A stretch of DNA of 64,000 nucleotides from Sphingomonas sp. S2-65 (GTDB taxonomy: Bacteria > Pseudomonadota > Alphaproteobacteria > Sphingomonadales > Sphingomonadaceae). This document shows, in pieces, positions 1 to 64,000 of the stretch. Under the pieces are notes generated by a model that saw nothing but the letters and a program-made list of their open reading frames with translations, was not told the origin of the DNA and did no database searches. The DNA lies in the NCBI RefSeq assembly GCF_021513175.1, contig NZ_CP090953.1:124001-188000 (forward strand). The letters are read 5' to 3'. Made by a program: the position numbers and the translations under genes. The stretch's first letter is position 1. Each line of letters opens with the position of its first letter.

Positions 1-1337
1 ATGCGCTGGCCGCCGCCAAGGCTGCAGACGATGCGCGCGCGGCGGGCGAGACGCTCAAACCGCTGGCCGGCGTGCCGATCGGCATGAAGGACCTGTTCGC
101 CACCAAGGGCGTGCAGACCACCGCGGCGAGCCACATCCTGGAAGGCTTCACGCCGCCGTACGAGTCCACCGTCTCGCAGCGGCTGTGGGATGCGGGCGCG
201 GGGATGCTGGGCAAGCTCAACCTCGACCAGTTCGCGATGGGGTCGTCCAACGAGACGAGCTATTTCGGCAACGTGATTTCGCCCTGGCGCCGCAACGATG
301 GCGGCAATGCGCCGCTGGCACCCGGCGGCTCGTCGGGCGGCAGCTCGTCGGCGGTCGCGGCGCGGATCGCGCCGGGCGCGACGGGCACCGACACCGGCGG
401 CTCGATCCGCCAGCCGGCGGCGTTCGTCGGCATCAGCGGCATCAAGCCGACCTATGGCCGCTGCTCGCGCTGGGGCGTGGTGGCGTTCGCCTCGTCGCTC
501 GACCAGGCCGGGCCGATGGCGCGCGACGTGCGCGACTGCGCGATCATGCTCGAGCATATGGCGGGCTTCGACCCGAAGGACGCGACCTCGCTCGACCTAG
601 CCGTTCCCAAATGGGAAGCGGGGCTGTCGAGCGACCTGAAAGGCAAGCGGATCGGCATTCCCAAGGAATACCGCGTCGCGGGCATGCCCGAAGAGATCGA
701 GGCGCTGTGGCAGCAGGGCATCGCGTGGATGAAGGACGCGGGCGCCGAGATCGTCGACGTCTCGCTGCCGCACACCAAATACGCGCTGCCGGCCTATTAC
801 ATCATCGCGCCGGCGGAAGCCTCGTCGAACCTCGCCCGCTATGACGGCGTGCGCTACGGCCAGCGCGAGCTGCCCGAGGGCGCGAACCTGCAGGACATGT
901 ACGCGGCGACGCGCGCGGCCGGGTTCGGCGAGGAAGTGAAACGCCGCATCCTGATCGGCACCTATGTGCTGTCGGCAGGCTTTTACGACGCCTATTATAC
1001 CCAGGCGCAGAAGGTGCGGACGCTGATCGCGCAGGACTTCGAGAATGCGTGGACGGTGTGCGACCTGCTGCTCACGCCGACCGCGCCGAGCGCGGCGTTC
1101 ACGCTGGGTGAGAAGTCGGCCGATCCGTTGGCGATGTATTTGAACGACGTGTTCACCGTACCTTCGAGCCTGGCCGGTTTGCCGGCGATGAGCGTGCCCG
1201 GCGGGCTGGACAAAAGCGGGCTTCCGCTGGGCCTCCAGATCATCGGCAAGCCGCTGGACGAGCAGGGCGTGCTGAACGCGAGCCTGGCGATCGAGGAACG
1301 GGCAGGCTTCACGGCGCGGCCGGAGGCATGGTGGTAA
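1..1337 (+). CDS. gatA: Asp-tRNA(Asn)/Glu-tRNA(Gln) amidotransferase subunit A (5' end cut by window)
   Basis: Amidase subunit of the GatCAB complex, which hydrolyses glutamine and passes ammonia to misacylated Glu-tRNA(Gln) or Asp-tRNA(Asn). The reading frame is open from base 3, and the residues before the first Met (ending [13 protein letters not shown]) are already GatA-like, so the N-terminus, by family length roughly 50 residues, lies to the left of the window. The amidase-signature triad is visible: Lys in GMKDLF, the cis-Ser in the Gly/Ser-rich [14 protein letters not shown] stretch, and the nucleophilic Ser in [11 protein letters not shown]. The stop is followed after one base by gatB, so the two are co-transcribed. 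gatC is not in the window. Confidence 0.97.
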
Positions 1338-1338
1338 G

Positions 1339-2838
1339 ATGAGCGACTATCGTATTCAGGGCGACACCGGCGAGTGGGAGGTCGTGATTGGCCTTGAGGT
1401 GCACGCGCAGGTCACGTCGAACGCCAAGCTGTTCTCGGGCGCGGCGACGACCTTTGGTGCCGAGCCTAACAGCCAGGTTAGCCTGGTCGACGCGGCGATG
1501 CCGGGGATGCTGCCGGTCCCGAACAAGGAGTGCATCCGCCAGGCGGTGCGCACCGGCATGGCGCTGGGCGCGGTGATCAACAAATGGTCGCGCTTCGACC
1601 GCAAGAACTATTTCTACGCCGATCTGCCGCAGGGCTATCAGATCAGCCAGCTCTACCACCCGCTGGTGGGCGAGGGCACGCTGGAGATCAGCCTGGACGA
1701 GAAGGATCCCGAAGCCTTCACCAAGACGATCGGCATCGAGCGGATCCATGTCGAGCAGGACGCGGGCAAGCTGATGCACGACCAGCATCCGACGCGGTCC
1801 TATGTAGACCTCAACCGGTCGGGCGTGGCGCTGATGGAGATCGTGTCGCGGCCCGACATGCGCTCGCCAGCCGAGGCCGGGGCGTATCTGTCCAAGCTGC
1901 GCTCGGTGTTGCGCTATGTCGGTTCGTGCGACGGCAACATGGACCAGGGGTCGATGCGCGCCGACGTCAATGTCAGCGTGCGCAAGGTCGGCGACGAACT
2001 CGGCACGCGGACCGAGACCAAGAACGTCAACTCGGTGCGCTTCGTCATGCAGGCGATCGAGTTCGAGGCGCGGCGCCAGGTCGAGGTGCTGGAGAGCGGC
2101 GGGCGGATCGTCCAGGAGACGCGGCTGTTCGATCCGGATCGCGGCGAAACGCGGTCGATGCGCTCCAAGGAAGACGCGCAGGATTACCGCTACTTCCCCG
2201 ATCCCGATTTGTTGCCGCTGGTGCTGGACGATGCGTTCCTCGACGCGTGCCAGGCGAGCCTGCCCGAACTGCCCGACGCCAAGCGCCGGCGCTACGAGAG
2301 CGATCTGGGGCTAAGCGCGTACAACGCCGCGGTGTTGACCGCCGACGCCGACACGGCGCGCTGGTTCGAGGCGCTGCTGGCCGAGAGCGCGCGGGTGCAG
2401 AAAAAGGGTGAGCAGGAAGTCGCGCGGGCGACGGCTAACTGGCTGATCTCCGACCTGTTCGGTGCGCTCAACCGGCTGGGCAAGGGCATCGACGAGAGCC
2501 CGGTGAGCCCCGAGCAGGGCGCCGAGCTGCTGGCGCTGGTCGGCGACGGGACGCTTTCGGGATCGCTGGGCAAGCAGGTGTTCGAGATCATGCTGGAAAC
2601 CGGCGACGCGCCGGGCAAGATCGTCGAAGAGCGCGGGCTGAAGCAGACCAGCGACACCGGCGCGATCGAGGCGGTGATCGCCGAGATCCTGGCCAAGAAC
2701 CCGAACCAGCTGGAGCAGTATCGCGGCGGCAAGGAAGCGCTGTTCGGCTTCTTCGTGGGGCAGACGATGAAGGCCATGGCCGGCAAGGCGAACCCTGCGG
2801 TGGTCAACGAGCTGCTGAAGAAGGCGCTGGCGGGGTAA
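1339..2838 (+). CDS. gatB: Asp-tRNA(Asn)/Glu-tRNA(Gln) amidotransferase subunit B
   Basis: tRNA-binding and kinase subunit of GatCAB. It phosphorylates the misacylated Glu or Asp and accepts ammonia tunnelled from GatA. The 499 residues match the usual family length. The N-terminus carries the family signature GLEVHAQV, the middle has HVEQDAGK and [17 protein letters not shown], and the C-terminal third is the YqeY-like tRNA-binding tail. The ATG lies one base after the gatA stop, so translation is probably coupled. Confidence 0.98.
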
Positions 2839-2848
2839 GGAAGCGATT

Positions 2849-2885
2849 GGGGAAGCGCGCCACGGGCGTGTGCTTCCCCTTCGTT
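2849..2885 (+). terminator. Probable terminator of gatAB
   Basis: An 8-bp arm GGGGAAGC pairs with GCTTCCCC, with partial further pairing inside the loop, followed by the moderately T-rich TTCGTT. It lies just after the gatB stop. The T tract is imperfect, so efficiency is uncertain. Confidence 0.5.
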
Positions 2886-3020
2886 CAAGTCGAAGCACGG
2901 GGTGGCCCCGCGTCCGTAGGGGCGTGGCGGCTCAAGCCTGTTGCATTCTGCTTGTGCACACCGCTACGTCGACGCAGATGTATTAGGTGAGCAATACGCG
3001 TCATCTTGATCGGGGGATGC

Positions 3021-4652
3021 ATGCGCTTGACTGGAAAGCTTCATCCGGGGCTCGTGCTCGCATTCTGCGCGGCCGCGCCAGCGACTGCCCATGTTCCCGA
3101 AGCTGGCGTCTCGGTGGTCGTGCAGCGCACCGAGCCAGACGCGCTCGTTGTCGGCTTCAGTCTGCCGGCCGGCTGTACCCGGGTCGCTTTCCTCAAGGAT
3201 GGCCCCGGTGCCGGCACGATCCGATCGCGTTGGCAGCCCCTCAACGGCGGCATTGCGGGTTCTGACGCGCTCACGCACACGGCATCGACCCCGGTCGAGC
3301 TGAGGTTCCGGGTTCCCGTGACGAGCGACAAGGTGACGGGCTATCCTGGCTCCTTTCCGGTGGGCGAGGCCGTCTACGCCCACATGTCCAACTATGCAGT
3401 CGGTGCGCAATGTGGACCGGTGCGGTACCGCTTCGCCAGCACGGGCGCGGTAGAAACGGCACGTGCGTCATTCGACCGCCGTGCGCCAACCGACGATGAT
3501 GCGCCTGCGCTCCTGTTTCTCAAACCGCGCTCCGCGGCGCAGGGGCTCGATTATCTTGATCCGGCCCTCAGCCCCGAAGCGGCGGCGCAGATACGCAGAG
3601 TGGCGGACGAGACCGCCGCGTTCCTCCACCAGCGGATGCCGCACGCGATCTTCAAAAGGCCAATCATCGCGGCAACGCTGGCGAGCGAACCGGGCGGTCC
3701 GAATATTGGCGGAAGCGCGGGAGAGATCCTCCTGCTGTCGCTCTTCAACTGGCCCGCAGCACCGGACCCCGAAGTCCAGCGCAAAATGAACAAGCTCGTG
3801 GCGCATGAGATGAGCCACCGCTTTCAGATGCGAGACGCGGTGGAAGGCTATCGCGATGCGCGCCTGATCCACGAGGGGGGCGCGGAGTTTCTGCGCTGGG
3901 CGGTATCGCTGGAGCGGGGCTGGCTGACTCCCGAACAGGCCGGAGCAGAGCTCGACGATGCGCTTGCTACCTGCATGTTGGCGACGCGGGAGCGTAGTTG
4001 GCGCGCGGTCCCCGCGAACGAGGTTGCCGCCAATTGGCTGGAATATAGCTGCGGTCTTCCCGCCTATGTCTATGCGCTGGCCGCGCGGCAGGGCGAGGGT
4101 AGCCCCTTCGGCAGGATAGACGCCTTCTATAACCAGCTTCGCGCCGGTGCCGCGCCGGATTTTGCCTCCGCTATCGAATGCGGCGACAAGCCGTGCCAGC
4201 CGCGGGTCCTGACCAGCCTGCTTTCGGGGACCGCGCCGATGCCGGATGCGTGGGCGAATATCCTCGACTCAGGTCGGCTCGCCATGCGGCGTCCTCCCAC
4301 CCAGGCCCAGATCGATGCGATGATGTTGCAGGCGATAACCACGCTGGTGAAGGATGACTGCAATGGCGACAGCAGCATGACGCCCACTGCCAGGAATATC
4401 CTGATCGATGGGATGAAGGCGTGCAAAACCACGCGCGTGGACATCGACGTCGAGCAGATCGAAGGCAAACCGGTGTTCGGCAACGGCGACGCTCTGCCCG
4501 CGATGGTTGCGGCGTGTGGTGTGCGGAAAAAGGTCATGCTTGGATTGAAGGGCGGGGGCGTGCTGGCACTGCCGTGCAGCACACCTTATCGGGCGTCGAC
4601 CCACTTCTATGCTGCAGATATGAAGAAGATCATCCGCAAACTCCTGGGATGA
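3021..4652 (+). CDS. Secreted gluzincin-type zinc metalloprotease, putative
   Basis: Predicted exported zinc-dependent peptidase of 543 residues; substrate unknown. The ATG at 3021 is chosen over an upstream TTG at 3006 because a GGGGG tract sits just before it and a clean signal peptide follows (basic MRLTGK, hydrophobic core, then Ala-rich APATA). The catalytic signature HEMSH is at residues 262-266. Exactly 18 residues later comes Glu285 in IHEGGAEF, the HExxH-x18-E spacing of gluzincins and the same HEGxA pattern as the M1 enzyme encoded at 14356-16083. Outside this site I recognise no domain. Third-base choice looks less strongly GC-biased than in neighbours, which could mean acquisition. 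It stands alone, in no evident operon. Confidence 0.75.
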   Translation: MRLTGKLHPGLVLAFCAAAPATAHVPEAGVSVVVQRTEPDALVVGFSLPAGCTRVAFLKDGPGAGTIRSRWQPLNGGIAGSDALTHTASTPVELRFRVPVTSDKVTGYPGSFPVGEAVYAHMSNYAVGAQCGPVRYRFASTGAVETARASFDRRAPTDDDAPALLFLKPRSAAQGLDYLDPALSPEAAAQIRRVADETAAFLHQRMPHAIFKRPIIAATLASEPGGPNIGGSAGEILLLSLFNWPAAPDPEVQRKMNKLVAHEMSHRFQMRDAVEGYRDARLIHEGGAEFLRWAVSLERGWLTPEQAGAELDDALATCMLATRERSWRAVPANEVAANWLEYSCGLPAYVYALAARQGEGSPFGRIDAFYNQLRAGAAPDFASAIECGDKPCQPRVLTSLLSGTAPMPDAWANILDSGRLAMRRPPTQAQIDAMMLQAITTLVKDDCNGDSSMTPTARNILIDGMKACKTTRVDIDVEQIEGKPVFGNGDALPAMVAACGVRKKVMLGLKGGGVLALPCSTPYRASTHFYAADMKKIIRKLLG

Positions 4653-4744
4653 CCTTTGATAGCTGCTCGCCCCGCAGCTTCAGACATTCCCCTGCTGCTG
4701 CGTCTGGCCTAAGTTCCTCGTGAACCACCTCTGCCGGAGAGTAT

Positions 4745-5347
4745 ATGTACCGTCTGGTCCTGTCGTTCCTGTGCCTGTTGATCGGCTCGTCCGCGCTTGC
4801 GCAGACCGGGCCTGCGGAGAATCCGCGCGTCGTGATCGAGACCAGTGCCGGGCGGATCGTCGCCGAAGTCTATGCCGACAAGGCCCCGGTCAGCGCGCGC
4901 AATTTCCTGCGGTACGTCGATGCCAAGCGGCTGGACGGGATCAGCTTTTACCGCACGGTGAAGGTGCAGGATCATTTCGGCTTCGTGCAGTTCGGCGTGC
5001 AGAACGCGCCGGCCAGGATGTACCCGCCGATCAAGCATGAGCCGAGCAGCCAGACCGGCGTGAAGCATCTTGACGGAACGCTGTCGATGCCGCGGCTGGC
5101 GCCGGGGACCGCGCGGGGAGAGTTCACGATCAGCGTAGGCGACCAGGCTTCGTTCGATGCCGATCCGAGCCGCCCGGGCGACAATCTGGGCTATGCCGCG
5201 TTCGCCCGCGTGGTCGAGGGGATGGACGTGGTGGTGAAGATCATGGACGCGCCGGTTTCGCCGACCAAGACGCTGGCGGGCAGCTTCAAGGGCGAAGTGC
5301 CGGCCGCGCCGGTCAGGATACTGAGCGTGCGGCGGTTGGCGCCCTGA
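4745..5347 (+). CDS. Periplasmic cyclophilin-type peptidyl-prolyl cis-trans isomerase
   Basis: Catalyses cis-trans isomerisation of prolyl bonds, here probably in the periplasm. Residues 1-20 form a signal peptide ending in SSALAQ. The rest is a cyclophilin domain with VVIETSAGRIVAEVYADKAPVS, NFLRYVD, GISFYRTVK and a late GMDVVVKI. The usual FARG.W motif is not conserved, as in many divergent bacterial cyclophilins, so activity may be reduced. The ATG follows a GGAG. At 200 residues it is of normal length for exported forms. It is convergent with the downstream regulator, with only 3 bases between the stops. Confidence 0.88.
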   Translation: MYRLVLSFLCLLIGSSALAQTGPAENPRVVIETSAGRIVAEVYADKAPVSARNFLRYVDAKRLDGISFYRTVKVQDHFGFVQFGVQNAPARMYPPIKHEPSSQTGVKHLDGTLSMPRLAPGTARGEFTISVGDQASFDADPSRPGDNLGYAAFARVVEGMDVVVKIMDAPVSPTKTLAGSFKGEVPAAPVRILSVRRLAP

Positions 5348-5350
5348 TCC

Positions 5351-6073
5351 TCAGCGTGGCCGCTTCCGGTCGAGATAAAGATAGGTCGGGTCGAAATCGG
5401 CCATGTCGCGCAGGCCGGGAAGATCGTGGATGGTCACGCGGCCACTGCGGAACTCGACCAGCCCGGTTTCGCGAAGCTCCTTGAGTACGCGGTTGACGTG
5501 TACCGGAGTGAGCCCGAGGCATTCGGCGAGCACGCCCTGGGTGAGGGGGAGGTCATAGTGGCGCTCCGAGGCTAGCCCGACGATCTGGAGGCGGATCTGC
5601 ATCTCGCAGAATAACTGGGCGATACGCTGGATCGCGCTGCGGCGGCCGAGCGAAAGTTCCCATTCGCGGTGAATCGCCGCGTCGAGATTGGTGTTGAACC
5701 AATAAACGCGGGTGAGGTGCGGGTGCCGCTCGGTGATCGCGGTCAGCGCCTTGTGCGGCACGCGGGCGATCCGGCACGGCGTAAGCGTCATGACGCTGTG
5801 ATCGAGATATTGCAGCGTGAAGCTGTGGAGATCGGCGAAATCGCCAGCGACGTGCAGTTCGGTGATCTGGCGCTGACCGTCGGTCAGATCCTTGTACCGG
5901 CAGAGGATCCCGTCGAGCACGATCGTCGAATGGTCCAGCACCTTGCCTGGTGTGACGAAGGTGTGGTCAGCCGGCAGCATCACGGTTTCGCTCACGGCGG
6001 AACGAATGGCCTGTTCTTCCTCGGCGCTGATATCGTCGCGCGCGCGAAGCTTGAGCAGGTGCTTTTCGATCAT
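5351..6073 (-). CDS. Crp/Fnr-family transcriptional regulator
   Basis: DNA-binding regulator of 240 residues. An N-terminal cyclic-nucleotide-binding-like beta-roll spans roughly residues 15-130. It is followed by the dimerisation helix and a C-terminal winged helix (about 150-225) with the Crp-type recognition segment LTQGVLAECLGLTPVHVNRVLKEL. The N-terminal Cys cluster that holds the Fnr iron-sulfur centre is absent, so it is not an oxygen-sensing Fnr of the classical kind. The effector is unknown. This subgroup is common in Sphingomonas. It lies upstream of, and in the same direction as, nothing closely spaced, so it is probably monocistronic. Confidence 0.9.
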   Translation of the reverse strand: MIEKHLLKLRARDDISAEEEQAIRSAVSETVMLPADHTFVTPGKVLDHSTIVLDGILCRYKDLTDGQRQITELHVAGDFADLHSFTLQYLDHSVMTLTPCRIARVPHKALTAITERHPHLTRVYWFNTNLDAAIHREWELSLGRRSAIQRIAQLFCEMQIRLQIVGLASERHYDLPLTQGVLAECLGLTPVHVNRVLKELRETGLVEFRSGRVTIHDLPGLRDMADFDPTYLYLDRKRPR

Positions 6074-6166
6074 AGGCTCTTTCTGTGGTTGGGAAGCACG
6101 CAGCTACCGCTTTGCGCAACGACGAAGGGAGCGCAATTGATCCATGTGAGCCTGGACTGAGGAGAT

Positions 6167-6193
6167 GCCCCGCCGCTGGTCGGGCGGCGGGGC
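6167..6193 (-). terminator. Hairpin downstream of the 72-residue acidic protein gene
   Basis: A perfect 10-bp stem, GCCCCGCCGC with GCGGCGGGGC, and a 7-base loop lie just past the stop of the gene at 6207-6425. There is no T tract on the minus strand, so it may be a pause site or mRNA 3' stabiliser instead of an intrinsic terminator. Confidence 0.4.
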
Positions 6194-6206
6194 GCTCCGA
6201 GTGGGG

Positions 6207-6425
6207 TTATTGCTGCATCTTGTCCTGGTTCTTCACTTCGCCGGCGGTGCCGCTGACGCCGTCCTCCTCACCGGGACCCGACGCGACGCCGCTTTTGGCG
6301 CCACCGCCGGCAGCGTCGGCTTCGTCCGAGCGGGACTGCACCGCCTGCTCGATGTCGGAGCGCGGGTCTTCGGCCTCGTCGGTGAGGGGGCCGCGGGGAA
6401 CGCCTTCGAGCTTGTTGTCGGTCAT
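6207..6425 (-). CDS. Small acidic hydrophilic protein of unknown function
   Basis: A 72-residue protein with no membrane segment and no recognised domain. It is rich in Asp, Glu, Gly and Ser (for example DEAEDPRSDIEQAVQSR), low in aromatic residues and probably disordered. A GGAGT lies before the ATG. It follows the proline-rich small gene on the same strand after 21 bases, so the two are probably co-transcribed. It resembles the stress-type small hydrophilic proteins often seen in Sphingomonas, but I assign no function. Confidence 0.65.
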   Translation of the reverse strand: MTDNKLEGVPRGPLTDEAEDPRSDIEQAVQSRSDEADAAGGGAKSGVASGPGEEDGVSGTAGEVKNQDKMQQ

Positions 6426-6446
6426 GCGTGATACTCCTTCGTGCTG

Positions 6447-6692
6447 TCAGGCCATGGGCTGGGCGGGGGCGTAGCCGGGATCGCCGCCGGGCTGGGGCGA
6501 GGGCACATCGATGTTGGGGGTTGGCGGACTGATCTCGGGCGGGGGGGCGGAGGGCTGGCCTGGCTGGGTGGGCTCCGGCTGCTGTGGCACCGGCGTTTCG
6601 GGCGGGGCGGGCGTGGGGGTGCCCGGACTGGGCTCGCCCGGAGTCTCCTGGGGCGGCGTGCTCGGCTGGGGAATCGGTGGTTCTACGGGCAT
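6447..6692 (-). CDS. Small proline-rich protein of unknown function
   Basis: An 81-residue protein made mainly of Pro with Thr, Glu, Gln and Gly (repeated PxPPE and PTPAPPET-like units), with no signal peptide and no hydrophobic segment; it is almost certainly disordered. The open frame extends upstream across the tRNA-Leu gene, but the ATG at 6692 has a good AAGGAG seven bases before it and is the likely start. It is divergent from the tRNA-Leu/tig region and upstream of the small acidic protein gene. Low complexity means it could also be a chance open frame, though the ribosome site argues against that. Confidence 0.6.
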   Translation of the reverse strand: MPVEPPIPQPSTPPQETPGEPSPGTPTPAPPETPVPQQPEPTQPGQPSAPPPEISPPTPNIDVPSPQPGGDPGYAPAQPMA

Positions 6693-6750
6693 GGTCGCTC
6701 TCCTTGTCGCGTCCTGAACGCCGGGCGAGGCGCCCAAGTTGCTTCGCGAC

Positions 6751-6778
6751 TTGCCCCGTGCACCATGACTGCTATAGA
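6751..6778 (+). promoter_or_regulatory. Putative sigma-70 promoter of tRNA-Leu
   Basis: TTGCCC at 6751-6756 and TATAGA at 6773-6778 are separated by 16 bases. The predicted start of transcription falls about 15 bases before the tRNA 5' end. This is motif matching by eye only. Confidence 0.5.
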
Positions 6779-6801
6779 GCCGCCCGACCGGCGGTGCCCC
6801 T

Positions 6802-6886
6802 GCGGGCGTGGCGGAACTGGTAGACGCGCCAGATTTAGGTTCTGGTATCGAAAGGTGTGGGGGTTCGAGTCCCTTCGCCCGCACCA
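6802..6886 (+). tRNA. tRNA-Leu (UAG anticodon)
   Basis: An 85-nt type II tRNA. The acceptor stem GCGGGCG pairs with CGCCCGC, followed by the A discriminator and an encoded CCA. The anticodon stem CCAGA/TCTGG holds a loop with TAG. The T arm contains GGTTCGAGTCC and there is a long variable arm, as expected for leucine tRNA. It lies 65 bases upstream of tig on the same strand. Confidence 0.96.
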
Positions 6887-6951
6887 GGCACCGCCGCTCA
6901 CTTCAGTGCTGGACGCCGCCCACTCTTTTCACTGTTTGGAAGCCCGAGAGA

Positions 6952-8634
6952 ATGCAGACTGTCGAGACGTTGAACGAGGGGCTGAAGCGCGCCTACACGC
7001 TGACCATCACTGCCGCCGACATCGATTCGAAGGTCGATGCCGAAGTGAAGCGGGTCGCTCCCCAGGTGCGCATGCCCGGCTTCCGCCCCGGCAAGGTGCC
7101 GGTGAACCTGGTGCGCAAGATGCACGGCGAGGCGATGGCCCAGGACGCGCTCAACAACGCGATCCAGGAAGGCATCCAGACGCTGATCGCGAACAACAAG
7201 ATCCGTCCGGCGATGCAGCCGTCGGTGAGCCTGGAGGGCGACTATGCCCCGGGCAAGGACGCCGAGATCAAGGTCGAGCTCGAAGTGCTTCCTGACGTTC
7301 CGGCGCCGTCGATCGATGGCCTGAAGCTCGAGCGGCTGACCGTGCCGGTTGCCGACGAGGCCGTGAACGAGCAGCTCGAGCAGCTCGCCAGCAACCAGAA
7401 GGGCTGGAACGACGCCGAGGAAGGCCATGCCGCCGCGCAGGGCGACCAGGTGACGATGGATTTCGTCGGCAAGACCGCCGACGGCGTCGCCTTCGAGGGC
7501 GGCACCGGCACCGACATGGCCGTAGAGATCGGCTCGGGCCGTCTGATCCCGGGCTTCGAGGACCAGCTGGTCGGCGTGAAGGTCGGTGACGAGAAGACGA
7601 TCGAAGTCACCTTCCCGGAAGATTACGGCTCCAAGGATCTGGCCGGCAAGCCCGCCACCTTCGAGCTGAAGATCACCAAGGTGCAGACCGCCGGCGAGAC
7701 CAAGATCGACGACGATTTCGCCAAGCAGCTGGGGCTCCAGGACCTGGAGCAGCTGACCGGTCTGCTCAAGGGACAGATCGAGCAGCAGCTCAACGGCCTG
7801 ACCCGCACCTACATGAAGCGCAAGCTGCTCGACCAGCTCGCCGCCGGCCACGACTTCCCGGTGCCGCCGTCGATGGTGGAAGCCGAGTTCGACCAGATCT
7901 GGCAGCAGCTGCAGCACGAGACCGAGCATGAAGCCGATCCGGAAGCGGCCAAGGCCGAGCTGGAGAGCGAGCGCGATGATTACCGCAAGATCGCCGAGCG
8001 CCGCGTGCGCCTGGGCCTGCTCCTGTCGGAGATCGGCACCGCCAACGGCGTCGAAGTGAGCCAGCAGGAAATGAGCCGGCTGATCCAGCAGGCCGCCCAG
8101 CAGTACAGCCCGCAGGACCGCCAGCGCTTCATGCAGTATGTCCAGCAGGAGCCGATGGCCGCCGCCCAGCTGCGCGCCCCGCTGTTCGAGGACAAGGTCG
8201 TCGACTTCCTCTTCGAGAAGGCGGAGATCAGCGACCGCGAAGTGACTCGCGAAGAGCTGGAAGCCGCGATCGAGAGCGATGACGGCTTCGCGTCGGGCAC
8301 CCATGTGCATGATCACGATCATGACCATGATCACGACCACAAGCCGGCCAAGAAGAAGGCCGCCAAGAAGGCTGTAGCCACCGAGGAAGCTGCTTCGGAC
8401 GACGCGCCCCAGGCGGAGGAACCGGCGAAGAAGGCTGGCACCAAGAAGTCGCCCGCCAAGACCGACGCCGTAGTCGAAGCGCCGACCGACGAGCTGGTCG
8501 AAGCCGAGCCGGCGAAGAAGGGCGCAACCAAGAAGGCGCCCGCGAAGAAGGTTGAGGCCGCGGAAGGTGGCGAAGGCGAGGAAGCCCCCGCCAAGCCGAA
8601 GAAGGCACCGGCAAAGAAGAAGGCCGAGGGCTGA
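6952..8634 (+). CDS. tig: Trigger factor with long His-rich and Lys/Ala-rich C-terminal extension
   Basis: Ribosome-bound chaperone and FKBP-type prolyl isomerase acting on nascent chains. The ATG at 6952 gives 560 residues, against about 430-450 in typical trigger factors. Domains in order: N-terminal ribosome-binding domain with the signature GFRPGKVP; FKBP domain (about 160-250, with GDQVTMDFVGK and IPGFEDQLVGVKVGDE); and a helical chaperone domain to about residue 445. The extra tail starts with alternating His-Asp (residues 451-463, HVHDHDHDHDHDH). A roughly 95-residue low-complexity segment of PAKK and TKKAPAKK-like units mixed with acidic patches follows. The His tract may bind metal, as in SlyD, and the basic tail recalls histone-like tails; both are inference. 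A strong terminator follows. Confidence 0.96.
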   Translation: MQTVETLNEGLKRAYTLTITAADIDSKVDAEVKRVAPQVRMPGFRPGKVPVNLVRKMHGEAMAQDALNNAIQEGIQTLIANNKIRPAMQPSVSLEGDYAPGKDAEIKVELEVLPDVPAPSIDGLKLERLTVPVADEAVNEQLEQLASNQKGWNDAEEGHAAAQGDQVTMDFVGKTADGVAFEGGTGTDMAVEIGSGRLIPGFEDQLVGVKVGDEKTIEVTFPEDYGSKDLAGKPATFELKITKVQTAGETKIDDDFAKQLGLQDLEQLTGLLKGQIEQQLNGLTRTYMKRKLLDQLAAGHDFPVPPSMVEAEFDQIWQQLQHETEHEADPEAAKAELESERDDYRKIAERRVRLGLLLSEIGTANGVEVSQQEMSRLIQQAAQQYSPQDRQRFMQYVQQEPMAAAQLRAPLFEDKVVDFLFEKAEISDREVTREELEAAIESDDGFASGTHVHDHDHDHDHDHKPAKKKAAKKAVATEEAASDDAPQAEEPAKKAGTKKSPAKTDAVVEAPTDELVEAEPAKKGATKKAPAKKVEAAEGGEGEEAPAKPKKAPAKKKAEG

Positions 8635-8682
8635 CAACGGCTTTGCCATCCCGGCGTGAAGCCGGGGTGCTGATATTCTGAG

Positions 8683-8722
8683 AAAAGCCCGCTCTTTGGT
8701 GAGAAGAGTGGGCTTTTCTTTT
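8683..8722 (+). terminator. Rho-independent terminator of tig
   Basis: Stem AAAAGCCCGCTCTT pairs with AGAGTGGGCTTTT across a short loop and runs into CTTTT. The A-rich upstream arm also makes it a possible bidirectional terminator. Confidence 0.85.
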
Positions 8723-8773
8723 GCCCCGAGCTGAGGAAAGAACGGTGTCGAATGCGCCGTTCGGGGAGTTTCG

Positions 8774-9709
8774 ATGGTCAACATGCCCCGCGTCGCGGTT
8801 CTTCTGCCCTGCTACAACGAGGAAGCCGCGATCGGCCAGACCGTCGCCGCGTTTCGCGCGGCGCTGCCCGGTGCCGCCATCTATGTCTATGACAACAACA
8901 GCCGCGACCGGACGATCGAGGTAGCGCGCGAAGCAGGGGCGGTGGTCCGCAGCGAGCGGATGCAGGGCAAGGGCAATGTCGTGCGGCGGATGTTCGCCGA
9001 TGTCGACGCCGACATCTATGTGATGGCGGACGGCGATGCGACCTATGACGCCAGCGTCGTTCCCGCGATGGTCGAGCGGCTGGTCGGCGAGGGGCTGGAC
9101 ATGATCGTCGGCACGAGGGTGCATGAGGCGGCGGAGGCGTATCGCCGCGGCCATGTGCTGGGTAATCGCGCGATGACCGGCTTCCTGGCGGGGCTTTTCG
9201 GCCGCAGCTTCACCGACATCTTCTCAGGCTACCGGGTATTCTCGCGCCGGTTCGTGAAGAGCTTCCCGGTGCTGTCGTCCGGGTTCGAGATCGAGACCGA
9301 GATCAGCGTCCATGCGCTGGAACTCAAGATGCCGGTGGGCGAGATGGAAACCCGCTATTTCGCGCGGGTCGAAGGCTCGGCGTCGAAGCTCAGCACCTAT
9401 CGCGACGGTGCCCGTATCCTGCGCACGATCGTCACGCTGTACCGCTATGAGAGGCCGATGTTCTTCTTTGGGTGGATCGCGAGCTTGTTCGCGCTGCTGG
9501 CGGTCCTCCTGGCCGTTCCGTTGGCGGTGACGTACGTCCAGACCGGGCTGGTGCCGCGCTTCCCGACCGCGATCCTCGCGACCGGATTGATGATCCTGGC
9601 GTTCCTGAACCTGTTCAGCGGGCTGATCCTGGACACGGTCGTTCGCGGGCGGCGCGAGATGCGGCGGCTGGCTTATCTGGCCCAGCCGGGACCGTTCCTG
9701 CCGCTATAG
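8774..9709 (+). CDS. Family 2 glycosyltransferase, membrane-anchored
   Basis: A 311-residue GT2 (dolichyl-phosphate mannose synthase-like) enzyme that would transfer a sugar from a nucleotide donor to a lipid or glycan acceptor at the inner membrane. The N-terminal Rossmann-like domain has VLLPCYNEEAAI, the acidic metal/nucleotide motif MADGDATYD, and GNRAMTGFLAGLFG typical of the DPM1/GtrB group. Two hydrophobic helices near the C-terminus (about 228-250 and 262-285) anchor it. GGGAG precedes the ATG. It overlaps the convergent ArnT-like gene by 37 bases. A GtrB-like partner role with that membrane protein is plausible but inferred. Confidence 0.88.
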   Translation: MVNMPRVAVLLPCYNEEAAIGQTVAAFRAALPGAAIYVYDNNSRDRTIEVAREAGAVVRSERMQGKGNVVRRMFADVDADIYVMADGDATYDASVVPAMVERLVGEGLDMIVGTRVHEAAEAYRRGHVLGNRAMTGFLAGLFGRSFTDIFSGYRVFSRRFVKSFPVLSSGFEIETEISVHALELKMPVGEMETRYFARVEGSASKLSTYRDGARILRTIVTLYRYERPMFFFGWIASLFALLAVLLAVPLAVTYVQTGLVPRFPTAILATGLMILAFLNLFSGLILDTVVRGRREMRRLAYLAQPGPFLPL

Positions 9710-10998
9710 TAGCGAAAGCCGGTGATCAGCGCTTCAACCGCCAGATAGCCAAGCAGGCCATAGACCAGATAGATGTAGCGCGACATCGGCTGGAGCAGCG
9801 CATAGGGCAGCGCGACGACGCCGACATAGATCGCGAGCAGCGGATAGCCGGGCCGGCGGCGATACAGGCCGATCGCAAGGCCGATCAGGCCAAGCAGGTT
9901 GACCAGCGAGATCGTCAGCGCGCGGGCGTCACGCAAGCCTTCCCAGCCAGTGAAGTACATCTGCCATGCGCGAGGAAAGAAGAACTCGCGCAGATGGCGC
10001 AGCGTCAGTCGCGCGAAAGCCACGGGATGGCTGGCGACCCAGTGCCATGTCCGAGTGCCGAGTTCGCGGAAATAAGCGACTTCGCCGCCGGCGGCCCGGA
10101 GCGCCGCCTGGCCGCGGCCATGGGGGTCATAGGGGTGGATCTCGTCGAGCCGCTGGGCGAAAACCCGCTCGGGGTTTGCGCCCGATACGGCGCCGGGGTG
10201 ATTGGCGAGCGCGAATTCGAGGCCGAAATTGCTGCGGATCAGCACTGGCGCGCCCATGACCTGCGCGTTCCGGATCGCCCAAGGGGTGAGGACAAGCGCG
10301 AGAGCGATGGCCGCCAACACGGCGAACCGGGCCGCGTGGCGAAATGGCAGGCGGGTCAGCGCGAACCATCCCCAGCACGCGTCGACCGCCAATCCTACCG
10401 GTGGGCAATAGAAGAAGGTGAGCGCGCACAGGCCCGAAACGAACAGCATCCTGCGCCAGCCAAAGCCGCCGGCTTCCTGATAGCGCAGGATCAGCAGGAG
10501 GTTCGCCGCGGCCAGGCATACCGCGCCGGCGCCTTCCCAGAAACGGAAGTCCAGCACTTCCTGCGGCACGAACGGCGGGGCGAGGCATAGCAGCGCCAAC
10601 CCCCAGCGGGCGACCAGCGGATCGCTGCCTAGCCTGCGGAACAGCGCCTGGAGGAGGAGGTAAGCGGCTGCGGTCTGGGCCAGTGACCAGACCAGCAGCG
10701 CCACCGCTGCAGTTCGGCCCACCCCGAACAGCCAGATCGGAAGGGCGGCGATCGCCGAACTGGCCGGCAGCAGATGTGCGGTCGGTCCGTAGCCAGGGAA
10801 ATAGGCGTCGGCGATCCCGCGGCCCTGTGCAATCGCAAGCGCGAGGTTCGTCGCCTCAGCCGTGGTGTAGAAGCCGTCGACGGGGCCCTGGACGCGGACC
10901 AGCCAGACCAGCCGCAGCACCAAGCCACCCAACAGGACGAACCAGACGAAGCGGCGGTCTTCGTGCGAGAGCTTTGGAACGTGCATCAGGGACGTCAT
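9673..10998 (-). CDS. Polytopic membrane protein, GT-C (ArnT/PMT-like) glycosyltransferase candidate
   Basis: A 441-residue integral membrane protein with around ten hydrophobic segments. The first cytoplasmic-side region is followed by a loop containing DGFYTTAEATNLALAIAQGRG, which resembles the first periplasmic loop of GT-C transferases, where acidic residues bind the lipid-linked sugar. The upstream neighbour on the other strand is a GT2 enzyme whose product could be its lipid-linked donor. The 3' ends overlap by 37 bases, which is unusual. The first ATG is used, but a second Met four codons on is possible. The exact family is not certain. Confidence 0.68.
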   Translation of the reverse strand: MTSLMHVPKLSHEDRRFVWFVLLGGLVLRLVWLVRVQGPVDGFYTTAEATNLALAIAQGRGIADAYFPGYGPTAHLLPASSAIAALPIWLFGVGRTAAVALLVWSLAQTAAAYLLLQALFRRLGSDPLVARWGLALLCLAPPFVPQEVLDFRFWEGAGAVCLAAANLLLILRYQEAGGFGWRRMLFVSGLCALTFFYCPPVGLAVDACWGWFALTRLPFRHAARFAVLAAIALALVLTPWAIRNAQVMGAPVLIRSNFGLEFALANHPGAVSGANPERVFAQRLDEIHPYDPHGRGQAALRAAGGEVAYFRELGTRTWHWVASHPVAFARLTLRHLREFFFPRAWQMYFTGWEGLRDARALTISLVNLLGLIGLAIGLYRRRPGYPLLAIYVGVVALPYALLQPMSRYIYLVYGLLGYLAVEALITGFRYYSGRNGPGWAR

Positions 10999-11117
10999 AG
11001 GCCCTTAAGGGTCGACGCCGGGTTAACCATCACCGCCGGCTGTCGCGACTGTCTGCCGCGGGCCGCACTACGGCCTTTTGCCGACTAGCCCCCTTGCGCG
11101 GCTTTGCAGGAGCGCCG

Positions 11118-11813
11118 ATGTATGCTGCCGGGCAAAACGACAAGATGAGACTTCCCCACATGCATCCGCTTTCCGGTCAGATGACCATCGACCCCGTCAC
11201 CGGGGGCCTCGTTCCTATCGTCATCGAACAGTCGAGCCGCGGCGAGCGCAGCTTCGATATCTTTTCGCGCCTGCTGCGCGAGCGCATCGTGTTCGTGACC
11301 GGCGGCGTCGAGGACCAGATGGCCTCGCTGATCACGGCACAGCTGCTCTTCCTCGAGTCCGAGAACCCGAAGAAGGACATCTGGATGTACATCAACTCGC
11401 CGGGCGGCGTGGTGACGGCGGGCATGGCAATCCATGACACGATGCAGTATATCCGTCCGCGCGTCGGCACGGTGTGCATCGGCCAGGCCGCTTCGATGGG
11501 GTCGTTCCTGCTGGCGGCAGGTGAGCCGGGTCTGCGCGTGGCGCTGACCAACGCCCGCATCATGGTGCATCAGCCCTCGGGAGGTGCGCAGGGCATGGCG
11601 TCGGACATCGAGATCCAGGCTAAGGAGATTCTCCGAATTCGCCGGCGCATGAATGACCTGTATGCCAAGTATACGGGCAAGCCGCTGGACGAGATCGAGC
11701 GCGCGATGGACCGCGATACGTTCCTGGAGGCAGACGAGGCCAAGGCCTTCGGACTGGTCGACGAGGTCTACGAAAAGCGGCCTGGAGCGACCGACGAAAC
11801 GGCGAGCGCGTAA
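11118..11813 (+). CDS. clpP: ATP-dependent Clp protease proteolytic subunit
   Basis: Serine peptidase subunit that forms the two-ring tetradecamer capped by ClpX. The catalytic Ser126 sits in GQAASMGSF, His151 in IMVHQPSGG, and the Asp is in the later [20 protein letters not shown] region. I chose the ATG at 11118 because AGGAG lies five bases upstream. The ATG at 11160 (MHPLSGQM) would give the more typical length but has no clear ribosome site, so the 14 extra N-terminal residues could be absent or processed. It sits in the conserved tig-clpP-clpX-lon order and is followed by clpX after 147 bases. Confidence 0.96.
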
Positions 11814-11826
11814 GGATTTCAATATT

Positions 11827-11859
11827 TTGCCGTCCGCGTGACTGAAACGTGGACGGCAA
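11827..11859 (+). other. Stable hairpin between clpP and clpX
   Basis: A 12-bp stem, TTGCCGTCCGCG with CGTGGACGGCAA (one G-T pair), and a 9-base loop begin 14 bases after the clpP stop. No T tract follows, so this looks like a partial attenuator, RNA processing site or 3' stabiliser that would uncouple clpP and clpX levels, not a simple terminator. Confidence 0.5.
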
Positions 11860-11960
11860 GGAACCGCAAGGCTGCGGGCCGATTATGGATTGCCGGAGGA
11901 TGTTCCGCATGTAGGATGCGGAACCCTGTTACCACGTCCGGCGCGTGAAGGATGGATTGA

Positions 11961-13226
11961 ATGACCAAGCTCAGCGGCGGCGACTCCAAGAGCACGCTTT
12001 ACTGCTCGTTCTGCGGCAAGTCGCAGCACGAAGTCCGTAAGCTCATCGCCGGCCCGACCGTGTTCATCTGCGACGAGTGCGTCGAGCTGTGCAACGACAT
12101 CATCCGCGAGGAAACCAAGTCCGCGCTGGTGTCGAAGAAGGACGGCGGCGTACCGACCCCGCAGGAGATCTGCGACGTTCTCGACGATTATGTCATCGGC
12201 CAGAAGCGCGCCAAGCGCGTGCTCTCGGTGGCGGTGCACAACCACTATAAGCGCCTGAACCACGGCCAGAAGGGCGCGGACGTCGAGCTGTCGAAGTCCA
12301 ACATCCTGCTCGTCGGGCCGACCGGTTGCGGCAAGACGCTGCTGGCGCAGACGCTGGCGCGCATCCTGGACGTGCCGTTCACGATGGCCGATGCTACGAC
12401 GCTCACCGAGGCTGGCTATGTCGGCGAGGATGTCGAGAACATCATCCTCAAGCTGCTCCAGGCCTCCGACTATAATGTCGAGCGGGCGCAGCGCGGGATC
12501 GTCTATATCGACGAGATCGACAAGATCAGCCGCAAGGCCGAGAACCCGTCGATCACGCGCGACGTGTCGGGCGAGGGCGTGCAGCAGGCGCTGCTCAAGC
12601 TGATGGAAGGTACGACCGCTTCTGTGCCTCCGCAGGGTGGCCGCAAGCATCCGCAGCAGGAATTCCTGCAGGTGGACACGACCAACATCCTGTTCATCTG
12701 CGGCGGCGCGTTCGCCGGCCTGGAAAAGATCATCGGCGACCGCCTGCAGGGCAAGTCGATCGGTTTCGGCGCGCATGTCGCCGGGCCGGACGAGCGCAAG
12801 ACCGGCGAGACGCTGAAGAGCGTGGAGCCCGAGGATCTGCTGAAGTTCGGCCTGATCCCCGAGTTCGTCGGCCGTCTGCCCGTCATCGCGACGCTGGAAG
12901 ACCTGGACGTCGACGCGCTGATGAAGATCCTGACCGAGCCGAAGAACGCGCTGGTCAAGCAGTATCAGAAGCTGTTCGACATGGAGGACGTGAAGCTGGG
13001 CTTCAACGAGGACGCGCTGGTCGCGATCTCGAAGCGGGCGATCGAGCGCAAGACGGGCGCGCGCGGACTTCGCTCGATCCTGGAAGGCATTCTGCTCGAC
13101 ACGATGTTCGACCTGCCCAGCATGGACGGTGTCGACGAGGTGATGGTCGACAAGGATGTGGTCGCCGGCACGAAGGAGCCGGTGCGGATCTACGCCAAGA
13201 AGGAAAAGGCCGGCAGCGCGGCGTAA
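11961..13226 (+). CDS. clpX: ATP-dependent Clp protease ATP-binding subunit ClpX
   Basis: AAA+ unfoldase that recognises, unfolds and feeds substrates into ClpP. The N-terminal C4 zinc-binding domain shows CSFCGK and ICDECVELC (about residues 15-40). The AAA+ core has the Walker A GPTGCGKT, Walker [11 protein letters not shown], and the sensor-2 region RGLRSILE. At 421 residues it is of normal length. It probably shares some transcription with clpP but has its own 147-base leader containing a hairpin. Confidence 0.98.
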
Positions 13227-13250
13227 GCCGATACTGCCGAGAAGGTTTGG

Positions 13251-13284
13251 GGGCGCGGTCCGCGAGGGCCGCGCCCTTTCTCTT
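13251..13284 (+). terminator. Rho-independent terminator of clpX
   Basis: GC-rich stem GGGCGCGGTCC with GGGCCGCGCCC (one G-T pair), a GCGA tetraloop and a TTTCTCTT tail follow the clpX stop. It overlaps the 3' end of the convergent gene by two bases. Confidence 0.8.
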
Positions 13285-14359
13285 ATGGCTGGCGGTGCAG
13301 GGCAGGGCCGTTAAGCGCTTGCCATGGGATCACCGCCCAATCCGGCGCGTCGCAGGCGCGATTCACGCGCGGGAAATAGGCGCCGACGAACAAGCCGTCG
13401 GCAGTGAGGTACCAGGCGGGAAAATCCCAGACCTCGGGATCGGCATAGTTGCACTCGTCCTCTTCGGCATTCTCAGCCGGGGCGGTCATCTCTTCGGGGT
13501 GATAGCGGGTCAGCAATGCGACGAGGCCCGGCGCGAAGCGGTCGCCGCGATAGCTGTACCACGTCGACGAGTCCTCCGCGGGCGGCGGGCCGTCGCCGAA
13601 GCGGAGCAGGTCCTCCAGCTTCAGCGGGTCCCCCGTGCGCGCGTCATATGTGAAGCCGCTGGTCCCGAAGTCGGGGTGGGCCGCGCCGGAGCAGCTCCAG
13701 GCCGACTGCCACGCATAGCTGAGGAAGCGTTCGTCGAGATGGGGCACGCTGGCCTCATCGGTGTCGACGCCGGTGCCGCCTTCGCGGGCCGCGCAGTCGA
13801 ACCATTGCTGGACGTGGCGCCACTGAGTCTCGGCAAGCGCGGCGTTGATCTTGTCGCGGGCGGGAGCGGTATAGCCGTCCTCAAGCCGGAACAGGCGGGT
13901 GTGCGACTGCGGCTCGACATACCAGCGGATGGTGCGGGTGCCGATCCGCTGCATGGGGCCGGGAGCAAGGGTAAGCCCGGCGAGTTGCAAGCGGGCATAA
14001 CCATCGAGATCGGCGGGTGCGCCGGGCGGGCGTGACGGCAGCGTGGCGAGACGCAGCGACACCGGCAAGGTGCGGCCCTTGCTGGTGGTCAGCGTGCCGG
14101 TCAGGCGCGGGCCTTGCCGCGTCAGCACCAATTTGTCCTCGGTCAGCCGCGACTCGAGCGTAAAGGTTTCGCCATGGCGTTCGCCGCTCAGGTCGCTGTC
14201 GAAGCGAGTGCGGCGGTAGAAGTAGCGGCCCACGGCTTCGTCGGTGCCATGATCGAGTTCCAGGACCATCGGGGCGGGTCCGGCGGACCCCTCATAGAGG
14301 GTCTGCGCGGTTGCCGAGGCGGGCAGCAGCGCGGCGAAGAGCAGTGCGGCGCGGATCAT
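13283..14359 (-). CDS. Exported protein of unknown function
   Basis: A 358-residue protein with a clear signal peptide (hydrophobic LLFAALLPASATAQ, cleavage near residue 19). The mature part has paired Cys residues (in WFDCAARE, WSCSGA, DECNYA and NRACDA) that could form disulfides, and many Trp and Tyr. I recognise no catalytic motif. Its ATG overlaps the stop of the M1 aminopeptidase gene upstream by 4 bases, so the two are translationally coupled. It may be a binding partner, inhibitor or lysozyme-inhibitor-like protein, but this is a guess. Confidence 0.75.
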   Translation of the reverse strand: MIRAALLFAALLPASATAQTLYEGSAGPAPMVLELDHGTDEAVGRYFYRRTRFDSDLSGERHGETFTLESRLTEDKLVLTRQGPRLTGTLTTSKGRTLPVSLRLATLPSRPPGAPADLDGYARLQLAGLTLAPGPMQRIGTRTIRWYVEPQSHTRLFRLEDGYTAPARDKINAALAETQWRHVQQWFDCAAREGGTGVDTDEASVPHLDERFLSYAWQSAWSCSGAAHPDFGTSGFTYDARTGDPLKLEDLLRFGDGPPPAEDSSTWYSYRGDRFAPGLVALLTRYHPEEMTAPAENAEEDECNYADPEVWDFPAWYLTADGLFVGAYFPRVNRACDAPDWAVIPWQALNGPALHRQP

Positions 14360-16083
14360 TGGCCACCGCGCTGCGCATAGGCCTGGTAGGCGTCAACCGC
14401 GGCCGAGCGCTTGAGGATGCGCGCGGCGGGGTCGATCACCACATGCGCGCCGTTCGGGACGGTGAGCGTCCCGATGCCGCCGTTCATCGCTACGCTTTGA
14501 ACCTTGCCGTCCACTTGCACCTCGATCGGGAGCGGGAAAGGGGTTTCGCCGGCTGTCCGCCAGCGCAGCGTCAGCTGGGTGCCGGTGCGGGTCTCGATCA
14601 GTTCGGGGAGCGCGGCCTGGCGGAGATAGACGTCGAAGAACCAGTTCAGGTCCTTGCCGGTCACTTGGTTGACGATGGCGATGTATTCGGGCGTGCTGGC
14701 AAAGCGTGGCTGGAAATTACCCGGTTTGGGATCGGGGCGGCCATAGACCAGGCGGCGCGTGACTTCCCAGAAATCCTTGTCGCCGATCAGGTTGCGCAGG
14801 GTGTGGAGCACCCAGGCGCCCTTGACGTAGATGTCGCTGCCCGGCCCCCCCTTGCTGGTCTCATAGACGTCCTCTTCGGTCCTGATCCGCCCCGAGACGA
14901 TCGGGGCGAGGTTCATGATCTGGTTGCGGAAATCGTCCATCATCGCGGCGTAGCGCGCCTCGCCCTCGCGCCAGCGGCCGTAGAGCGGCTGGAAATATTG
15001 GGCGTATCCTTCGTGCAGCCAGTAATCGTCCCAATTGGCGGCCGACATCTGGTTGCCGAACCATTCGTGGGCGAGCTCGTGCTGGAAGATCTCGTCGAAC
15101 CCGGACGGCGTCTTCTTGTAGTTGTTGCCATAGGCGTTGATGGTTTGGTGCTCCATGCCGAGATGGGGCGTCTCGACGACGCCGACCTTTTCATCGGACC
15201 AGGGATAGGGGCCGAGCACCTGTTCGAAGAAGTCGAGCGTCGGGGCGAATTCGGCGAACAGCGCCTGCGCCTTTGCCTCGCGCCCGGGCAGATACCAATA
15301 GGACATCGGGACGGTGTAGCCGAACCGGCTTTTGTACGGGGCGCTCACTTCCTTGTACGGCGCGATGTTCAACGCGACGGAATAGGGGTTGGGGCTGCGC
15401 GCCTTCCAATGCCAGATGGTGCGGCCATCGGGCAAGTTCTCAACCCGCTGGAGCACGCCGTTGGACGGAGCGGACAGGCCGGCGGGGACGGTGATGTGGA
15501 GGTCGACCGTGTCCGGCTCGCCGCGAGGGAAGTCGAGGCAGGGCCAGAACAGATCGCAGCCATAGCCCTCCGCCGTGGTAGCGACCCAGGGGCTGCCGCC
15601 GGGCGTTTTGCTCCAGACGATCCCGTCGTCCCACGGCGCGCGCACCGCGACGTGCGGCGTGCCGCCATAGGCGATGCGCACCACCGCGCGGGCATTGGCC
15701 GGAAGGGGGCGCGGCAGGGTGATGGCGAGCCGACCCACGGGATTGGCCCAGGCGCCGGGTTGAAGCGGAGTGCCGTCGATGCTGACCGCGCTCACCGGCA
15801 GGTTCTTGTCCAAGTCGATCAGAAGCCTGCGCTGCGGGGCGGACGTGCGCAGCGTCAGCGTCGCCGCGCCTTGAAGCGTCCGCGTGTCGGGATGCACTTC
15901 GATCGCGAGGTCGGCATGCTCGAGATGAAGCGCTGCGCGCTCCGGATCGATGGGGCCGCCCGACTCCTGAGTCGTCGCGGTGATCGGCGGCTCGCCCGGG
16001 CGCACCTGCTGCGCAGCGGCTGGACTCGCCAGCGCGGACATCGAAGCGAGAAGAAGCAGGCGGGTGGTGATAGAAACCTCCAT
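14356..16083 (-). CDS. Exported M1-family metallopeptidase
   Basis: Zinc aminopeptidase-type enzyme of 575 residues. A signal peptide covers about residues 1-24 (ends SPAAAQ). The N-terminal beta domain is followed by the catalytic domain: the exopeptidase motif GxMEN appears as GMEHQ, and the zinc site HELAH is at residues 335-339 with Glu358 in LHEGYAQYF, the canonical HExxH-x18-E. The N-to-H change in GMEH(Q) may alter substrate preference. It lacks the long C-terminal ERAP domain and is closer to the short periplasmic M1 members. It is the first gene of a two-gene operon with the exported protein at 13283-14359 and is divergent from lon. Confidence 0.93.
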   Translation of the reverse strand: MEVSITTRLLLLASMSALASPAAAQQVRPGEPPITATTQESGGPIDPERAALHLEHADLAIEVHPDTRTLQGAATLTLRTSAPQRRLLIDLDKNLPVSAVSIDGTPLQPGAWANPVGRLAITLPRPLPANARAVVRIAYGGTPHVAVRAPWDDGIVWSKTPGGSPWVATTAEGYGCDLFWPCLDFPRGEPDTVDLHITVPAGLSAPSNGVLQRVENLPDGRTIWHWKARSPNPYSVALNIAPYKEVSAPYKSRFGYTVPMSYWYLPGREAKAQALFAEFAPTLDFFEQVLGPYPWSDEKVGVVETPHLGMEHQTINAYGNNYKKTPSGFDEIFQHELAHEWFGNQMSAANWDDYWLHEGYAQYFQPLYGRWREGEARYAAMMDDFRNQIMNLAPIVSGRIRTEEDVYETSKGGPGSDIYVKGAWVLHTLRNLIGDKDFWEVTRRLVYGRPDPKPGNFQPRFASTPEYIAIVNQVTGKDLNWFFDVYLRQAALPELIETRTGTQLTLRWRTAGETPFPLPIEVQVDGKVQSVAMNGGIGTLTVPNGAHVVIDPAARILKRSAAVDAYQAYAQRGGQ

Positions 16084-16150
16084 CGGGCGGGTTTACGGCA
16101 AGGGTTAGACGGAGCGGCTAGCCAATCCGCAACCAAACAATCCATGATGA

Positions 16151-16180
16151 TTGATGCGGATGCCCGCGGCCCCATATATA
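16151..16180 (+). promoter_or_regulatory. Putative promoter of lon
   Basis: TTGATG at 16151-16156 and TATATA at 16175-16180 are separated by 18 bases and end 36 bases before the lon ATG. I saw no convincing sigma-32 consensus, though the alphaproteobacterial version is degenerate. Confidence 0.4.
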
Positions 16181-16216
16181 GTGAAGAGCAAGGGCCGCTC
16201 GGGCCCAGGAGTATCC

Positions 16217-18673
16217 ATGAAGCAGTCTTATCCCGTCCTGCCGCTTCGCGACATCGTCGTCTTCCCGCACATGATCGTGCCGCTGTTCGTCGGCCGGGAC
16301 AAGTCGGTGGCGGCGCTTGAAGCAGCGATGGCGGACGACAAGGAAATTTTCCTCGTGGCGCAGCTGGATCCGGCGCAAGACGATCCCAGCCGCGACGATC
16401 TGTACGACACCGGCGTTTCCGCCGAAGTGCTGCAGCTGCTGAAGCTGCCCGACGGCACCGTTCGCGTGCTGGTCGCCGGCAAGGAGCGCGGCAAGCTAGA
16501 GACGATGGAGGAATCCGGTCCGTTCCTAACGGCGACAGTGAGCCCGGTCGAAGAAGGCGACGTCACCCTCGAAAGCGCGAGTGCCGAGCTCGGCGAGAAG
16601 GTCGGCGACGTTACGCCCGAACAGCTCAGCCCCGACCTGAAGGCGCTGATGCGCTCGGTGGTCGAGCAGTTCGAAAATTATGCCAAGCTCAACCGCAAGC
16701 TGCCGGCCGAGACCGCAGTGCAGTTGAGCGAGATCGAAGATCCTTCACGGTTGGCCGACGCCGTCGCCGCCAATATCGCCGTAAAGGTCGCCGAGAAGCA
16801 GACGCTGCTGGTCGAGCGCGACGCCGCCAAGCGGCTGGAGATGGTCTTCGCCTTCATGGAGGGCGAACTGGGCGTCCTTCAGGTCGAGAAGAAGATCCGC
16901 AGCCGCGTGAAGCGGCAGATGGAGAAGACCCAGCGCGAATATTATCTCAATGAGCAGCTGAAGGCGATCCAGCGTGAGCTGGGCAACGAGGGTGAGGAAG
17001 GCGAGGGCGATGAAGTCGCCGAACTGACTCAGAAAATCGCCACGCTGAAGCTATCCAAGGAAGCCCGTACCAAGGCGACCTCGGAGCTGAAGAAGCTCAA
17101 GACGATGGCACCTATGTCGGCCGAGGCTACGGTGGTCCGCAACTATCTCGACGTGCTGCTGGGCCTGCCCTGGGGCAAGAAGTCGAAGCTCAAGAAGGAC
17201 ATCGGCGAAGCGCAGGGCATCCTGGACCAGGACCATTACGCACTGGAAAAGGTGAAGGACCGGATCGTCGAGTATCTCGCGGTCCAGGCGCGCACCAACA
17301 AGCTGAAGGGGCCGATCCTGTGCCTCGTCGGCCCTCCCGGCGTAGGCAAGACCTCGCTCGGCAAGAGCATCGCCAAGGCGACCGGGCGCGAGTTCATCCG
17401 CCAGTCGCTGGGCGGCGTGCGCGACGAGGCCGAGATTCGCGGCCATCGTCGGACCTATATCGGCTCGCTGCCGGGCAAGATCGTCACCAACCTGCGCAAG
17501 GCCGGTGCATCGAACCCGCTGTTCCTGCTCGATGAGATCGACAAGCTCGGCCAGGATTTCCGTGGCGATCCCGCCTCGGCGCTGCTCGAAGTGCTCGATC
17601 CCGAGCAGAACAACAAGTTCAACGATCATTATCTGGAGATCGACATCGATCTGTCGGACGTAATGTTCGTGTGCACTGCGAACTCGCTGGATCTGCCGCA
17701 GCCGCTGCTCGATCGGATGGAGATCATCCGGCTCGAAGGCTATACCGAGGACGAGAAGGTTGAGATCGCCGAGCGCCATCTGGTCGAGAAGCAGATCGAC
17801 GCGCACGGGCTGAAGGCAGGCGAGTTCACGCTCACCAACCCGGGCCTGCGCGACTTGATCCGCTACTACACCCGCGAAGCGGGCGTCCGTACGCTGGAGC
17901 GTGAAATCGCGAAGCTCGCCCGCAAGGCGCTGCGCAAGATCCTGGAGGGCAAGGAGACCAGCGTCACCATCACGCCCGAGAACCTCCACGAATATGCCGG
18001 GGTGCAGAAGTACCGCTTCGGCGTGGGCGAGGAGGAGCATCAAATCGGCGCGGTCACCGGGCTTGCCTGGACCGAAGTCGGCGGCGAACTGCTCACCATC
18101 GAAAGCGTCACCGTGCCCGGCAAGGGCGGGATCAAGACGACCGGCAAGCTGGGCGACGTGATGAAGGAATCGGTCGAGGCCGCCTTCAGCTTCGTCAAGG
18201 CGCGCTCGCCATCCTATGGCATCAAGCCGAGCCTGTTCGGGCGCAAGGACATCCATGTCCACTTGCCCGAAGGCGCGGTGCCCAAGGATGGTCCGTCGGC
18301 CGGTATCGGCCTGGTCACTTCGATCGTCTCGACGCTTACCGGCGTTTCGGTTCGCAAGGACATCGCGATGACCGGCGAAGTCACGCTGCGCGGCCGGGTG
18401 CTGCCGATCGGGGGGCTCAAGGAAAAGCTCCTCGCGGCGATGCGCGGCGGCATCAAGACGGTGCTGATTCCGATGGAGAACGAGAAGGACCTGGCCGAGA
18501 TCCCAGCGAACATTCGCGAGGGGTTGGAGATCATCCCGGTCGCGCATGTCGATGAAGTGCTGCGATTGGCGCTCACCGGACCGCTGACCGCGATCGACTG
18601 GACGGATGCCGACGAACTGGCCGCGCAGCCGCCGGTCGGGGTTGCTCCAATCGGCGACGCCGTCCATCATTGA
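16217..18673 (+). CDS. lon: ATP-dependent protease Lon
   Basis: Homohexameric AAA+ protease that removes misfolded and regulatory proteins. The ATG at 16217 is preceded by AGGAG and begins [18 protein letters not shown], the classic LonA N-terminus, giving 818 residues. The N-terminal substrate-binding domain is followed by coiled coil and the AAA+ module (Walker [10 protein letters not shown], Walker [10 protein letters not shown]). The C-terminal protease domain carries the catalytic Ser in KDGPSAGIG and the Lys in the [10 protein letters not shown] region. It is followed by the HU gene, in the order seen in most alphaproteobacteria. Confidence 0.98.
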
Positions 18674-18712
18674 GGCAGCGTAACTTTTCACCGCAAGCGC
18701 GGCGGAAAGGTT

Positions 18713-18741
18713 TTGACAGCGGCGGCGGTCGCGTGCTGACT
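18713..18741 (+). promoter_or_regulatory. Putative promoter of the HU gene
   Basis: A perfect -35 box TTGACA at 18713-18718 is followed after 17 bases by CTGACT, a poor -10. The position, about 70 bases upstream of the HU start, is suitable. Confidence 0.4.
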
Positions 18742-18811
18742 GAGGCACCGGCTTGCCGCCGCGGTTCGTTTCCACGTCTCATGGACGTACATCTCAGGGG
18801 ATCCCATCAAT

Positions 18812-19087
18812 ATGAACAAGCAGGAGCTGATCGCTCAGGTCGCCGACATCTCCGGCCTGGGTAAGGGTGAGGCCAACAAGGCCGTCGAAGCAGTGTTCGA
18901 TTCGATTTCCGCCGCGCTGAAGAAGGGCGACGAAGTTCGTCTGGTCGGCTTCGGCACCTTCGCAGTGAGCAAGCGCAAGGCCTCGACCGGGCGCAACCCT
19001 CGCACCGGCGAGGAAATGACGATCAAGGCGTCGAATCAGCCCAAGTTCAAGGCCGGCAAGGGCCTGAAGGACTCGGTCAACATCTGA
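18812..19087 (+). CDS. hup: DNA-binding protein HU
   Basis: Small histone-like dimeric DNA-bending protein of 91 residues. It matches the HU fold throughout: MNKQELIAQVAD N-terminus, GDEVRLVGFGTFAV core, the RNPRTGEEMTI DNA-binding arm, and FKAGKGLKDSVN at the end. It lies downstream of lon with its own candidate promoter. Confidence 0.97.
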   Translation: MNKQELIAQVADISGLGKGEANKAVEAVFDSISAALKKGDEVRLVGFGTFAVSKRKASTGRNPRTGEEMTIKASNQPKFKAGKGLKDSVNI

Positions 19088-19180
19088 CAAAACAATGCGG
19101 GTCGGGGGCTGGACAGGGTAACCGCCAAGTTCTAAAGGCCCGCTTCCCGTTTCGCCCGATGGTTCCAGAACCTGGGCAAT

Positions 19181-19255
19181 GGGCGCGTAGCTCAGTGGTA
19201 GAGCACACCCTTCACACGGGTGGGGTCGCAAGTTCAATCCTTGCCGCGCCCACCA
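19181..19255 (+). tRNA. tRNA-Val (CAC anticodon)
   Basis: 75 nt. The acceptor GGGCGCG pairs with CGCGCCC, followed by A and an encoded CCA. The D arm has GCTCAGTGGTAGAGC, the anticodon stem CACCC/GGGTG frames CAC, and the T arm has AGTTCAATCC. Confidence 0.96.
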
Positions 19256-19265
19256 TATATAGAAC

Positions 19266-19297
19266 AGCCCGCCGGTCGCAGATCGGCGGGCTTTCTT
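19266..19297 (+). terminator. Terminator after tRNA-Val
   Basis: Stem AGCCCGCCG with CGGCGGGCT, a 9-base loop and a TTCTT tail begin 11 bases after the tRNA. The remaining bases up to the ccmC start at 19413 show no gene. Confidence 0.8.
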
Positions 19298-19412
19298 ATG
19301 GCCGTTCGCCTGCGATCGATGAGGTCGTCAAGGAAGAGCAAGAGACTGCGGTAATCGTGCCGCCACCGGCGCGGACGTGCTGCGACGAGGCCGTTCAGCG
19401 GGTTCGTAGGCG

Positions 19413-20171
19413 ATGGATTCCCCGCTGGAACCCGGCTATCGCGGGGCCGTGCCCGCACTCCACGCACTCGCTAACCCAGCGCGATTCTTGAAGATCGCCC
19501 GTCCGCTGACACCCGTGCTGTTCTGGCTTGGGGCGGCGCTGGCGCTGTTCGGTGCTTGGGCGGGGCTGACTCAGACACCGGCCGACTATCTGCAGAAGGA
19601 GACCGTGCGGATCCTCTACGTCCATGTGCCCGCCGCATGGCTCGGCATGGGAGGATGGACCGGATTGGCGCTGGCGAGCCTTGGTTATCTGATCTGGCGG
19701 CACCCGCTGGCGAGCATGGCAGCGCGCGCGATTGCTCCGGCGGGAGCGGTGTTCGCGGCGATCTGCCTCGTCACCGGATCGATCTGGGGGCGGCCGACCT
19801 GGGGCACCTGGTGGGAATGGGATGGGCGGCTCACCAGCATGCTACTGCTGTTCTTCATCTACATCGCTTACATCGCGCTCGCTCGCGCCGATGCCGAGCG
19901 AGGCGGAGACGGGCGCGTGCCTGCGCTCTTCGGCGTCGCTGGGTCGGTGCTGCTGCCGGTGATCCGCTATTCGGTGGTGTGGTGGAACACGCTGCATCAG
20001 GGGCAGAGCATCGGGCTGACCAGTTCCACCATCGACAGCTCGATGCTGTGGCCGCTGTTCTTCACGATGAGTGGCTTCACGCTGATTTTTGCCGGTGTCG
20101 TCCTGATGCGCATGCGGGCCGCGCTGGCGGTGCAAAAAGTCGAGGCGCGGCTGAAGCGAATGGCGGCATGA
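19413..20171 (+). CDS. ccmC: Heme exporter / heme-handling protein CcmC
   Basis: Inner-membrane protein of the system I cytochrome c maturation pathway. It binds heme and loads it onto CcmE in the periplasm. Six hydrophobic segments are visible, with the tryptophan-rich heme motif GTWWEWDGRLT and the flanking conserved His in YVHVPAAW and TLHQG. 252 residues is the normal size. It is the first gene of the ccmCDEFGHI run; ccmA and ccmB are not in this window. Its stop overlaps the ccmD start (ATGA). Confidence 0.97.
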   Translation: MDSPLEPGYRGAVPALHALANPARFLKIARPLTPVLFWLGAALALFGAWAGLTQTPADYLQKETVRILYVHVPAAWLGMGGWTGLALASLGYLIWRHPLASMAARAIAPAGAVFAAICLVTGSIWGRPTWGTWWEWDGRLTSMLLLFFIYIAYIALARADAERGGDGRVPALFGVAGSVLLPVIRYSVVWWNTLHQGQSIGLTSSTIDSSMLWPLFFTMSGFTLIFAGVVLMRMRAALAVQKVEARLKRMAA

Positions 20172-20302
20172 TGAATCATTGGGCGTTCGTGACCGCAGCC
20201 TATGCGGTGGTCGGGATCGGTACCGGTGGCCTGGCGCTGGTCAGCTGGCTGGCGATGCGCCGTGCCGAAGCGGCTGCCCAGGCGTTGAGACGAAGCGCAT
20301 GA
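20168..20302 (+). CDS. ccmD: Heme exporter protein CcmD
   Basis: 44-residue single-pass membrane protein that releases holo-CcmE from the CcmABC complex. One hydrophobic helix (AYAVVGIGTGGLALVSWLAM) is followed by a basic RR-containing tail. The first ATG at 20168 overlaps the ccmC stop; a second Met at 20171 is possible. It is annotated from position, length and topology, since CcmD sequences are poorly conserved. Confidence 0.85.
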   Translation: MMNHWAFVTAAYAVVGIGTGGLALVSWLAMRRAEAAAQALRRSA

Positions 20303-20733
20303 GGGCAAAGCATCAGCGGCTCGTGCTCGGGCTGCTTGCGCTGGCGGCTATCGCCGGCGCGGCATTGCTGGCGCTGTCGGCACTCAAGGATGAAGCCGCG
20401 TTCTTCTATGCGCCCGGAGATGTCGCCGCCAACCCGCCGCCGCTCGACCGCGGGGTGCGGCTGGGCGGCATGGTGGAGACCGGATCGCTCAAGCGCCGAG
20501 CAGACGGGGTGTCGGTGGCGTTCGTCGTGACCGACGGCAAGGCACGGGTTCCGGTGGCGTTCCGGGGGGTGACTCCCGACCTGTTCCGCGAAGGATCGGG
20601 CGTGGTGGCGGAAGGGCGCTTCAATCGCGACGGCAGCTTCACCGCCGACAATCTCCTGGCGAAGCATGACGAGCGTTACATGCCCCCGCAGATCGCGGGC
20701 AAGATGCACAAGTCGGACAGTATCGAGCAATGA
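20299..20733 (+). CDS. ccmE: Cytochrome c maturation protein CcmE (heme chaperone)
   Basis: Periplasmic, membrane-tethered heme chaperone of 144 residues. An N-terminal anchor helix (about 8-27) is followed by an OB-fold beta barrel. The heme-attaching His123 and Tyr127 appear in AKHDERYMPP, the HxxxY motif of the classical type. The ATG overlaps the ccmD stop by 4 bases. Confidence 0.97.
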   Translation: MRAKHQRLVLGLLALAAIAGAALLALSALKDEAAFFYAPGDVAANPPPLDRGVRLGGMVETGSLKRRADGVSVAFVVTDGKARVPVAFRGVTPDLFREGSGVVAEGRFNRDGSFTADNLLAKHDERYMPPQIAGKMHKSDSIEQ

Positions 20734-22682
20734 TCGCCGAACTGGGATTGGCTGCGCTGTGGCTGGCGGCCGCGTTCGCGGTGGTGCAGCTGCTGCTCGC
20801 CTGGGGCGGCGCGAGGGCGTCGGGCATCGAAGGCGAGCATCGCGAAGCGGCGGAGGCCGAGATGATGCGCGCGCTCCGCCGCGTCGCGCTGGTCCAAGGA
20901 TTGCTGGCGCTGCTGTCGTTCATGCTGCTGATCGCGCTGTTCGTGCGATCGGACATGAGCGTGCTGCTGGTGGCGGAGAACAGCCATTCGCTGAAGCCGC
21001 TGATGTACAAGGTGGCAGGTGCGTGGGGTAACCATGAAGGCTCAATGCTGTTGTGGGTGACCGTGCTGGCGGTCGCCGGCGCGGGCGTTGCGATGTTCGA
21101 GCGGCGGCTGGCGGCGGGGACCTTGGCGGCAACGCTGGGCGCGCAGGCGGCCATCGGACTGGGCTTCTATGCCTTTCTAGGCTTTGCTTCCAACCCGTTC
21201 GTGCGGCTGAACCCGGCGGCGGCAGACGGGCAGGGGTTGAACCCGCTGTTGCAGGATCCGGGCTTGGCCTTCCACCCGCCCACGCTGTACCTGGGCTATG
21301 TCGGGCTGTCCGTCGCGTTCAGCTTCGCAGTCGGCGCGCTGGTGATGCGCGACGTGGGCCCCGCGTTCGCGCGGGCGATGCGGCCCTGGGTGCTTGGTGC
21401 CTGGATATTCCTGACGATCGGGATCACCGCCGGCAGCTATTGGGCTTATTACGAGCTCGGCTGGGGCGGCTGGTGGTTCTGGGATCCGGTCGAGAACGCG
21501 TCGCTGATGCCATGGCTTGCCGCGACTGCGTTGCTCCATTCGGTGACGGTGCTGGCGACCCGCGACGGGCTGCGCGCCTGGACGCTGATGCTGGCGGTGG
21601 TCGCGTTTTCGATGTCGATGATCGGCACCTTTCTGGTGCGGTCGGGCATCCTGGTGAGCGTCCACGCCTTCGCGGTGGATCCCACTCGCGGCACCTTCAT
21701 TCTGGCGCTGCTCGGTTTGTATATTGGCGGTGCGCTGGCGCTGTTCGGCGCGCGTGTCGGCACCGTGACGCAGGGCTCCACTTTCCAGCTGGTCAGCCGG
21801 GAAGGAGCGCTGGTGCTCAACAACCTGTTGCTCTCCGTTATCCTGGGCGTCGTGTTCATCGGGACGCTCTATCCGCTCGTGGCGCAGGCCGCGGGCGTGC
21901 AGCTGTCGATCGGCGCGCCCTTTTTCAACAAGGCGATCGCGCCAGTGGCGCTCGCGCTCGTCGCCGCTACCGCTATCGGCCCGCTGCTCCGCTGGCGGCG
22001 CGACAATCTAAACGCGCTGCTAGGCAAGCTGCTCTGGCCCGTTGCGGCGGCGGGCGTGGCGTTTGCATTCGCGTTCGTGCTGACGGGAGCCTCCCACCTG
22101 CTTTCGGTCCTGGGTATCGCATTCGCGGCGGGGCTTGCGGTTGCGAGCGTGCTGCCACTGGCGCGTCGTAGCCTGCGCCGGACGCCGCTCCACATCTGGG
22201 GCATGGTCGTGGCGCATCTAGGGATTGCGGTTAGCCTGGGCGGCATGGTGGCCGACAGCGCCTTCACACTCGAGCGGCTGGCGGCAGTGCAGGTTGGCGA
22301 CAATGTCAGGGTAGGGCCCTTTCAGGTGGCGCTGGCGGAGGTGCGACCGACGATTGGCCCGAACTGGTCGGCAGTCGAGGCGCGGCTGACTGTCCGTCGC
22401 GGGGAGGGGAAACCTTTCGACCTGTTCCCGCAGCAGCGCTTCTTCAACACGCCGCCGACCAATACGAGCGAAGCCGCGATCGAGACGATGCTGGACGGCC
22501 AGCTTTATACGGTGCTGGGGCAGGGCGACGACCAGGGCCGCTGGCAGCTGAGGCTGTGGTGGAAGCCTTTCGTGACGTTGATCTGGCTCGGCGGCGGGTT
22601 GATCGCACTGGGCGGCCTGCTGGCGCTGGTCGGACGCGTGCGCCGGGAGCGGCGCCAGGCAGACGCGGAGATATATCTGTGA
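20730..22682 (+). CDS. ccmF: Heme lyase CcmF
   Basis: Large inner-membrane heme lyase that, with CcmH and CcmI, attaches heme to apocytochrome c. 650 residues with about 14-15 hydrophobic segments. The WWD heme motif reads GWGGWWFWDPVENAS, and conserved His residues lie nearby (ALLHSVTVL, SHLLSVLG). The ATG overlaps the ccmE stop; the 3' end overlaps the GTG start of ccmG. Confidence 0.98.
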   Translation: MIAELGLAALWLAAAFAVVQLLLAWGGARASGIEGEHREAAEAEMMRALRRVALVQGLLALLSFMLLIALFVRSDMSVLLVAENSHSLKPLMYKVAGAWGNHEGSMLLWVTVLAVAGAGVAMFERRLAAGTLAATLGAQAAIGLGFYAFLGFASNPFVRLNPAAADGQGLNPLLQDPGLAFHPPTLYLGYVGLSVAFSFAVGALVMRDVGPAFARAMRPWVLGAWIFLTIGITAGSYWAYYELGWGGWWFWDPVENASLMPWLAATALLHSVTVLATRDGLRAWTLMLAVVAFSMSMIGTFLVRSGILVSVHAFAVDPTRGTFILALLGLYIGGALALFGARVGTVTQGSTFQLVSREGALVLNNLLLSVILGVVFIGTLYPLVAQAAGVQLSIGAPFFNKAIAPVALALVAATAIGPLLRWRRDNLNALLGKLLWPVAAAGVAFAFAFVLTGASHLLSVLGIAFAAGLAVASVLPLARRSLRRTPLHIWGMVVAHLGIAVSLGGMVADSAFTLERLAAVQVGDNVRVGPFQVALAEVRPTIGPNWSAVEARLTVRRGEGKPFDLFPQQRFFNTPPTNTSEAAIETMLDGQLYTVLGQGDDQGRWQLRLWWKPFVTLIWLGGGLIALGGLLALVGRVRRERRQADAEIYL

Positions 22683-23206
22683 GGCGCGTGCTGATCTGGC
22701 TGCCGCTGGTGCTGTTCGGGTTGGTGTTCGCGCTGGTGGCGAGCGGCCTCCTCCGTCCGGGCGACCGACGGGTGCATTCGGCGATGGTCGGCAAGCCGAT
22801 GCCGCAGCTGAACCTGCCGCCGCTGCTTGCAGACAGGCCGGGGATTGCGACGGCAGATTTCGGCAAGGGCAAGCCGCGGCTGCTCAACATCTTCGCGAGC
22901 TGGTGCATTCCCTGCATCGCCGAAGCGCCGCAGTTGATGAAGTTGCGCCAGGCCGGGGCCGAAATCGACGCCATCGCGATCCGCGACACGGGCGATGCGG
23001 TGCGCGGGTTCCTGCGCCAGAACGGCGATCCCTATGCTCGTATCGGCGATGACAAGACGAGTTCGGCCCAACTGGCCTTGGGGTCTTCGGGCGTGCCCGA
23101 GACCTTCGTGATCGATGCCGCGGGCAAGATCGCGTATCAGCATATCGGCGACATCCGAGACGAGAACGTGCCGGAACTACTTGCCGCGCTGGAGAAGGCG
23201 AAGTGA
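22679..23206 (+). CDS. ccmG: Thiol:disulfide interchange protein CcmG/DsbE
   Basis: Membrane-anchored periplasmic thioredoxin-like reductant that keeps apocytochrome c or CcmH thiols reduced. The GTG at 22679 overlaps the ccmF stop (GTGA), giving 175 residues. An N-terminal anchor helix (about 4-22) is followed by a thioredoxin fold with active site WCIPC and a cis-Pro region SGVPETFVID. The open frame continues upstream inside ccmF but without family similarity. Confidence 0.95.
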   Translation: MRRVLIWLPLVLFGLVFALVASGLLRPGDRRVHSAMVGKPMPQLNLPPLLADRPGIATADFGKGKPRLLNIFASWCIPCIAEAPQLMKLRQAGAEIDAIAIRDTGDAVRGFLRQNGDPYARIGDDKTSSAQLALGSSGVPETFVIDAAGKIAYQHIGDIRDENVPELLAALEKAK

Positions 23207-23610
23207 CGCGGTTGCTCCTGCCTGTGCTGCTGCTCCTGGCGGTGCCGGCGCATGCCGATTCGAAGCTGCCGCCGGCGTCGCTCGCCTACACCCAGTTGCC
23301 CGATCCGGCGCAGGAAGCGCGGGCGAAGGCACTGATGGAGACGCTGCGGTGTGTGGTCTGCCAAGGCCAGTCGATTGCCGATAGCGACGCTGAAATGGCG
23401 GGCGACATGCGGGCGCTGGTGCGGCAGCGTATCCAGGCGGGGGAGCCGCCCGCGCAGATCCGCGGCTGGCTGGTGCAGCGCTATGGCGATTATGTGAGCT
23501 ATGATCCGCCGCTCAGCTGGTCGACCGTCCCCTTGTGGCTTGCGCCACTCGTGCTCGCCGGCTTGGGGCTGCTGCTCGCCCGGCGTGCTTTCGTGAAGCC
23601 GAGGAGCTGA
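23203..23610 (+). CDS. ccmH: Cytochrome c maturation protein CcmH
   Basis: Periplasmic thiol-redox component of the heme lyase complex. 135 residues: a signal peptide or anchor (LLLPVLLLLAVPAHA), the redox motif RCVVCQ, and a C-terminal transmembrane helix. The GTG start at 23203 overlaps the ccmG stop. It is the short CcmH form; the TPR domain found in E. coli CcmH is supplied by the next gene. Confidence 0.96.
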   Translation: MTRLLLPVLLLLAVPAHADSKLPPASLAYTQLPDPAQEARAKALMETLRCVVCQGQSIADSDAEMAGDMRALVRQRIQAGEPPAQIRGWLVQRYGDYVSYDPPLSWSTVPLWLAPLVLAGLGLLLARRAFVKPRS

Positions 23611-24272
23611 TGGGCTGGCTGATGTTCCTGGGGGTAGTGGCGGTTGCGGGGTTGCTGCTCTGGCTGGTGGGCTTTCCGCGCCGGCTGTGGGCCATACCTG
23701 CCACTGCGTTCATGCTCGGCGGGGCAGGATATGCGTGGCAGGGAATGCCGGGACTTGCCGGTCATCCGGTCGCGGTGGTTGAACAGCAAGGCTCGGTCGA
23801 TCCGGAGATCGTGGCGTTGCGGGAGGTTTTCTTCGGCCGCTTCAACTTCGACTTCGCTTATTTCACGGCGGCGGATGCGATGGTCCGTTCCGGCTCTCCA
23901 CGCGCGGCGGCGAGCGTGATGATCGGCGCGACCCGCAAGGCACCGCAAGACGCCGGGCTTTGGACGTGGGCGGGGGTGGTGCTGGCGGAGCATGACGGAA
24001 ACCAGATCTCGCCCGCGTCACGTTTCGCGTTCGAGCGCGCCATGGCGCTTGCACCCAAGCACCCAGGGCCGCCGTTCTTCTATGGGCTCGCGCAGATCCG
24101 CGAGGGAAAGCTCGCCGAGGCTCGTCCTTATTGGGCGAAAGCAGTGGAGCTGACTCCGGCGGATGCAAGCTATCGCGGGCAGCTGGTGGCGCGGCTGTTT
24201 CTGCTGGACCGTTTCCTGGAGGGGCAGGTCAAACCAACCTCTTCGAAGCCCGCTGCGCCGCCGCAGCGCTGA
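23610..24272 (+). CDS. ccmI: CcmI-type TPR protein (apocytochrome chaperone)
   Basis: A 220-residue protein that would hold apocytochrome c for heme ligation. Two hydrophobic helices near the N-terminus (about 3-20 and 25-40) precede a periplasmic domain with at least two tetratricopeptide-like repeats (AGLWTWAGVVLAEHDG, FFYGLAQIREGKLAEA). The start ATG overlaps the ccmH stop by one base. It is smaller and more diverged than Rhodobacter CcmI, so the symbol is by position plus TPR content. Confidence 0.8.
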   Translation: MGWLMFLGVVAVAGLLLWLVGFPRRLWAIPATAFMLGGAGYAWQGMPGLAGHPVAVVEQQGSVDPEIVALREVFFGRFNFDFAYFTAADAMVRSGSPRAAASVMIGATRKAPQDAGLWTWAGVVLAEHDGNQISPASRFAFERAMALAPKHPGPPFFYGLAQIREGKLAEARPYWAKAVELTPADASYRGQLVARLFLLDRFLEGQVKPTSSKPAAPPQR

Positions 24273-24300
24273 TCGGCGCTGCAGCGGCGATCGGTCGGGC

Positions 24301-24519
24301 TTACTGGCCGCGGCCGGTCTTTTCCTGGAGTTCGTCGATCTTCTTCGATGCGTCGGCCTTGGTAAGGTCGTCCTCGAATTCCTCATGCGCTTCTTCGCTG
24401 AGGGTCTTGAGGTAGCTTGCCTGGGCGCCGGTCATGGCTTCGTCGCCGGTGACCCAGTCGTCGGGGTCCTTGACGGCGTTGGAGGTGGGCTCGGTCTTCG
24501 GGTTGGGGTGATCGGCCAT
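24301..24519 (-). CDS. DUF3072 domain-containing small protein
   Basis: A 72-residue soluble protein dominated by the DUF3072 pattern VKDPDDWVTGDEAMTGAQ, followed by SYLKTLSEEAHEEF and SKKIDELQ. Function is unknown; the domain occurs widely in soil and plant-associated bacteria. It has a good upstream AGAGGAA. It is convergent with ccmI (28 bases between) and monocistronic. Confidence 0.8.
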   Translation of the reverse strand: MADHPNPKTEPTSNAVKDPDDWVTGDEAMTGAQASYLKTLSEEAHEEFEDDLTKADASKKIDELQEKTGRGQ

Positions 24520-24609
24520 TGTCGTTCCTCTTGGCTGCTTCCCTTAAAGAACGAGTGACGTTCCGTTTCTGTTCCTGCCGTCAATGCGATCCTCTTGTTG
24601 ACGCCGAAG

Positions 24610-24641
24610 AAAAAGGCCGGAGCGGGGTGCTCCGGCCTTTT
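24610..24641. terminator. Bidirectional terminator downstream of ald
   Basis: A near-perfect inverted repeat, AAAAGGCCGGAGC with GCTCCGGCCTTTT and a 6-base loop. On the minus strand it lies about 55 bases past the ald stop and ends in a T run. On the plus strand it would also stop incoming transcription. Confidence 0.85.
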
Positions 24642-24694
24642 CCACGTTTCAGATCAAACAGTTGCCTGGATTGACGGCGTAAACCGGGTCCGGC

Positions 24695-25798
24695 TCAGCT
24701 CCAGGCGTCGAAGGGCAGGTCCAGGGCCTCGGCGACAGCCTGGTGGCGGACCTTGCCGCCCGAGACATTGAGGCCGTTTGCGAGGTGAGGATCGGCCTGC
24801 ATCGCGGCTTCTGCGCCCAAATTGGCGATCTTGAGCACGAAGGGCAGAGTCGCGTTGTTGAGCGCGAACGCCGAGGTGCGCGCGACTGCTCCGGGCATGT
24901 TTGCGACGCAATAATGGATGACATTGTCGACTTCGTACACCGGATCGTCGTGTGTAGTGGCGTGGCTGGTCTCAAAACAGCCGCCCTGGTCGATGGCGAT
25001 GTCGACCATCACCGAGCCGCGCATCATCGTTCCCAGCATGTCGCGGGTGACGAGCTTCGGCGCGGCGGCGCCGGGGACCAGCACCGCGCCGATCACCAGC
25101 TGCGAGCGGCTGACCGCCTCGGCGATCGCCGCCTTGCTGGCATAGGCCGTCTTGATCTGGCTGCCGAAATGCATGTCGAGCTCGGCCAGGCGTTCGTTGT
25201 TGATGTCGTAGATGGTGACGTCGGCGCGCTGGCCGACCGCCATCTGCGCGGCGTTGATGCCGGCGACGCCGCCGCCGAGAATCGCGACCTTGCACGGCGC
25301 CACGCCAGGCACGCCGCCGAGCAGTTCGCCACGACCGCCCTGTTCCTTTTCGAGATAATGCGCGCCGACCTGGATCGACATGCGGCCGGCGACTTCGGAC
25401 ATCGGCTTGAGCAGCGGCAGCGCGCCCGAGTTCGAGGTCACGGTCTCATAGGCGATGCAGGTCGCGCCGGACTGCATCAGTCCCTCGGTCTGGGGCTTGT
25501 CGGCGGCGAGGTGGAGGTAGGTGAAGAGCGTGTGGCGCGGCTCGAGCAGGGCGATTTCCTGCGGCTGCGGCTCTTTGACCTTCACGATCATGTCCGAGCC
25601 GGCAAATACTGCGGCGGCGTCCGGAGCGATCGTCGCGCCGACCTTGGTATAAGCCTCGTCGGCGAAGTCGATGCCGGTGCCGGCCCTGGTCTCCACGAGC
25701 ACCTGGTGCCCGGCGGCGACCAGTTCGGCTACTGAGGCCGGAGTCAGGCCGACTCGGTATTCGTGGTTCTTGATTTCCTTTGGCACACCGATGCGCAT
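24695..25798 (-). CDS. ald: Alanine dehydrogenase
   Basis: NAD-dependent enzyme interconverting L-alanine with pyruvate and ammonia. The ATG at 25798 (MRIGVPKEIKNHEYRVGLTP) follows GGAG and gives 367 residues, near the family norm; an upstream in-frame Met lacks a ribosome site. Conserved features: pyruvate-binding Arg in EYRVG, Lys in VKEPQP, catalytic His in FTYLHLAAD, and the NAD Rossmann loop VAILGGGVAGINAAQMAVG. It is divergent from an Lrp-type regulator, the usual arrangement for alanine-responsive control. Confidence 0.97.
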   Translation of the reverse strand: MRIGVPKEIKNHEYRVGLTPASVAELVAAGHQVLVETRAGTGIDFADEAYTKVGATIAPDAAAVFAGSDMIVKVKEPQPQEIALLEPRHTLFTYLHLAADKPQTEGLMQSGATCIAYETVTSNSGALPLLKPMSEVAGRMSIQVGAHYLEKEQGGRGELLGGVPGVAPCKVAILGGGVAGINAAQMAVGQRADVTIYDINNERLAELDMHFGSQIKTAYASKAAIAEAVSRSQLVIGAVLVPGAAAPKLVTRDMLGTMMRGSVMVDIAIDQGGCFETSHATTHDDPVYEVDNVIHYCVANMPGAVARTSAFALNNATLPFVLKIANLGAEAAMQADPHLANGLNVSGGKVRHQAVAEALDLPFDAWS

Positions 25799-25810
25799 CG
25801 CGAACTCTCC

Positions 25811-25832
25811 TGCAAATTTCGTTGCCGGCAAA
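25811..25832. promoter_or_regulatory. Candidate Lrp-type operator between ald and its regulator
   Basis: A run of alternating half-sites, GCAA-n6-TTGC, merges into the perfect 10-bp palindrome TTGCCGGCAA (25822-25831). It lies just upstream of the ald start and between the divergent genes. It is not a match to the E. coli Lrp consensus, so the assignment rests on position and symmetry. Confidence 0.4.
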
Positions 25833-25937
25833 ATACGTCAAAGCGGGGCGGCGAATCTCTGCAATCTTGGCGCTGCCGCTGACAGATCATACATGATTTC
25901 CAAGTTAGAAGATGCTGTGACGACGGAATCATGCACA

Positions 25938-26408
25938 ATGGACAGGATCGACGGTGCGATATTGAAGCTGCTGGCGTCGGACGCACGCGCGCCGGTCAGT
26001 CAGATCGCCAATGCGGTCGGACTGTCGCAATCGGCCTGCACCCGGCGGATCCAGGCGCTGGAAACGTCGGGCCACGTCATCGGCTATGGTGCGCGACTGG
26101 GGCATCGCCGGCTTGGCTTTCGCATCACCGCGCTGGTCGACATCACGCTGGGCACTCAAATCGAGGAGGATCTGGCCAAGTTCGAGCGCGCAGTCGCCGA
26201 GATCGATGGCGTGGTGGAATGCGCACTGGTTTCGGGCCGGCAGGATTACCGGCTCAAGATCCTGGCGCGGGACCTGGACGATTATGAGCGGCTGCACCGC
26301 GAACATCTCGGCCGCTTGCCGGGCGTGGTGACGATCAACTCCAGTTTCGTGCTGCGCGCGGTGCCGACTCGCGGCGAGGCGGAGGCGCTGTTCGCGCATG
26401 CGCCCTGA
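25938..26408 (+). CDS. Lrp/AsnC-family transcriptional regulator
   Basis: A 156-residue regulator, probably of the divergent ald gene. The N-terminal winged helix (MDRIDGAILKLLASDARAPV, then IANAVGLSQSACTRRIQALE) is followed by a C-terminal RAM effector domain with the conserved VVECALVSGRQDYRLKI and LPGVVTINSSFVLR. I prefer the ATG at 25938 because family members start right at the helix-turn-helix domain. The ATG at 25893 would add 15 residues, and neither has a strong ribosome site. Confidence 0.9.
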   Translation: MDRIDGAILKLLASDARAPVSQIANAVGLSQSACTRRIQALETSGHVIGYGARLGHRRLGFRITALVDITLGTQIEEDLAKFERAVAEIDGVVECALVSGRQDYRLKILARDLDDYERLHREHLGRLPGVVTINSSFVLRAVPTRGEAEALFAHAP

Positions 26409-26582
26409 GTGCGGAACTGCGTTCCCCGCCGCGCGTCTTGCTCCGGGTCAGGGCCGTTTCGGTTGCGGAGCGGTGCCGTTGCGAGGCCATACCGCAAATG
26501 CTAACTGCGCGCCGATCCGAAGCCAGTCGAGAAATCAAGGTCGCATGACCAGGACTAATTTTTCCGCAGCGCGACAGCCGCA

Positions 26583-28514
26583 GTGATCGCCCCTTCCAGT
26601 GAGGCGCAGGTCGACGCGTCCGCGCAAGAAGACCAGGAACATGGTCACCACCCCAAGGGCAGCCTTCCAACGCTGGCGCTAGGGGCTGTCGGTGTCGTCT
26701 ATGGCGATATCGGCACGTCGCCGCTGTACGCGATCAAGGAGACGTTCGTCGGGCATCATCCGCTCGCGGTCGATCTGGTCCATGTCTATGGCGTGGTCAG
26801 CCTGATCTTCTGGTCGCTGCTGATCATTGTCACGGGCAAGTACATCTTCCTGACGATGCGCGCCGACAACAAGGGCGAGGGCGGAAGCCTGGCGCTGCTG
26901 GCGCTGATCCAGCGCAAGACCGGGGCGGGACCTGGACGCTGGAGTCACGGGCTGGTGATGCTCGGCGTGCTCGCCACGGCATTGTTCTTCGGCGATTGCA
27001 TGATCACTCCCGCGGTGTCGGTGCTGTCGGCGGTCGAAGGGCTGGTGGTGGTGCAGGAGGGATTCGCGCCGTTCGTGCTGCCGATCGCCGTCGGCATCCT
27101 GATCGGGCTGTTCACGCTCCAGGCGCACGGCACCGACTTGCTTGGCAAGTTCTTCGGACCGATCATGCTGGTCTATTTCTTCACGCTGGCGGTGCTCGGC
27201 ATCCTCAGCATCGTTCATCGGCCCGACGTGCTGCAGGCGTTCGATCCGCGCTGGGCGATGCGCTTCTTCGAACTTGATCCCAAGCTGGCGTTCCTCGCGC
27301 TGGGATCGGTGGTGCTCGCGCTGACCGGTGCCGAGGCGCTGTACGCCGACATGGGCCATTTCGGCCGCAAGCCGATCCAGGTCGCCTGGGTCTGGCTGAT
27401 CTTTCCGGCGCTCATGCTCAATTATCTGGGGCAGGGTGCGCTGTTGCTGCGTGATCCCTCGGCTGCGGAAAACCCGTTCTTCATGCTGGCGAACGAAGGC
27501 TGGCGGCTGCCGCTGGTGATCCTGGCGACGCTGGCGACGATCATCGCGAGCCAGGCAGTGATCACCGGCGCATTCTCGGTATGCCAGCAGGCGGTGCAGC
27601 TGGGCCTGATGCCGCGGCTTCGCATCAACCACACCTCCGCCTCGGCACTGGGGCAGATCTATCTGCCCGCGGTGAACTGGGCGCTGATGGTGATGGTGCT
27701 GCTGCTGATCCTGATGTTCCGCGAATCGTCGAACCTGGCCGCGGCCTATGGCATCGCAGTGACGGGCACGATGTTCATCACCACCTGCATGCTGGCGGTG
27801 CTGGTGCGGCGGGTGTGGAACTGGCCGTTGCCGGTGGCGATCGGGCTGGTGGCGCTGTTCATGCTGTTCGACGGGGCGTATTTCCTGTCCAACGTGACCA
27901 AGATCCCCGATGGCGGCTGGTTCCCGCTGCTGGTCGGGCTGGTCGCCTTTACGCTGCTCACGACTTGGGCAAAGGGCCGCCAGCTGATGATCGCACGGCT
28001 GCGCGAGAGTGCGATGCCGATCAAGATCTTCATCGAATCGGCCGCCAATTCCGCCACTCGCGTGCCGGGCACGGCGGTGTTCATGACCTCCACCCCCGAC
28101 GGCGTGCCCCACGCGTTGCTGCACAATCTGAAGCACAACAAGGTACTGCACGAACGCGTGATCCTGCTGACGGTGAAGATCGCCGACGAACCCTATATCG
28201 ACGACGATCGCCGGATGAAGATCGACGATCTGGGCAAGGGCTTCCACCGGATGATCATGAAGTACGGCTTCATGCAGGATGCCGACGTGCCCGCCGCGCT
28301 GAAGCAGGTCAGCGCGTGCGGCGCGGAGTTCAAGATGATGGACACCAGCTTCTTCCTGGCGCGCCAGACACTGTTGCCCTCGGCCCGGCCGGGGATGATG
28401 ATCTGGCGCGAGAAGCTGTTCGCATGGATGCTGCGCAATGCGGAAAGCGCGATGGAGTTCTTCCGCCTGCCGACCAACCGCGTGGTCGAGCTGGGCAGCC
28501 AGGTCGAGATTTGA
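26583..28514 (+). CDS. kup: Low-affinity potassium transporter Kup
   Basis: Proton-coupled potassium uptake protein of the KUP/HAK/KT family, 643 residues with twelve predicted membrane segments and a cytoplasmic C-terminal domain. The signature [17 protein letters not shown] is at about residues 37-54. The translation starts with GTG at 26583; I see no strong ribosome site and no better in-frame start before the signature. Its stop overlaps a TTG start of the following 2H phosphoesterase gene. Confidence 0.95.
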
Positions 28515-29035
28515 CGGCCGGCCAGCCCACGGGTCCGGCGCCGATCATCGTGACGGCGCTGTTCGGGACGGAGGATTTCGCCTGGCTCGACGGGCTGCGG
28601 CGGCGGCATTTCCCGCCCGAGCGCAACGTGGTGCCGGCACATTGCACGCTGTTCCACCATCTGGCGCCCGAGCTTGGTCCGGAACTGAAGCAGCGGCTGA
28701 GCGCGGCGACGCGAGGCGTGCCGGCGCCGGCAGCGCAGATCGCCGGCGTGCTGGACCTGGGCGGAGGCGTGGGGTTCCGGATCGAGTCGGAGGCGCTTGG
28801 CGCGGTCCGCGCCGACCTCGCGGAAGCATTCGCGCCGATGCTGGTGCCGCAGGACCGCGCGGGATGGCGGCCGCACGTCACCGTGCAGAACAAGGTGGCG
28901 CGGCCCGAAGCCAAGGCGTTGCTGGACGAACTTCGCAGCGGGTTCGAACGGCGGCCGTTGCGGATCGCGGGGTTGGCGAGCTGGTGGTATCGCGGCGGCC
29001 CGTGGGAAGCATATTCGCGTCACATGTTCGCTTGA
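28511..29035 (+). CDS. 2H phosphoesterase / 2'-5' RNA ligase family protein
   Basis: A 174-residue protein with both HxT/S-type motifs of the 2H superfamily: HCTLFHH near residue 45 and HVTVQNK near residue 122. Members act on 2'-5' or cyclic phosphate bonds in RNA or nucleotides; the substrate here is unknown. The best start is TTG at 28511, overlapping the kup stop (TTGA), which implies translational coupling. A GTG at 28550 is the alternative. Confidence 0.8.
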
Positions 29036-29126
29036 CCGCGGCGAAAGCCCCGCTTATGTCGCGCCCTCCGCCAGACAAGGCGGGCCTTGATTGGCGCCCG
29101 CGCAAACATGCGAAGGCGCCGCCCGG

Positions 29127-29203
29127 GGCGGAGTAGCTCAGTTGGTTAGAGCACGGGAATCATAATCCTGGGGTCGGGGGTTCAAGTCCCTCCTCCGCTA
29201 CCA
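29127..29203 (+). tRNA. tRNA-Met (CAU anticodon, elongator type)
   Basis: 77 nt. The acceptor GGCGGAG pairs with CTCCGCT (a terminal G-U), followed by A and an encoded CCA. The D arm has GCTCAGTTGGTTAGAGC, the anticodon loop is ATCATAA, and the T arm has GGTTCAAGTCC. It lacks the three G-C pairs of an initiator anticodon stem. An isoleucine tRNA with lysidine at C34 cannot be excluded by eye but fits the acceptor less well. Confidence 0.93.
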
Positions 29204-29286
29204 TTAAAACGGTTGCCGCTGGTGCCTGCACAGGCCGCGCTCTTGCCAGCCGGATGTGCGGCGAGGATATAGCGCGTGGAGGCGGC

Positions 29287-29607
29287 ATGAACCCGGCAAA
29301 GCTGTACGGCGCCATGATCCTGTGGATCGGGGACGGCACCGGCGCGCCCGATACCGTGCTGCATATCCATGCGGGCATGGTGGTGCTCTTCCTGGTGCGG
29401 ATCGTGACCAAGCGATCGCTGGCGACGCTGGTGCCGCTGTCGTTCGTGTACCTTGCCGAATTCGCCAACGAGGTGATGGACTATTTCGTGCATGGCGCGG
29501 TGATGCCGGATACGCTCAGCGACGTGATCAACACGGTGTTCTGGCCGACGATGCTGTTCCTGGGCCTGCGCATCCGGCGCGCCCATGGGTTCGAGCCCAA
29601 GGGGTAG
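29287..29607 (+). CDS. Small integral membrane protein of unknown function
   Basis: A 106-residue protein with about three hydrophobic stretches (AGMVVLFLVRIV, LATLVPLSFVYLAEFANEV, VFWPTMLFLGLRI). The ATG at 29287 follows GGAGG and is preferred to the upstream Met at 29254. The sequence resembles the VanZ-like or small phosphatase-like membrane proteins only in general character. It lies between tRNA-Met and trxB on the same strand, 132 bases before trxB. Confidence 0.7.
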   Translation: MNPAKLYGAMILWIGDGTGAPDTVLHIHAGMVVLFLVRIVTKRSLATLVPLSFVYLAEFANEVMDYFVHGAVMPDTLSDVINTVFWPTMLFLGLRIRRAHGFEPKG

Positions 29608-29739
29608 GATTTCGGCACCGGCCGTTCGTCTGCGCCACGCCGTTTGCCCACAGCATTGTGCGCGGCGCAAGCGGCCCCATGTTGCGTCGGACGCGCTCCG
29701 CCTTGTAGACGCGGGGCCAGACCTTTCCGGAAGAGTATG

Positions 29740-30711
29740 ATGACCGCCACTCACTCCACGCGCATGCTGATCCTGGGCTCGGGCCCCGCCGGGCTTTCCG
29801 CCGCCATCTATGGCGCACGGGCGGGCATGGCGCCGATCGTGGTGCAGGGTATCCAGCCGGGCGGGCAGCTGATGACCACCACCGACGTGGAGAATTATCC
29901 CGGCTTCCGCGAAGTGATCCAGGGGCCGTGGCTGATGCAGGAGATGCAGGCCCAGGCCGAGCATGTCGGCGCGCAGATGATGTGGGACACGATCGTCGAG
30001 GTCGACGTGACGCAGCGGCCGTTCCGGATGGTGGGCGACAGCGGCACGGTTTACCTGGGCGATGTGCTGGTGATCGCCACCGGCGCCCAGGCGCGCTGGT
30101 TGGGGCTCGATTCGGAGGAGCTGCTCAAGGGCAAGGGCGTCAGCGCCTGTGCCACGTGCGACGGCTTCTTCTTCCGCGGCAAGAAGGTGGCGGTGATCGG
30201 CGGCGGCAATACCGCGGTCGAGGAAGCTTTGTACCTGACCAACCACAGCCATGACGTGACGCTGATCCACCGCCGCGATACGCTGCGCGCCGAGAAGATC
30301 CTGCAGCAGCGGCTGCACGCCAATGACCGCATCAGCGTGATGTGGAACAAGAAGGTCGAGCGCTTCATCGGCGGCGGCATGCCCGAAGGGCTGGTGGGCA
30401 TCGAGCTGAAGGACATGGTGACGGGCGAAGTGTCGACGATCGAAGTCGATGGCGGCTTCGTGGCGATCGGGCATCATCCGGCGACCGAGCTGTTCCGCGG
30501 GCACATCGCGCTGGACGATGACGGCTATATCACCGTCGAGAAGGGCACGACCCGGACCAGCGTGCCCGGCGTGTTCGCGTGCGGCGACGTGATGGACAAG
30601 CATTACCGCCAGGCGATCACCGCGGCGGGCACCGGCTGCATGGCGGCGCTGGACGCCGAGCGGTTCCTGGCCGAGGCCGATTTCGAGCAGATCGCCGAAG
30701 CGGCGGAATAA
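29740..30711 (+). CDS. trxB: Thioredoxin reductase
   Basis: FAD and NADPH-dependent enzyme that reduces thioredoxin in the cytoplasm. FAD motif LILGSGPAGLSAAIY near the N-terminus, redox-active CATC in SACATCDGFF, NADPH motif VIGGGNTAVEEA, and C-terminal FAD motif GVFACGDVMD. The ATG at 29740 has the better spacing from the GGAAGAG; the ATG three bases earlier is nearly equivalent. 323 residues is normal. Its stop lies 4 bases from the stop of the convergent XrtA hydrolase 1 gene. Confidence 0.97.
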   Translation: MTATHSTRMLILGSGPAGLSAAIYGARAGMAPIVVQGIQPGGQLMTTTDVENYPGFREVIQGPWLMQEMQAQAEHVGAQMMWDTIVEVDVTQRPFRMVGDSGTVYLGDVLVIATGAQARWLGLDSEELLKGKGVSACATCDGFFFRGKKVAVIGGGNTAVEEALYLTNHSHDVTLIHRRDTLRAEKILQQRLHANDRISVMWNKKVERFIGGGMPEGLVGIELKDMVTGEVSTIEVDGGFVAIGHHPATELFRGHIALDDDGYITVEKGTTRTSVPGVFACGDVMDKHYRQAITAAGTGCMAALDAERFLAEADFEQIAEAAE

Positions 30712-30715
30712 GGTT

Positions 30716-31507
30716 CTAGGCGGTTTCGAGCGTGGCGAGGACCCGGTCGAACAGCCAGTCCTTGTCGCCTTCGCCGGCGAAGCTGTGGCTGGCGGTGTCG
30801 TGCTGCGCGATCGGGATGGCGCGGCGTACCGCATCGAAGCGAGCGCCGCGATATTCGTGGAGGAAGGCCACCGCGGTATGATCGCCGGTGGCGATCAGCA
30901 GCGTGGTGGGCACCGCCCTTTGGAGCGCCCGCGCGGCGCGGGCGGCGAGGCTTTCATCCTGAGAGCGCGTGTTGGCAGTTGCTCGCAAGCCCTTGAATAG
31001 CTTCGCTAGGTTTACGCCACCTCTGAGCAGGCGCAGCCATTGCCGCGGGTCTCTCAGCCGGGCTGCGTAGTGCGCGCGGATCGCGGCGGGCGGGGGTAGA
31101 TCGCCTGCCGGCGGCACGAGCCATGGATTGGCGAGGACGAGCGCGTCGATCTCCGCGCGGTCGTGGAAGAGGATGAGCGCGGTGGCGGCATCGCAATTGC
31201 CGAACGCGACCAGCCGGTCGAGCCTGGCAGCCTTGCGGAAGGCGGCGGCGGCGTGGGCGATGTCGGAGCAGCTGCTTTCGAAGCCATGATTCTCGCCCTC
31301 GGAGTCGCCGATGCCGCGGCGGTCGAAGCGGAATATCGGATAGCCCGACATCGCCAGACGCTGGGCGAGGCGGGCCATGCCGCGATGCGCGCCCATGCGC
31401 AGCTCGTTGCCGCCCGAGACGATGAGCAGCCCGGTGCGGCCTGGAGCCTCGTCGAGTGTGCCCACCAGCGTCGCGCCTTCGCAGCGGAACGAGATCAGCC
31501 TTCGCAT
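30716..31507 (-). CDS. Exosortase A system-associated hydrolase 1 (Cys-nucleophile alpha/beta hydrolase)
   Basis: A 263-residue alpha/beta-fold hydrolase of the kind found only beside XrtA exopolysaccharide loci. The oxyanion region is VSGGNELRMGAHRG and the FDRRGIGDSEG stretch is typical. The nucleophile elbow reads GNCDAAT, placing Cys105 where most relatives have Ser, with late Asp (TGDHT) and His (ASHSFAGEGDKDWL) completing a Cys-Asp-His set. The reaction is unknown; thioester hydrolysis would fit the neighbouring carrier protein. Its start overlaps the 3' end of hydrolase 2 by 13 bases, so ACP, hydrolase 2 and hydrolase 1 form one leftward operon. Confidence 0.9.
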   Translation of the reverse strand: MRRLISFRCEGATLVGTLDEAPGRTGLLIVSGGNELRMGAHRGMARLAQRLAMSGYPIFRFDRRGIGDSEGENHGFESSCSDIAHAAAAFRKAARLDRLVAFGNCDAATALILFHDRAEIDALVLANPWLVPPAGDLPPPAAIRAHYAARLRDPRQWLRLLRGGVNLAKLFKGLRATANTRSQDESLAARAARALQRAVPTTLLIATGDHTAVAFLHEYRGARFDAVRRAIPIAQHDTASHSFAGEGDKDWLFDRVLATLETA

Positions 31508-32196
31508 GCGTGGATCCAGGCGGCGATGTCGTCGGCGAGGAGGGCGGCGAGCGCCGGATCGTGATCGGGCTCGGCGCGGCGCCAGAGAGGAGTCCCGGCG
31601 GCCTGCAGGTCTGCGGGGCGCGGATCGCTATCGTAGCGGATGGTGCGAAGCGGCGAGCCCGGCGCATCGGCATAGGGTTGGGCGAGTGCGAGGGCACTCA
31701 GCAGGTCGGACGACAGGCGATTGCCGGCGATCTCGGTCGAATTCTCGAGAGACCACCAATTACCCTGATCGGGAGTACCCGGTGCCAGCGCGATACGCTT
31801 GAGCTCGCGCATCAGGTCGGCGCCGGGCTGCGGCGAGAAGTGCCAGCGGCCCCGTACGGAGGCGTGCGCGTCGATCAGCGCGCCGCTGCGGATGCTCAGC
31901 GCATAACAGGAGCGTTCCTGGCGGCGCAGGGCGTCCACCGCGCCTTGATACGCCGCGTGCAGCTGGGGGAGGCCGACGGCCTTGATTTGCACGAGGCTCT
32001 CGCCGGTGCCGGGCAGGTCGGGCAGAGCGGAGGCGATGCCGCGTTCCGCCAGCAGCCGCATCAGCGCGACGGCGAAGGTGCGGGTGCGGTTCGCTTCCTC
32101 GAACAGGGGCAGCGCGACGACGACGACCGGTCCCGAGGCTGGGCCGAAGCGAAGCATCGCTTCGCGGCCGCCGGACCAGTCGTACCAGTCGATCAC
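31495..32196 (-). CDS. Exosortase A system-associated hydrolase 2 (degenerate alpha/beta hydrolase)
   Basis: A 233-residue alpha/beta-fold protein typical of XrtA loci. The first strand and oxyanion loop (VVVALPLFEEANRTRTF) and a DLPGTGES turn are present. At the elbow, where GxSxG is expected, the sequence is SIRSG with Arg103 in the nucleophile position, so ordinary hydrolase chemistry is unlikely. It may bind the product of the ligase/ACP pathway or scaffold hydrolase 1. It overlaps both neighbours (4 bases with the ACP gene, 13 with hydrolase 1). Confidence 0.85.
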   Translation of the reverse strand: MIDWYDWSGGREAMLRFGPASGPVVVVALPLFEEANRTRTFAVALMRLLAERGIASALPDLPGTGESLVQIKAVGLPQLHAAYQGAVDALRRQERSCYALSIRSGALIDAHASVRGRWHFSPQPGADLMRELKRIALAPGTPDQGNWWSLENSTEIAGNRLSSDLLSALALAQPYADAPGSPLRTIRYDSDPRPADLQAAGTPLWRRAEPDHDPALAALLADDIAAWIHACEG

Positions 32197-32471
32197 CTGA
32201 GCGCCTTGTCCGCGGCGAAGCGCGTCAGCGCGCCGAAACTTTCGAGCATGTCGCCATCGACTTCGTCATCCTCGATCAGGATGCCGAGCCGGTCCTCGAT
32301 CTCGGTGAGCACGCCGGCGACCGCGAGCGAATCGAGTTCGGGCAGCGCGCCGAACAGCGGCGTCGCTTCGTTGAACGCGGCGACCCGCTCCTCGCTGAGG
32401 CCCAGCACGTCGCGCAGGACCCCGCGCACCGTGTTCTCGACCTCGCCAAACCCTTCCCGCTGCAATGCCAT
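32193..32471 (-). CDS. Acyl carrier protein of the XrtA locus
   Basis: A 92-residue phosphopantetheine carrier. The attachment site is Ser48 in PELDSLAVAGV, and the flanking helices match the ACP fold. The ATG at 32471 follows AGGGG; the longer open frame upstream is dropped because it invades the ligase leader. It is transcribed away from the AMP ligase gene, whose start is 67 bases off, so the two arms probably share a regulatory region. It presumably accepts the acyl or aminoacyl group activated by that ligase. Confidence 0.88.
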   Translation of the reverse strand: MALQREGFGEVENTVRGVLRDVLGLSEERVAAFNEATPLFGALPELDSLAVAGVLTEIEDRLGILIEDDEVDGDMLESFGALTRFAADKALR

Positions 32472-32538
32472 TCCCCTGCGCGCTAATTTTCGGAGCCCTA
32501 AGGGTTGGCGGGTGCGCTGCCAAGGGTAAGGGTGGGGC

Positions 32539-34038
32539 ATGATCGCACTGGATCCCGTTCCCCGCCCGATCGACCATCTGCCGGCTCGGGGCGCGCCCGG
32601 CGCAGTCGCGCTCGAGGACCGCGCCGGTACGCTCGATTATGCCGGGCTGGAAGCGCAGGTCGGCAGCGTCGCGCATGCCTTGTCCCGCCTGGGACTGAAT
32701 GCGGGCGAGCGGGTCGCGACCTGGCTGCCCAAGACCCGCACGGCGTGCCTGATACCGTTGGCGGCGGCGCGAGCCGGGCTGGTGCATGTTCCGATCAACC
32801 CGGTGCTCAAGCGCAATCAGGTGGCCCACATCCTGGCCGATAGCGGTGCACGGACGCTGGTGACGCAGGCGGCCAGGCTCCCCGCGCTGGAGGCTGGCGA
32901 TGTGCCCGCCGGTTGCCGGATAATCACGGAGGACGAACTGGAGGGCGCCGACGCGCTGCCGCCCTCCGGAGCCGATCCGGCAGCGCTGGCGGCGATCCTC
33001 TATACGTCGGGATCGACGGGGCGTGCGAAGGGCGTGATGCTGAGCCACGCCAATTTATGGCTCGGCGCCATCAGCGTGGCGCACTATCTTGAGATTCAGT
33101 CTGAAGATCTCGTGCTCGGCGTGCTGCCGCTCAGCTTCGACTATGGGCAGAACCAGCTCTTCTCGACCTGGGCGGCGGGTGCCCGGGTGATCCCGCTCGA
33201 TTACCTGACAGCGCGCGATGTGGTGAAGGCAGTTGCGCGGTATGACGTCACCACCCTGGCAGGGGTGCCGCCTTTATGGGTGCAGCTGCTGGAGGCGGAG
33301 TGGCCCGTTGAGACTGCATCCAAGCTTCGCCGGTTAACCAATTCAGGTGGCGCGCTGACGCCGCGCCTGGTGCGCGGGCTGCGCGAGCGGTTCGGCGCGG
33401 CGCGGCTGTACCCGATGTACGGACTGACCGAGGCGTTTCGATCGACCTATCTTCCGCCGGCGCTGGTGGATGCCAACCCCGAATCGATCGGGCGGGCGAT
33501 CCCCTTTGCCGAGGTGCTGGTGGTTCGGGCCGATGGCAGGCGAGCCGCGGTGGGAGAGCCGGGCGAACTGGTCCATGCCGGGCCGTTGGTCGCCCAGGGA
33601 TATTGGCAGGATGCCGAGCGTACCGCGATGCGCTTTCGGCCCGCCCCGGACTTCGCGGAGAGCGGCGGCATTGCGGTGTGGTCGGGCGACACGGTTGTCG
33701 GAGGTGAGGATGGCCTGCTCCGCTTCGTCGGGCGCGACGACGAGATGATCAAATCGGCGGGCAACCGGATCAGCCCCACCGAAGTGGAGGAGGCCGTGCT
33801 TTCGGGCGGGGAGACCGCCGAGGCGGCGGCGTTCGGAATAGCCGATGAGAGGCTTGGCCAGGCGATCCTGGTGGTGGCGCGTGGCGACGGCAGCGGCGAG
33901 GCGGGCCTGCGCGAGCGGCTGCGGCGCGAGTTGCCGAGCTTCATGCAGCCGGCGCGCTATGTATGGCGGGACAGCCTGCCGCGGAACGCCAATGGCAAGC
34001 TCGACCGGTCGGCGCTGAAGGCGGAGATGACACGATGA
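32539..34038 (+). CDS. Acyl-CoA/ACP ligase (AMP-forming), exosortase A system-associated
   Basis: ANL-superfamily adenylating enzyme of 499 residues. The P-loop motif reads LYTSGSTGRAKGVMLSH, the A5-type motif YPMYGLTEAF, and the hinge/C-terminal motifs SGDTVVGGEDGLLRFVGRDDEMIKS (split here by position) and NANGKLDR with the catalytic Lys. It would activate a carboxylate and load it onto the ACP encoded divergently. The substrate is unknown. It heads the rightward XrtA operon, and its stop overlaps the decarboxylase start (ATGA). Confidence 0.93.
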   Translation: MIALDPVPRPIDHLPARGAPGAVALEDRAGTLDYAGLEAQVGSVAHALSRLGLNAGERVATWLPKTRTACLIPLAAARAGLVHVPINPVLKRNQVAHILADSGARTLVTQAARLPALEAGDVPAGCRIITEDELEGADALPPSGADPAALAAILYTSGSTGRAKGVMLSHANLWLGAISVAHYLEIQSEDLVLGVLPLSFDYGQNQLFSTWAAGARVIPLDYLTARDVVKAVARYDVTTLAGVPPLWVQLLEAEWPVETASKLRRLTNSGGALTPRLVRGLRERFGAARLYPMYGLTEAFRSTYLPPALVDANPESIGRAIPFAEVLVVRADGRRAAVGEPGELVHAGPLVAQGYWQDAERTAMRFRPAPDFAESGGIAVWSGDTVVGGEDGLLRFVGRDDEMIKSAGNRISPTEVEEAVLSGGETAEAAAFGIADERLGQAILVVARGDGSGEAGLRERLRRELPSFMQPARYVWRDSLPRNANGKLDRSALKAEMTR

Positions 34039-35252
34039 AGCCAGTGGGACCAATCCCGCCGGGATATGCCGCGCAGGATGTGCTGACAGTCGCCGGGCGA
34101 ACCGCCGCCGAATGGGCCGAGGAAGGAACGCCGCTATACCTGTACGACTTTGCCGTCGTGGCGGCGCGTGTGGCGGGACTGCGGACGCACCTGCCTGACG
34201 CGGTGAGCCTGCACTATGCCGTCAAGGCGAACCCGTATGAGCCGTTGGTGCGCGCGCTGGCCCCCCTCGTGGATGGGCTGGACGTGGCGTCGGCGGGCGA
34301 GCTGGCGCTGGCGTCGCGGCACAAGCCGGCCGCGGCGATCAGCTTTGCCGGGCCGGGCAAGCGCGACTTCGAACTGGAAGCGGCGATCCAGGCCGGCGCG
34401 ACGCTGAACCTGGAATCGGAAGGCGAAGCGGAGCGCGCACTCGCGGCCGGGCAGCGGCTGGGGGTCACGCCGCGGCTGGCGGTGCGAGTCAATCCGGACT
34501 TCGAACTGCGCGGATCGGGGATGCGGATGGGCGGGCGTGCCTCTCCCTTCGGTGTCGATGCCGCGCGCGTGCCGGCATTGGTGAAGCGACTGACCGCGGA
34601 GGGAGCGGACTGGCGCGGGTTCCACATCTTTGCGGGCTCGCAGTCGCTGGATACCGCGGCGATCATCGAGACGCAGGCGGCGACCGTCGCGCTGGCACGG
34701 CGGTTGCGCGACGAGGCCGGTGCCATGCCGCCACTGGTGAACATCGGCGGCGGCCTCGGTATCCCTTATTTCGCGGGGGACATGGCAGTCGACGTCGCGG
34801 CGGTGGGAGAGGCGCTGGGCGGCGTCATCGAGACATTCCCGGAGACGCGATTCGCCATCGAATTGGGCCGGTACCTGGTGGGCGAAGCCGGCATCTATCT
34901 GACGCGGGTGATCGACCGGAAGGAAAGCCAGAGCGAGACCTTCCTGGTCGTGGACGGAGGGCTGCACCAGCATCTTGCCGCCACTGGCAATTTCGGGATG
35001 GTCGTGCGGCGCAACTATCCGGTGGCGGTCGCGAGTCGCATGGCGAATGCCGGCGAAGAGACGGTGAGCGTGGTCGGGCCGCTGTGCACTCCGCTCGACC
35101 GACTGGCCGACAAGGTGGTGCTGCCGAGTGCGGGCGTGGGTGACGTCATCGCGATCTTCGCGTCCGGAGCCTATGGTGCTTCCGCCAGCCCCTCCGCGTT
35201 CCTGGGACATGCACCGGTTCGGGAAGTGCTTGCCGGTATCCCGCACACCTAA
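34035..35252 (+). CDS. PLP-dependent decarboxylase, exosortase A system-associated
   Basis: A 405-residue fold-III (DapDC/ornithine decarboxylase type) enzyme. Lys64 in HYAVKANPYE is the PLP Schiff-base residue. VNPDFELRGSGMRMGG, HIFAGSQ, NIGGGLGIPY and the C-terminal Cys motif GPLCTPLD are family features. It differs from lysA in substrate regions and belongs to the XrtA-linked subgroup. Together with the ligase and ACP it suggests decarboxylation of a free or carrier-bound amino acid. The start overlaps the ligase stop by 4 bases. Confidence 0.92.
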   Translation: MKPVGPIPPGYAAQDVLTVAGRTAAEWAEEGTPLYLYDFAVVAARVAGLRTHLPDAVSLHYAVKANPYEPLVRALAPLVDGLDVASAGELALASRHKPAAAISFAGPGKRDFELEAAIQAGATLNLESEGEAERALAAGQRLGVTPRLAVRVNPDFELRGSGMRMGGRASPFGVDAARVPALVKRLTAEGADWRGFHIFAGSQSLDTAAIIETQAATVALARRLRDEAGAMPPLVNIGGGLGIPYFAGDMAVDVAAVGEALGGVIETFPETRFAIELGRYLVGEAGIYLTRVIDRKESQSETFLVVDGGLHQHLAATGNFGMVVRRNYPVAVASRMANAGEETVSVVGPLCTPLDRLADKVVLPSAGVGDVIAIFASGAYGASASPSAFLGHAPVREVLAGIPHT

Positions 35253-35351
35253 CAGTATTTTTACCTATCAAGCGCATAGCTGAGCCTGATCCACGCGGAA
35301 ACGCGGCCGAAACATTGGTCGTAAGCAAGCCGTCTGGAAGGGAGCTCGAGC

Positions 35352-35993
35352 ATGGGTTTGTATCGGTTTGGCAGGGTTGCGGTGGCGCTTGGCGTCACGG
35401 GGACGATCCTGTCGAGTTGCTCCAATGGAAGCCGGCCCGAGCTGCCGCCGGCGGCGTTCGTGGCGACGCGCGAGGTGCCGAGCGACGAATATGTGATCGG
35501 TCCGCTCGACCAGCTGAACGTCTTCGTGTGGCGCAATCCCGAGCTGTCGGCCAAGGTGCAGGTGCGTCCCGACGGTCGCATCACCACGCCGCTGATCAGC
35601 GACATGCCGGCAGTGGGCAAGACCCCGGCGATGCTGGCCGACGACATGAAGATCGCGCTGGGCGAGTTCATCAAGGATCCGATCGTATCGGTGATCGTCG
35701 AGAATTTCTCCGGCACCTATAGCCAGCAGATCCGCGTCGTCGGCGCGACCGAGAAGCCGGCGTCGATCCCGTATCGCGCCAACATGACGGTGCTCGACGC
35801 GATGATCGCGGTGGGTGGTTTGTCCGAGTTCGCGTCGGGCAACCGGTCGCGGCTGGTGCGCTATGACCGGCAGACCGGCAAGCAGCGCGAATATCGCGTC
35901 CGCCTGGGCGACCTGCTCAAGAATGGCGACGTGTCCGCCAATGTGAAGCTCGAGCCGGGTGACGTCGTGATCATCCCGCAGAGCATGTTCTAA
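35352..35993 (+). CDS. XrtA-system polysaccharide export lipoprotein (Wza-like)
   Basis: Outer-membrane export component of 213 residues. An N-terminal lipoprotein signal ends in ILSSC. The poly-export domain (YVIGPLDQLNVFVWRNPEL, RPDGRITTPLISDMPAVGKT) and one SLBB-like domain (RVVGATEKPASIPYRANMTVLDAMIAVGG, split across positions) follow. It is shorter than E. coli Wza, as usual for this family. It is preceded by a 99-base gap after the decarboxylase that could hold an internal promoter. Confidence 0.93.
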   Translation: MGLYRFGRVAVALGVTGTILSSCSNGSRPELPPAAFVATREVPSDEYVIGPLDQLNVFVWRNPELSAKVQVRPDGRITTPLISDMPAVGKTPAMLADDMKIALGEFIKDPIVSVIVENFSGTYSQQIRVVGATEKPASIPYRANMTVLDAMIAVGGLSEFASGNRSRLVRYDRQTGKQREYRVRLGDLLKNGDVSANVKLEPGDVVIIPQSMF

Positions 35994-36006
35994 GGACACT
36001 GGCGGC

Positions 36007-37521
36007 ATGGGCAGCCTGTACGACGAACTGCGCGCGGCGCTGCATGCCGTCTGGATGCGGCGCTGGATCGCGCTGGCGGTGGCCTGGGGGGTGTGCCTGC
36101 TGGGCTGGCTGGTCGTGTCGCAGATGCCCAACAGCTACGAATCGCGGGCGCGGATCTTCGTGCAGATGCGCCAGATCCTGCCGACCGACGGGGTCACCGT
36201 CGCGCAGCAGCAAAAGGACATCGACCGGGTGCGCCAGACGCTCACCTCGGCCGTGAACCTGGACAAGGTGGTACGCTCGACCGACCTGGCGCGCACCGTG
36301 TCGAGCGAGCGTGACATCGCCGACCGGGTGGCCGGGCTGCAGAAGGCGATCAAGCTGACCGCGCAACAGGACAACCTGTTCGAGATCACCGTCACCGCGG
36401 CGAGCGGTACGCTGGCCCGGCAGATCGCGCAGAAGCTGATCGACATCTTCGTCGAGGACAATCTTGCCGACAACCGCGACCAGTCCAGCCAGTCGCTCCA
36501 GTTCCTGGAAGCGCAGCTGGATGAGCGCCAGAAGCAGCTTCAGGACGCCGAGGCCAAGCGCGCCGATTTCCAGGCGCGGTATCTGGGCGCGCTGCCCGGT
36601 ACCGGGTCGCTGGACGATCGCGTGGGAGCGGCGCGCGCGCAGCTGGCCCAGATCCAGTCCGATCTGGCGGCGGCACAGAGCGGTTTAAACGCCGTGAACG
36701 GGCAGATGGCGGGTACGCCCGCCAACCTGCCGGGCGCGAGCGGGCAAGTGGTCGCCGGGCCGGCACGGGCGCGGCTGCAGGCGATCCAGGGACAGCTCGC
36801 CGATGCGCGCGCCAAGGGCTGGACCGACCAGCATCCCGACGTGATCGCGCTCAAGAGCCAGATGGCGTCGGCCCAGGCCGCGGCGCGCAGCGAGCCGGTG
36901 ACGAGCGGCGCGGCGGCGGGCACGTCGAATCCCTATTATCTGGGGCTCAAGTCGATGCAGGCCGACAAGGCTTCGCAGGTGGCGGCGCTGAACGAGCGGC
37001 GCAACCAGATCGAAAGCGACCTGGCGCAGCTCCAATCGAAGATGCAGCAGGACCCGGGCGTCGCCGCCGAGCAGGGCGAGATCGAGCGGCAATATCAGGT
37101 GCTGAAGGATCAGTATGAGAAGCTGCTGGCGAACCGCGAGCAAGTGAAGATCTCCAGCCAGGCGCAGAACATCAGCGACGCAGTCAAGTTCAACGTCGTC
37201 GATCCGCCGACTCAGCCGCGGGCGCCGACTTCGCCCAATCGCCCGCTGCTGCTGGCGGCAGTGCTGGTCGCCGGGCTGGGTGCGGGCGTGGCGGCGGCGT
37301 TCGCGCTGGCCAAGCTCCAGACGACGTTCCCGACGGCGTCGCGGCTGGAAAAGACCAGCGGGATGCCGGTGATCGGATCGATCGGCGAAGTGCTGACGTC
37401 CGCGCAGATCGCGTTGCGGCGCAAGCGGCTGGCGCTGTTCGCCGGCGGGTTCGCGGCGCTGATGGTGGCGTTCGTCGGGCTGGTCGGCGTCGAATTCCTC
37501 CAGCGCGGCATGGGGGCCTGA
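36007..37521 (+). CDS. XrtA-system polysaccharide chain-length determinant (Wzz-like)
   Basis: A 504-residue inner-membrane co-polymerase. The first membrane helix is at about residues 19-38 and is followed by a Wzz domain and a long coiled-coil periplasmic region rich in Gln, Ala and Asp. Further helices at about 416-438 and 477-500 bring the chain back to the cytoplasm. PTQPRAPTSPNRPLL just before the second helix is the proline-rich motif of this group. It sets polymer length together with the kinase encoded next. Confidence 0.94.
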   Translation: MGSLYDELRAALHAVWMRRWIALAVAWGVCLLGWLVVSQMPNSYESRARIFVQMRQILPTDGVTVAQQQKDIDRVRQTLTSAVNLDKVVRSTDLARTVSSERDIADRVAGLQKAIKLTAQQDNLFEITVTAASGTLARQIAQKLIDIFVEDNLADNRDQSSQSLQFLEAQLDERQKQLQDAEAKRADFQARYLGALPGTGSLDDRVGAARAQLAQIQSDLAAAQSGLNAVNGQMAGTPANLPGASGQVVAGPARARLQAIQGQLADARAKGWTDQHPDVIALKSQMASAQAAARSEPVTSGAAAGTSNPYYLGLKSMQADKASQVAALNERRNQIESDLAQLQSKMQQDPGVAAEQGEIERQYQVLKDQYEKLLANREQVKISSQAQNISDAVKFNVVDPPTQPRAPTSPNRPLLLAAVLVAGLGAGVAAAFALAKLQTTFPTASRLEKTSGMPVIGSIGEVLTSAQIALRRKRLALFAGGFAALMVAFVGLVGVEFLQRGMGA

Positions 37522-37525
37522 GCGC

Positions 37526-38611
37526 ATGAACGACCATAGTCCCCGCCGGCTTCGCGGATCGCTGCTGGAGCGTGCCGCCGGGCAGTTCCATTATGCCGAC
37601 GCGCCGAGGCTGCCGGTCGAGCCGCTGCCGCCGCTCCGCGCCGCCGAGCCGCTGCCGGCTGCGCCGATGTTCGTGCCGGAGCCGATAGCGGCCCCGGAGC
37701 CCGCATTTGTGCCCGAGCCCGCGTTCGTGCCGGAGGCGGTGTTCGTGGCGGAGCCGGTGTTCGTGGCGCCTGTCGCGGTCGAGGATGTCGTCGCCGCGCC
37801 GGCCGAGTCCGAGCCGGTTGAAGAACTGGAACTCGGCGACGCTTTCCTCGCGCCCGAGCCGGAGGCGCAGTCGGGAGTCATCGACCGCGCGTTGCTGCGC
37901 GAGGGCGGGATGATCGTGCCGGGTGCGCCGATCACGCCGCTGGCCGAGGAATTCCGGATGGTGAAGCGCCAGCTGCTCACCACCGCGCGCGCCGTGGCGA
38001 ACCAGGGCACTGCCCAGGCGGGCGACCGCGCGCGGATGATCCTGGTGTGCTCGGCGCATCCCGACGAAGGCAAGACGTTCTGCGCGATCAACCTGGCGCT
38101 TTCGATGGCGGCCGAGAAGGACATGGAGATCCTGCTGGTCGACGCCGATTTCGCCAAGCCGGACATCCTGGAGCGGCTGGGGTTGCCGGGCGGTCCCGGG
38201 TTGCTCGACGTGCTGGGGGGAAGCGTCGCCGATGCCGAGGCGTGCATCATCAGGACCGACGTGCCGCAGCTTTCCGTGCTGCCGGCGGGGACGCGGACCA
38301 ACGCCGACACCGAGTTGCTGGCGAGCGACCGGGCGCGGGCGATCCTGGACGGGCTCGCCTCGGCCAATCCGCGCCGCATCGTGATCTTCGATTCGCCGCC
38401 GGCGCTGGCGGCGTCGCCGGCCTCGGTGCTGGCCTTCCATGTTGGGCAGGCGATGCTGGTGGTGCGCGCCGACAAGACCACCGAAGGCGATTTGCGCGAG
38501 GCGGTGACCACGCTCGACGCGTGCGAGCATATCCAGCTGATCCTGAACGCAGTCTCCTTCCAGCCCGGCGGACGCCGGTTCGGAAGCTATTATGGGGAAA
38601 CGGCGCAATGA
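37526..38611 (+). CDS. XrtA-system tyrosine-kinase-like ATPase (CpsD/CapB type)
   Basis: A 361-residue cytoplasmic bacterial tyrosine kinase partner of the Wzz protein. The N-terminal 120 residues are low complexity, with repeated PEP and FVPEP units, and are probably disordered. The ATPase core has Walker A SAHPDEGKTF, Walker A' ILLVDADFAKPD and Walker B IVIFDSPPAL. The C-terminal end has only a short Tyr pair (GSYYGE) in place of a long Tyr cluster. It follows the Wzz gene by 4 bases, and its stop overlaps the barrel-protein start. Confidence 0.92.
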   Translation: MNDHSPRRLRGSLLERAAGQFHYADAPRLPVEPLPPLRAAEPLPAAPMFVPEPIAAPEPAFVPEPAFVPEAVFVAEPVFVAPVAVEDVVAAPAESEPVEELELGDAFLAPEPEAQSGVIDRALLREGGMIVPGAPITPLAEEFRMVKRQLLTTARAVANQGTAQAGDRARMILVCSAHPDEGKTFCAINLALSMAAEKDMEILLVDADFAKPDILERLGLPGGPGLLDVLGGSVADAEACIIRTDVPQLSVLPAGTRTNADTELLASDRARAILDGLASANPRRIVIFDSPPALAASPASVLAFHVGQAMLVVRADKTTEGDLREAVTTLDACEHIQLILNAVSFQPGGRRFGSYYGETAQ

Positions 38612-40200
38612 GCCGGCAGCTGATCCTGATCGCGCTTGCCGCATCCGCGGCGGCGCAGCCGGCCTGGGCGCAGCGCGCGCGGATCTCGCCCTATATCGAG
38701 GCGAGCCAGGTGCTCGCCGCCGATCTGGGCGATGGCGGCGATGTGCTGACCTATTCGACGCTGGGCGCCGGGTTCGATGCGTCGGTCGAGTCGCGCCGGG
38801 TGCAGGTGCAGGTCAGCTACCAATATGAGCGGCGCTTCGACTATGACGAGCCGCTGGCCGATAACGACATGCACAGCGGGCTGGCGCGGGCTAATGTCGT
38901 GGTGGCGCCCGGCGTCACGCTGGAGGGCGGGGCGATCGCGACCCGTACGCGCTCCGACATCCGCGGCGACGCACTGAACACGACGCAGGGCAATGTCCGC
39001 AACGTCAGCCAGGTGTTCTCGGCCTATGCCGGGCCGAGCGTGGCCACGCATATCGGCCCGGCCTTCGCCAACGCCGCGTACCGCTTCGGCTACACCAAGG
39101 TCGAGGAGCCATACGGTACCGGCGTTCCGGCCGGGGAGGCGCCGCTCGACCGCTATGACGATTCGACGGTGCATGTCGCCACCGCAAGCGTCGGGGTGAA
39201 GTCGGGCACGGTGCTGCCGGTCGGGGTCACCGTCAGCGGATCGTACACGCGCGAGGATGCCGGGCAGCTCGACCAGCGGTTCGAGGGCAAATACGGCCGC
39301 GGCGACGTCGTCCTGCCGGTGGCGCGCGGCGTCGCGCTTACCGCGGGCGTCGGCTATGAGCAGATCGAGATCAGCCAGCGCGACGCGCTGCGCAACGCCG
39401 CCGGCCAGCCGGTGCGCGATCGCGCGGGACGCTTCGTGACCGATCCAGGTTCGCCGCGGCGGATAGCCTATGACCTGGACGGGGTGTTCTGGGACGCCGG
39501 GGTGATCTGGCGCCCGAGCCGGCGCACCAATTTGGAGGCGCGGTTCGGCCGGCGGTACAATTCGGACACCTATACCGGATCGTTCAGCTATCAGATGGGC
39601 GCCAGCAGCGGCATCCAGATCGGCGTGTATGACAATGTCCAGACGTTCGGCCAGCAGCTGAACGGCACGCTGTCGCGGCTGCCGACCAGCTTCGTCACCA
39701 CCACCGATCCTTTCGGCAACCAGTTCAGCGGCTGCATCTATGGCACCACCGGTGCCGCGGCGGGCGGATGCCTGAACGACGTGTTCGCCTCCGCCGTGAC
39801 GTCGGCCTATCGCTCGCGCGGCGTGACCGGCGTGGCGGTGCTGAACCGGGGCGGGACCAGCATCGGGCTGGGGGGTGGCTATTCGCGGCGCACCTTCCTG
39901 GCGCCCGAGGATGGCGGCAGCGCGCTGCTCGACGGATCGTTCGATGAGAGCTTCTATGCCCAGCTGTTCGGATCGAGCGATGTCGGGGCGAACGGCCAGG
40001 TGAGCACCAGCCTGCTCGCCAGCTACTATAATAGCAGCCTGGGCGAGGACGGCATCTTCGGCTGGGGCGCGAACGCGGCTTACACCCACAATTTCGGAAG
40101 GCTCGGTGCGACGGCGTCGCTCGGCCTCTTCGGCTACGAACGGGACGGCGACTCCAGCGCTTCGGCGCAGGCGCTGCTGGCCCTGCGGTACGGCTTCTAA
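38608..40200 (+). CDS. XrtA/PEP-CTERM system-associated outer-membrane beta-barrel protein
   Basis: A 530-residue exported protein. A signal peptide spans residues 1-22 (ends PAWAQ). The rest is made of alternating amphipathic strands (for example YRFGYTKVEEPY, VTVSGSYTRED, TNLEARFGRRYNS) and ends in aromatic LLALRYGF, the terminal barrel strand recognised by the Bam machinery. It likely forms the outer-membrane secretin-like pore or surface anchor for the polymer. The start ATG overlaps the kinase stop. A long antisense open frame here is a GC-skew artefact. Confidence 0.88.
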   Translation: MSRQLILIALAASAAAQPAWAQRARISPYIEASQVLAADLGDGGDVLTYSTLGAGFDASVESRRVQVQVSYQYERRFDYDEPLADNDMHSGLARANVVVAPGVTLEGGAIATRTRSDIRGDALNTTQGNVRNVSQVFSAYAGPSVATHIGPAFANAAYRFGYTKVEEPYGTGVPAGEAPLDRYDDSTVHVATASVGVKSGTVLPVGVTVSGSYTREDAGQLDQRFEGKYGRGDVVLPVARGVALTAGVGYEQIEISQRDALRNAAGQPVRDRAGRFVTDPGSPRRIAYDLDGVFWDAGVIWRPSRRTNLEARFGRRYNSDTYTGSFSYQMGASSGIQIGVYDNVQTFGQQLNGTLSRLPTSFVTTTDPFGNQFSGCIYGTTGAAAGGCLNDVFASAVTSAYRSRGVTGVAVLNRGGTSIGLGGGYSRRTFLAPEDGGSALLDGSFDESFYAQLFGSSDVGANGQVSTSLLASYYNSSLGEDGIFGWGANAAYTHNFGRLGATASLGLFGYERDGDSSASAQALLALRYGF

Positions 40201-40212
40201 GATCGGGATGAG

Positions 40213-41334
40213 ATGATGTACGACGATCATTATGGATTGAGCGGGCGGCCGTTCCAGCTGACGCCGGATCCCGACTTCTGGTTCGACACCGCGACGCACC
40301 GCAAGGCGATGGCGTATCTGGGCTATGGCCTGAGCCAGGGCGAGGGGTTCGTGGTCATCACCGGCGAGCCGGGCGCGGGCAAGACCACGCTGATGGGCCA
40401 CCTGCTCGCCGAGATCGACCGCGAGCGGCTGAACGTCCTGAAGCTGGTGTCGACCCAGATCGCGGCGGACGACCTGCTGCGCATGGTCTGCGGCGGCCTG
40501 GAGATCGACAGCGTTGGGCTGAGCAAGGCCGAGATGCTGTCGTCGATCGAGCGCGGGCTGCACACCGTCGCGCGGTCGGGCCGGCGCACGCTGCTGATCG
40601 TCGACGAGGCGCAGGCGCTGCCGATCGACAGCCTGGAGGAGCTGCGCATGCTCTCCAACTTCCAGGCGGGCGGCTATCCGCTGCTGCAGATCTTTCTGCT
40701 CGGCCAGCCCGAGTTCCGCCATACGCTTGCCGACCAGCGGCTGGATCAGCTGCGCCAGCGCGTGATCGCGATGCACCATCTGGCGCCGATGGACGGCGAC
40801 GAGGTCGAGCCCTACCTGATCCACCGCCTGTCGCGCGTGGGCTGGCGGGGCAAGCCGCGCTTCACCAACGATGCAATCGCGGCGATGCACCGCTGGTCGG
40901 GCGGCATTCCGCGCCGGCTGAACCAGCTGGCGAGCCGTGTGATGCTGTTCGGCGCGATCGAGCGCATCGACACCTTCAGCGGGCATGACGTCGCGGCGGT
41001 GATCGCCGACCTGGACAGCGACACCGCGCCGTTGCGTTCGGTGTCGCCGCGCGGGTTCGAAGATCGCTTTCCAGAGCGCGAGGCGAAGCCGGTCGCTGTC
41101 GACCTGCCGCGCGCTGCGCCCGAGCCGGCACCCACGCCGACGCCCGCAGCCGAGCGGCTGGACCGCCGCATCGGCGACGCGGCCCTGAACCGCAGGATCG
41201 GCGAGCTCGAGCAGCAGCTACAGCAGCAGGATGCGGCGCTGCGCCGCGTGCTGACGCTGCTGGTGGACTGGGTCGAGACCGGCACTGCGCCGAGCCGCCC
41301 GGATCTGGCATCGCTGCACGGCACCGCCGCCTGA
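40213..41334 (+). CDS. XrtA-system ATPase (ExeA-like AAA)
   Basis: A 373-residue AAA ATPase of the ExeA/general-secretion type. It begins YDDHYGLSGRPFQLTPDPDF, with Walker A GEPGAGKTT and Walker B LLIVDEAQALP. The C-terminal third is a Pro/Ala linker and a short coiled coil (IGELEQQLQQQDAALRR). It probably energises assembly of the export complex. GGGATGAG precedes two adjacent ATG codons; the first is used. Confidence 0.93.
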   Translation: MMYDDHYGLSGRPFQLTPDPDFWFDTATHRKAMAYLGYGLSQGEGFVVITGEPGAGKTTLMGHLLAEIDRERLNVLKLVSTQIAADDLLRMVCGGLEIDSVGLSKAEMLSSIERGLHTVARSGRRTLLIVDEAQALPIDSLEELRMLSNFQAGGYPLLQIFLLGQPEFRHTLADQRLDQLRQRVIAMHHLAPMDGDEVEPYLIHRLSRVGWRGKPRFTNDAIAAMHRWSGGIPRRLNQLASRVMLFGAIERIDTFSGHDVAAVIADLDSDTAPLRSVSPRGFEDRFPEREAKPVAVDLPRAAPEPAPTPTPAAERLDRRIGDAALNRRIGELEQQLQQQDAALRRVLTLLVDWVETGTAPSRPDLASLHGTAA

Positions 41335-41338
41335 CATC

Positions 41339-42181
41339 ATGATCACCAACGCCCTTTCGGTCGACGTCGAGGACTGGTTCCAGGTCGGCGCGTTCGAGAC
41401 CGTGATCGATCGGGCCGATTGGGAAGGGCTGGACCGCCGCGTGGAGGCGAACACCGACCGGGTGCTCGACCTGTTCGCGGTTGGAGGCGTGACGGCGACC
41501 TTCTTCACGCTGGGCTGGGTCGCGCATCGCCACCCGGCGCTGATCCGCCGCATCGCCGACGCCGGGCACGAAGTCGCGAGTCATGGCTGGGATCATGCCC
41601 GGGTGTTCACCATGGATGCGGACGCGTTTCGGGCTGATCTGGCGCGGGCGAAGAAAGCGCTGGAGGATGCGAGCGGGACAGCCGTGACCGGCTATCGCGC
41701 GCCCAGCTTTTCAATCGATGGCCGAACACCCTGGGCGCATGCGGTGCTTGCCGAGCAGGGATACCGCTATTCCTCCAGCATCGCGCCGCTGCGGCATGAC
41801 CATTACGGCGTCCCCGACGCGCCGCGCGGGACGTATCGCCCGATGCCGGACGCCGACCTGATCGAGATGCCGATCACCATTGCCACCGTGTTGGGCCGCG
41901 AAGTGACCGCCGGGGGCGGCTTCTTCCGCCTGCTGCCGAGCGCGGTGACCGAGCGGGCGATCCGCGCCGCCAATGCCGGTAGCGCACCCGCGATATTCTA
42001 TTTTCATCCCTGGGAAGTTGATCCAGGGCAGCCCCGCGTTCGGAATGCACCACTCAAGTCGAAGCTGCGGCATTATGCGCGGCTCGGCGCGATGGCCGGC
42101 AAGCTGGAGAAGCTGATCGCGAGGCACCGCTGGGGGCGGATGGACGCGATCGCAGCGCGTGAAGCGGCGCGGCTGGCGTGA
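41339..42181 (+). CDS. XrtA-system polysaccharide deacetylase
   Basis: A 280-residue NodB-homology deacetylase that would remove acetyl groups from the polymer. Metal and catalytic motifs: LSVDVEDWFQ (Asp-Asp), ASHGWDHARV (His-x3-His), and GYRAPSFSID. The C-terminal IFYFHPWEVDPGQPR segment is typical of the PEP-CTERM-linked subgroup. No signal peptide is visible, also usual for the group. Its stop overlaps the next gene's GTG. Confidence 0.94.
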   Translation: MITNALSVDVEDWFQVGAFETVIDRADWEGLDRRVEANTDRVLDLFAVGGVTATFFTLGWVAHRHPALIRRIADAGHEVASHGWDHARVFTMDADAFRADLARAKKALEDASGTAVTGYRAPSFSIDGRTPWAHAVLAEQGYRYSSSIAPLRHDHYGVPDAPRGTYRPMPDADLIEMPITIATVLGREVTAGGGFFRLLPSAVTERAIRAANAGSAPAIFYFHPWEVDPGQPRVRNAPLKSKLRHYARLGAMAGKLEKLIARHRWGRMDAIAAREAARLA

Positions 42182-43251
42182 ATGCGCCGACGTTCCCGCA
42201 TGCCCTGACGCTGCGCACCGCCGATCTGGACGATGCCGGCCCGTGCGCGCGGATCGCGGCGTGGGTCGGCGACCATCCCGACGGCACGCCGTTTCACTTG
42301 CCCCAATGGAGCAGCGCGGTGGCGCGTGGCTGCGGGCAGCGGAGCCATTATCTGCTGGCCGAGCGGCCGGGCGGCGAGATCGCCGGGGTGCTGCCACTGA
42401 CCGAGTCGCACTCGCCGCTGTTCGGACGCGCGCTGGTGTCGGCAGGGTTCGGCGTCGGCGGAGGCGTGTTGGCGGATGGTGCGGTGGCGACCGCGAAGCT
42501 GGCGGGGGCAGCGTTCGAATTGGCGGGGCGGCTAACTTGCTCCACCGTCGAGTTGCGCGGTGGGGTAAGGCCGGGGACGGAATGGCATGCCGATGACGCC
42601 ACTTATGTGCGCTTTGTCCGTCCCCTTGCGGGGGACGACGAGGCGGAACTGCTGGCGATCCCGCGCAAGCAGCGGGCGGAGGTCCGACGGTCGCTGAGCA
42701 ATGCCCTGACCGTGGAGACGGGGAGCGGCGTCGCGCAAGCCGCGGCACATTATGCGGTCTATGCCGAGTCGGTGCGCAACCTCGGAACGCCGGTGTTTCC
42801 GCGCCGGCTTTTCGAGGCGACGCTGAGGGCGTTCGGCGATGCTGCCGACCTGTTGGTCGTCCGGCACGAGGGCGCGCCGGTCGCGAGCGTGCTGAGCCTG
42901 TATTGGAATGGCACCGTCTATCCATATTGGGGCGGGGGCACCGAGGCGGCGCGCGGGTTGCGGGCCAACGACCGGATGTACTTCGCGCTGATGGCGCATG
43001 CACGGGGGCGGGGGTGTACCCGGTTCGATTTCGGACGCTCCAAGGCGGGTACGGGGGCTGCGGCGTTCAAGAAGAACTGGGGGTTCGAGCCCGCGCCGCT
43101 CACTTATTTCAAGCGGACGACCGACGGGTCCACACCGCGCAGCATCAATCCGCTCGATCCCAAATATAGCCTGCAGGTGCGCGCGTGGAAGCGGATGCCG
43201 CTGTGGCTGGCCAACCGCGTAGGGCCCTGGATCTCCCGGGGGCTTGGCTGA
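42178..43251 (+). CDS. XrtA-system FemAB-like acyltransferase
   Basis: A 357-residue protein with two GNAT-like halves in the FemAB fold. IPRKQRAEVRRSL, then FPRRLFEATLRAFG and the C-terminal FDFGRSKAGTGAAAFKKNWG match the PEP-CTERM-linked FemAB group. By analogy it transfers an aminoacyl or acyl group onto an amine, perhaps on the polymer; the donor is unknown. The GTG start overlaps the deacetylase stop by 4 bases. Confidence 0.9.
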   Translation: MNAPTFPHALTLRTADLDDAGPCARIAAWVGDHPDGTPFHLPQWSSAVARGCGQRSHYLLAERPGGEIAGVLPLTESHSPLFGRALVSAGFGVGGGVLADGAVATAKLAGAAFELAGRLTCSTVELRGGVRPGTEWHADDATYVRFVRPLAGDDEAELLAIPRKQRAEVRRSLSNALTVETGSGVAQAAAHYAVYAESVRNLGTPVFPRRLFEATLRAFGDAADLLVVRHEGAPVASVLSLYWNGTVYPYWGGGTEAARGLRANDRMYFALMAHARGRGCTRFDFGRSKAGTGAAAFKKNWGFEPAPLTYFKRTTDGSTPRSINPLDPKYSLQVRAWKRMPLWLANRVGPWISRGLG

Positions 43252-44453
43252 TGATGGGGGACATCCTGTTCCTGGCGCACCGCGTGCCCTATCCTCCGGA
43301 TCGCGGCGACAAGATCCGCGCCTTCCACCTGCTCAAGCATCTTGCCGAGCGTCACCGCGTGCATCTGGTCGCCTTTGCCGATGGTCCCGGTGATACCGAG
43401 CACGAGGCGGCGCTGGCGCGGTTCGCCTGTACGCAGAGCGTGATCCGGCGGTCGAAGCCCCAGGCGGTCGCAGCGGCGCAGGCGCTGCTGTCGGGAAAGC
43501 CGGTGTCGCTGACCGCCTTCGCGGATGCTGAAATGCGTGCCGCGGTGGACCGAGTGCTTGCGCGCGAAGCGATCGATGCCGTGTTCGTGTTTTCCGGGCA
43601 AATGGCACAATATCTGCCGGCCGCCGGACCGCCGGTGGTGATGGATTTTGTCGACATGGATTCGGCCAAGTTCGCCGGCTATGCCGCGACGGCGCGAGGC
43701 CCGATGCGCTGGATGCTCGCCCGCGAGGCGCGGTTGTTGATGGCGCACGAGGCGCAGGTCGCGGGCCGGGCGCATGCCAGCCTGTTCGTCAGTGCCGCGG
43801 AGGCGCGGCTGTTCGAGGAAGAGACCGGCGCCGCGCGCGTGGCGGTCGTGGAGAACGGGATCGAAACCGGCTATTTCGCGCCCGGCGCCCAGTTCGTCCG
43901 GCCCAGCCTGAGCGCGGCATCGATCGTGTTCACCGGGCAGATGGACTACCGCCCCAACGTCGAAGGCGTGGCGTGGTTTGTCAAGGCGGTGCTGCCGCGG
44001 ATCCGTGCCGAGCGGGGCGATGCCGAGTTCGTGATCGTCGGGCGCAATCCCGGTGATGCGGTGCGTGGGCTGGGCAAGCGCGACGGAGTGCGGGTGACCG
44101 GCGAGGTTGCCGATGTGCGCGGCTGGTTGGCGGACGCGGCCGTCGTCGTGGCGCCGCTGCTGCTGGCGCGGGGCATCCAGAACAAGGTGCTCGAGGGGAT
44201 GGCGATGGCGCGGCCGGTGGTCGCCTCCGCAGCTGCGGCCGAAGGGATCGATCACCGAGGCACGATCGACGTGACGGCGGATGGCGAGGCGATGGCGGCA
44301 GCGATCCTGGAGCGGCTGCGTGACCCTGCGGGTGCGGCGGCGCTTGGCGACCAGGCACGCCGGCAGGTGATCGAGCGCTATGGCTGGCCCACGGCGATGG
44401 CGACACTGGACGACATACTGGCGCCGCTGTTCGACGTGCGGAGGGCTGCATGA
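43251..44453 (+). CDS. XrtA-system glycosyltransferase (GT4-type)
   Basis: A 400-residue retaining-type glycosyltransferase with two Rossmann domains. N-terminal FLAHRVPYPPDRGDKIRAFH, linker VVENGIETGYFAPG, and C-terminal donor-binding region LLARGIQNKVLEGMAMARPVV with the conserved Glu. It is the only glycosyltransferase of the locus inside this window. The start overlaps the FemAB stop in TGATG; a second Met follows immediately. Confidence 0.94.
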   Translation: MMGDILFLAHRVPYPPDRGDKIRAFHLLKHLAERHRVHLVAFADGPGDTEHEAALARFACTQSVIRRSKPQAVAAAQALLSGKPVSLTAFADAEMRAAVDRVLAREAIDAVFVFSGQMAQYLPAAGPPVVMDFVDMDSAKFAGYAATARGPMRWMLAREARLLMAHEAQVAGRAHASLFVSAAEARLFEEETGAARVAVVENGIETGYFAPGAQFVRPSLSAASIVFTGQMDYRPNVEGVAWFVKAVLPRIRAERGDAEFVIVGRNPGDAVRGLGKRDGVRVTGEVADVRGWLADAAVVVAPLLLARGIQNKVLEGMAMARPVVASAAAAEGIDHRGTIDVTADGEAMAAAILERLRDPAGAAALGDQARRQVIERYGWPTAMATLDDILAPLFDVRRAA

Positions 44454-45982
44454 CGGTCCATATGCCGATGCATCAGTTTCGTCCGCCGGCGGTGCGGTTC
44501 CATGGCCGCTGGACACGCGCTGCGGCGATGCTGGCGGCCAGCTGGGCTGCGCTGTTGCTGTTGTTCCGGCGCGACACCGCAGACCTTGCCGCGATCTATT
44601 GGACCAACACGACCTTTGGGCACTGCCTGTTCGTGGCGCCGGTGATCGGCTGGCTGGTGTGGCAGCGGCGGCGCGAGCTGGCGCTGGTGCGGCCCGAGGG
44701 GTGGTGGCCCGCGCTGCTGCTGGTCGCGGCGGGCGGGTTTGGCTGGCTGCTGGGGGATGCCGCGGGGGTGGCGCTGCTGCGCCATCTGGGGCTGGTGATG
44801 ATGCTCCAGGGCGCGGCGGTGAGCGTGCTGGGCCTCAATGTCGCGCGCGCGCTGCTGTTTCCGCTGGGCTACATGCTGTTCCTAGTGCCGTTCGGCGACT
44901 TTTTCGAGCCGCCGCTCCAGCAGCTGACGATCGCCATGGTGATGCCGCTGCTTCACTTGTTCGGCGTGCCGGCCAGCGTCGACGGGGTGCTGATCACCAC
45001 CTCCAACGGCTATTTCGAAGTGGCCGAGGCCTGTTCGGGGTCCAAGTTCCTGATCGCAATGATCGCGTACGGGGTGCTCGTTGCGAATGTCTGCTATCGC
45101 ACCTGGCCGCGCCGTGCCGCCTTCCTGGCGATGGCGCTGGTGGTGCCGGTGATCGCCAACGGCGTGCGCGCGTTCGGGACGATCTATGCCGCTTGGTGGA
45201 CCTCGGTGGAGCAGGCGACGGGCATGGACCACATCGTCTATGGCTGGTTCTTCTTCGCCTTCGTGATGGCCGCGGTGCTGGCGATCGGCTGGCGGTGGTT
45301 CGACCGCGATCCCGACGCGCCGTGGTTCGATCCCGCCGCGTTGCAGGCGCCGGTGCCCGGGCGGGCGGACCGGATTTTGACGGCCCTTGGCGCGTTGCTG
45401 ATCGCCAGCCTGTTCCTGAGCTGGTCGAGCGCGATCGCGGCGCGGACGACGCCGCTGGGACCGCCGGTGGAGCTGCCGCAGATCGCCGGCTGGCGGCGGC
45501 AGCCGGCGGCGCCGGATTGGTCGCCCAACTTCCCGGCCGCCGATCGCTTCCTCCAGGCCCGCTATGTCGATCGGGCGGGGCGGACGGTGGACGTGGCGGT
45601 GGCGCTCTATGCGCAGCAGCATGAGGGCAAGGAACTGGTCGGGTTCGGGATCGGCGCGATCCGGCAAAACGACCGCTGGGTGCGCGTTGCCGATGTGGCC
45701 CCTGTGGCGGACGGGCACGCAATCCGCATGGTCGGTCCCGAACGGGTGGAACGCCGAACGGTTAGTTGGTACCGCGTCGGCGGCACGCTGACCGGGAGCG
45801 ACAACCGCGTGAAGATCGAGACGTTGAAGACCAAGCTGCTGGGCGGCGATCAGAGCGCGGCGGCGGTGCTGATTTCGGCAGAGCAGGGGGCGAACGGCGA
45901 TGCCGGCGCGACGATCCAGGACTTTCTCGAGGCGCTTGGTCCAGTGGAAGCGCTTGCCGACGAACTGACCGGCGCCCGCTGA
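44450..45982 (+). CDS. xrtA: Exosortase A with C-terminal EpsI domain
   Basis: Polytopic transpeptidase-like enzyme that cleaves and sorts PEP-CTERM proteins at the inner membrane. 510 residues. About eight membrane helices cover residues 25-285, with the exosortase triad Cys195 (EACSGSKF), Arg240 (NGVRAFGT) and His261 (MDHIVYGWFF). After another helix near 315-335 comes a periplasmic EpsI-type domain (PQIAGWRRQ, VAVALYAQQHEGKELVGFG). The fusion is characteristic of exosortase A in polysaccharide loci. No PEP-CTERM substrate is encoded in this window. Confidence 0.96.
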   Translation: MTVHMPMHQFRPPAVRFHGRWTRAAAMLAASWAALLLLFRRDTADLAAIYWTNTTFGHCLFVAPVIGWLVWQRRRELALVRPEGWWPALLLVAAGGFGWLLGDAAGVALLRHLGLVMMLQGAAVSVLGLNVARALLFPLGYMLFLVPFGDFFEPPLQQLTIAMVMPLLHLFGVPASVDGVLITTSNGYFEVAEACSGSKFLIAMIAYGVLVANVCYRTWPRRAAFLAMALVVPVIANGVRAFGTIYAAWWTSVEQATGMDHIVYGWFFFAFVMAAVLAIGWRWFDRDPDAPWFDPAALQAPVPGRADRILTALGALLIASLFLSWSSAIAARTTPLGPPVELPQIAGWRRQPAAPDWSPNFPAADRFLQARYVDRAGRTVDVAVALYAQQHEGKELVGFGIGAIRQNDRWVRVADVAPVADGHAIRMVGPERVERRTVSWYRVGGTLTGSDNRVKIETLKTKLLGGDQSAAAVLISAEQGANGDAGATIQDFLEALGPVEALADELTGAR

Positions 45983-47874
45983 TGTGCGGCATTGCGGGGC
46001 TGTACTACCCCGCCCAGGCTCGGCCGGTCGATCCGGCCCGGATCATGACGATGACCGATGCTATCGCGCACCGGGGGCCTGACGGATCGGGCGTGTGGAC
46101 TGCGCCCGGCGTGGGGCTGGGGCACCGGCGGCTGGCGATCATCGACCTGGAATGCGGCGCCCAGCCGATGGTCACGCCCGAGGCCGACGTGGTCACGGTG
46201 TTCAACGGCGAGATCTATAACTTCCAGGAGGTGCGTGGCGAGTTGGAAGCGAAGGGGGCGCGCTTCCTGACGGGCAGCGATACCGAAGTGCTGCTGCATG
46301 GCTGGCGCGCCTGGGGGCCGGCGATGCTGCCGCGGCTGAACGGGATGTTCGCCTTCGCGGTCTATGACGTGCGCCGGCAGAGCCTGTTTCTGGCGCGTGA
46401 CCGGTTCGGCGTGAAGCCGCTGCATTATACCCAGCTTTCGGACGGGGCGGTGGCCTTCGCGTCCGAACTCAAGGGGCTGCTCGCGCATCCGCTGCTGCGG
46501 CGGCTGCCGGATTTCCGTGCGGTCGAGGATTATCTGGGGCTCGGCTATGTGCCCGACGACGCTTCGATCGTCGCGGGGGTGAAGAAGCTGGCTGCGGGGC
46601 ATTTCCTGCTGTTGGAGCGCGGCAAGCCCGTGGCGGAGCCGACCCGCTGGTGGGACATCGACTTTTCGCGCCGCGCCACCGGCAAGGTCAAGGACCTGGA
46701 GGCCGAGCTGGTCGAGCACATGCGCGCGGCGGTTTGCTCGCGGATGATCGCCGACGTGCCGCTGGGGGCGTTCCTGTCGGGCGGGGTCGACAGCAGCGCG
46801 GTGGTGGCGCTGATGGCGGAGACCAGCCGGGCGGCGGTGAAGACCTGCACGATCGGCTTTGCCGAGGCGGACCATGACGAGACCGCCCACGCGCAAGCGG
46901 TGGCCGACCGCTTTGCCACGGCGCACCGTAGCCGCACGGTTGCGGCCGATGATTTCGCGCTGATCGACACGTTGGTGGCGGCGTTCGACGAGCCGTTTGC
47001 CGATGCCTCGGCGCTACCGACCTACCGCGTCGCGCAGCTGGCGCGCGAGAGCGTGACGGTGGCGCTGTCGGGAGATGGAGCGGATGAGGCGTTCGCGGGC
47101 TATCGCCGCTACAGGTTCTTCGCCGCGGAAGAGCGCGTGCGCTCGCTGCTGCCGCAGGGTTTGCGGACGAACGTGTTCGGGCGGCTAGGACAAGTATATC
47201 CCAAGGCCGACTGGGCGCCGCGGCCGTTCCGCGCCAAGACCACGCTGCTCGCACTCGCCGAGGGAGGCGAGTTCGCCTATGCCAAGGCGGTCGGGGTGAC
47301 CGGACCGGCGCTGCGCGACCAGCTTTACACCAGTGCCGCCAAGCACCTGCTGGCGGGGCATACCGCCGAGCGGCGCTATGTCGACGCGATGCGCCAGGCA
47401 CCGGCGCGCGACGGGCTCGATCGTGCGCAATATGCCGATATGCGCCACTGGCTGCCTGGCGACATCCTCACCAAGGTCGACCGCACCAGCATGGCGGTGG
47501 GGTTGGAGGCTCGCGAGCCGCTGCTCGACCACCGGCTGGTGGAGTTCGCCGCGACGCTGCCGCCGTCGCTCCGGATCAGAGCGGGGCAGGGCAAGTGGCT
47601 GATGAAGAAAGCGATGGAGCCCTGGCTGCCGAAGGAGATCCTCTATCGCCCGAAGATGGGGTTCGTCACCCCGGTCAGCGCCTGGTTCCGCACGGCGCTG
47701 GCCGAGGAAGCGGCCGGGCTGGCGCGCTCGCGCGTGCTTGCCGGGACCGGCTGGTTCGAGCCGGCGACGATCGAGAAACTAGCGGCCGACCACAAGGCGG
47801 GCCGCGCCGAGCATGGCCGGACCTTGTGGCAGTTGCTGATGCTGGAACGGAGCCTAAAGCGGCTGTTCGGCTGA
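45982..47874 (+). CDS. XrtA-system amidotransferase (asparagine synthase-like)
   Basis: A 630-residue class II glutamine amidotransferase fused to an ATP-pyrophosphatase synthetase domain. Cys2 of MCGIAGLYY is the glutaminase nucleophile, NGEIYNFQE and GSDTEVLLHGW follow, and the PP-loop is FLSGGVDSSAV. Unlike housekeeping AsnB, this subgroup travels with exosortase A and probably amidates a sugar acid or an amino-acid decoration of the polymer. The ATG overlaps the xrtA stop by one base. It is the last gene of the rightward operon. Confidence 0.94.
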   Translation: MCGIAGLYYPAQARPVDPARIMTMTDAIAHRGPDGSGVWTAPGVGLGHRRLAIIDLECGAQPMVTPEADVVTVFNGEIYNFQEVRGELEAKGARFLTGSDTEVLLHGWRAWGPAMLPRLNGMFAFAVYDVRRQSLFLARDRFGVKPLHYTQLSDGAVAFASELKGLLAHPLLRRLPDFRAVEDYLGLGYVPDDASIVAGVKKLAAGHFLLLERGKPVAEPTRWWDIDFSRRATGKVKDLEAELVEHMRAAVCSRMIADVPLGAFLSGGVDSSAVVALMAETSRAAVKTCTIGFAEADHDETAHAQAVADRFATAHRSRTVAADDFALIDTLVAAFDEPFADASALPTYRVAQLARESVTVALSGDGADEAFAGYRRYRFFAAEERVRSLLPQGLRTNVFGRLGQVYPKADWAPRPFRAKTTLLALAEGGEFAYAKAVGVTGPALRDQLYTSAAKHLLAGHTAERRYVDAMRQAPARDGLDRAQYADMRHWLPGDILTKVDRTSMAVGLEAREPLLDHRLVEFAATLPPSLRIRAGQGKWLMKKAMEPWLPKEILYRPKMGFVTPVSAWFRTALAEEAAGLARSRVLAGTGWFEPATIEKLAADHKAGRAEHGRTLWQLLMLERSLKRLFG

Positions 47875-48312
47875 TCAGTGCAGGCCGAACACCGCCATCG
47901 CCGCGTGCAGCGTCAGCGCAGCGAGCGTGAACGTGGACAGGCCGAACAGCCAGAAGCGCACCCGCACCCGGTTCACCGTCGCCTGCCATAGGCTGTGGAC
48001 GATGCGCAGCGCGACATAGGCCCAGGCGATCCAGGCGTTCACCCCGTCGCCCTGACCGATCATCGCCAGCACCAGCGCGACCGCATAGAACAGCGTCGGC
48101 TGCTCGGTCAGGTGGTTGTAGTTGTGCGCCTTCCACTGCACTCCAGCGGGCAGCCCACGATCCGCGTGCGAGGCGGTGGTGCCGACCAGCGTGCCCATGT
48201 CGATCCCCGCGCCGCGCATGGCGGGCAGGCGCGTTGCGATTGCCCAGATGAGCATCACCAGCGTCCAGGCGATCAGCGCCACCACCGGCCGGAGGATGTC
48301 GCTATGTATCAT
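47875..48312 (-). CDS. MAPEG-family membrane protein
   Basis: A 145-residue protein with four predicted helices and the MAPEG pattern (VQWKAHNYNHLTEQPTLFYAVALVLA, split here by position, and WAYVALRIVHSLWQ with the conserved Arg-His). Family members are eicosanoid/glutathione-linked in animals; the bacterial role is unknown. The ATG at 48312 follows GAAGGAG and is preferred to the Met six codons upstream. Its stop directly abuts the amidotransferase stop. Confidence 0.9.
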   Translation of the reverse strand: MIHSDILRPVVALIAWTLVMLIWAIATRLPAMRGAGIDMGTLVGTTASHADRGLPAGVQWKAHNYNHLTEQPTLFYAVALVLAMIGQGDGVNAWIAWAYVALRIVHSLWQATVNRVRVRFWLFGLSTFTLAALTLHAAMAVFGLH

Positions 48313-48326
48313 GGTTGCTCCTTCGG

Positions 48327-49292
48327 TCATGCGCGCCGGGTCCAGCGTGCGAAGATGTCCAGCCAGCCGCGGCCGGGTGCATCGGCCGGCAAGTGCATCG
48401 CGCCGAAGCCGTGGCCGCCTTTTTCCAGCAGATGCGCCTCCACCGGCACGTTCACGCGGCGGCAGGCGTCGATCATCGCCAGGCTCTGCGCGACCGGCAC
48501 GACCGGATCGTCCATCGCGTGGAGCAGCCAGACCGGCGGGGTTTCCGCGGTGACGCGGTCGAGCGGCGTGTAGCGGGCAAGGAGGGCGGGGTCCTTGTCG
48601 TCGCCAAGGAGCATTGCGCTGGAGCGGCTGTTGAGCCCGGCAGTGGCGAACGACACTACCGGGTAGACCAGACCGGCAAAGGCAGGCCGCGCCGATTGGC
48701 GGTCGGCCGCGTCGATGGACGTATAGACCGGGTCAGCATGCCCGACCGCGACCATCGCGCCGAGATGCCCGCCCGCGGAGAAGCCGAGCAGGCCGAGCTT
48801 TGCCGGATCGATGGCGTATTTGCCGGCATTGGCGCGGATCAGCCGCATCGCACGCTGTGCGTCCTGGAGCGGTACGTCGGCCCGCCTGGCCCAGCCGTCA
48901 CCGGGAAGCCGGTAGACGAGCACGAAGACGGTGATGCCCAGCGGATTGAGCATCGCCGCGACGTCGATGCCCTCGTTGCTGGCCGACACGAAGCCATAGC
49001 CGCCGCCGGGGATCGACAGCACCGCGCGGCCATCGGGCTTCTTAGCGCGGTACACGGCGACATAGGGGCGATCGACGCCGCGTAGCCAGAGCTCGGCGCC
49101 CTGATAGCCGGCACGCTCGTTGCGGGGCGTCGGCAGCGGGGAGGGCGCGCCCGGCGGGTTGCCGGGCCAGAGCGGGAAATGCTCCGCGGGCGGCCATGCG
49201 AGCGGCGGGGGCGATGCCTGCCCGGCTTGGGCCGCCGTCGCCACGGGGAGGCTTGCCGCGGCCCCCAGCAGCGTGCGTCGGTCGATCTGCAT
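48327..49292 (-). CDS. Exported alpha/beta hydrolase (esterase/lipase type)
   Basis: A 321-residue hydrolase exported by a Tat-like or Sec signal (IDRRTLLGAAASLP, cleavage after AAQAG). Oxyanion motif SIPGGGYGFVS, nucleophile Ser in GFSAGGHLG, acid in DDPVVP, and His in KGGHGFG. It resembles acetylxylan-esterase and BD-FAE-type carboxylesterases, so deacetylation of a plant polysaccharide or of the cell's own glycan is possible. GGAGG precedes the ATG at 49292. It lies 14 bases upstream of the MAPEG gene on the same strand. Confidence 0.88.
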   Translation of the reverse strand: MQIDRRTLLGAAASLPVATAAQAGQASPPPLAWPPAEHFPLWPGNPPGAPSPLPTPRNERAGYQGAELWLRGVDRPYVAVYRAKKPDGRAVLSIPGGGYGFVSASNEGIDVAAMLNPLGITVFVLVYRLPGDGWARRADVPLQDAQRAMRLIRANAGKYAIDPAKLGLLGFSAGGHLGAMVAVGHADPVYTSIDAADRQSARPAFAGLVYPVVSFATAGLNSRSSAMLLGDDKDPALLARYTPLDRVTAETPPVWLLHAMDDPVVPVAQSLAMIDACRRVNVPVEAHLLEKGGHGFGAMHLPADAPGRGWLDIFARWTRRA

Positions 49293-49397
49293 GCGCGTTT
49301 CCTCCCCGAGCGTTAGCACCACTTCTTTTGCGCCACCTCTTACGAAGCGAAGCTACCGGAATATATCGGCTCGGCAACCAGCAATGGAGACCGACAG

Positions 49398-50168
49398 ATG
49401 AAGCGCAGCGGCAACACGATCCTGATCACCGGCGGCGGCAGCGGTATCGGCGCGCAGCTCGCGCATCGCTTCCACGACCAGGGCAACACGGTGATCGTCG
49501 CTGGACGGCGACTGGAGGCGCTCGAGCAGGTCTCAGAGGGGCGGGCGAACATCCATCCGCTGGCGCTCGACATCGACAGCGCGGACGGTGTGAAGGACTT
49601 CGCCGCGCGAGTGATCGCCGCGCATCCGGCGCTGAACGTGGTGATCCATAATGCCGGGATCATGCGTTTCGAGGCGCTGGACCAGTCGCGCGACCTGGGC
49701 GATGCCGAGGCGACGATCACCACCAACCTGCTCGGCCCGATCCGGCTGACCGACGCCCTGATCGATCATCTGGTGGCGCAGCCCAGTGCCGCCATCGTCA
49801 CGGTGACTTCGGGCCTTGCCTATGTGCCGCTGGTGGCGACCCCGACCTATTCGGCGACCAAGGCGGCGATCCACTCCTACACCGTGGCGCTGCGCGATGC
49901 CTTGCAGGGCAAGGTGGAAGTGATCGAACTCGTGCCGCCCGGCGTACAGACCGAGCTGACGCCGGGACAGGAGAACCGGCCGGGCTATATGCCGCTGGAT
50001 GCGTTCATCGACGAAGTGATGGCGCTATGGACGCAGGAGCCGACGCCGGCGGAGATCATGGTCGAGCGTGTGCGCGGCCTGCGCTTTGCCGAGCGCGAGG
50101 GCCGGTTCGATGCGGCGCTGACTCAGATCAACGCGTTCGCCCGCAAGGCGCGCGAGGGACAGGGCTAG
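49398..50168 (+). CDS. Short-chain dehydrogenase/reductase (DltE-like)
   Basis: A 256-residue NAD(P)-dependent oxidoreductase. Cofactor motif ITGGGSGIG, NNAG-equivalent VIHNAGIM, Ser in TVTSGLAY, and catalytic Tyr-x3-Lys in TYSATKAA. It resembles the DltE/UcpA-like subgroup of uncertain substrate. It is followed by a strong terminator and is monocistronic. Confidence 0.92.
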   Translation: MKRSGNTILITGGGSGIGAQLAHRFHDQGNTVIVAGRRLEALEQVSEGRANIHPLALDIDSADGVKDFAARVIAAHPALNVVIHNAGIMRFEALDQSRDLGDAEATITTNLLGPIRLTDALIDHLVAQPSAAIVTVTSGLAYVPLVATPTYSATKAAIHSYTVALRDALQGKVEVIELVPPGVQTELTPGQENRPGYMPLDAFIDEVMALWTQEPTPAEIMVERVRGLRFAEREGRFDAALTQINAFARKAREGQG

Positions 50169-50175
50169 GCGAACA

Positions 50176-50214
50176 GGGCCGTCGCCTGCAGGTGGACGAC
50201 GGCCCGTTTTCTTT
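50176..50214 (+). terminator. Terminator of the SDR gene
   Basis: Stem GGGCCGTCG with CGACGGCCC, a 12-base loop and a GTTTTCTTT tail. It touches the 3' end of the convergent OmpA-type gene. Confidence 0.85.
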
Positions 50215-50968
50215 AGAAGCGGTCGGCGCGCTGGCCCAGCAGGGTCACTTCGACCCGGCGGTTCTGGCGCATGCCGGCGGGCGTGGCATTGGATGCCACC
50301 GGCTCGGCTTCGCCATGCCCCTCGACAGAGAAGCGCGCGCGCGTGACACCCATCGTGTCGAAGGCGTTGCGAACGCTCGCCGCGCGGCGTTCGGAAAGAT
50401 CGAGATTATGGGCATCGGTGCCACGCGAATCGGTGTGACCGTCGATGGCGACGCGCACCCCTGGATTGTGGCGCAGATAGCCGGCGAGCGGCCGCAGCTT
50501 GTCGATCGCGCCGGGCCGCAGCACGTCGCTGTCGGTGGCGAACAACACATCCTCGGACAGGTTCATGGTCGCTCCGCGCGTGGTCTGGCGGAAGCCATAG
50601 CCGCGCATCGCCCCGCGATCCCAGTCGCCGCGCTCCTCGACCACCACGGTGCGGTCGCGCGCCTCCCAGTCGAAACGGTCGCGGCGCGGTCCCGCGATAT
50701 CCACAAAGGCGCGGTTGGCGGCGATCGCCTCACGAAGGCTGATGCGGCCGTCGCGATTATGGTCGAAGTTGCGCATCACGAACGCACGGCCGCGCAGCGT
50801 GGCGCGCAATTCGGGCAAGAGGCGTGGCACTCCAGGGCCGGCCAGGCGGATGGGCCGGTCACCGTGCCGCCCGCCGCCCCAATCCCAGCGGTCCTGCGCC
50901 TGGGCGGGTGCGATCGCGGTCAGCGAAGTTGCCAGCGCAGCCGCGGCGATGATCGAAAAGCGTTTCAT
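50213..50968 (-). CDS. OmpA-family protein with an EF-hand
   Basis: A 251-residue exported protein. A signal peptide covers residues 1-25 (ends APAQAQ). A single canonical EF-hand loop lies at residues 69-80 (DHNRDGRISLRE), then a linker, then a C-terminal OmpA peptidoglycan-binding domain (VLFATDSDVLRP, IDGHTDSRGTDAHNLDLSERRA, EVTLLG). It likely ties the envelope to peptidoglycan with a calcium-dependent element. AGGAGG precedes the ATG. The domain pairing is uncommon. Confidence 0.9.
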   Translation of the reverse strand: MKRFSIIAAAALATSLTAIAPAQAQDRWDWGGGRHGDRPIRLAGPGVPRLLPELRATLRGRAFVMRNFDHNRDGRISLREAIAANRAFVDIAGPRRDRFDWEARDRTVVVEERGDWDRGAMRGYGFRQTTRGATMNLSEDVLFATDSDVLRPGAIDKLRPLAGYLRHNPGVRVAIDGHTDSRGTDAHNLDLSERRAASVRNAFDTMGVTRARFSVEGHGEAEPVASNATPAGMRQNRRVEVTLLGQRADRF

Positions 50969-51073
50969 GTTCTTCCTCCTGTGCCCACCCCAGGCACCGC
51001 TTTCGCTCTCCCGGCTTGAACCTTGGCTGAGCCCCGATGACAGGTGCAGTTAAGGCGGGAGGAGGAGCCAACG

Positions 51074-51101
51074 AAAAGGGGCCGCGCTTGCGCACGGCCC
51101 C
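51074..51101 (-). terminator. Terminator of the deoxyhypusine-synthase-like gene
   Basis: On the minus strand a GGGGCCG/CGGCCCC stem with a 10-base loop is followed by TTTTCGTT, about 27 bases after the stop at 51128. Confidence 0.8.
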
Positions 51102-51127
51102 TCCGATAGCTCGCCGTAAATGCCGGC

Positions 51128-52207
51128 TTACCTGAACAGCTTGGCCCAACCACGCTTGGCGCGGTCCTTCCAGTGGCCGCGGTGATAGGCGTCCGATGCC
51201 AGCAGCGGCATCACGCTGCCCGCTTCGGCGAACACCATCTGCTCGATGCCGGTGTTGACCTTGCCCCAGCTCGCAGCTTCCTGCAGCGTCGAGGACGAGC
51301 AGGCGCCGTCGCGCACGTCGGCGACGGTGATCTGTACCGCGTACTTGTGCACTGCGACGTCCTCATGGCCCAGGATCTCGGCGCAGACGACCGTGTCCTG
51401 GATGAAGTTCTTCGGCACGCCGCCGCCGATCATCAGCAGGCCGGTGGTGCCCGCCTCGATCTTGATCTGCGTGAGCTCGCGGAAGTCCGCGACTGCGTCG
51501 ATCATCAGATACGGACGGCCTTCCTTTGCCGCGTCGACCTGGTGCTTGACCAGCCCGAAGCCGGCCGAGCTGTCGACGAAGGCCGGGCAGAAGATCGGCA
51601 CGTCATGCTCGTAAGCGAGCTTGACGAGGCTGTTCTCCTTCTTGCCGTGCTCGACGAGATACTTGCCCATCTCGCGGATGAACGCACGGCTCGAATAGGC
51701 CTTGGGCTCCAGCGATTCCGCAATCTCGAAGATCGTGTGGTCGACGTTCTGGAGCGCTTCCTCGTCGATATAGGTGTCGTAGATCCGGTCGATGTAGAGC
51801 GAGCGCAGCGTGTCGTCGTCGGGGATTTCCAGCGCCTGATAGTGCTTGTGGCCGAGCCCTTCGAAGAAATCCATGTCGACAATGGTCGCGCCGGTGGCGA
51901 CGATGCAGTCGACCATGTTGTTGCGCACCAGCTCGGCATAGAGGTCCATGCAGCCGCCGGCCGACGTCGAGCCTGCGATCACCAGGCAGACGGTGCAGTC
52001 GGGATCGGCCAGCATCTGGTTGTAGATGCCGGTGGCGCGGCCGAGGTCACGGCTGGTGAAGCTCATGTCCGACATCGCATCGATGATCGGGCGCGCGTCG
52101 AACGACTTGATGTCGACGTGCTTCACTTCCTTCGACAGCAGCTCTGCCTTGCGGGTGTCGTTGATCGGGCCGTTTGCCGCGGCGGTCTTGGTGAGGGTGT
52201 CGGTCAT
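51128..52207 (-). CDS. Deoxyhypusine synthase-like polyamine enzyme
   Basis: A 359-residue NAD-dependent aminobutyl-transferase of the deoxyhypusine synthase family. The Rossmann-like core is recognisable (AGSTSAGGCMDLYAEL, MIGGGVPKNFIQ). The catalytic-Lys motif EAASWGK (Lys316) matches the eukaryotic EAVSWGK. Bacteria lack eIF5A, and relatives in bacteria make homospermidine or a bis-guanidino relative instead; which one is formed here cannot be read from sequence. It lies downstream of the ornithine decarboxylase on the same strand, so the two probably form a polyamine unit. Confidence 0.88.
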   Translation of the reverse strand: MTDTLTKTAAANGPINDTRKAELLSKEVKHVDIKSFDARPIIDAMSDMSFTSRDLGRATGIYNQMLADPDCTVCLVIAGSTSAGGCMDLYAELVRNNMVDCIVATGATIVDMDFFEGLGHKHYQALEIPDDDTLRSLYIDRIYDTYIDEEALQNVDHTIFEIAESLEPKAYSSRAFIREMGKYLVEHGKKENSLVKLAYEHDVPIFCPAFVDSSAGFGLVKHQVDAAKEGRPYLMIDAVADFRELTQIKIEAGTTGLLMIGGGVPKNFIQDTVVCAEILGHEDVAVHKYAVQITVADVRDGACSSSTLQEAASWGKVNTGIEQMVFAEAGSVMPLLASDAYHRGHWKDRAKRGWAKLFR

Positions 52208-52268
52208 GGTTGCCCTTTGGCTATCCAGAACCCGCCGTCGTTATATGGGGACGCGGAAACCCGTAGAA

Positions 52269-52294
52269 CCTCCTCCCGCCGGGGCGGGAGGAGG
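52269..52294 (-). other. Perfect inverted repeat between the polyamine genes
   Basis: An 11-bp perfect arm CCTCCTCCCGC with GCGGGAGGAGG and a 4-base loop lies between the decarboxylase stop and the synthase start. It is followed on the minus strand by only TTC, so it is a candidate attenuator or RNA stability element instead of a full terminator. Confidence 0.5.
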
Positions 52295-52321
52295 AAACCT
52301 ATATAGTGTAAGTTGTTGGCG

Positions 52322-53563
52322 TTACAGCTTTACGACGTTGGTCGAGCGGCGCGTTTCGAGCGCTTCATCCTCGCGGTACACCGACAACATGGGCTCATCG
52401 CCTGCGACCACCGTCTCGCCCGAGCCGAAGCCGTTAAAGGCAGTGCGCATTGCCGCGCCATAGGCGCCGAGCATGCCGATCTCGAAATAATCGCCGGTGT
52501 TCGTGTCCGCAGGGAGCGGGAACGGGCCAGCCATGAAATCGAGATCGTCGCAGGTCGGACCCCAGAAGCTGAAGTCCATGTCGCGCGCGTCCGAGTCCGG
52601 CTCACGCAGCAACTGCACCGGATACTTCCAGCCGATATGCGCGGCGTCGAACAGCGTGCCATAGGCGCCGTCGTTGATGTACAGCTCGTTGCCGCGGCGA
52701 CGCTCGACGCGCACCACTACGGAAGAATATTCCGCACACAGCGACCGGCCGGGCTCGGCCCACAATTCGGCCGAATAGCTGATCGGCAGGCTTTCGAACG
52801 CGCGGTGGATCGTCTCGAAGAAACGCTCCAGCGGCGGCGGGGTCATGCCCGGATAGGCCGAGGGAAAGCCACCGCCGACATCGATCACGTCGACGGTAAC
52901 CGCCGCATCGACGATCGCTGCGCGGACGCGCTCCATCGCGTTCGAATAGGCGTCCGGCGACATGGTCTGGCTGCCGACGTGGAAGCAGATGCCGAGCGCG
53001 TCCGCCACCTGACGGGTCGCGACCAGCAATTCCCTGGCTTCCGTGTGGCCGACGCCGAACTTCGAGCCCAGGCTGAGCTTCGCGAACTCGGACGAGACGC
53101 GCAGCCGCACGCAGAGCGTGAGGTCGGTGGCGCCACCGGTAGCACGCACGATCTTGTCGAGCTCTTCCAGGCTGTCGAGCGAGAAGGTCCGCACGCCATG
53201 CTGGAAATAGGCTTCGGCGATCGCCTCTTCCGACTTGACCGGGTGCATGAAGCAGCAGGTCGCGTCCGGCAGCGTCGCCTTGACGAGACGCACCTCGGCG
53301 ATCGAGGCGGTGTCGTAATGCGTGATACCGTTGTCCCAGAGGATCTGGAGCAGGTCGGGCGACGGATTCGCCTTCACCGCGTACATCGAGCGGCCCGGAA
53401 ACTTCTCGACGAAGAAGCGGGCGGCCCGCGCCGCAGCGTGGGGACGAACGATCGTAACCGGATCCACCGGTCGTCGCTTAGCGATGTCGATGCCCCCACC
53501 GAGAACGGCGGCACGGGCGGTCGAGAGGGGCGCTAACCCCAGCGCGCGAGGATGCTGGTGCAA
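52322..53563 (-). CDS. Type III PLP-dependent ornithine (diamino acid) decarboxylase
   Basis: A 413-residue fold-III decarboxylase making putrescine or a related diamine. PLP-binding Lys64 in YAVKANPSP, HVGSQ, DVGGGFPSAYPG, the phosphate-binding EPGRS, and the active-site Cys in GPTCDDLDF. The start is a TTG at 53563, nine bases after GGAGG; no ATG or GTG lies in a better place, though the open frame extends to 53632. It is upstream of the deoxyhypusine-synthase-like gene and divergent from the threonine dehydratase. Confidence 0.92.
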   Translation of the reverse strand: MHQHPRALGLAPLSTARAAVLGGGIDIAKRRPVDPVTIVRPHAAARAARFFVEKFPGRSMYAVKANPSPDLLQILWDNGITHYDTASIAEVRLVKATLPDATCCFMHPVKSEEAIAEAYFQHGVRTFSLDSLEELDKIVRATGGATDLTLCVRLRVSSEFAKLSLGSKFGVGHTEARELLVATRQVADALGICFHVGSQTMSPDAYSNAMERVRAAIVDAAVTVDVIDVGGGFPSAYPGMTPPPLERFFETIHRAFESLPISYSAELWAEPGRSLCAEYSSVVVRVERRRGNELYINDGAYGTLFDAAHIGWKYPVQLLREPDSDARDMDFSFWGPTCDDLDFMAGPFPLPADTNTGDYFEIGMLGAYGAAMRTAFNGFGSGETVVAGDEPMLSVYREDEALETRRSTNVVKL

Positions 53564-53715
53564 TTCAAGGGACCTCCAAATGCCTTGCGGCAAACATTGA
53601 CGAAACAGCTGCCTTGCGGTTGGAAGTCCCATGGGGCAGCGGAAGGCGGCATTTAGGGGCGAGGTCCCCGCATGTAAAGCGATTCGGACTGCGATTTGTC
53701 CGACGGGGGTGAGAT

Positions 53716-55023
53716 GTGACGATTTTGCGACAGCCCACGCGAGCGGGGGTACGCGACGCTGCCGCGAAAGTCGCCGCCATTCTGCCGCAAACGCCTTTGC
53801 TGACAGCGAATTTCCAGGGTGTGCCGGTGGCGTTCAAGGCGGAATCGCTGCAGCCCGTGGGTGCCTTCAAAATCCGCGGCGCCTGGCACAGGCTGACGGC
53901 GCTGGATGCCGGAGCACGCGAGAAGGGAGTGGTCGCCTTTTCTTCGGGCAATCATGCGCAAGGGGTCGCCTGGGCCGCGCAGAAGCTGGGCATGCCGGCG
54001 ATCATCGTGATGCCGTCCGACGCGCCCAAGGTGAAGCTGGATGCGACCCTGGCATTGGGGGCGGAGGTGGTGCGGTATGACCGGGCCCGCGAGAGCCGCG
54101 AGGAGATCGCCGCGCAGCTGGCGCATGCGCGCGGCGCTACGCTGGTGCCGAGCTTCGACGATCCCTGGATCATCGAGGGCCAAGGCAGCGCCGGGATCGA
54201 GGCGATGACCCAGATGGTCGAAGCCAGGTTGCCCGATCCGTCGCGGGTGGTGATCCCGTGCGGAGGGGGCGGGCTTGCCGCGGGCATCGCGCTGGCGCTT
54301 CCGGACGCAGCGGTGACGGTGGTCGAGCCGGAGGGCTGGGACGACATGCGGCACAGCCTGGAGGCGGGCCGGATCGTGCCGGTGGGCGAGCATCCGCCCG
54401 CGACGGCATGCGATGCGCTGCAGACCAAGCTGGTGTCGCCGCTCACCTTCGATGTGCTGGCAAGGCGTGGGGCTACCGGGGTGGCGGTCAGCGAGGCCGA
54501 GGTGCGGGACGCGCAGCGCTGGGCCGCGGCCAGGCTGCGCATCGTGCTGGAGCCCGGCGGTGCGGTGGCGCTGGCGGCGCTGCTTGCCGGCAAAGTCGAC
54601 GTGGAGCCCGGGCTGCTGGTGATCCTGTCGGGTGGAAATGCCGATCCCGCCGACTATGCGCGCGTGTTAGGGGTGCCGCATGAAAGCGACTCCGATGGGC
54701 GCAGTGCTGGCCAATGTGTTGAGTGCGGCCACGCGCGTGCTCGGCTATGTCCTCTACGCGGTGCTGTTCGCGATCTACCGCCAGGACATGCGGTTCATCA
54801 CGCTGTTCGCCTGCATCGGGCTGGTGGCCGGCGCGCTCCTGTGGTGGTGGCTGTGATGCTCGACCCGTCGCTGGGGCCCATCCTGATGAGCGTTGCGGTG
54901 CTGGCGATGTTCGCGCTGATATGGGGCGGCATCCGCACGCTCAAGGCCGACCGCACGCGCGGCGTGCTGATGCTGGTCGCCGCGCTGGTGCTGCTCGGCA
55001 ACCTGCTGATCTGGTCGATCTGA
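53716..55023 (+). CDS. Threonine/serine dehydratase-like enzyme with lost stop codon (435-residue read-through frame)
   Basis: Fold-II PLP enzyme deaminating threonine or serine. Lys52 in GAFKIRGAW binds PLP, the Gly-rich phosphate loop is CGGGGLAAG, and SSGNHAQGVA is typical. The family-like part ends at about residue 318 (ILSGGNADPADYARV). No stop follows: the frame passes out of phase through a 58-residue membrane gene (54680-54856), then continues in frame through a second one (54856-55023). A TAG at 54668 in the +2 frame sits just where a homologue would end, so a one-base indel or sequencing error is likely. The start is GTG at 53716 after GGGGGTGAG. Confidence 0.85.
   Translation: MTILRQPTRAGVRDAAAKVAAILPQTPLLTANFQGVPVAFKAESLQPVGAFKIRGAWHRLTALDAGAREKGVVAFSSGNHAQGVAWAAQKLGMPAIIVMPSDAPKVKLDATLALGAEVVRYDRARESREEIAAQLAHARGATLVPSFDDPWIIEGQGSAGIEAMTQMVEARLPDPSRVVIPCGGGGLAAGIALALPDAAVTVVEPEGWDDMRHSLEAGRIVPVGEHPPATACDALQTKLVSPLTFDVLARRGATGVAVSEAEVRDAQRWAAARLRIVLEPGGAVALAALLAGKVDVEPGLLVILSGGNADPADYARVLGVPHESDSDGRSAGQCVECGHARARLCPLRGAVRDLPPGHAVHHAVRLHRAGGRRAPVVVAVMLDPSLGPILMSVAVLAMFALIWGGIRTLKADRTRGVLMLVAALVLLGNLLIWSI
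54680..54856 (+). CDS. Small membrane protein (58 residues), nested in the read-through frame
   Basis: The protein starts MKATPMGAVLANVL and ends LLWWWL, with two hydrophobic segments (LGYVLYAVLFAIY and FITLFACIGLVAGALLWW). It begins ten bases after the TAG that probably ended the ancestral dehydratase and ends in TGATG, overlapping the next start. No family is recognised. The good codon pattern and hydrophobicity in this frame argue it is the true coding frame here. Confidence 0.6.
   Translation: MKATPMGAVLANVLSAATRVLGYVLYAVLFAIYRQDMRFITLFACIGLVAGALLWWWL
54856..55023 (+). CDS. Small membrane protein (55 residues)
   Basis: A protein starting MLDPSLGPILMSV with two hydrophobic helices (ILMSVAVLAMFALIWGG and GVLMLVAALVLLGNLLIW) joined by a basic KADRTR loop. 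Its ATG overlaps the preceding stop (TGATG), which suggests translational coupling and an independent product. As sequenced it is also the in-frame C-terminus of the dehydratase read-through frame. Function unknown. Confidence 0.6.
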   Translation: MLDPSLGPILMSVAVLAMFALIWGGIRTLKADRTRGVLMLVAALVLLGNLLIWSI

Positions 55024-55058
55024 CGGCCTCCCCCTCGCCATGGGGGAGGCGCCACGGG

Positions 55059-55715
55059 TCACTTGATCGGCGAGTTGGGGTCGAGCCGCATGTCGAGATA
55101 GCGGTCCACCGAACCCATCAGCTGCTCCATCTCATGCTCGAAGAAATGGTTCGCGCCGGGGATGGTGTCGTGCTCGATCGTGATGTGCTTCTGGGTGCGC
55201 AGCTTGTCGACCAGCTTCTGCACGGCGCCCGGCGTGACGACTTCGTCATTCTCGCCCTGGATGATGATGCCCGACGAGGGGCACGGCGCGAGGAAGGTGA
55301 AGTCGAACATGTTCGCTGGAGGCGCCACCGAGATGAAGCCGCGGATTTCTGGACGGCGCATCAGCAGCTGCATGCCAATCCAGGCGCCGAAGCCGAAGCC
55401 GGCGACCCAGGTGGTCTGGGCTTCGGGGTGGAAGCTCTGCACCCAGTCGAGCGCGCTGGCGGCGTCGGACAGCTCGCCGATGCCGTTGTCGAACGTGCCC
55501 TGGCTCTTGCCCACGCCGCGGAAATTGAAGCGCAGGGTGGCGAAGCCGCGGCGCTGGAAGGTCTTGTAGAGCTCCTGGACGATGCGGTTGTTCATCGTGC
55601 CGCCCGCATTGGGATGCGGGTGGAGGATCATCGCCACGGGCGCGCGCGGACGCGGAGCGGGAGCGAAACGGCCTTCGAGGCGACCTTCGGGGCCGGGGAA
55701 AATGACTTCGGGCAA
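55059..55715 (-). CDS. Alpha/beta hydrolase with Gly in the nucleophile position
   Basis: A 218-residue serine-hydrolase-fold protein similar to the COG2945 type (LHPHPNAGGTMNNR oxyanion region, FNFRGVGKSQGTFDNG, late ENDEVVTP acid and ANHFFEH). The elbow reads GFGFGAW, so residue 108 is Gly (codon at 55392-55394) where GFSFGA would be expected; one base (AGC to GGC) accounts for it. The start is TTG at 55715 after AAGGG, giving LPEVIFPGPEG, the usual family N-terminus. The longer frame overlaps the divergent desulfurase and is rejected. Confidence 0.85.
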   Translation of the reverse strand: MPEVIFPGPEGRLEGRFAPAPRPRAPVAMILHPHPNAGGTMNNRIVQELYKTFQRRGFATLRFNFRGVGKSQGTFDNGIGELSDAASALDWVQSFHPEAQTTWVAGFGFGAWIGMQLLMRRPEIRGFISVAPPANMFDFTFLAPCPSSGIIIQGENDEVVTPGAVQKLVDKLRTQKHITIEHDTIPGANHFFEHEMEQLMGSVDRYLDMRLDPNSPIK

Positions 55716-55797
55716 CGCAAGGACCCTTCTGATCTGGAGACGCGCAGTGCAGCGCGGGAGTTTGCGCGCTATATAAGCGCCGCGCCCTTTTGCGCAA

Positions 55798-56886
55798 ATG
55801 GAACCCGAATTGCCTGATCGCATCTATCTGGACCACGCCGCGACCACGCCGATGCTGCCTGAGGCGATCGCTGCCGTGCAGGCGGGAATGATGGGCTGGG
55901 CGAACCCATCTTCGCCCCACGCCGACGGGCGGGCGGCGCGTGCGCAGCTCGAGGCGGCACGCGCGCGGATCGCCGCCGCCTATGGCTGGGCCCACGAGCT
56001 GGTGCTGACCGGCGGCGCCAGCGAGTCGCTTCACATCGCGCTGACCCGTTCGGTGGTCGATCGGAGGCTGATCACCGCAGTCGAGCATGACGCCGTGCTG
56101 CGATACTCGGAAGACGCGGGGGTGTTGCCGGTCGACGCGCAGGGCATCGTGCGCCTCGACGCGCTCGCTGCCGCGCTGGCCGGCGGCGGGCGGACGCTGG
56201 TCTGCATCCAATGGGCGAACAGCGAGACAGGCGTGCGGCAGCGGGTCGAAGTCATTGCCGAAATCGTGCACGATGCCGGCGGGGTGCTGCTGGTCGATGC
56301 AGCCCAGATGCCGGCCCGCGCCGATGCTGCGGTGCTGCGCCATGCCGACCTGGTCGCAGTGTCGGCGCACAAGCGTGGCGGGCCTCCCGGCGTCGGCGGC
56401 CTGCTGGTTCGTGACTTCGCGCTGCTGCTGCCGACCGGTGGCCAGGAAAAGGGGTATCGCCCCGGTACCGAGAACCTGCCGGGGGTGCTCGGCTATGCCG
56501 CGGCGCTGGAAGTTGCCGAGGATATGGCCGTCCCGGCGAGCCTCCGCCGGCACCTCGATGCGCGCATCACTGCGGCGGGTGCCGAGATCGTCGCCGCCGA
56601 TACCCCACGCAGCCCGCTCATCGGCGCCTATCGGATGCCGGGCGTTTCGGCGGCCGCGCAGCTGATCCGCTTCGATCTGGCCGGCATTGCCGTGTCGGCA
56701 GGGAGTGCCTGCTCGTCGGGCAGCATGCGGCCAAGCCATGTGCTGACCGCGATGGGCTGGCAGGAGCCGGAACTGCGCGAAGTGATCCGAGTGAGTTTCG
56801 GCCGCACCACCAACGAGGCGGAGGTCGAGCGCTTCGCCGATCTTTGGTGTACCATCGCTGCCGAAGCGCGAGCGCGCGCCGCATGA
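55798..56886 (+). CDS. Cysteine desulfurase (first of a tandem pair)
   Basis: A 362-residue fold-I PLP enzyme of the NifS/IscS class that moves sulfur from cysteine as a persulfide. YLDHAATTP start, VEHDAVL, Lys192 in SAHKRGG (PLP) and the mobile Cys305 in SAGSACSSGS. The cofactor loop reads NSETGVRQ instead of the common NNEIGVVQ. No isc or suf scaffold genes are nearby. The stop overlaps the second desulfurase by 4 bases. Confidence 0.92.
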   Translation: MEPELPDRIYLDHAATTPMLPEAIAAVQAGMMGWANPSSPHADGRAARAQLEAARARIAAAYGWAHELVLTGGASESLHIALTRSVVDRRLITAVEHDAVLRYSEDAGVLPVDAQGIVRLDALAAALAGGGRTLVCIQWANSETGVRQRVEVIAEIVHDAGGVLLVDAAQMPARADAAVLRHADLVAVSAHKRGGPPGVGGLLVRDFALLLPTGGQEKGYRPGTENLPGVLGYAAALEVAEDMAVPASLRRHLDARITAAGAEIVAADTPRSPLIGAYRMPGVSAAAQLIRFDLAGIAVSAGSACSSGSMRPSHVLTAMGWQEPELREVIRVSFGRTTNEAEVERFADLWCTIAAEARARAA

Positions 56887-57971
56887 TCTACCTCGACTAT
56901 CAGGCTACGACGCCGCTCGCGCCCGAAGCGCTGCAGGCGATGCTGCCCTGGCTTCAGAACGCCCACGCCAACCCGCACTCGGCGCATGCGCCCGGACGTG
57001 CCGCCAAGGCGGGGGTGGAAGTCGCGCGTCAGCAGGTCGCGGCGCTTCTTCCCGCGAACGGCACGCTCAGCTTCACCAGCGGCGCTACCGAGGCGCTGAA
57101 CTGGGCGATCAAGGGGACCGCCGGGCCCATTGTCACGCTGGCGACCGAACATGCCGCCGTGCTGGACACCGTCGCGGCGGAAGCGCGGCGGGGCAGGGAA
57201 GTTAGCGTGCTGCCGGTCGGTCCCGACGGTATCGTCGACCTGGAAGCCGCACGCGCCGCTATCCGCCCGGGAACGGGGCTGGTGGCCGCCATGCTGGTGA
57301 ACAACGAAATCGGCGTGGTCCAACCGATCCCCGCGCTTGCCGGGCTGGCACATGATGCGGGCGCGCTAATGCTGTGCGACGCGGTGCAGGGATATGGGCG
57401 TATTTCCGTTCCCGCAGAGTGTGACCTCGTCGCCATCTCGGCGCACAAGATCCACGGGCCCAAGGGGATCGGCGCGCTGTGGGTGCGCAACGGTGTCCAG
57501 ATCGAGCCGCTGATGCATGGTGGCGGCCAGGAAGCCGCGGGCCGCTCGGGTACGCTTTCGCCCGCGCTGTGCGCCGGCTTCGGTGCCGCCGCCGTGCTTG
57601 CGAAGGGAAGGTTCCAGTCGGACGAGGATCATGTCGCGGCGCTGCCCGCCACCGCGCGCGATCGGCTGCCCGGTTGGATCGTCAACGGCTCGGTCGAGCA
57701 TCGTTACCCCGGCAATTTGAACTTGCGCTTTCCCGGGCTGGACGTCGCACGACTGATGTCGGACCTGCGCGACATCGCTTTTTCGGCGGGCTCGGCCTGT
57801 GCCAGCGGGTCGGGCCGCCCTAGCCATGTGTTGCGGGCGATCGGGCTGTCCGATGCGGAGGCGCGCTCCAGTATCCGGCTGGGGTTTGGCCGCTACACGA
57901 CGTTCGAAGAACTGGAGGCTGCCTTGTCCCGTATCGATGCCGCGGCCCGGTCGCAGCGGATCGCCGCATGA
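56883..57971 (+). CDS. Cysteine desulfurase (second of a tandem pair)
   Basis: A 362-residue NifS/IscS-class enzyme. YLDYQATTPLAPEAL start, ATEHAAVL, NNEIGVVQP, Lys189 in SAHKIHGP and Cys306 in SAGSACASGS. Both catalytic residues are kept, so it is expected to be active and is closer to the canonical pattern than its neighbour. The ATG overlaps the upstream stop, and its own stop overlaps the ferredoxin start, giving a three-gene sulfur operon. Confidence 0.94.
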   Translation: MIYLDYQATTPLAPEALQAMLPWLQNAHANPHSAHAPGRAAKAGVEVARQQVAALLPANGTLSFTSGATEALNWAIKGTAGPIVTLATEHAAVLDTVAAEARRGREVSVLPVGPDGIVDLEAARAAIRPGTGLVAAMLVNNEIGVVQPIPALAGLAHDAGALMLCDAVQGYGRISVPAECDLVAISAHKIHGPKGIGALWVRNGVQIEPLMHGGGQEAAGRSGTLSPALCAGFGAAAVLAKGRFQSDEDHVAALPATARDRLPGWIVNGSVEHRYPGNLNLRFPGLDVARLMSDLRDIAFSAGSACASGSGRPSHVLRAIGLSDAEARSSIRLGFGRYTTFEELEAALSRIDAAARSQRIAA

Positions 57972-58303
57972 TCGAGGTGCGGTTCGTCAGTGCCGACGGC
58001 ACCAGGATCCAGCGCGTACAGGGTGCGGAGGGCGAGCGGCTGCTCGAGGTGGCGCAGAATGCCGGGCAGCCGCTGGAAGGAACGTGCGAGGGGCAGATGG
58101 CGTGCTCGACCTGTCACGTCATCGTTGCGCCGGAAGATTTCGGCCGCCTGGTTCCCGCGAGCGAAGAAGAGGAGGACATGCTCGATCTGGCGATGGGCGC
58201 AGTCCGCACCAGCCGCCTCGCCTGCCAGATCATGCTCCGGCCCGAACTCTACGGCCTGACCGTGCAGATGCCGGGCGGCCACCGCGACATGCATCGCCGG
58301 TAA
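57968..58303 (+). CDS. 2Fe-2S ferredoxin (adrenodoxin type)
   Basis: A 111-residue electron carrier for iron-sulfur assembly or monooxygenases. The four cluster ligands are Cys40, Cys46, Cys49 (GTCEGQMACSTC) and Cys86 (SRLACQI), the adrenodoxin/Isc-Fdx spacing. EEEEDMLD is the acidic partner-binding helix. The start overlaps the desulfurase stop, supporting a role in reducing persulfide during cluster assembly. Confidence 0.96.
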   Translation: MIEVRFVSADGTRIQRVQGAEGERLLEVAQNAGQPLEGTCEGQMACSTCHVIVAPEDFGRLVPASEEEEDMLDLAMGAVRTSRLACQIMLRPELYGLTVQMPGGHRDMHRR

Positions 58304-58320
58304 TCGACCCGCGCGGCCTC

Positions 58321-58349
58321 TTGCCTCCCGCGCCAGCTTCGCCCATATG
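58321..58349 (+). promoter_or_regulatory. Putative promoter of the SRP RNA
   Basis: TTGCCT at 58321-58326, 17-base spacer, CATATG at 58344-58349. The predicted initiation point falls at the first bases of the SRP RNA stem, which supports the assignment. Confidence 0.6.
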
Positions 58350-58351
58350 CG

Positions 58352-58448
58352 CCGCGGGAGTCGGGCGGACGGTACCGTCGCCAACCCGGTCAGGTCCGGA
58401 AGGAAGCAGCCGCAACGATTTCGTATCGGGTCGTTCCGGCTCCCACCT
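58352..58448 (+). ncRNA. ffs: Signal recognition particle RNA, small bacterial type
   Basis: About 97 nt. The conserved apical domain is visible: CGGTCAGGTCCGGAAGGAAG with the GGAA tetraloop and the GCAGCCG that follows. The closing stem GGGAGTCGG pairs with CCGGCTCCC. Ends are approximate. The rest of the stretch to the dnaX start (58449-58731) holds no gene I can support. Confidence 0.92.
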
Positions 58449-58694
58449 CAGCCCAGCGTCGACATCATGTCCGCGGGTGACGAGCATCTGGGTCTGGCAG
58501 AGCTCAAGCTCCAGCGCACCGATCAGATGAAGCACAGATAGAGGCGCCCGCACGCATGGGAACTCGAAGTACGATCGCACGAGAGCGTCGGCTCGCGGTT
58601 TTACCATGAACCCGATGGCGTGTGCGACCGTTCCTTCCCAGGCAGGAGGATACCTCGCCGGCGAGTGGATGCGCCCCGGCATCTCCGCTGATCC

Positions 58695-58724
58695 TTCGAC
58701 AAAACGCCGCGCGCGTCCTACATA
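58695..58724 (+). promoter_or_regulatory. Putative promoter of dnaX, possibly giving a near-leaderless mRNA
   Basis: TTCGAC at 58695-58700 and TACATA at 58719-58724 (18-base spacer) end only 7 bases before the dnaX ATG at 58732, and no ribosome site is visible. Weak by-eye match. Confidence 0.3.
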
Positions 58725-58731
58725 GACCGCG

Positions 58732-60366
58732 ATGTCCGAATCCTTCCTTGGCCTCGACGAACCGCCCCAGCCGCGGCAAGAGGCGTATCGCGTCCTCGCA
58801 CGCAAATACCGGCCGCAGACGTTCAGCCAGTTGATCGGCCAGGACGCGATGGTCCAGACGCTGGGGAATGCGATTAAGCGAGGGCGGCTGGCACATGCCT
58901 TCCTTCTCACCGGCGTGCGCGGGGTGGGCAAGACCTCCACCGCGCGGCTGATCGCCAAGGCGTTGAACTGCATCGGCCCGGACGGTGCAGGCGGGCCGAC
59001 GATCGACCCTTGTGGTGTCTGCGAACCCTGTCGGGCGATTGCCGATGGGCGTCATATCGACGTCATCGAAATGGACGCGGCCTCGCACACCGGCATCGAC
59101 GATATCCGCGAGATCATCGAGGCGTCGCGCTATTCGGCCGTTTCCGCGCGCTACAAGATCTACATCATCGACGAAGTACACATGCTGTCCAAGGCGGCGT
59201 TCAACGGACTGTTGAAGACGCTCGAGGAACCGCCGGCGCACGTGAAGTTCCTGTTCGCCACCACCGAAGTGAACAAGGTGCCGGTTACCGTACTCTCCCG
59301 ATGCCAGCGCTTCGACCTGCGCCGCATCCCCGCCGAGACGCTTGCCGAACATTTCGCCAGGGTGGTCGCGGCCGAGGAGGTTCAGGCCGAACCCGAAGCG
59401 CTGGCGCTGATCGCCCGCGCTGCCGAAGGGTCGGCGCGCGACGGGCTGTCGATCCTCGACCAGGCGATCGCCCATGCCGGACTGGAAGGCGAGGGGGTGC
59501 GCACCGATGCCGTACGGCAGATGCTGGGCCTTTCCGATCGCGGCGCGATGCGCGCATTGTTCGGGCTGTTGCTGGAAGCGGATGCGCCGGGGGCGCTGGC
59601 GGCGTTGCGGGGCCAATATGATCTGGGCGTCGATCCGCAGGCGGTGCTGAAGACGCTGCTGGAGACGGTGCACGGCATCACGCTGGCGAAGCTAAACAGC
59701 ACGCCGACTGCCGCGCAGTCGGCGGAAGAGCTTTCGGCGCTGCAGGATTGGGCGGTCAGCCTGTCGTTCCCGGCGCTGCATCGCCTGTGGCAGTTGCTGC
59801 TGCGCGGGCATGACGAAGTCGCCAAGGCGGTATTGCCGATCGAAGCATGCGAGATGGCGCTGCTGCGGGTGATCCATGCCTCGCAGCTTCCCGATCCCGG
59901 TGAACTGGCACGGCAGATCGCAGCAGGTGCGGTTACAGCGCCCGCGTTCACAGCGGCGCCTGCTCCCGCGCAGGCGGCGGCCCCGACCTCGGCCCTCCCC
60001 GCAAGCATGGCCGCGCTGGCGGCGCATCTGGAAGAGAATAAGCGCTATCAGTTGGCGCAGCAGGTGCGAGATTATCTGCGCCCGGTGAAGTTCGATGGCT
60101 CGGACGTAGAGTTCGGCGCCGCGCGCACGCTGCCGATCGACTTCCTCAAGGAACTCGGCGCCGCGCTGCGCGACACTACCGGCACCAATTGGCGGCTGCG
60201 GTGCGTTGACGGCGTGACGGCGATGACGCTGCGCGAAGAACAGGCCGCCAACGAAGAAGCGGAGCGTAACGCGGTGCTCGACTCGCCGCTGGTGCGCGCA
60301 GCGCGCGACGCCTTTCCCGAAGTCGAGCTTGTCGGCTGGAGCAACGTACGGAGTAATCACGGATGA
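58732..60366 (+). CDS. dnaX: DNA polymerase III subunit gamma/tau
   Basis: AAA+ clamp-loader subunit of 544 residues. [13 protein letters not shown] start, Walker [11 protein letters not shown], a C4 zinc-binding module (CIGPDG, CGVCEPC), Walker [12 protein letters not shown] and the sensor-1 ATTEVNKVP. The C-terminal part is shorter than E. coli tau and Ala/Pro-rich between about 400 and 430, then a conserved tail. The ATG of ybaB overlaps its stop. Confidence 0.97.
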
Positions 60367-60686
60367 AGAGCCTCGAAGACATCATGGCCATGGCGCAGAA
60401 CGTCCAGGCCGAACTTAGCAAGGCGCAGGAAAATCTCGACACGATCGAAGTCGAGGGCGCGTCTGGCGGTGGTCTGGTCAAGGTGCGCGCGTCGGCCAAG
60501 GGCCGGATCATCGGGATCGACATCGACGATTCGCTGCTGAACCCGTCTGAAAAGGGGATGCTGGAGGATCTGCTTGCGGCGGCGTTCAACGATGCGCGGG
60601 CCAAGGCGGACGCGCAGTCGCAGGAAGCCATGAGCAAGATGACCAGCGGTCTTCCACTGCCGCCGGGCTTCAAGCTGCCATTCTGA
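60363..60686 (+). CDS. YbaB/EbfC family nucleoid-associated protein
   Basis: A 107-residue dimeric DNA-binding protein. [18 protein letters not shown] helix, [18 protein letters not shown] and [24 protein letters not shown] match the family. The start overlaps the dnaX stop; the dnaX-ybaB pairing is widely conserved. Confidence 0.96.
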
Positions 60687-60753
60687 TCTACATCAGGAAC
60701 AATCCTCCGCTTCGTTCGGTTCGTACGGACAAGAACACAGAGGAGGAAAGTTC

Positions 60754-61035
60754 ATGGTTGATCGGATTGTCGAGCGTACCGACGGTGTGACTGCCGAGCG
60801 GGTTACCGAAACGGACACTGGCGGCACTGTCGTGGTCGAACGCCGTGGCAGCGGCGCTGGATTGCTTATCGGACTGGCAGTGCTGATCCTGGTCGTGATC
60901 GGCGCGCTGTACCTGATCAACCAGAACAACCGCGAAGCGGCGAAGACCGACGCGATCACCAGCGCCGCCGGCAGCGTCAGCGATGCTGCCAAGGACGTAG
61001 GCGACGCGGCGAAGGACGCGACCAAGCCGAACTGA
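60754..61035 (+). CDS. Small single-pass membrane protein of unknown function
   Basis: A 93-residue protein: a polar N-terminus (VDRIVERTDGVTAERVTE), one membrane helix (LLIGLAVLILVVIGALYLI), then an Ala/Asp/Lys-rich tail with SDAAKDVGDAAKDATK repeats resembling LEA or apolipophorin-like amphipathic segments. GAGGAGGAAA precedes the ATG. It may be a stress-related envelope protein; no family is assigned. Confidence 0.75.
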   Translation: MVDRIVERTDGVTAERVTETDTGGTVVVERRGSGAGLLIGLAVLILVVIGALYLINQNNREAAKTDAITSAAGSVSDAAKDVGDAAKDATKPN

Positions 61036-61042
61036 CATGGAC

Positions 61043-61076
61043 GGCCCGCGATCGTCCGGAAGGATGATCGCGGGCC
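61043..61076. terminator. Hairpin between convergent genes
   Basis: Perfect 11-bp arms GGCCCGCGATC and GATCGCGGGCC with a 12-base loop. There is no T tract on either strand, so it is at best a weak terminator. Confidence 0.45.
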
Positions 61077-61080
61077 CGCC

Positions 61081-61827
61081 TCACCGCAGACAGGCGTCGA
61101 GCCCGTCGTTGCGGACCACGCCGATCCGGGCGGTGATGGCATTGCTGTACCGGCGGGTATAGCCCCGCGGCGCAACGCCCGCCCGCTTCTTCGGCAAGGG
61201 AAGAACGGCGGCGATCTGCGCCGCTTCACGGGCGTTCAGGCGCGACGCATCATGCTTGAAGTAGCGTAACGATCCTGCGTTCACGCCGTAGGTGCCGATG
61301 CCGGTCTCGGCAACGTTCAGATAAACCTCCATGATGCGGCGCTTGCTCCAAAGGTTCTCGATCAGGACGGTGAACCAGGCTTCCAAGCCTTTTCGGGCGT
61401 AGCCGCCGCCCTGCCACAGGAAGACGTTCTTCGCGGTCTGCTGACTGATCGTCGATCCGCCGCGAATTCGCCGGCCGCTCTGGTTGCGGCGATAGGCCGC
61501 CTCGATCGCATCGAAGTCGAAGCCGTGATGCTGGCAGAAGCGGGCATCTTCCGCGGCGATCACTGCGCGCGGCATCGTACGATCGATGCGCCCGATCGAC
61601 ATCCACTGCTTGCGCACGCCATGGCCGCCTACGAGGTCGCCCAGCATGGTGAATGTGATCGGCGGATTGACGAAGCGAAACAGCGTCACGAGGAGCAGCG
61701 ATCCCAGGACGAAGATCAACACCAGCTTGACCAGCATCACCGCCACACGCCGAAGCCGCGAGCGGTGCTTCCTTTCCTTGCCGGTTGCAGCGCGGCGCGC
61801 CGGCTTGCCTTCACCCTCGTCGTTCAT
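61081..61827 (-). CDS. mtgA: Monofunctional biosynthetic peptidoglycan transglycosylase
   Basis: GT51 enzyme polymerising lipid II. 248 residues: basic N-terminus, one membrane helix (LVKLVLIFVLGSLLLVTLF), then the GT51 motifs EDARFCQHHGFD with the catalytic Glu, RGGSTISQQTAKN, and KRRIMEVYLN with the second conserved Glu. No transpeptidase domain, hence monofunctional. Confidence 0.96.
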   Translation of the reverse strand: MNDEGEGKPARRAATGKERKHRSRLRRVAVMLVKLVLIFVLGSLLLVTLFRFVNPPITFTMLGDLVGGHGVRKQWMSIGRIDRTMPRAVIAAEDARFCQHHGFDFDAIEAAYRRNQSGRRIRGGSTISQQTAKNVFLWQGGGYARKGLEAWFTVLIENLWSKRRIMEVYLNVAETGIGTYGVNAGSLRYFKHDASRLNAREAAQIAAVLPLPKKRAGVAPRGYTRRYSNAITARIGVVRNDGLDACLR

Positions 61828-61863
61828 TGCGGTCGCTTGCCGGATCGGCGCTCCAGGGGCAAC

Positions 61864-62388
61864 TCAAGATGCGGGTCTACTCGCAGGTCCGGCGAAGTCG
61901 GCATCCCTGCCGCTGTACACCAGCGCAGCCATCGCGCCCGCGATGACCAGCGCTGCAACCGCCAACCAGAAGCCATAGTGCCAGTGCACGTTGATCATCG
62001 CGGCGGCCGCTTGCTCAATCTCGCTGGTTCCGCGGCTCTTCGCAGCCTGCTCGAGCAGTGCGCTCTTGGTGTAGCGGGACGTACCGAGCCACAGGAACAG
62101 CAGCGCGGTCGCGCTTGTCCCGAAGGACAATGCTGCGCTGGTCTTGTCCCGCCGAAGGAACGCGATGATCAGCCCGGCGACGATCGCGGCGATCGCGACC
62201 ACGAGCAACAGGTTCCAGTCCCCGCCCGACGGTGTTCGGTTGCCGGGAAGCTGGGAGGTGAACTTGCCGATCGTGAGGCCGAATCCGGTAGCCGACACCA
62301 GTTGGTTGTTTGAACAGGAAACGCTCATCCACGGCAGGAGGAACGCCAACAGTGCGATTGCCTTCGGTACCTTGATCCAACGCCACAT
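61864..62388 (-). CDS. Membrane protein of unknown function
   Basis: A 174-residue protein with about four hydrophobic segments (IALLAFLLPWMSVSC, LLLVVAIAAIVAGLIIAF, TALLFLWLG, FWLAVAALVIAGAMAALV). The LLPWMSVSC start is often seen in small uncharacterised inner-membrane proteins. No clear ribosome site is seen at the ATG. It is downstream of rpoH but separated from it by a terminator, and 36 bases upstream of mtgA. Confidence 0.75.
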   Translation of the reverse strand: MWRWIKVPKAIALLAFLLPWMSVSCSNNQLVSATGFGLTIGKFTSQLPGNRTPSGGDWNLLLVVAIAAIVAGLIIAFLRRDKTSAALSFGTSATALLFLWLGTSRYTKSALLEQAAKSRGTSEIEQAAAAMINVHWHYGFWLAVAALVIAGAMAALVYSGRDADFAGPASRPAS

Positions 62389-62389
62389 A

Positions 62390-62421
62390 CGAAAATGCCC
62401 CCCGGCTGAAAACCGAGGGGC
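62390..62421 (-). terminator. Rho-independent terminator of rpoH
   Basis: On the minus strand GCCCCTCGG pairs with CCGGGGGGC (one T-G) around a TTTTCAG loop and is followed by ATTTTCG, 37 bases past the rpoH stop. Confidence 0.78.
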
Positions 62422-62457
62422 ACGCTAACAGCCGACAGCCGGCTGTCCAATCAAAGA

Positions 62458-63363
62458 TCAATGCGCGGCGAGCAGCCGCTTCTCACCGGCCAGCCGCATC
62501 ATCGCCTTTTGCAGTTTCTCGAAAGCGCGAACCTCGATCTGGCGCACGCGCTCGCGCGAGACGCCATAGACCTGGCTGAGCTCTTCGAGCGTCTTGGGAT
62601 CGTCGGTCAGACGACGCTCGGTCAGGATGTGCTTCTCGCGCTCGTTGAGATCGCCGAGCGCCTCCTGCAGCATCGTGTGCCGGACATCGGCCTCCTGCGC
62701 CTCTGCGACGGTCTCGTCCTGAAGCTGGCTATCATCCTGCAACCAGTCCTGCCACTGGCCGTCGCCATCCTCGCGCATCGGCACGTTGAGCGACGTGTCG
62801 CCGCCCATCGCCATGCGGCGGTTCATCGAGGTGACTTCTTCCTCGGTCACCCCAAGATCGGTTGCGATCTTGGCGAGGTGCTCGGGGCTGAGATCGCCGT
62901 CCTCGAACGCGTCGAGCTTGGCCTTCATCCGGCGCAGGTTGAAGAACAGCTTCTTCTGCGCCGCAGTGGTGCCCATCTTCACCAGCGACCAGGAACGCAG
63001 GATGAATTCCTGGATCGAGGCGCGGATCCACCACATGGCATAGGTTGCCAGGCGGAAGCCGCGATCGGGCTCGAATTTCTTCACGCCCTGCATCAGGCCG
63101 ATATTGCCCTCCGAGATCAGCTCGGAAACCGGCAAGCCATAGCCGCGATAGCCCATGGCGATCTTCGCCACGAGGCGCAGGTGCGAGGTTACCAGCTGCG
63201 CCGCGGCGTCGGTGTCGCCATGCTCCTGGAAACGCTTGGCGAGCATATACTCCTTCTCAGGAGTGAGAATCGGAAACTTCTTGATCTCGGCCAGATAGCG
63301 ATTGAGGCTCGCCTCACCGCCGAGAGCGGGAATCGTCGCTGGGACGTTGCTGCCGCTAGCCAT
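62458..63363 (-). CDS. rpoH: RNA polymerase heat-shock sigma factor RpoH (sigma-32)
   Basis: A 301-residue group 3 sigma factor. Region 2 has LVAKIAMGYRGYGLPVSELISEG and FATYAMWWIRA-like RLATYAMWWIRASIQEFILRSW (split by position). The RpoH-box motif QKKLFFNLR is diagnostic. Region 4 has YGVSRERVRQIEVRAFEKL. The ATG at 63363 is nine bases after GGGAG; a GTG two codons earlier is too close to the site. It would direct tig, clp and lon-type heat-shock genes. Confidence 0.97.
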   Translation of the reverse strand: MASGSNVPATIPALGGEASLNRYLAEIKKFPILTPEKEYMLAKRFQEHGDTDAAAQLVTSHLRLVAKIAMGYRGYGLPVSELISEGNIGLMQGVKKFEPDRGFRLATYAMWWIRASIQEFILRSWSLVKMGTTAAQKKLFFNLRRMKAKLDAFEDGDLSPEHLAKIATDLGVTEEEVTSMNRRMAMGGDTSLNVPMREDGDGQWQDWLQDDSQLQDETVAEAQEADVRHTMLQEALGDLNEREKHILTERRLTDDPKTLEELSQVYGVSRERVRQIEVRAFEKLQKAMMRLAGEKRLLAAH

Positions 63364-63418
63364 GATCACATTCTCCCTTCAGATGGCCCGCCAGCCCTGG
63401 GAGCGGCGGGCCAGGAAC

Positions 63419-64000
63419 TCATACGATGAGTTTGTTGAACAGTTCCTGCATGTCGGCAGGCATTTCGCTTTCAAACGCCAAAGCGTGGCTTTTCACCGGG
63501 TGAATGAACCCCAGATGTGCGGCATGCAAGGCCTGGCGCTGGAAACCCAGCGTTGCGAGGACGCCGCGGTGCGCTGGTCGGGTGCTGCCATAAACCGGGT
63601 CGCCGAGTAGCGGGTGGCCGATCGAGGTCATGTGAACGCGGACCTGGTGGGTCCTTCCGGTCTCCAAACGGCATTCGACGAGGGCGGCTTCCCGAAGTTG
63701 GTGAAGGTGCCGCCAATGGGTGGTTGCGTGCTTGCCCTGTCCCGAGGGGACCACGGCCATTTTCTTGCGGTTTACCGACGAGCGGGCGAGGTTGGCGTGG
63801 ACGGTTCCGCCCGAAGTTGACGGACGGCCCGCGACAATGGCCTTGTAGCGGCGGTCGATCGAGTGGACCTTGAACTGGCGCGCCAGACCTTCATGGGCGC
63901 GGTCGGTCTTGGCGGCGACCATCAGCCCCGAGGTATCCTTGTCGATGCGGTGGACGATGCCGGGCCGCGCCACCCCGCCGATGCCAGACAATTGCCCGGC
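63419..64000 (-). CDS. RluA-family 23S rRNA pseudouridine synthase (5' end cut by window)
   Basis: The frame remains open to the right edge, so the N-terminal S4 and early catalytic parts are missing. The catalytic motif HRIDKDTSGLMV with its Asp is present, followed by YKAIVAG, ETGRTHQVRVHM, GHPLLGDPVYG and QALHAAHLGF, all typical of RluD/RluC-type enzymes. The HRIDKDTSG form replaces the common HRLDKDTSG, a mild change. It is upstream of rpoH on the same strand. Confidence 0.95.
   Translation of the reverse strand, partial: AGQLSGIGGVARPGIVHRIDKDTSGLMVAAKTDRAHEGLARQFKVHSIDRRYKAIVAGRPSTSGGTVHANLARSSVNRKKMAVVPSGQGKHATTHWRHLHQLREAALVECRLETGRTHQVRVHMTSIGHPLLGDPVYGSTRPAHRGVLATLGFQRQALHAAHLGFIHPVKSHALAFESEMPADMQELFNKLIV

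What the first reader, a model, noticed from the sequence alone, without database searches (positions are those of the whole stretch)
30716..35252. Carrier-protein amino-acid decarboxylation module inside an exosortase A locus
The locus holds an ACP (Ser48), an AMP-forming ligase, a fold-III PLP decarboxylase (Lys64) and two hydrolases, one with a Cys nucleophile. Known parallel: in butirosin biosynthesis a ligase loads glutamate on an ACP and a fold-III PLP enzyme decarboxylates it on the carrier. Inference: this module makes an amine-bearing acyl-ACP that the FemAB-like and amidotransferase enzymes of the same locus attach to the exopolysaccharide or to sorted proteins. I know of no described product for it.
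Basis: partly seen in the sequence, partly recalled or inferred. Interest (0 to 1): 0.78.

Follow-up and report, generated by a model that had tools for sequence, protein, structure and literature searches.

The report
Carrier-bound beta-alanine maker, possible PanD substitute
Five neighbouring genes in a polysaccharide and protein-sorting locus look like an assembly that strips carbon dioxide from aspartate while it is tied to a carrier protein, and genome comparisons suggest it may be how many sphingomonads make beta-alanine, the coenzyme A building block for which they lack the usual enzyme.

Summary
The genes are real. Ligase, decarboxylase and hydrolase 1 pass NCBI's exosortase-A-associated cut-offs; the carrier protein passes Pfam's; hydrolase 2 matches its family weakly. 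The decarboxylase is far closer to BtrK, which acts on glutamyl-carrier protein, than to lysine-pathway enzymes. The ligase keeps the pocket of VinN, its best single-domain solved relative. Known parallel: FlvN/FlvL/FlvO, aspartate to beta-alanyl-carrier. Hydrolase 1 has a Cys-Asp-His triad; 'hydrolase 2' has Arg instead of a nucleophile in every copy examined. Ligase, carrier and decarboxylase recur without exosortase, for instance in a Sinorhizobium surface-polysaccharide locus.

New: among 237 Sphingomonadales genomes, all 21 with PanD (the usual beta-alanine enzyme) lack the module, and 0 of 181 with the module have PanD. All 19 module genomes of a phylum-wide sample lack PanD but have PanC, which needs beta-alanine. 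Best reading: the module makes beta-alanyl-carrier from aspartate; sphingomonads release beta-alanine from it for coenzyme A, with surface-polymer decoration an alternative or second fate. Substrate, release and fate are inferred; 35 genomes lack both, and the exclusivity rests on about three independent contrasts. Attachment to sorted proteins has no support here.

The parts
30716..31507 (-). hydrolase 1: alpha/beta hydrolase with Cys105, Asp209, His241; proposed thioesterase (or acyltransferase) acting on the loaded ACP
   Evidence: TIGR03100 over cut-off; Cys in 17 of 17 and 62 of 64 rows, Asp and His in 64 of 64; model pLDDT 91, esterase/thioesterase fold
31495..32196 (-). 'hydrolase 2': alpha/beta-hydrolase fold with Arg103 at the nucleophile place; proposed non-catalytic partner of hydrolase 1
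   Evidence: Arg in 15 of 15 and 64 of 64 rows; model pLDDT 93.5, hydrolase fold; fused to hydrolase 1 in genome G126; weak TIGR03101 match
32193..32471 (-). ACP, 92 aa, carrier Ser48 (open frame extends to 32540)
   Evidence: Pfam PP-binding over cut-off; Ser48; one PPTase found in the genome
32472..32538 (.). 67-bp gap between the divergent ACP and ligase genes
   Evidence: coordinates; depends on the ACP start at 32471
32539..34038 (+). AMP-forming ligase; predicted amino-dicarboxylate pocket Asp201, Tyr202, Ser269, Arg301
   Evidence: TIGR03098 over cut-off; alignment with VinN
34035..35252 (+). fold-III PLP decarboxylase, Lys64, C351-T352
   Evidence: TIGR03099 over cut-off; BtrK best solved relative; tree and column check
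35352..47874 (+). XrtA/PEP-CTERM polysaccharide locus (export, chain length, kinase, outer-membrane-like protein, ATPase, deacetylase, FemAB, glycosyltransferase, XrtA, amidotransferase): context, not part of the module proper
   Evidence: NCBIfam

Best explanation
The ligase adenylates the side-chain carboxyl of L-aspartate and loads it on the ACP; the PLP enzyme removes the alpha-carboxyl on the carrier, giving beta-alanyl-S-ACP. In Sphingomonadales the Cys hydrolase, with its Arg pseudo-hydrolase partner, releases beta-alanine, which PanC uses for pantothenate and coenzyme A, so that the module takes the place of PanD. The beta-alanyl group may also be passed to surface polysaccharide; that is probably its only use in rhizobia, where the loci seen have no hydrolases. 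Shown: gene identities, motifs, relatedness, co-occurrence, the PanD pattern. Inferred: substrate, product, release, fate.
For: Decarboxylase: BtrK 246 bits, next relative (a LysA) 135; C-T motif in all 45 rows of the BtrK side of a tree, C-E in all 9 rows of the LysA side. Ligase: VinN-type pocket and short loop. Precedent: FlvN loads Asp on FlvL, FlvO gives beta-alanyl-FlvL (PMC10951976 passages). PanD: 0 of 19 module genomes in the phylum sample against 164 of 299 overall, with PanC in 19 of 19; Sphingomonadales: PanD in 21 of 237, all 21 module-lacking, 0 of 181 module genomes; within one genus 3 of 3 module-lacking genomes have PanD against 0 of 16. PMC7142369 Table A2 (passages): of 19 Sphingomonadales rows ADC in 0, PYD3 in 2, GAD in 0, PanC in 18. 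Hydrolase 1 triad conserved.
Against: 35 of 237 Sphingomonadales have neither module nor PanD. 17 of the 21 PanD genomes are one family, so about three independent contrasts; Fisher values ignore relatedness. Six genomes of family f30 lack module and PanD but have PanC, so other sources exist. The tie to exosortase A (17 of 19) is not explained by coenzyme A supply. Six of 64 sphingomonad loci and G107 have no hydrolase genes nearby, and those searched still lack PanD. Three betaproteobacteria-like ligases have Ala instead of the aromatic pocket residue; another ligase of this genome (L180) also has the Arg. No experiment.
Confidence: 0.48

Rival explanations
1. Same carrier chemistry, but the aminoacyl group is made only to decorate exopolysaccharide through a FemAB/GNAT-like or other acyltransferase; hydrolase 1 is an editing thioesterase or the transferase itself. 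PanD absence is a lineage coincidence.
For: Place in a polysaccharide locus and co-occurrence with XrtA (17 of 19); Sinorhizobium and Aureimonas trios among glycosyltransferases and a deacetylase; FemAB-like gene beside the ACP in 26 of 64 loci and joined to it in one open frame in two; MBOAT, acetyltransferase-family and deacetylase neighbours in other trios.
Against: Does not explain why the PanD genomes of the order all lack the module. The joined frames each have an internal ATG preceded by GGAG, so they may not be obligate fusions.
Confidence: 0.32
2. The carrier mechanism is right but the acid is not aspartate: glutamate (GABA-ACP, as BtrK), 3-methylaspartate or a larger amino dicarboxylate.
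For: BtrK itself uses glutamyl-ACP (PMC7857480 passages); VinN uses 3-methylaspartate; the pocket residue next to Asp is Tyr in 26, Ala in 3, Phe in 1 of 30.
Against: The VinN loop fits an acid whose carboxyl is beta to the amino group (review); the PanD pattern points to beta-alanine.
Confidence: 0.16
3. The decarboxylase is an ordinary diaminopimelate or ornithine/lysine decarboxylase that happens to sit here.
For: Same fold and PLP lysine; 208 bits against the LysA model.
Against: Below the LysA cut-off of 298; C-T instead of C-E; the genome has two LysA over cut-off; ligase and decarboxylase co-occur in 18 of 19 genomes at cut-off level.
Confidence: 0.04

Closest known systems
FlvN/FlvL/FlvO (fluvirucin) and VinN/VinL/VinO (vicenistatin) beta-amino-acyl starter modules
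   Same: AMP-forming ligase loads an amino dicarboxylate on a stand-alone ACP and a PLP enzyme decarboxylates it there; the window ligase shares VinN's pocket residues and loop
   Different: Antibiotic pathways of actinomycetes that pass the unit to a polyketide synthase; no hydrolase pair, no exosortase locus. VinO and FlvO sequences were not at hand for comparison
BtrI/BtrJ/BtrK (butirosin)
   Same: BtrK decarboxylates glutamyl-ACP and is the best solved relative of the window decarboxylase
   Different: BtrJ is an ATP-grasp ligase (recalled); product goes to an aminoglycoside
PanD, aspartate 1-decarboxylase (PF02261)
   Same: Proposed overall result, aspartate to beta-alanine
   Different: Unrelated pyruvoyl enzyme acting on free aspartate; never found together with the exosortase-type module in the 19 + 181 genomes checked (13 genomes are in both samples)
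TIGR03098/03099/03100/03101, exosortase A system-associated families
   Same: Window ligase, decarboxylase and hydrolase 1 are members by cut-off
   Different: The families carry no function; hydrolase 2 falls below the TIGR03101 cut-off
Dlt D-alanylation system
   Same: AMP-forming ligase plus small carrier; one related trio (L062) lies beside an MBOAT protein; that DltB is an MBOAT is recalled
   Different: No decarboxylase in Dlt; no MBOAT in the window module

Membership tests
TIGR03098 / TIGR03099 / TIGR03100 exosortase A-associated families | Score over the curated cut-off | tested here: met
   629 against 592, 521 against 478, 216 against 168 bits
TIGR03101 hydrolase 2 | Score over the curated cut-off | tested here: not met
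   25.5 against 203 bits; same position and fold as its relatives
Active alpha/beta hydrolase (hydrolase 2) | Ser, Cys or Asp nucleophile in the elbow | tested here: not met
   Arg in 15 of 15 and 64 of 64 rows
VinN/FlvN-type amino-dicarboxylate ligase | Asp for the amino group, bulky neighbour, Ser, Arg in a shortened loop | tested here: met
   Asp201, Tyr202, Ser269, Arg301, ungapped against VinN; Phe300 stands where VinN has Lys330
VinN/FlvN-type amino-dicarboxylate ligase | Loads aspartate or methylaspartate on its ACP | not testable with these tools
   bench test proposed
BtrK/VinO-type carrier-dependent decarboxylase | Closer to BtrK than to LysA | tested here: met
   246 against 135 bits; tree branch 97/91; BtrK's own place on that side is open, and the side also holds enzymes beside siderophore and lyase/aminotransferase genes
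BtrK/VinO-type carrier-dependent decarboxylase | Acts only on ACP-bound substrate | not testable with these tools
   ACP gene present in all 64 long sphingomonad loci, in two of them joined to the FemAB-like gene
PanD-replacing beta-alanine pathway | Mutually exclusive with PanD while PanC is kept | tested here: inconclusive
   0 of 181 against 21 of 56 in the order; PanC 19 of 19 in the phylum sample, not tested in the order; about three independent contrasts; 35 genomes have neither
PanD-replacing beta-alanine pathway | Mutant needs beta-alanine or pantothenate; module rescues an E. coli panD mutant | not testable with these tools
   bench test proposed

The most novel reading that the evidence does not exclude
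A carrier-protein-dependent route to beta-alanine, built on the logic of antibiotic starter units, has displaced PanD in most Sphingomonadales and some other proteobacteria. It would explain how bacteria without PanD and without the uracil route make coenzyme A, give the orphan exosortase A-associated families a primary-metabolic function, and mean that a carrier protein, itself bearing a coenzyme A-derived arm, helps to make coenzyme A.
Probability: 0.42. Interest if true: 0.87.

Novelty: new variant of a known kind. Interest (0 to 1): 0.72.

Why it matters
The exosortase-associated ligase, decarboxylase and hydrolase families are named without a function, and PMC7142369 (table passages) shows that the listed sphingomonads have PanC but no PanD and, in 17 of 19 rows, no PYD3. 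One testable idea would close both gaps. If only the polymer fate is right, it would still be a way to put a primary amine on bacterial polysaccharide, shared by exosortase bacteria and Sinorhizobium, for which my searches of the held papers found no description.

Tried and rejected
Rejected: LysA/ODC function; 'two hydrolases' (the second has Arg in the elbow); exosortase as a requirement (G107 has no exosortase match; none annotated around the Sinorhizobium and Aureimonas trios, where the gene tables are incomplete). A pattern search gave off-site motif hits for L062 and L163; the column check replaces it.

Led nowhere: paper search for the family names (no paper); exosortase with carrier protein and decarboxylase or ligase (one paper each, seen only as listings); aminoacyl/polysaccharide search (two papers, listings only). 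The 2006 exosortase paper PMC1569441 (abstract and a term search) does not hold decarboxylase, ligase, carrier protein, hydrolase or FemAB. The floc paper PMC9850573 (passages) has no decarboxylase or carrier protein. PanC was not found near the module in loci L034-L158; it lies beside PanD in L186. The 281-295-aa gene before the ligase in Sinorhizobium, Aureimonas and G107 matches no Pfam family; I did not fold it because its sources are not on the folding tool's list.
Full report
Observation. NCBIfam names three over their cut-offs: hydrolase 1 (TIGR03100), ligase (TIGR03098), decarboxylase (TIGR03099); hydrolase 2 is a weak match to TIGR03101 and the ACP has only a Pfam match. Downstream runs an XrtA/PEP-CTERM polysaccharide locus with XrtA, FemAB, deacetylase and amidotransferase. 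ACP Ser48 (start at 32471), decarboxylase Lys64 and hydrolase 1 Cys105 are confirmed.

Co-occurrence. In 299 genomes drawn from the phylum the decarboxylase passes its cut-off in 19, the ligase in 18, XrtA in 20. All 18 ligase genomes are among the 19; the nineteenth (G126) has a ligase at 549 bits, below the cut-off of 592, beside its decarboxylase. In G102 the ligase is far from the decarboxylase. Seventeen of the 19 have XrtA over cut-off; G107 has no exosortase match and G155 only a weak one. Three XrtA genomes (G007, G015, G267) lack the module. Of 80 further loci, sphingomonads by title save one named only Alphaproteobacteria, 64 are at least 20 kb long; all 64 have ligase and decarboxylase, 62 a separate ACP and the other two an ACP joined to a FemAB-like gene, 58 both hydrolases, 46 XrtA within reach, and 26 a FemAB-like gene (PF13480) beside the ACP. 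The six loci without hydrolase 1 are the same six without hydrolase 2. Some of these loci come from genomes that are also in the phylum sample.

Decarboxylase. BtrK is the best solved relative at 246 bits; the next, a LysA, has 135. On a tree of 55 rows a branch of support 97/91 holds BtrK, the window enzyme and its relatives (45 rows), apart from a LysA group of 9 rows at 100/99; all 45 have C-T at the window's positions 351-352, all 9 have C-E, and the window's ODC-like protein has C-D. That the LysA Glu binds diaminopimelate is recalled. BtrK sits on a long branch whose place inside its side is open, and that side also holds enzymes beside a siderophore synthetase and beside a lyase and aminotransferase, so it is not proof of carrier dependence. 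The genome has two LysA over cut-off. Two relatives (L064, L065) are fused to acyl-CoA-dehydrogenase domains.

Ligase. VinN (3wv4/3wvn) is the best relative over the substrate-binding part and the best single-domain-length entry overall; by whole-sequence score the two-domain LgrA and one other large synthetase rank above it. A review (PMC11253843, passages) gives VinN's rules: Asp for the amino group, a bulky residue next to it, Ser299, and Lys330/Arg331 in a loop one residue short. The window has Asp201, Tyr202, Ser269, Phe300, Arg301, ungapped against VinN. Of 37 ligase rows from the module and its relatives, window included, 30 have the Arg; of these 30 have the Asp, 27 an aromatic neighbour (3 have Ala), 29 Ser or Thr. 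The 7 others share only the Asp. By a motif scan one other AMP-binding gene of this genome (L180) also has the Arg. This fits an amino dicarboxylic acid activated at the carboxyl beta to the amino group, as aspartate by FlvN, whose ACP FlvL and decarboxylase FlvO then give beta-alanyl-ACP (PMC10951976 passages; PMC11284099 section 5).

Hydrolases. Hydrolase 1 has Cys in 17 of 17 rows of a broad set and 62 of 64 of a sphingomonad set (Gly in 2), with Asp and His in all 64. Hydrolase 2 has Arg at the nucleophile place in 15 of 15 and 64 of 64 rows, yet its model (pLDDT 93.5) has the ordinary hydrolase fold. In G126 the two are one 613-aa open frame, Arg half first, Cys half second, so they probably act together. 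I read hydrolase 1 as thioesterase or transferase and hydrolase 2 as its non-catalytic partner; this is inference.

Other settings. An ACP of one family (c13) lies within a few genes of a TIGR03099-like decarboxylase in 8 non-exosortase-type loci (L052, L054, L055, L058, L059, L062, L063, L066), in seven with a ligase close by and in L058 with one about 6 kb away. Neighbours include an MBOAT protein (L062), an aminoglycoside-N-acetyltransferase-family protein (L055) and a PIG-L deacetylase (L054). L061, L064 and L065 have several ligases and small ACPs and resemble vicenistatin-type sets, by recall. On plasmids 33 records hold the decarboxylase at E below 1e-60, 27 of them Sinorhizobium. I opened four: in S. 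meliloti Ak57 and Aureimonas AU20 the trio lies among glycosyltransferases, a polysaccharide deacetylase and an O-antigen ligase, with no exosortase or hydrolase 1/2 annotated in the stretch; the Sphingomonas one is the full exosortase locus; the Rhizobium T136 one has no listed genes. The rhizobial enzymes nest inside the exosortase-type clade. Two sphingomonads (L144, L135) have one open frame of FemAB-like domain plus ACP; each has an internal ATG preceded by GGAG, so a free ACP may also be made.

PanD. Because the prediction is beta-alanine, I asked whether these genomes have PanD. None of the 19 module genomes of the phylum sample does, while 164 of 299 do overall; all 19 have PanC. In 237 Sphingomonadales genomes at least 90% complete, 181 have the module decarboxylase (E at most 1e-80; 178 over cut-off) and 56 do not; PanD is in 21, all among the 56 (for 36 of the 56 the absence follows from their not being in the full list of positives). 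Fisher's test gives 2e-15 for the order, 4e-5 within the window's family (0 of 161 against 4 of 15) and 0.001 within one genus (0 of 16 against 3 of 3); none is corrected for relatedness, and 17 of the 21 are one family. No module or locus gene of the window was found in the six PanD stretches fetched; in L186 PanC lies beside PanD. A published table (PMC7142369, passages) lists 19 Sphingomonadales: ADC in 0, PYD3 in 2, GAD in 0, PanC in 18; two of these strains (N. capsulatum NBRC 12533, S. paucimobilis NBRC 13935) carry the module here (L132, L136). That paper shows the uracil route for Rhizobium etli and lists aminomutase and transaminase genes, present in many of these rows, as further candidates. 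That Zymomonas needs pantothenate is recalled, from no call.

Against. The link to exosortase A is strong and is not explained by coenzyme A supply alone. Six genomes of family f30 lack both PanD and the module yet have PanC. Thirty-five Sphingomonadales lack both module and PanD. G107 and G155 have the trio without hydrolases nearby, as do the six loci above (L145 is G155's). Of 15 genomes with a next-tier decarboxylase (348-456 bits) five have PanD (G149, G022, G185, G010, G130), so the exclusivity is seen only for the exosortase-type module, most of which has the hydrolases. That contrast fits release by hydrolase 1 but was not planned as a test.

Verdict.

Noticed in passing
window 51128-52207 and 52322-53632: A homospermidine/deoxyhypusine-synthase-like gene (over the cut-off of '1,9-bis(guanidino)-5-aza-nonane synthase') beside a second fold-III decarboxylase that is under every cut-off and very distant from the module's: a likely polyamine pair.
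   Followed up: no
L068, L070, L071 (genomes of family f28): A separate C-T-type decarboxylase group at about 270-300 bits to TIGR03099 lies beside an aminotransferase (PF00155) and an argininosuccinate-lyase-like gene (annotated in L071), with no ligase or ACP found nearby: possibly an undescribed amino-acid or amine pathway.
   Followed up: partly
L064:8160-10598 and L065:9305-11788: Decarboxylase fused to acyl-CoA-dehydrogenase domains within a set of several ligases and small ACPs, in two families of the window's class.
   Followed up: partly
L062:4340-6851: Ligase, ACP and decarboxylase beside an MBOAT protein, a 47-aa ORF and a 374-aa protein that looks SGNH-like by eye: reminiscent of the Dlt system.
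   Followed up: partly
L155:11499-12386, L156:9479-10348, L037:6912-7754: A conserved 281-295-aa protein of no Pfam family directly before the ligase in the rhizobial loci; its start looks GNAT-like by eye, a candidate transferase.
   Followed up: partly
L073:9219-12288: A C-T-type decarboxylase directly beside an IucA/IucC siderophore synthetase, like the citryl-amino-acid decarboxylases described in PMC7857480 (passages).
   Followed up: no
L090, L112, L126, L138, L139, L145, L154 and others of L075-L154: Where hydrolase 1 is missing from a long sphingomonad locus, hydrolase 2 is missing too (six of 64: L112, L126, L138, L139, L145, L154), which again suggests that the pair works as a unit.
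   Followed up: partly
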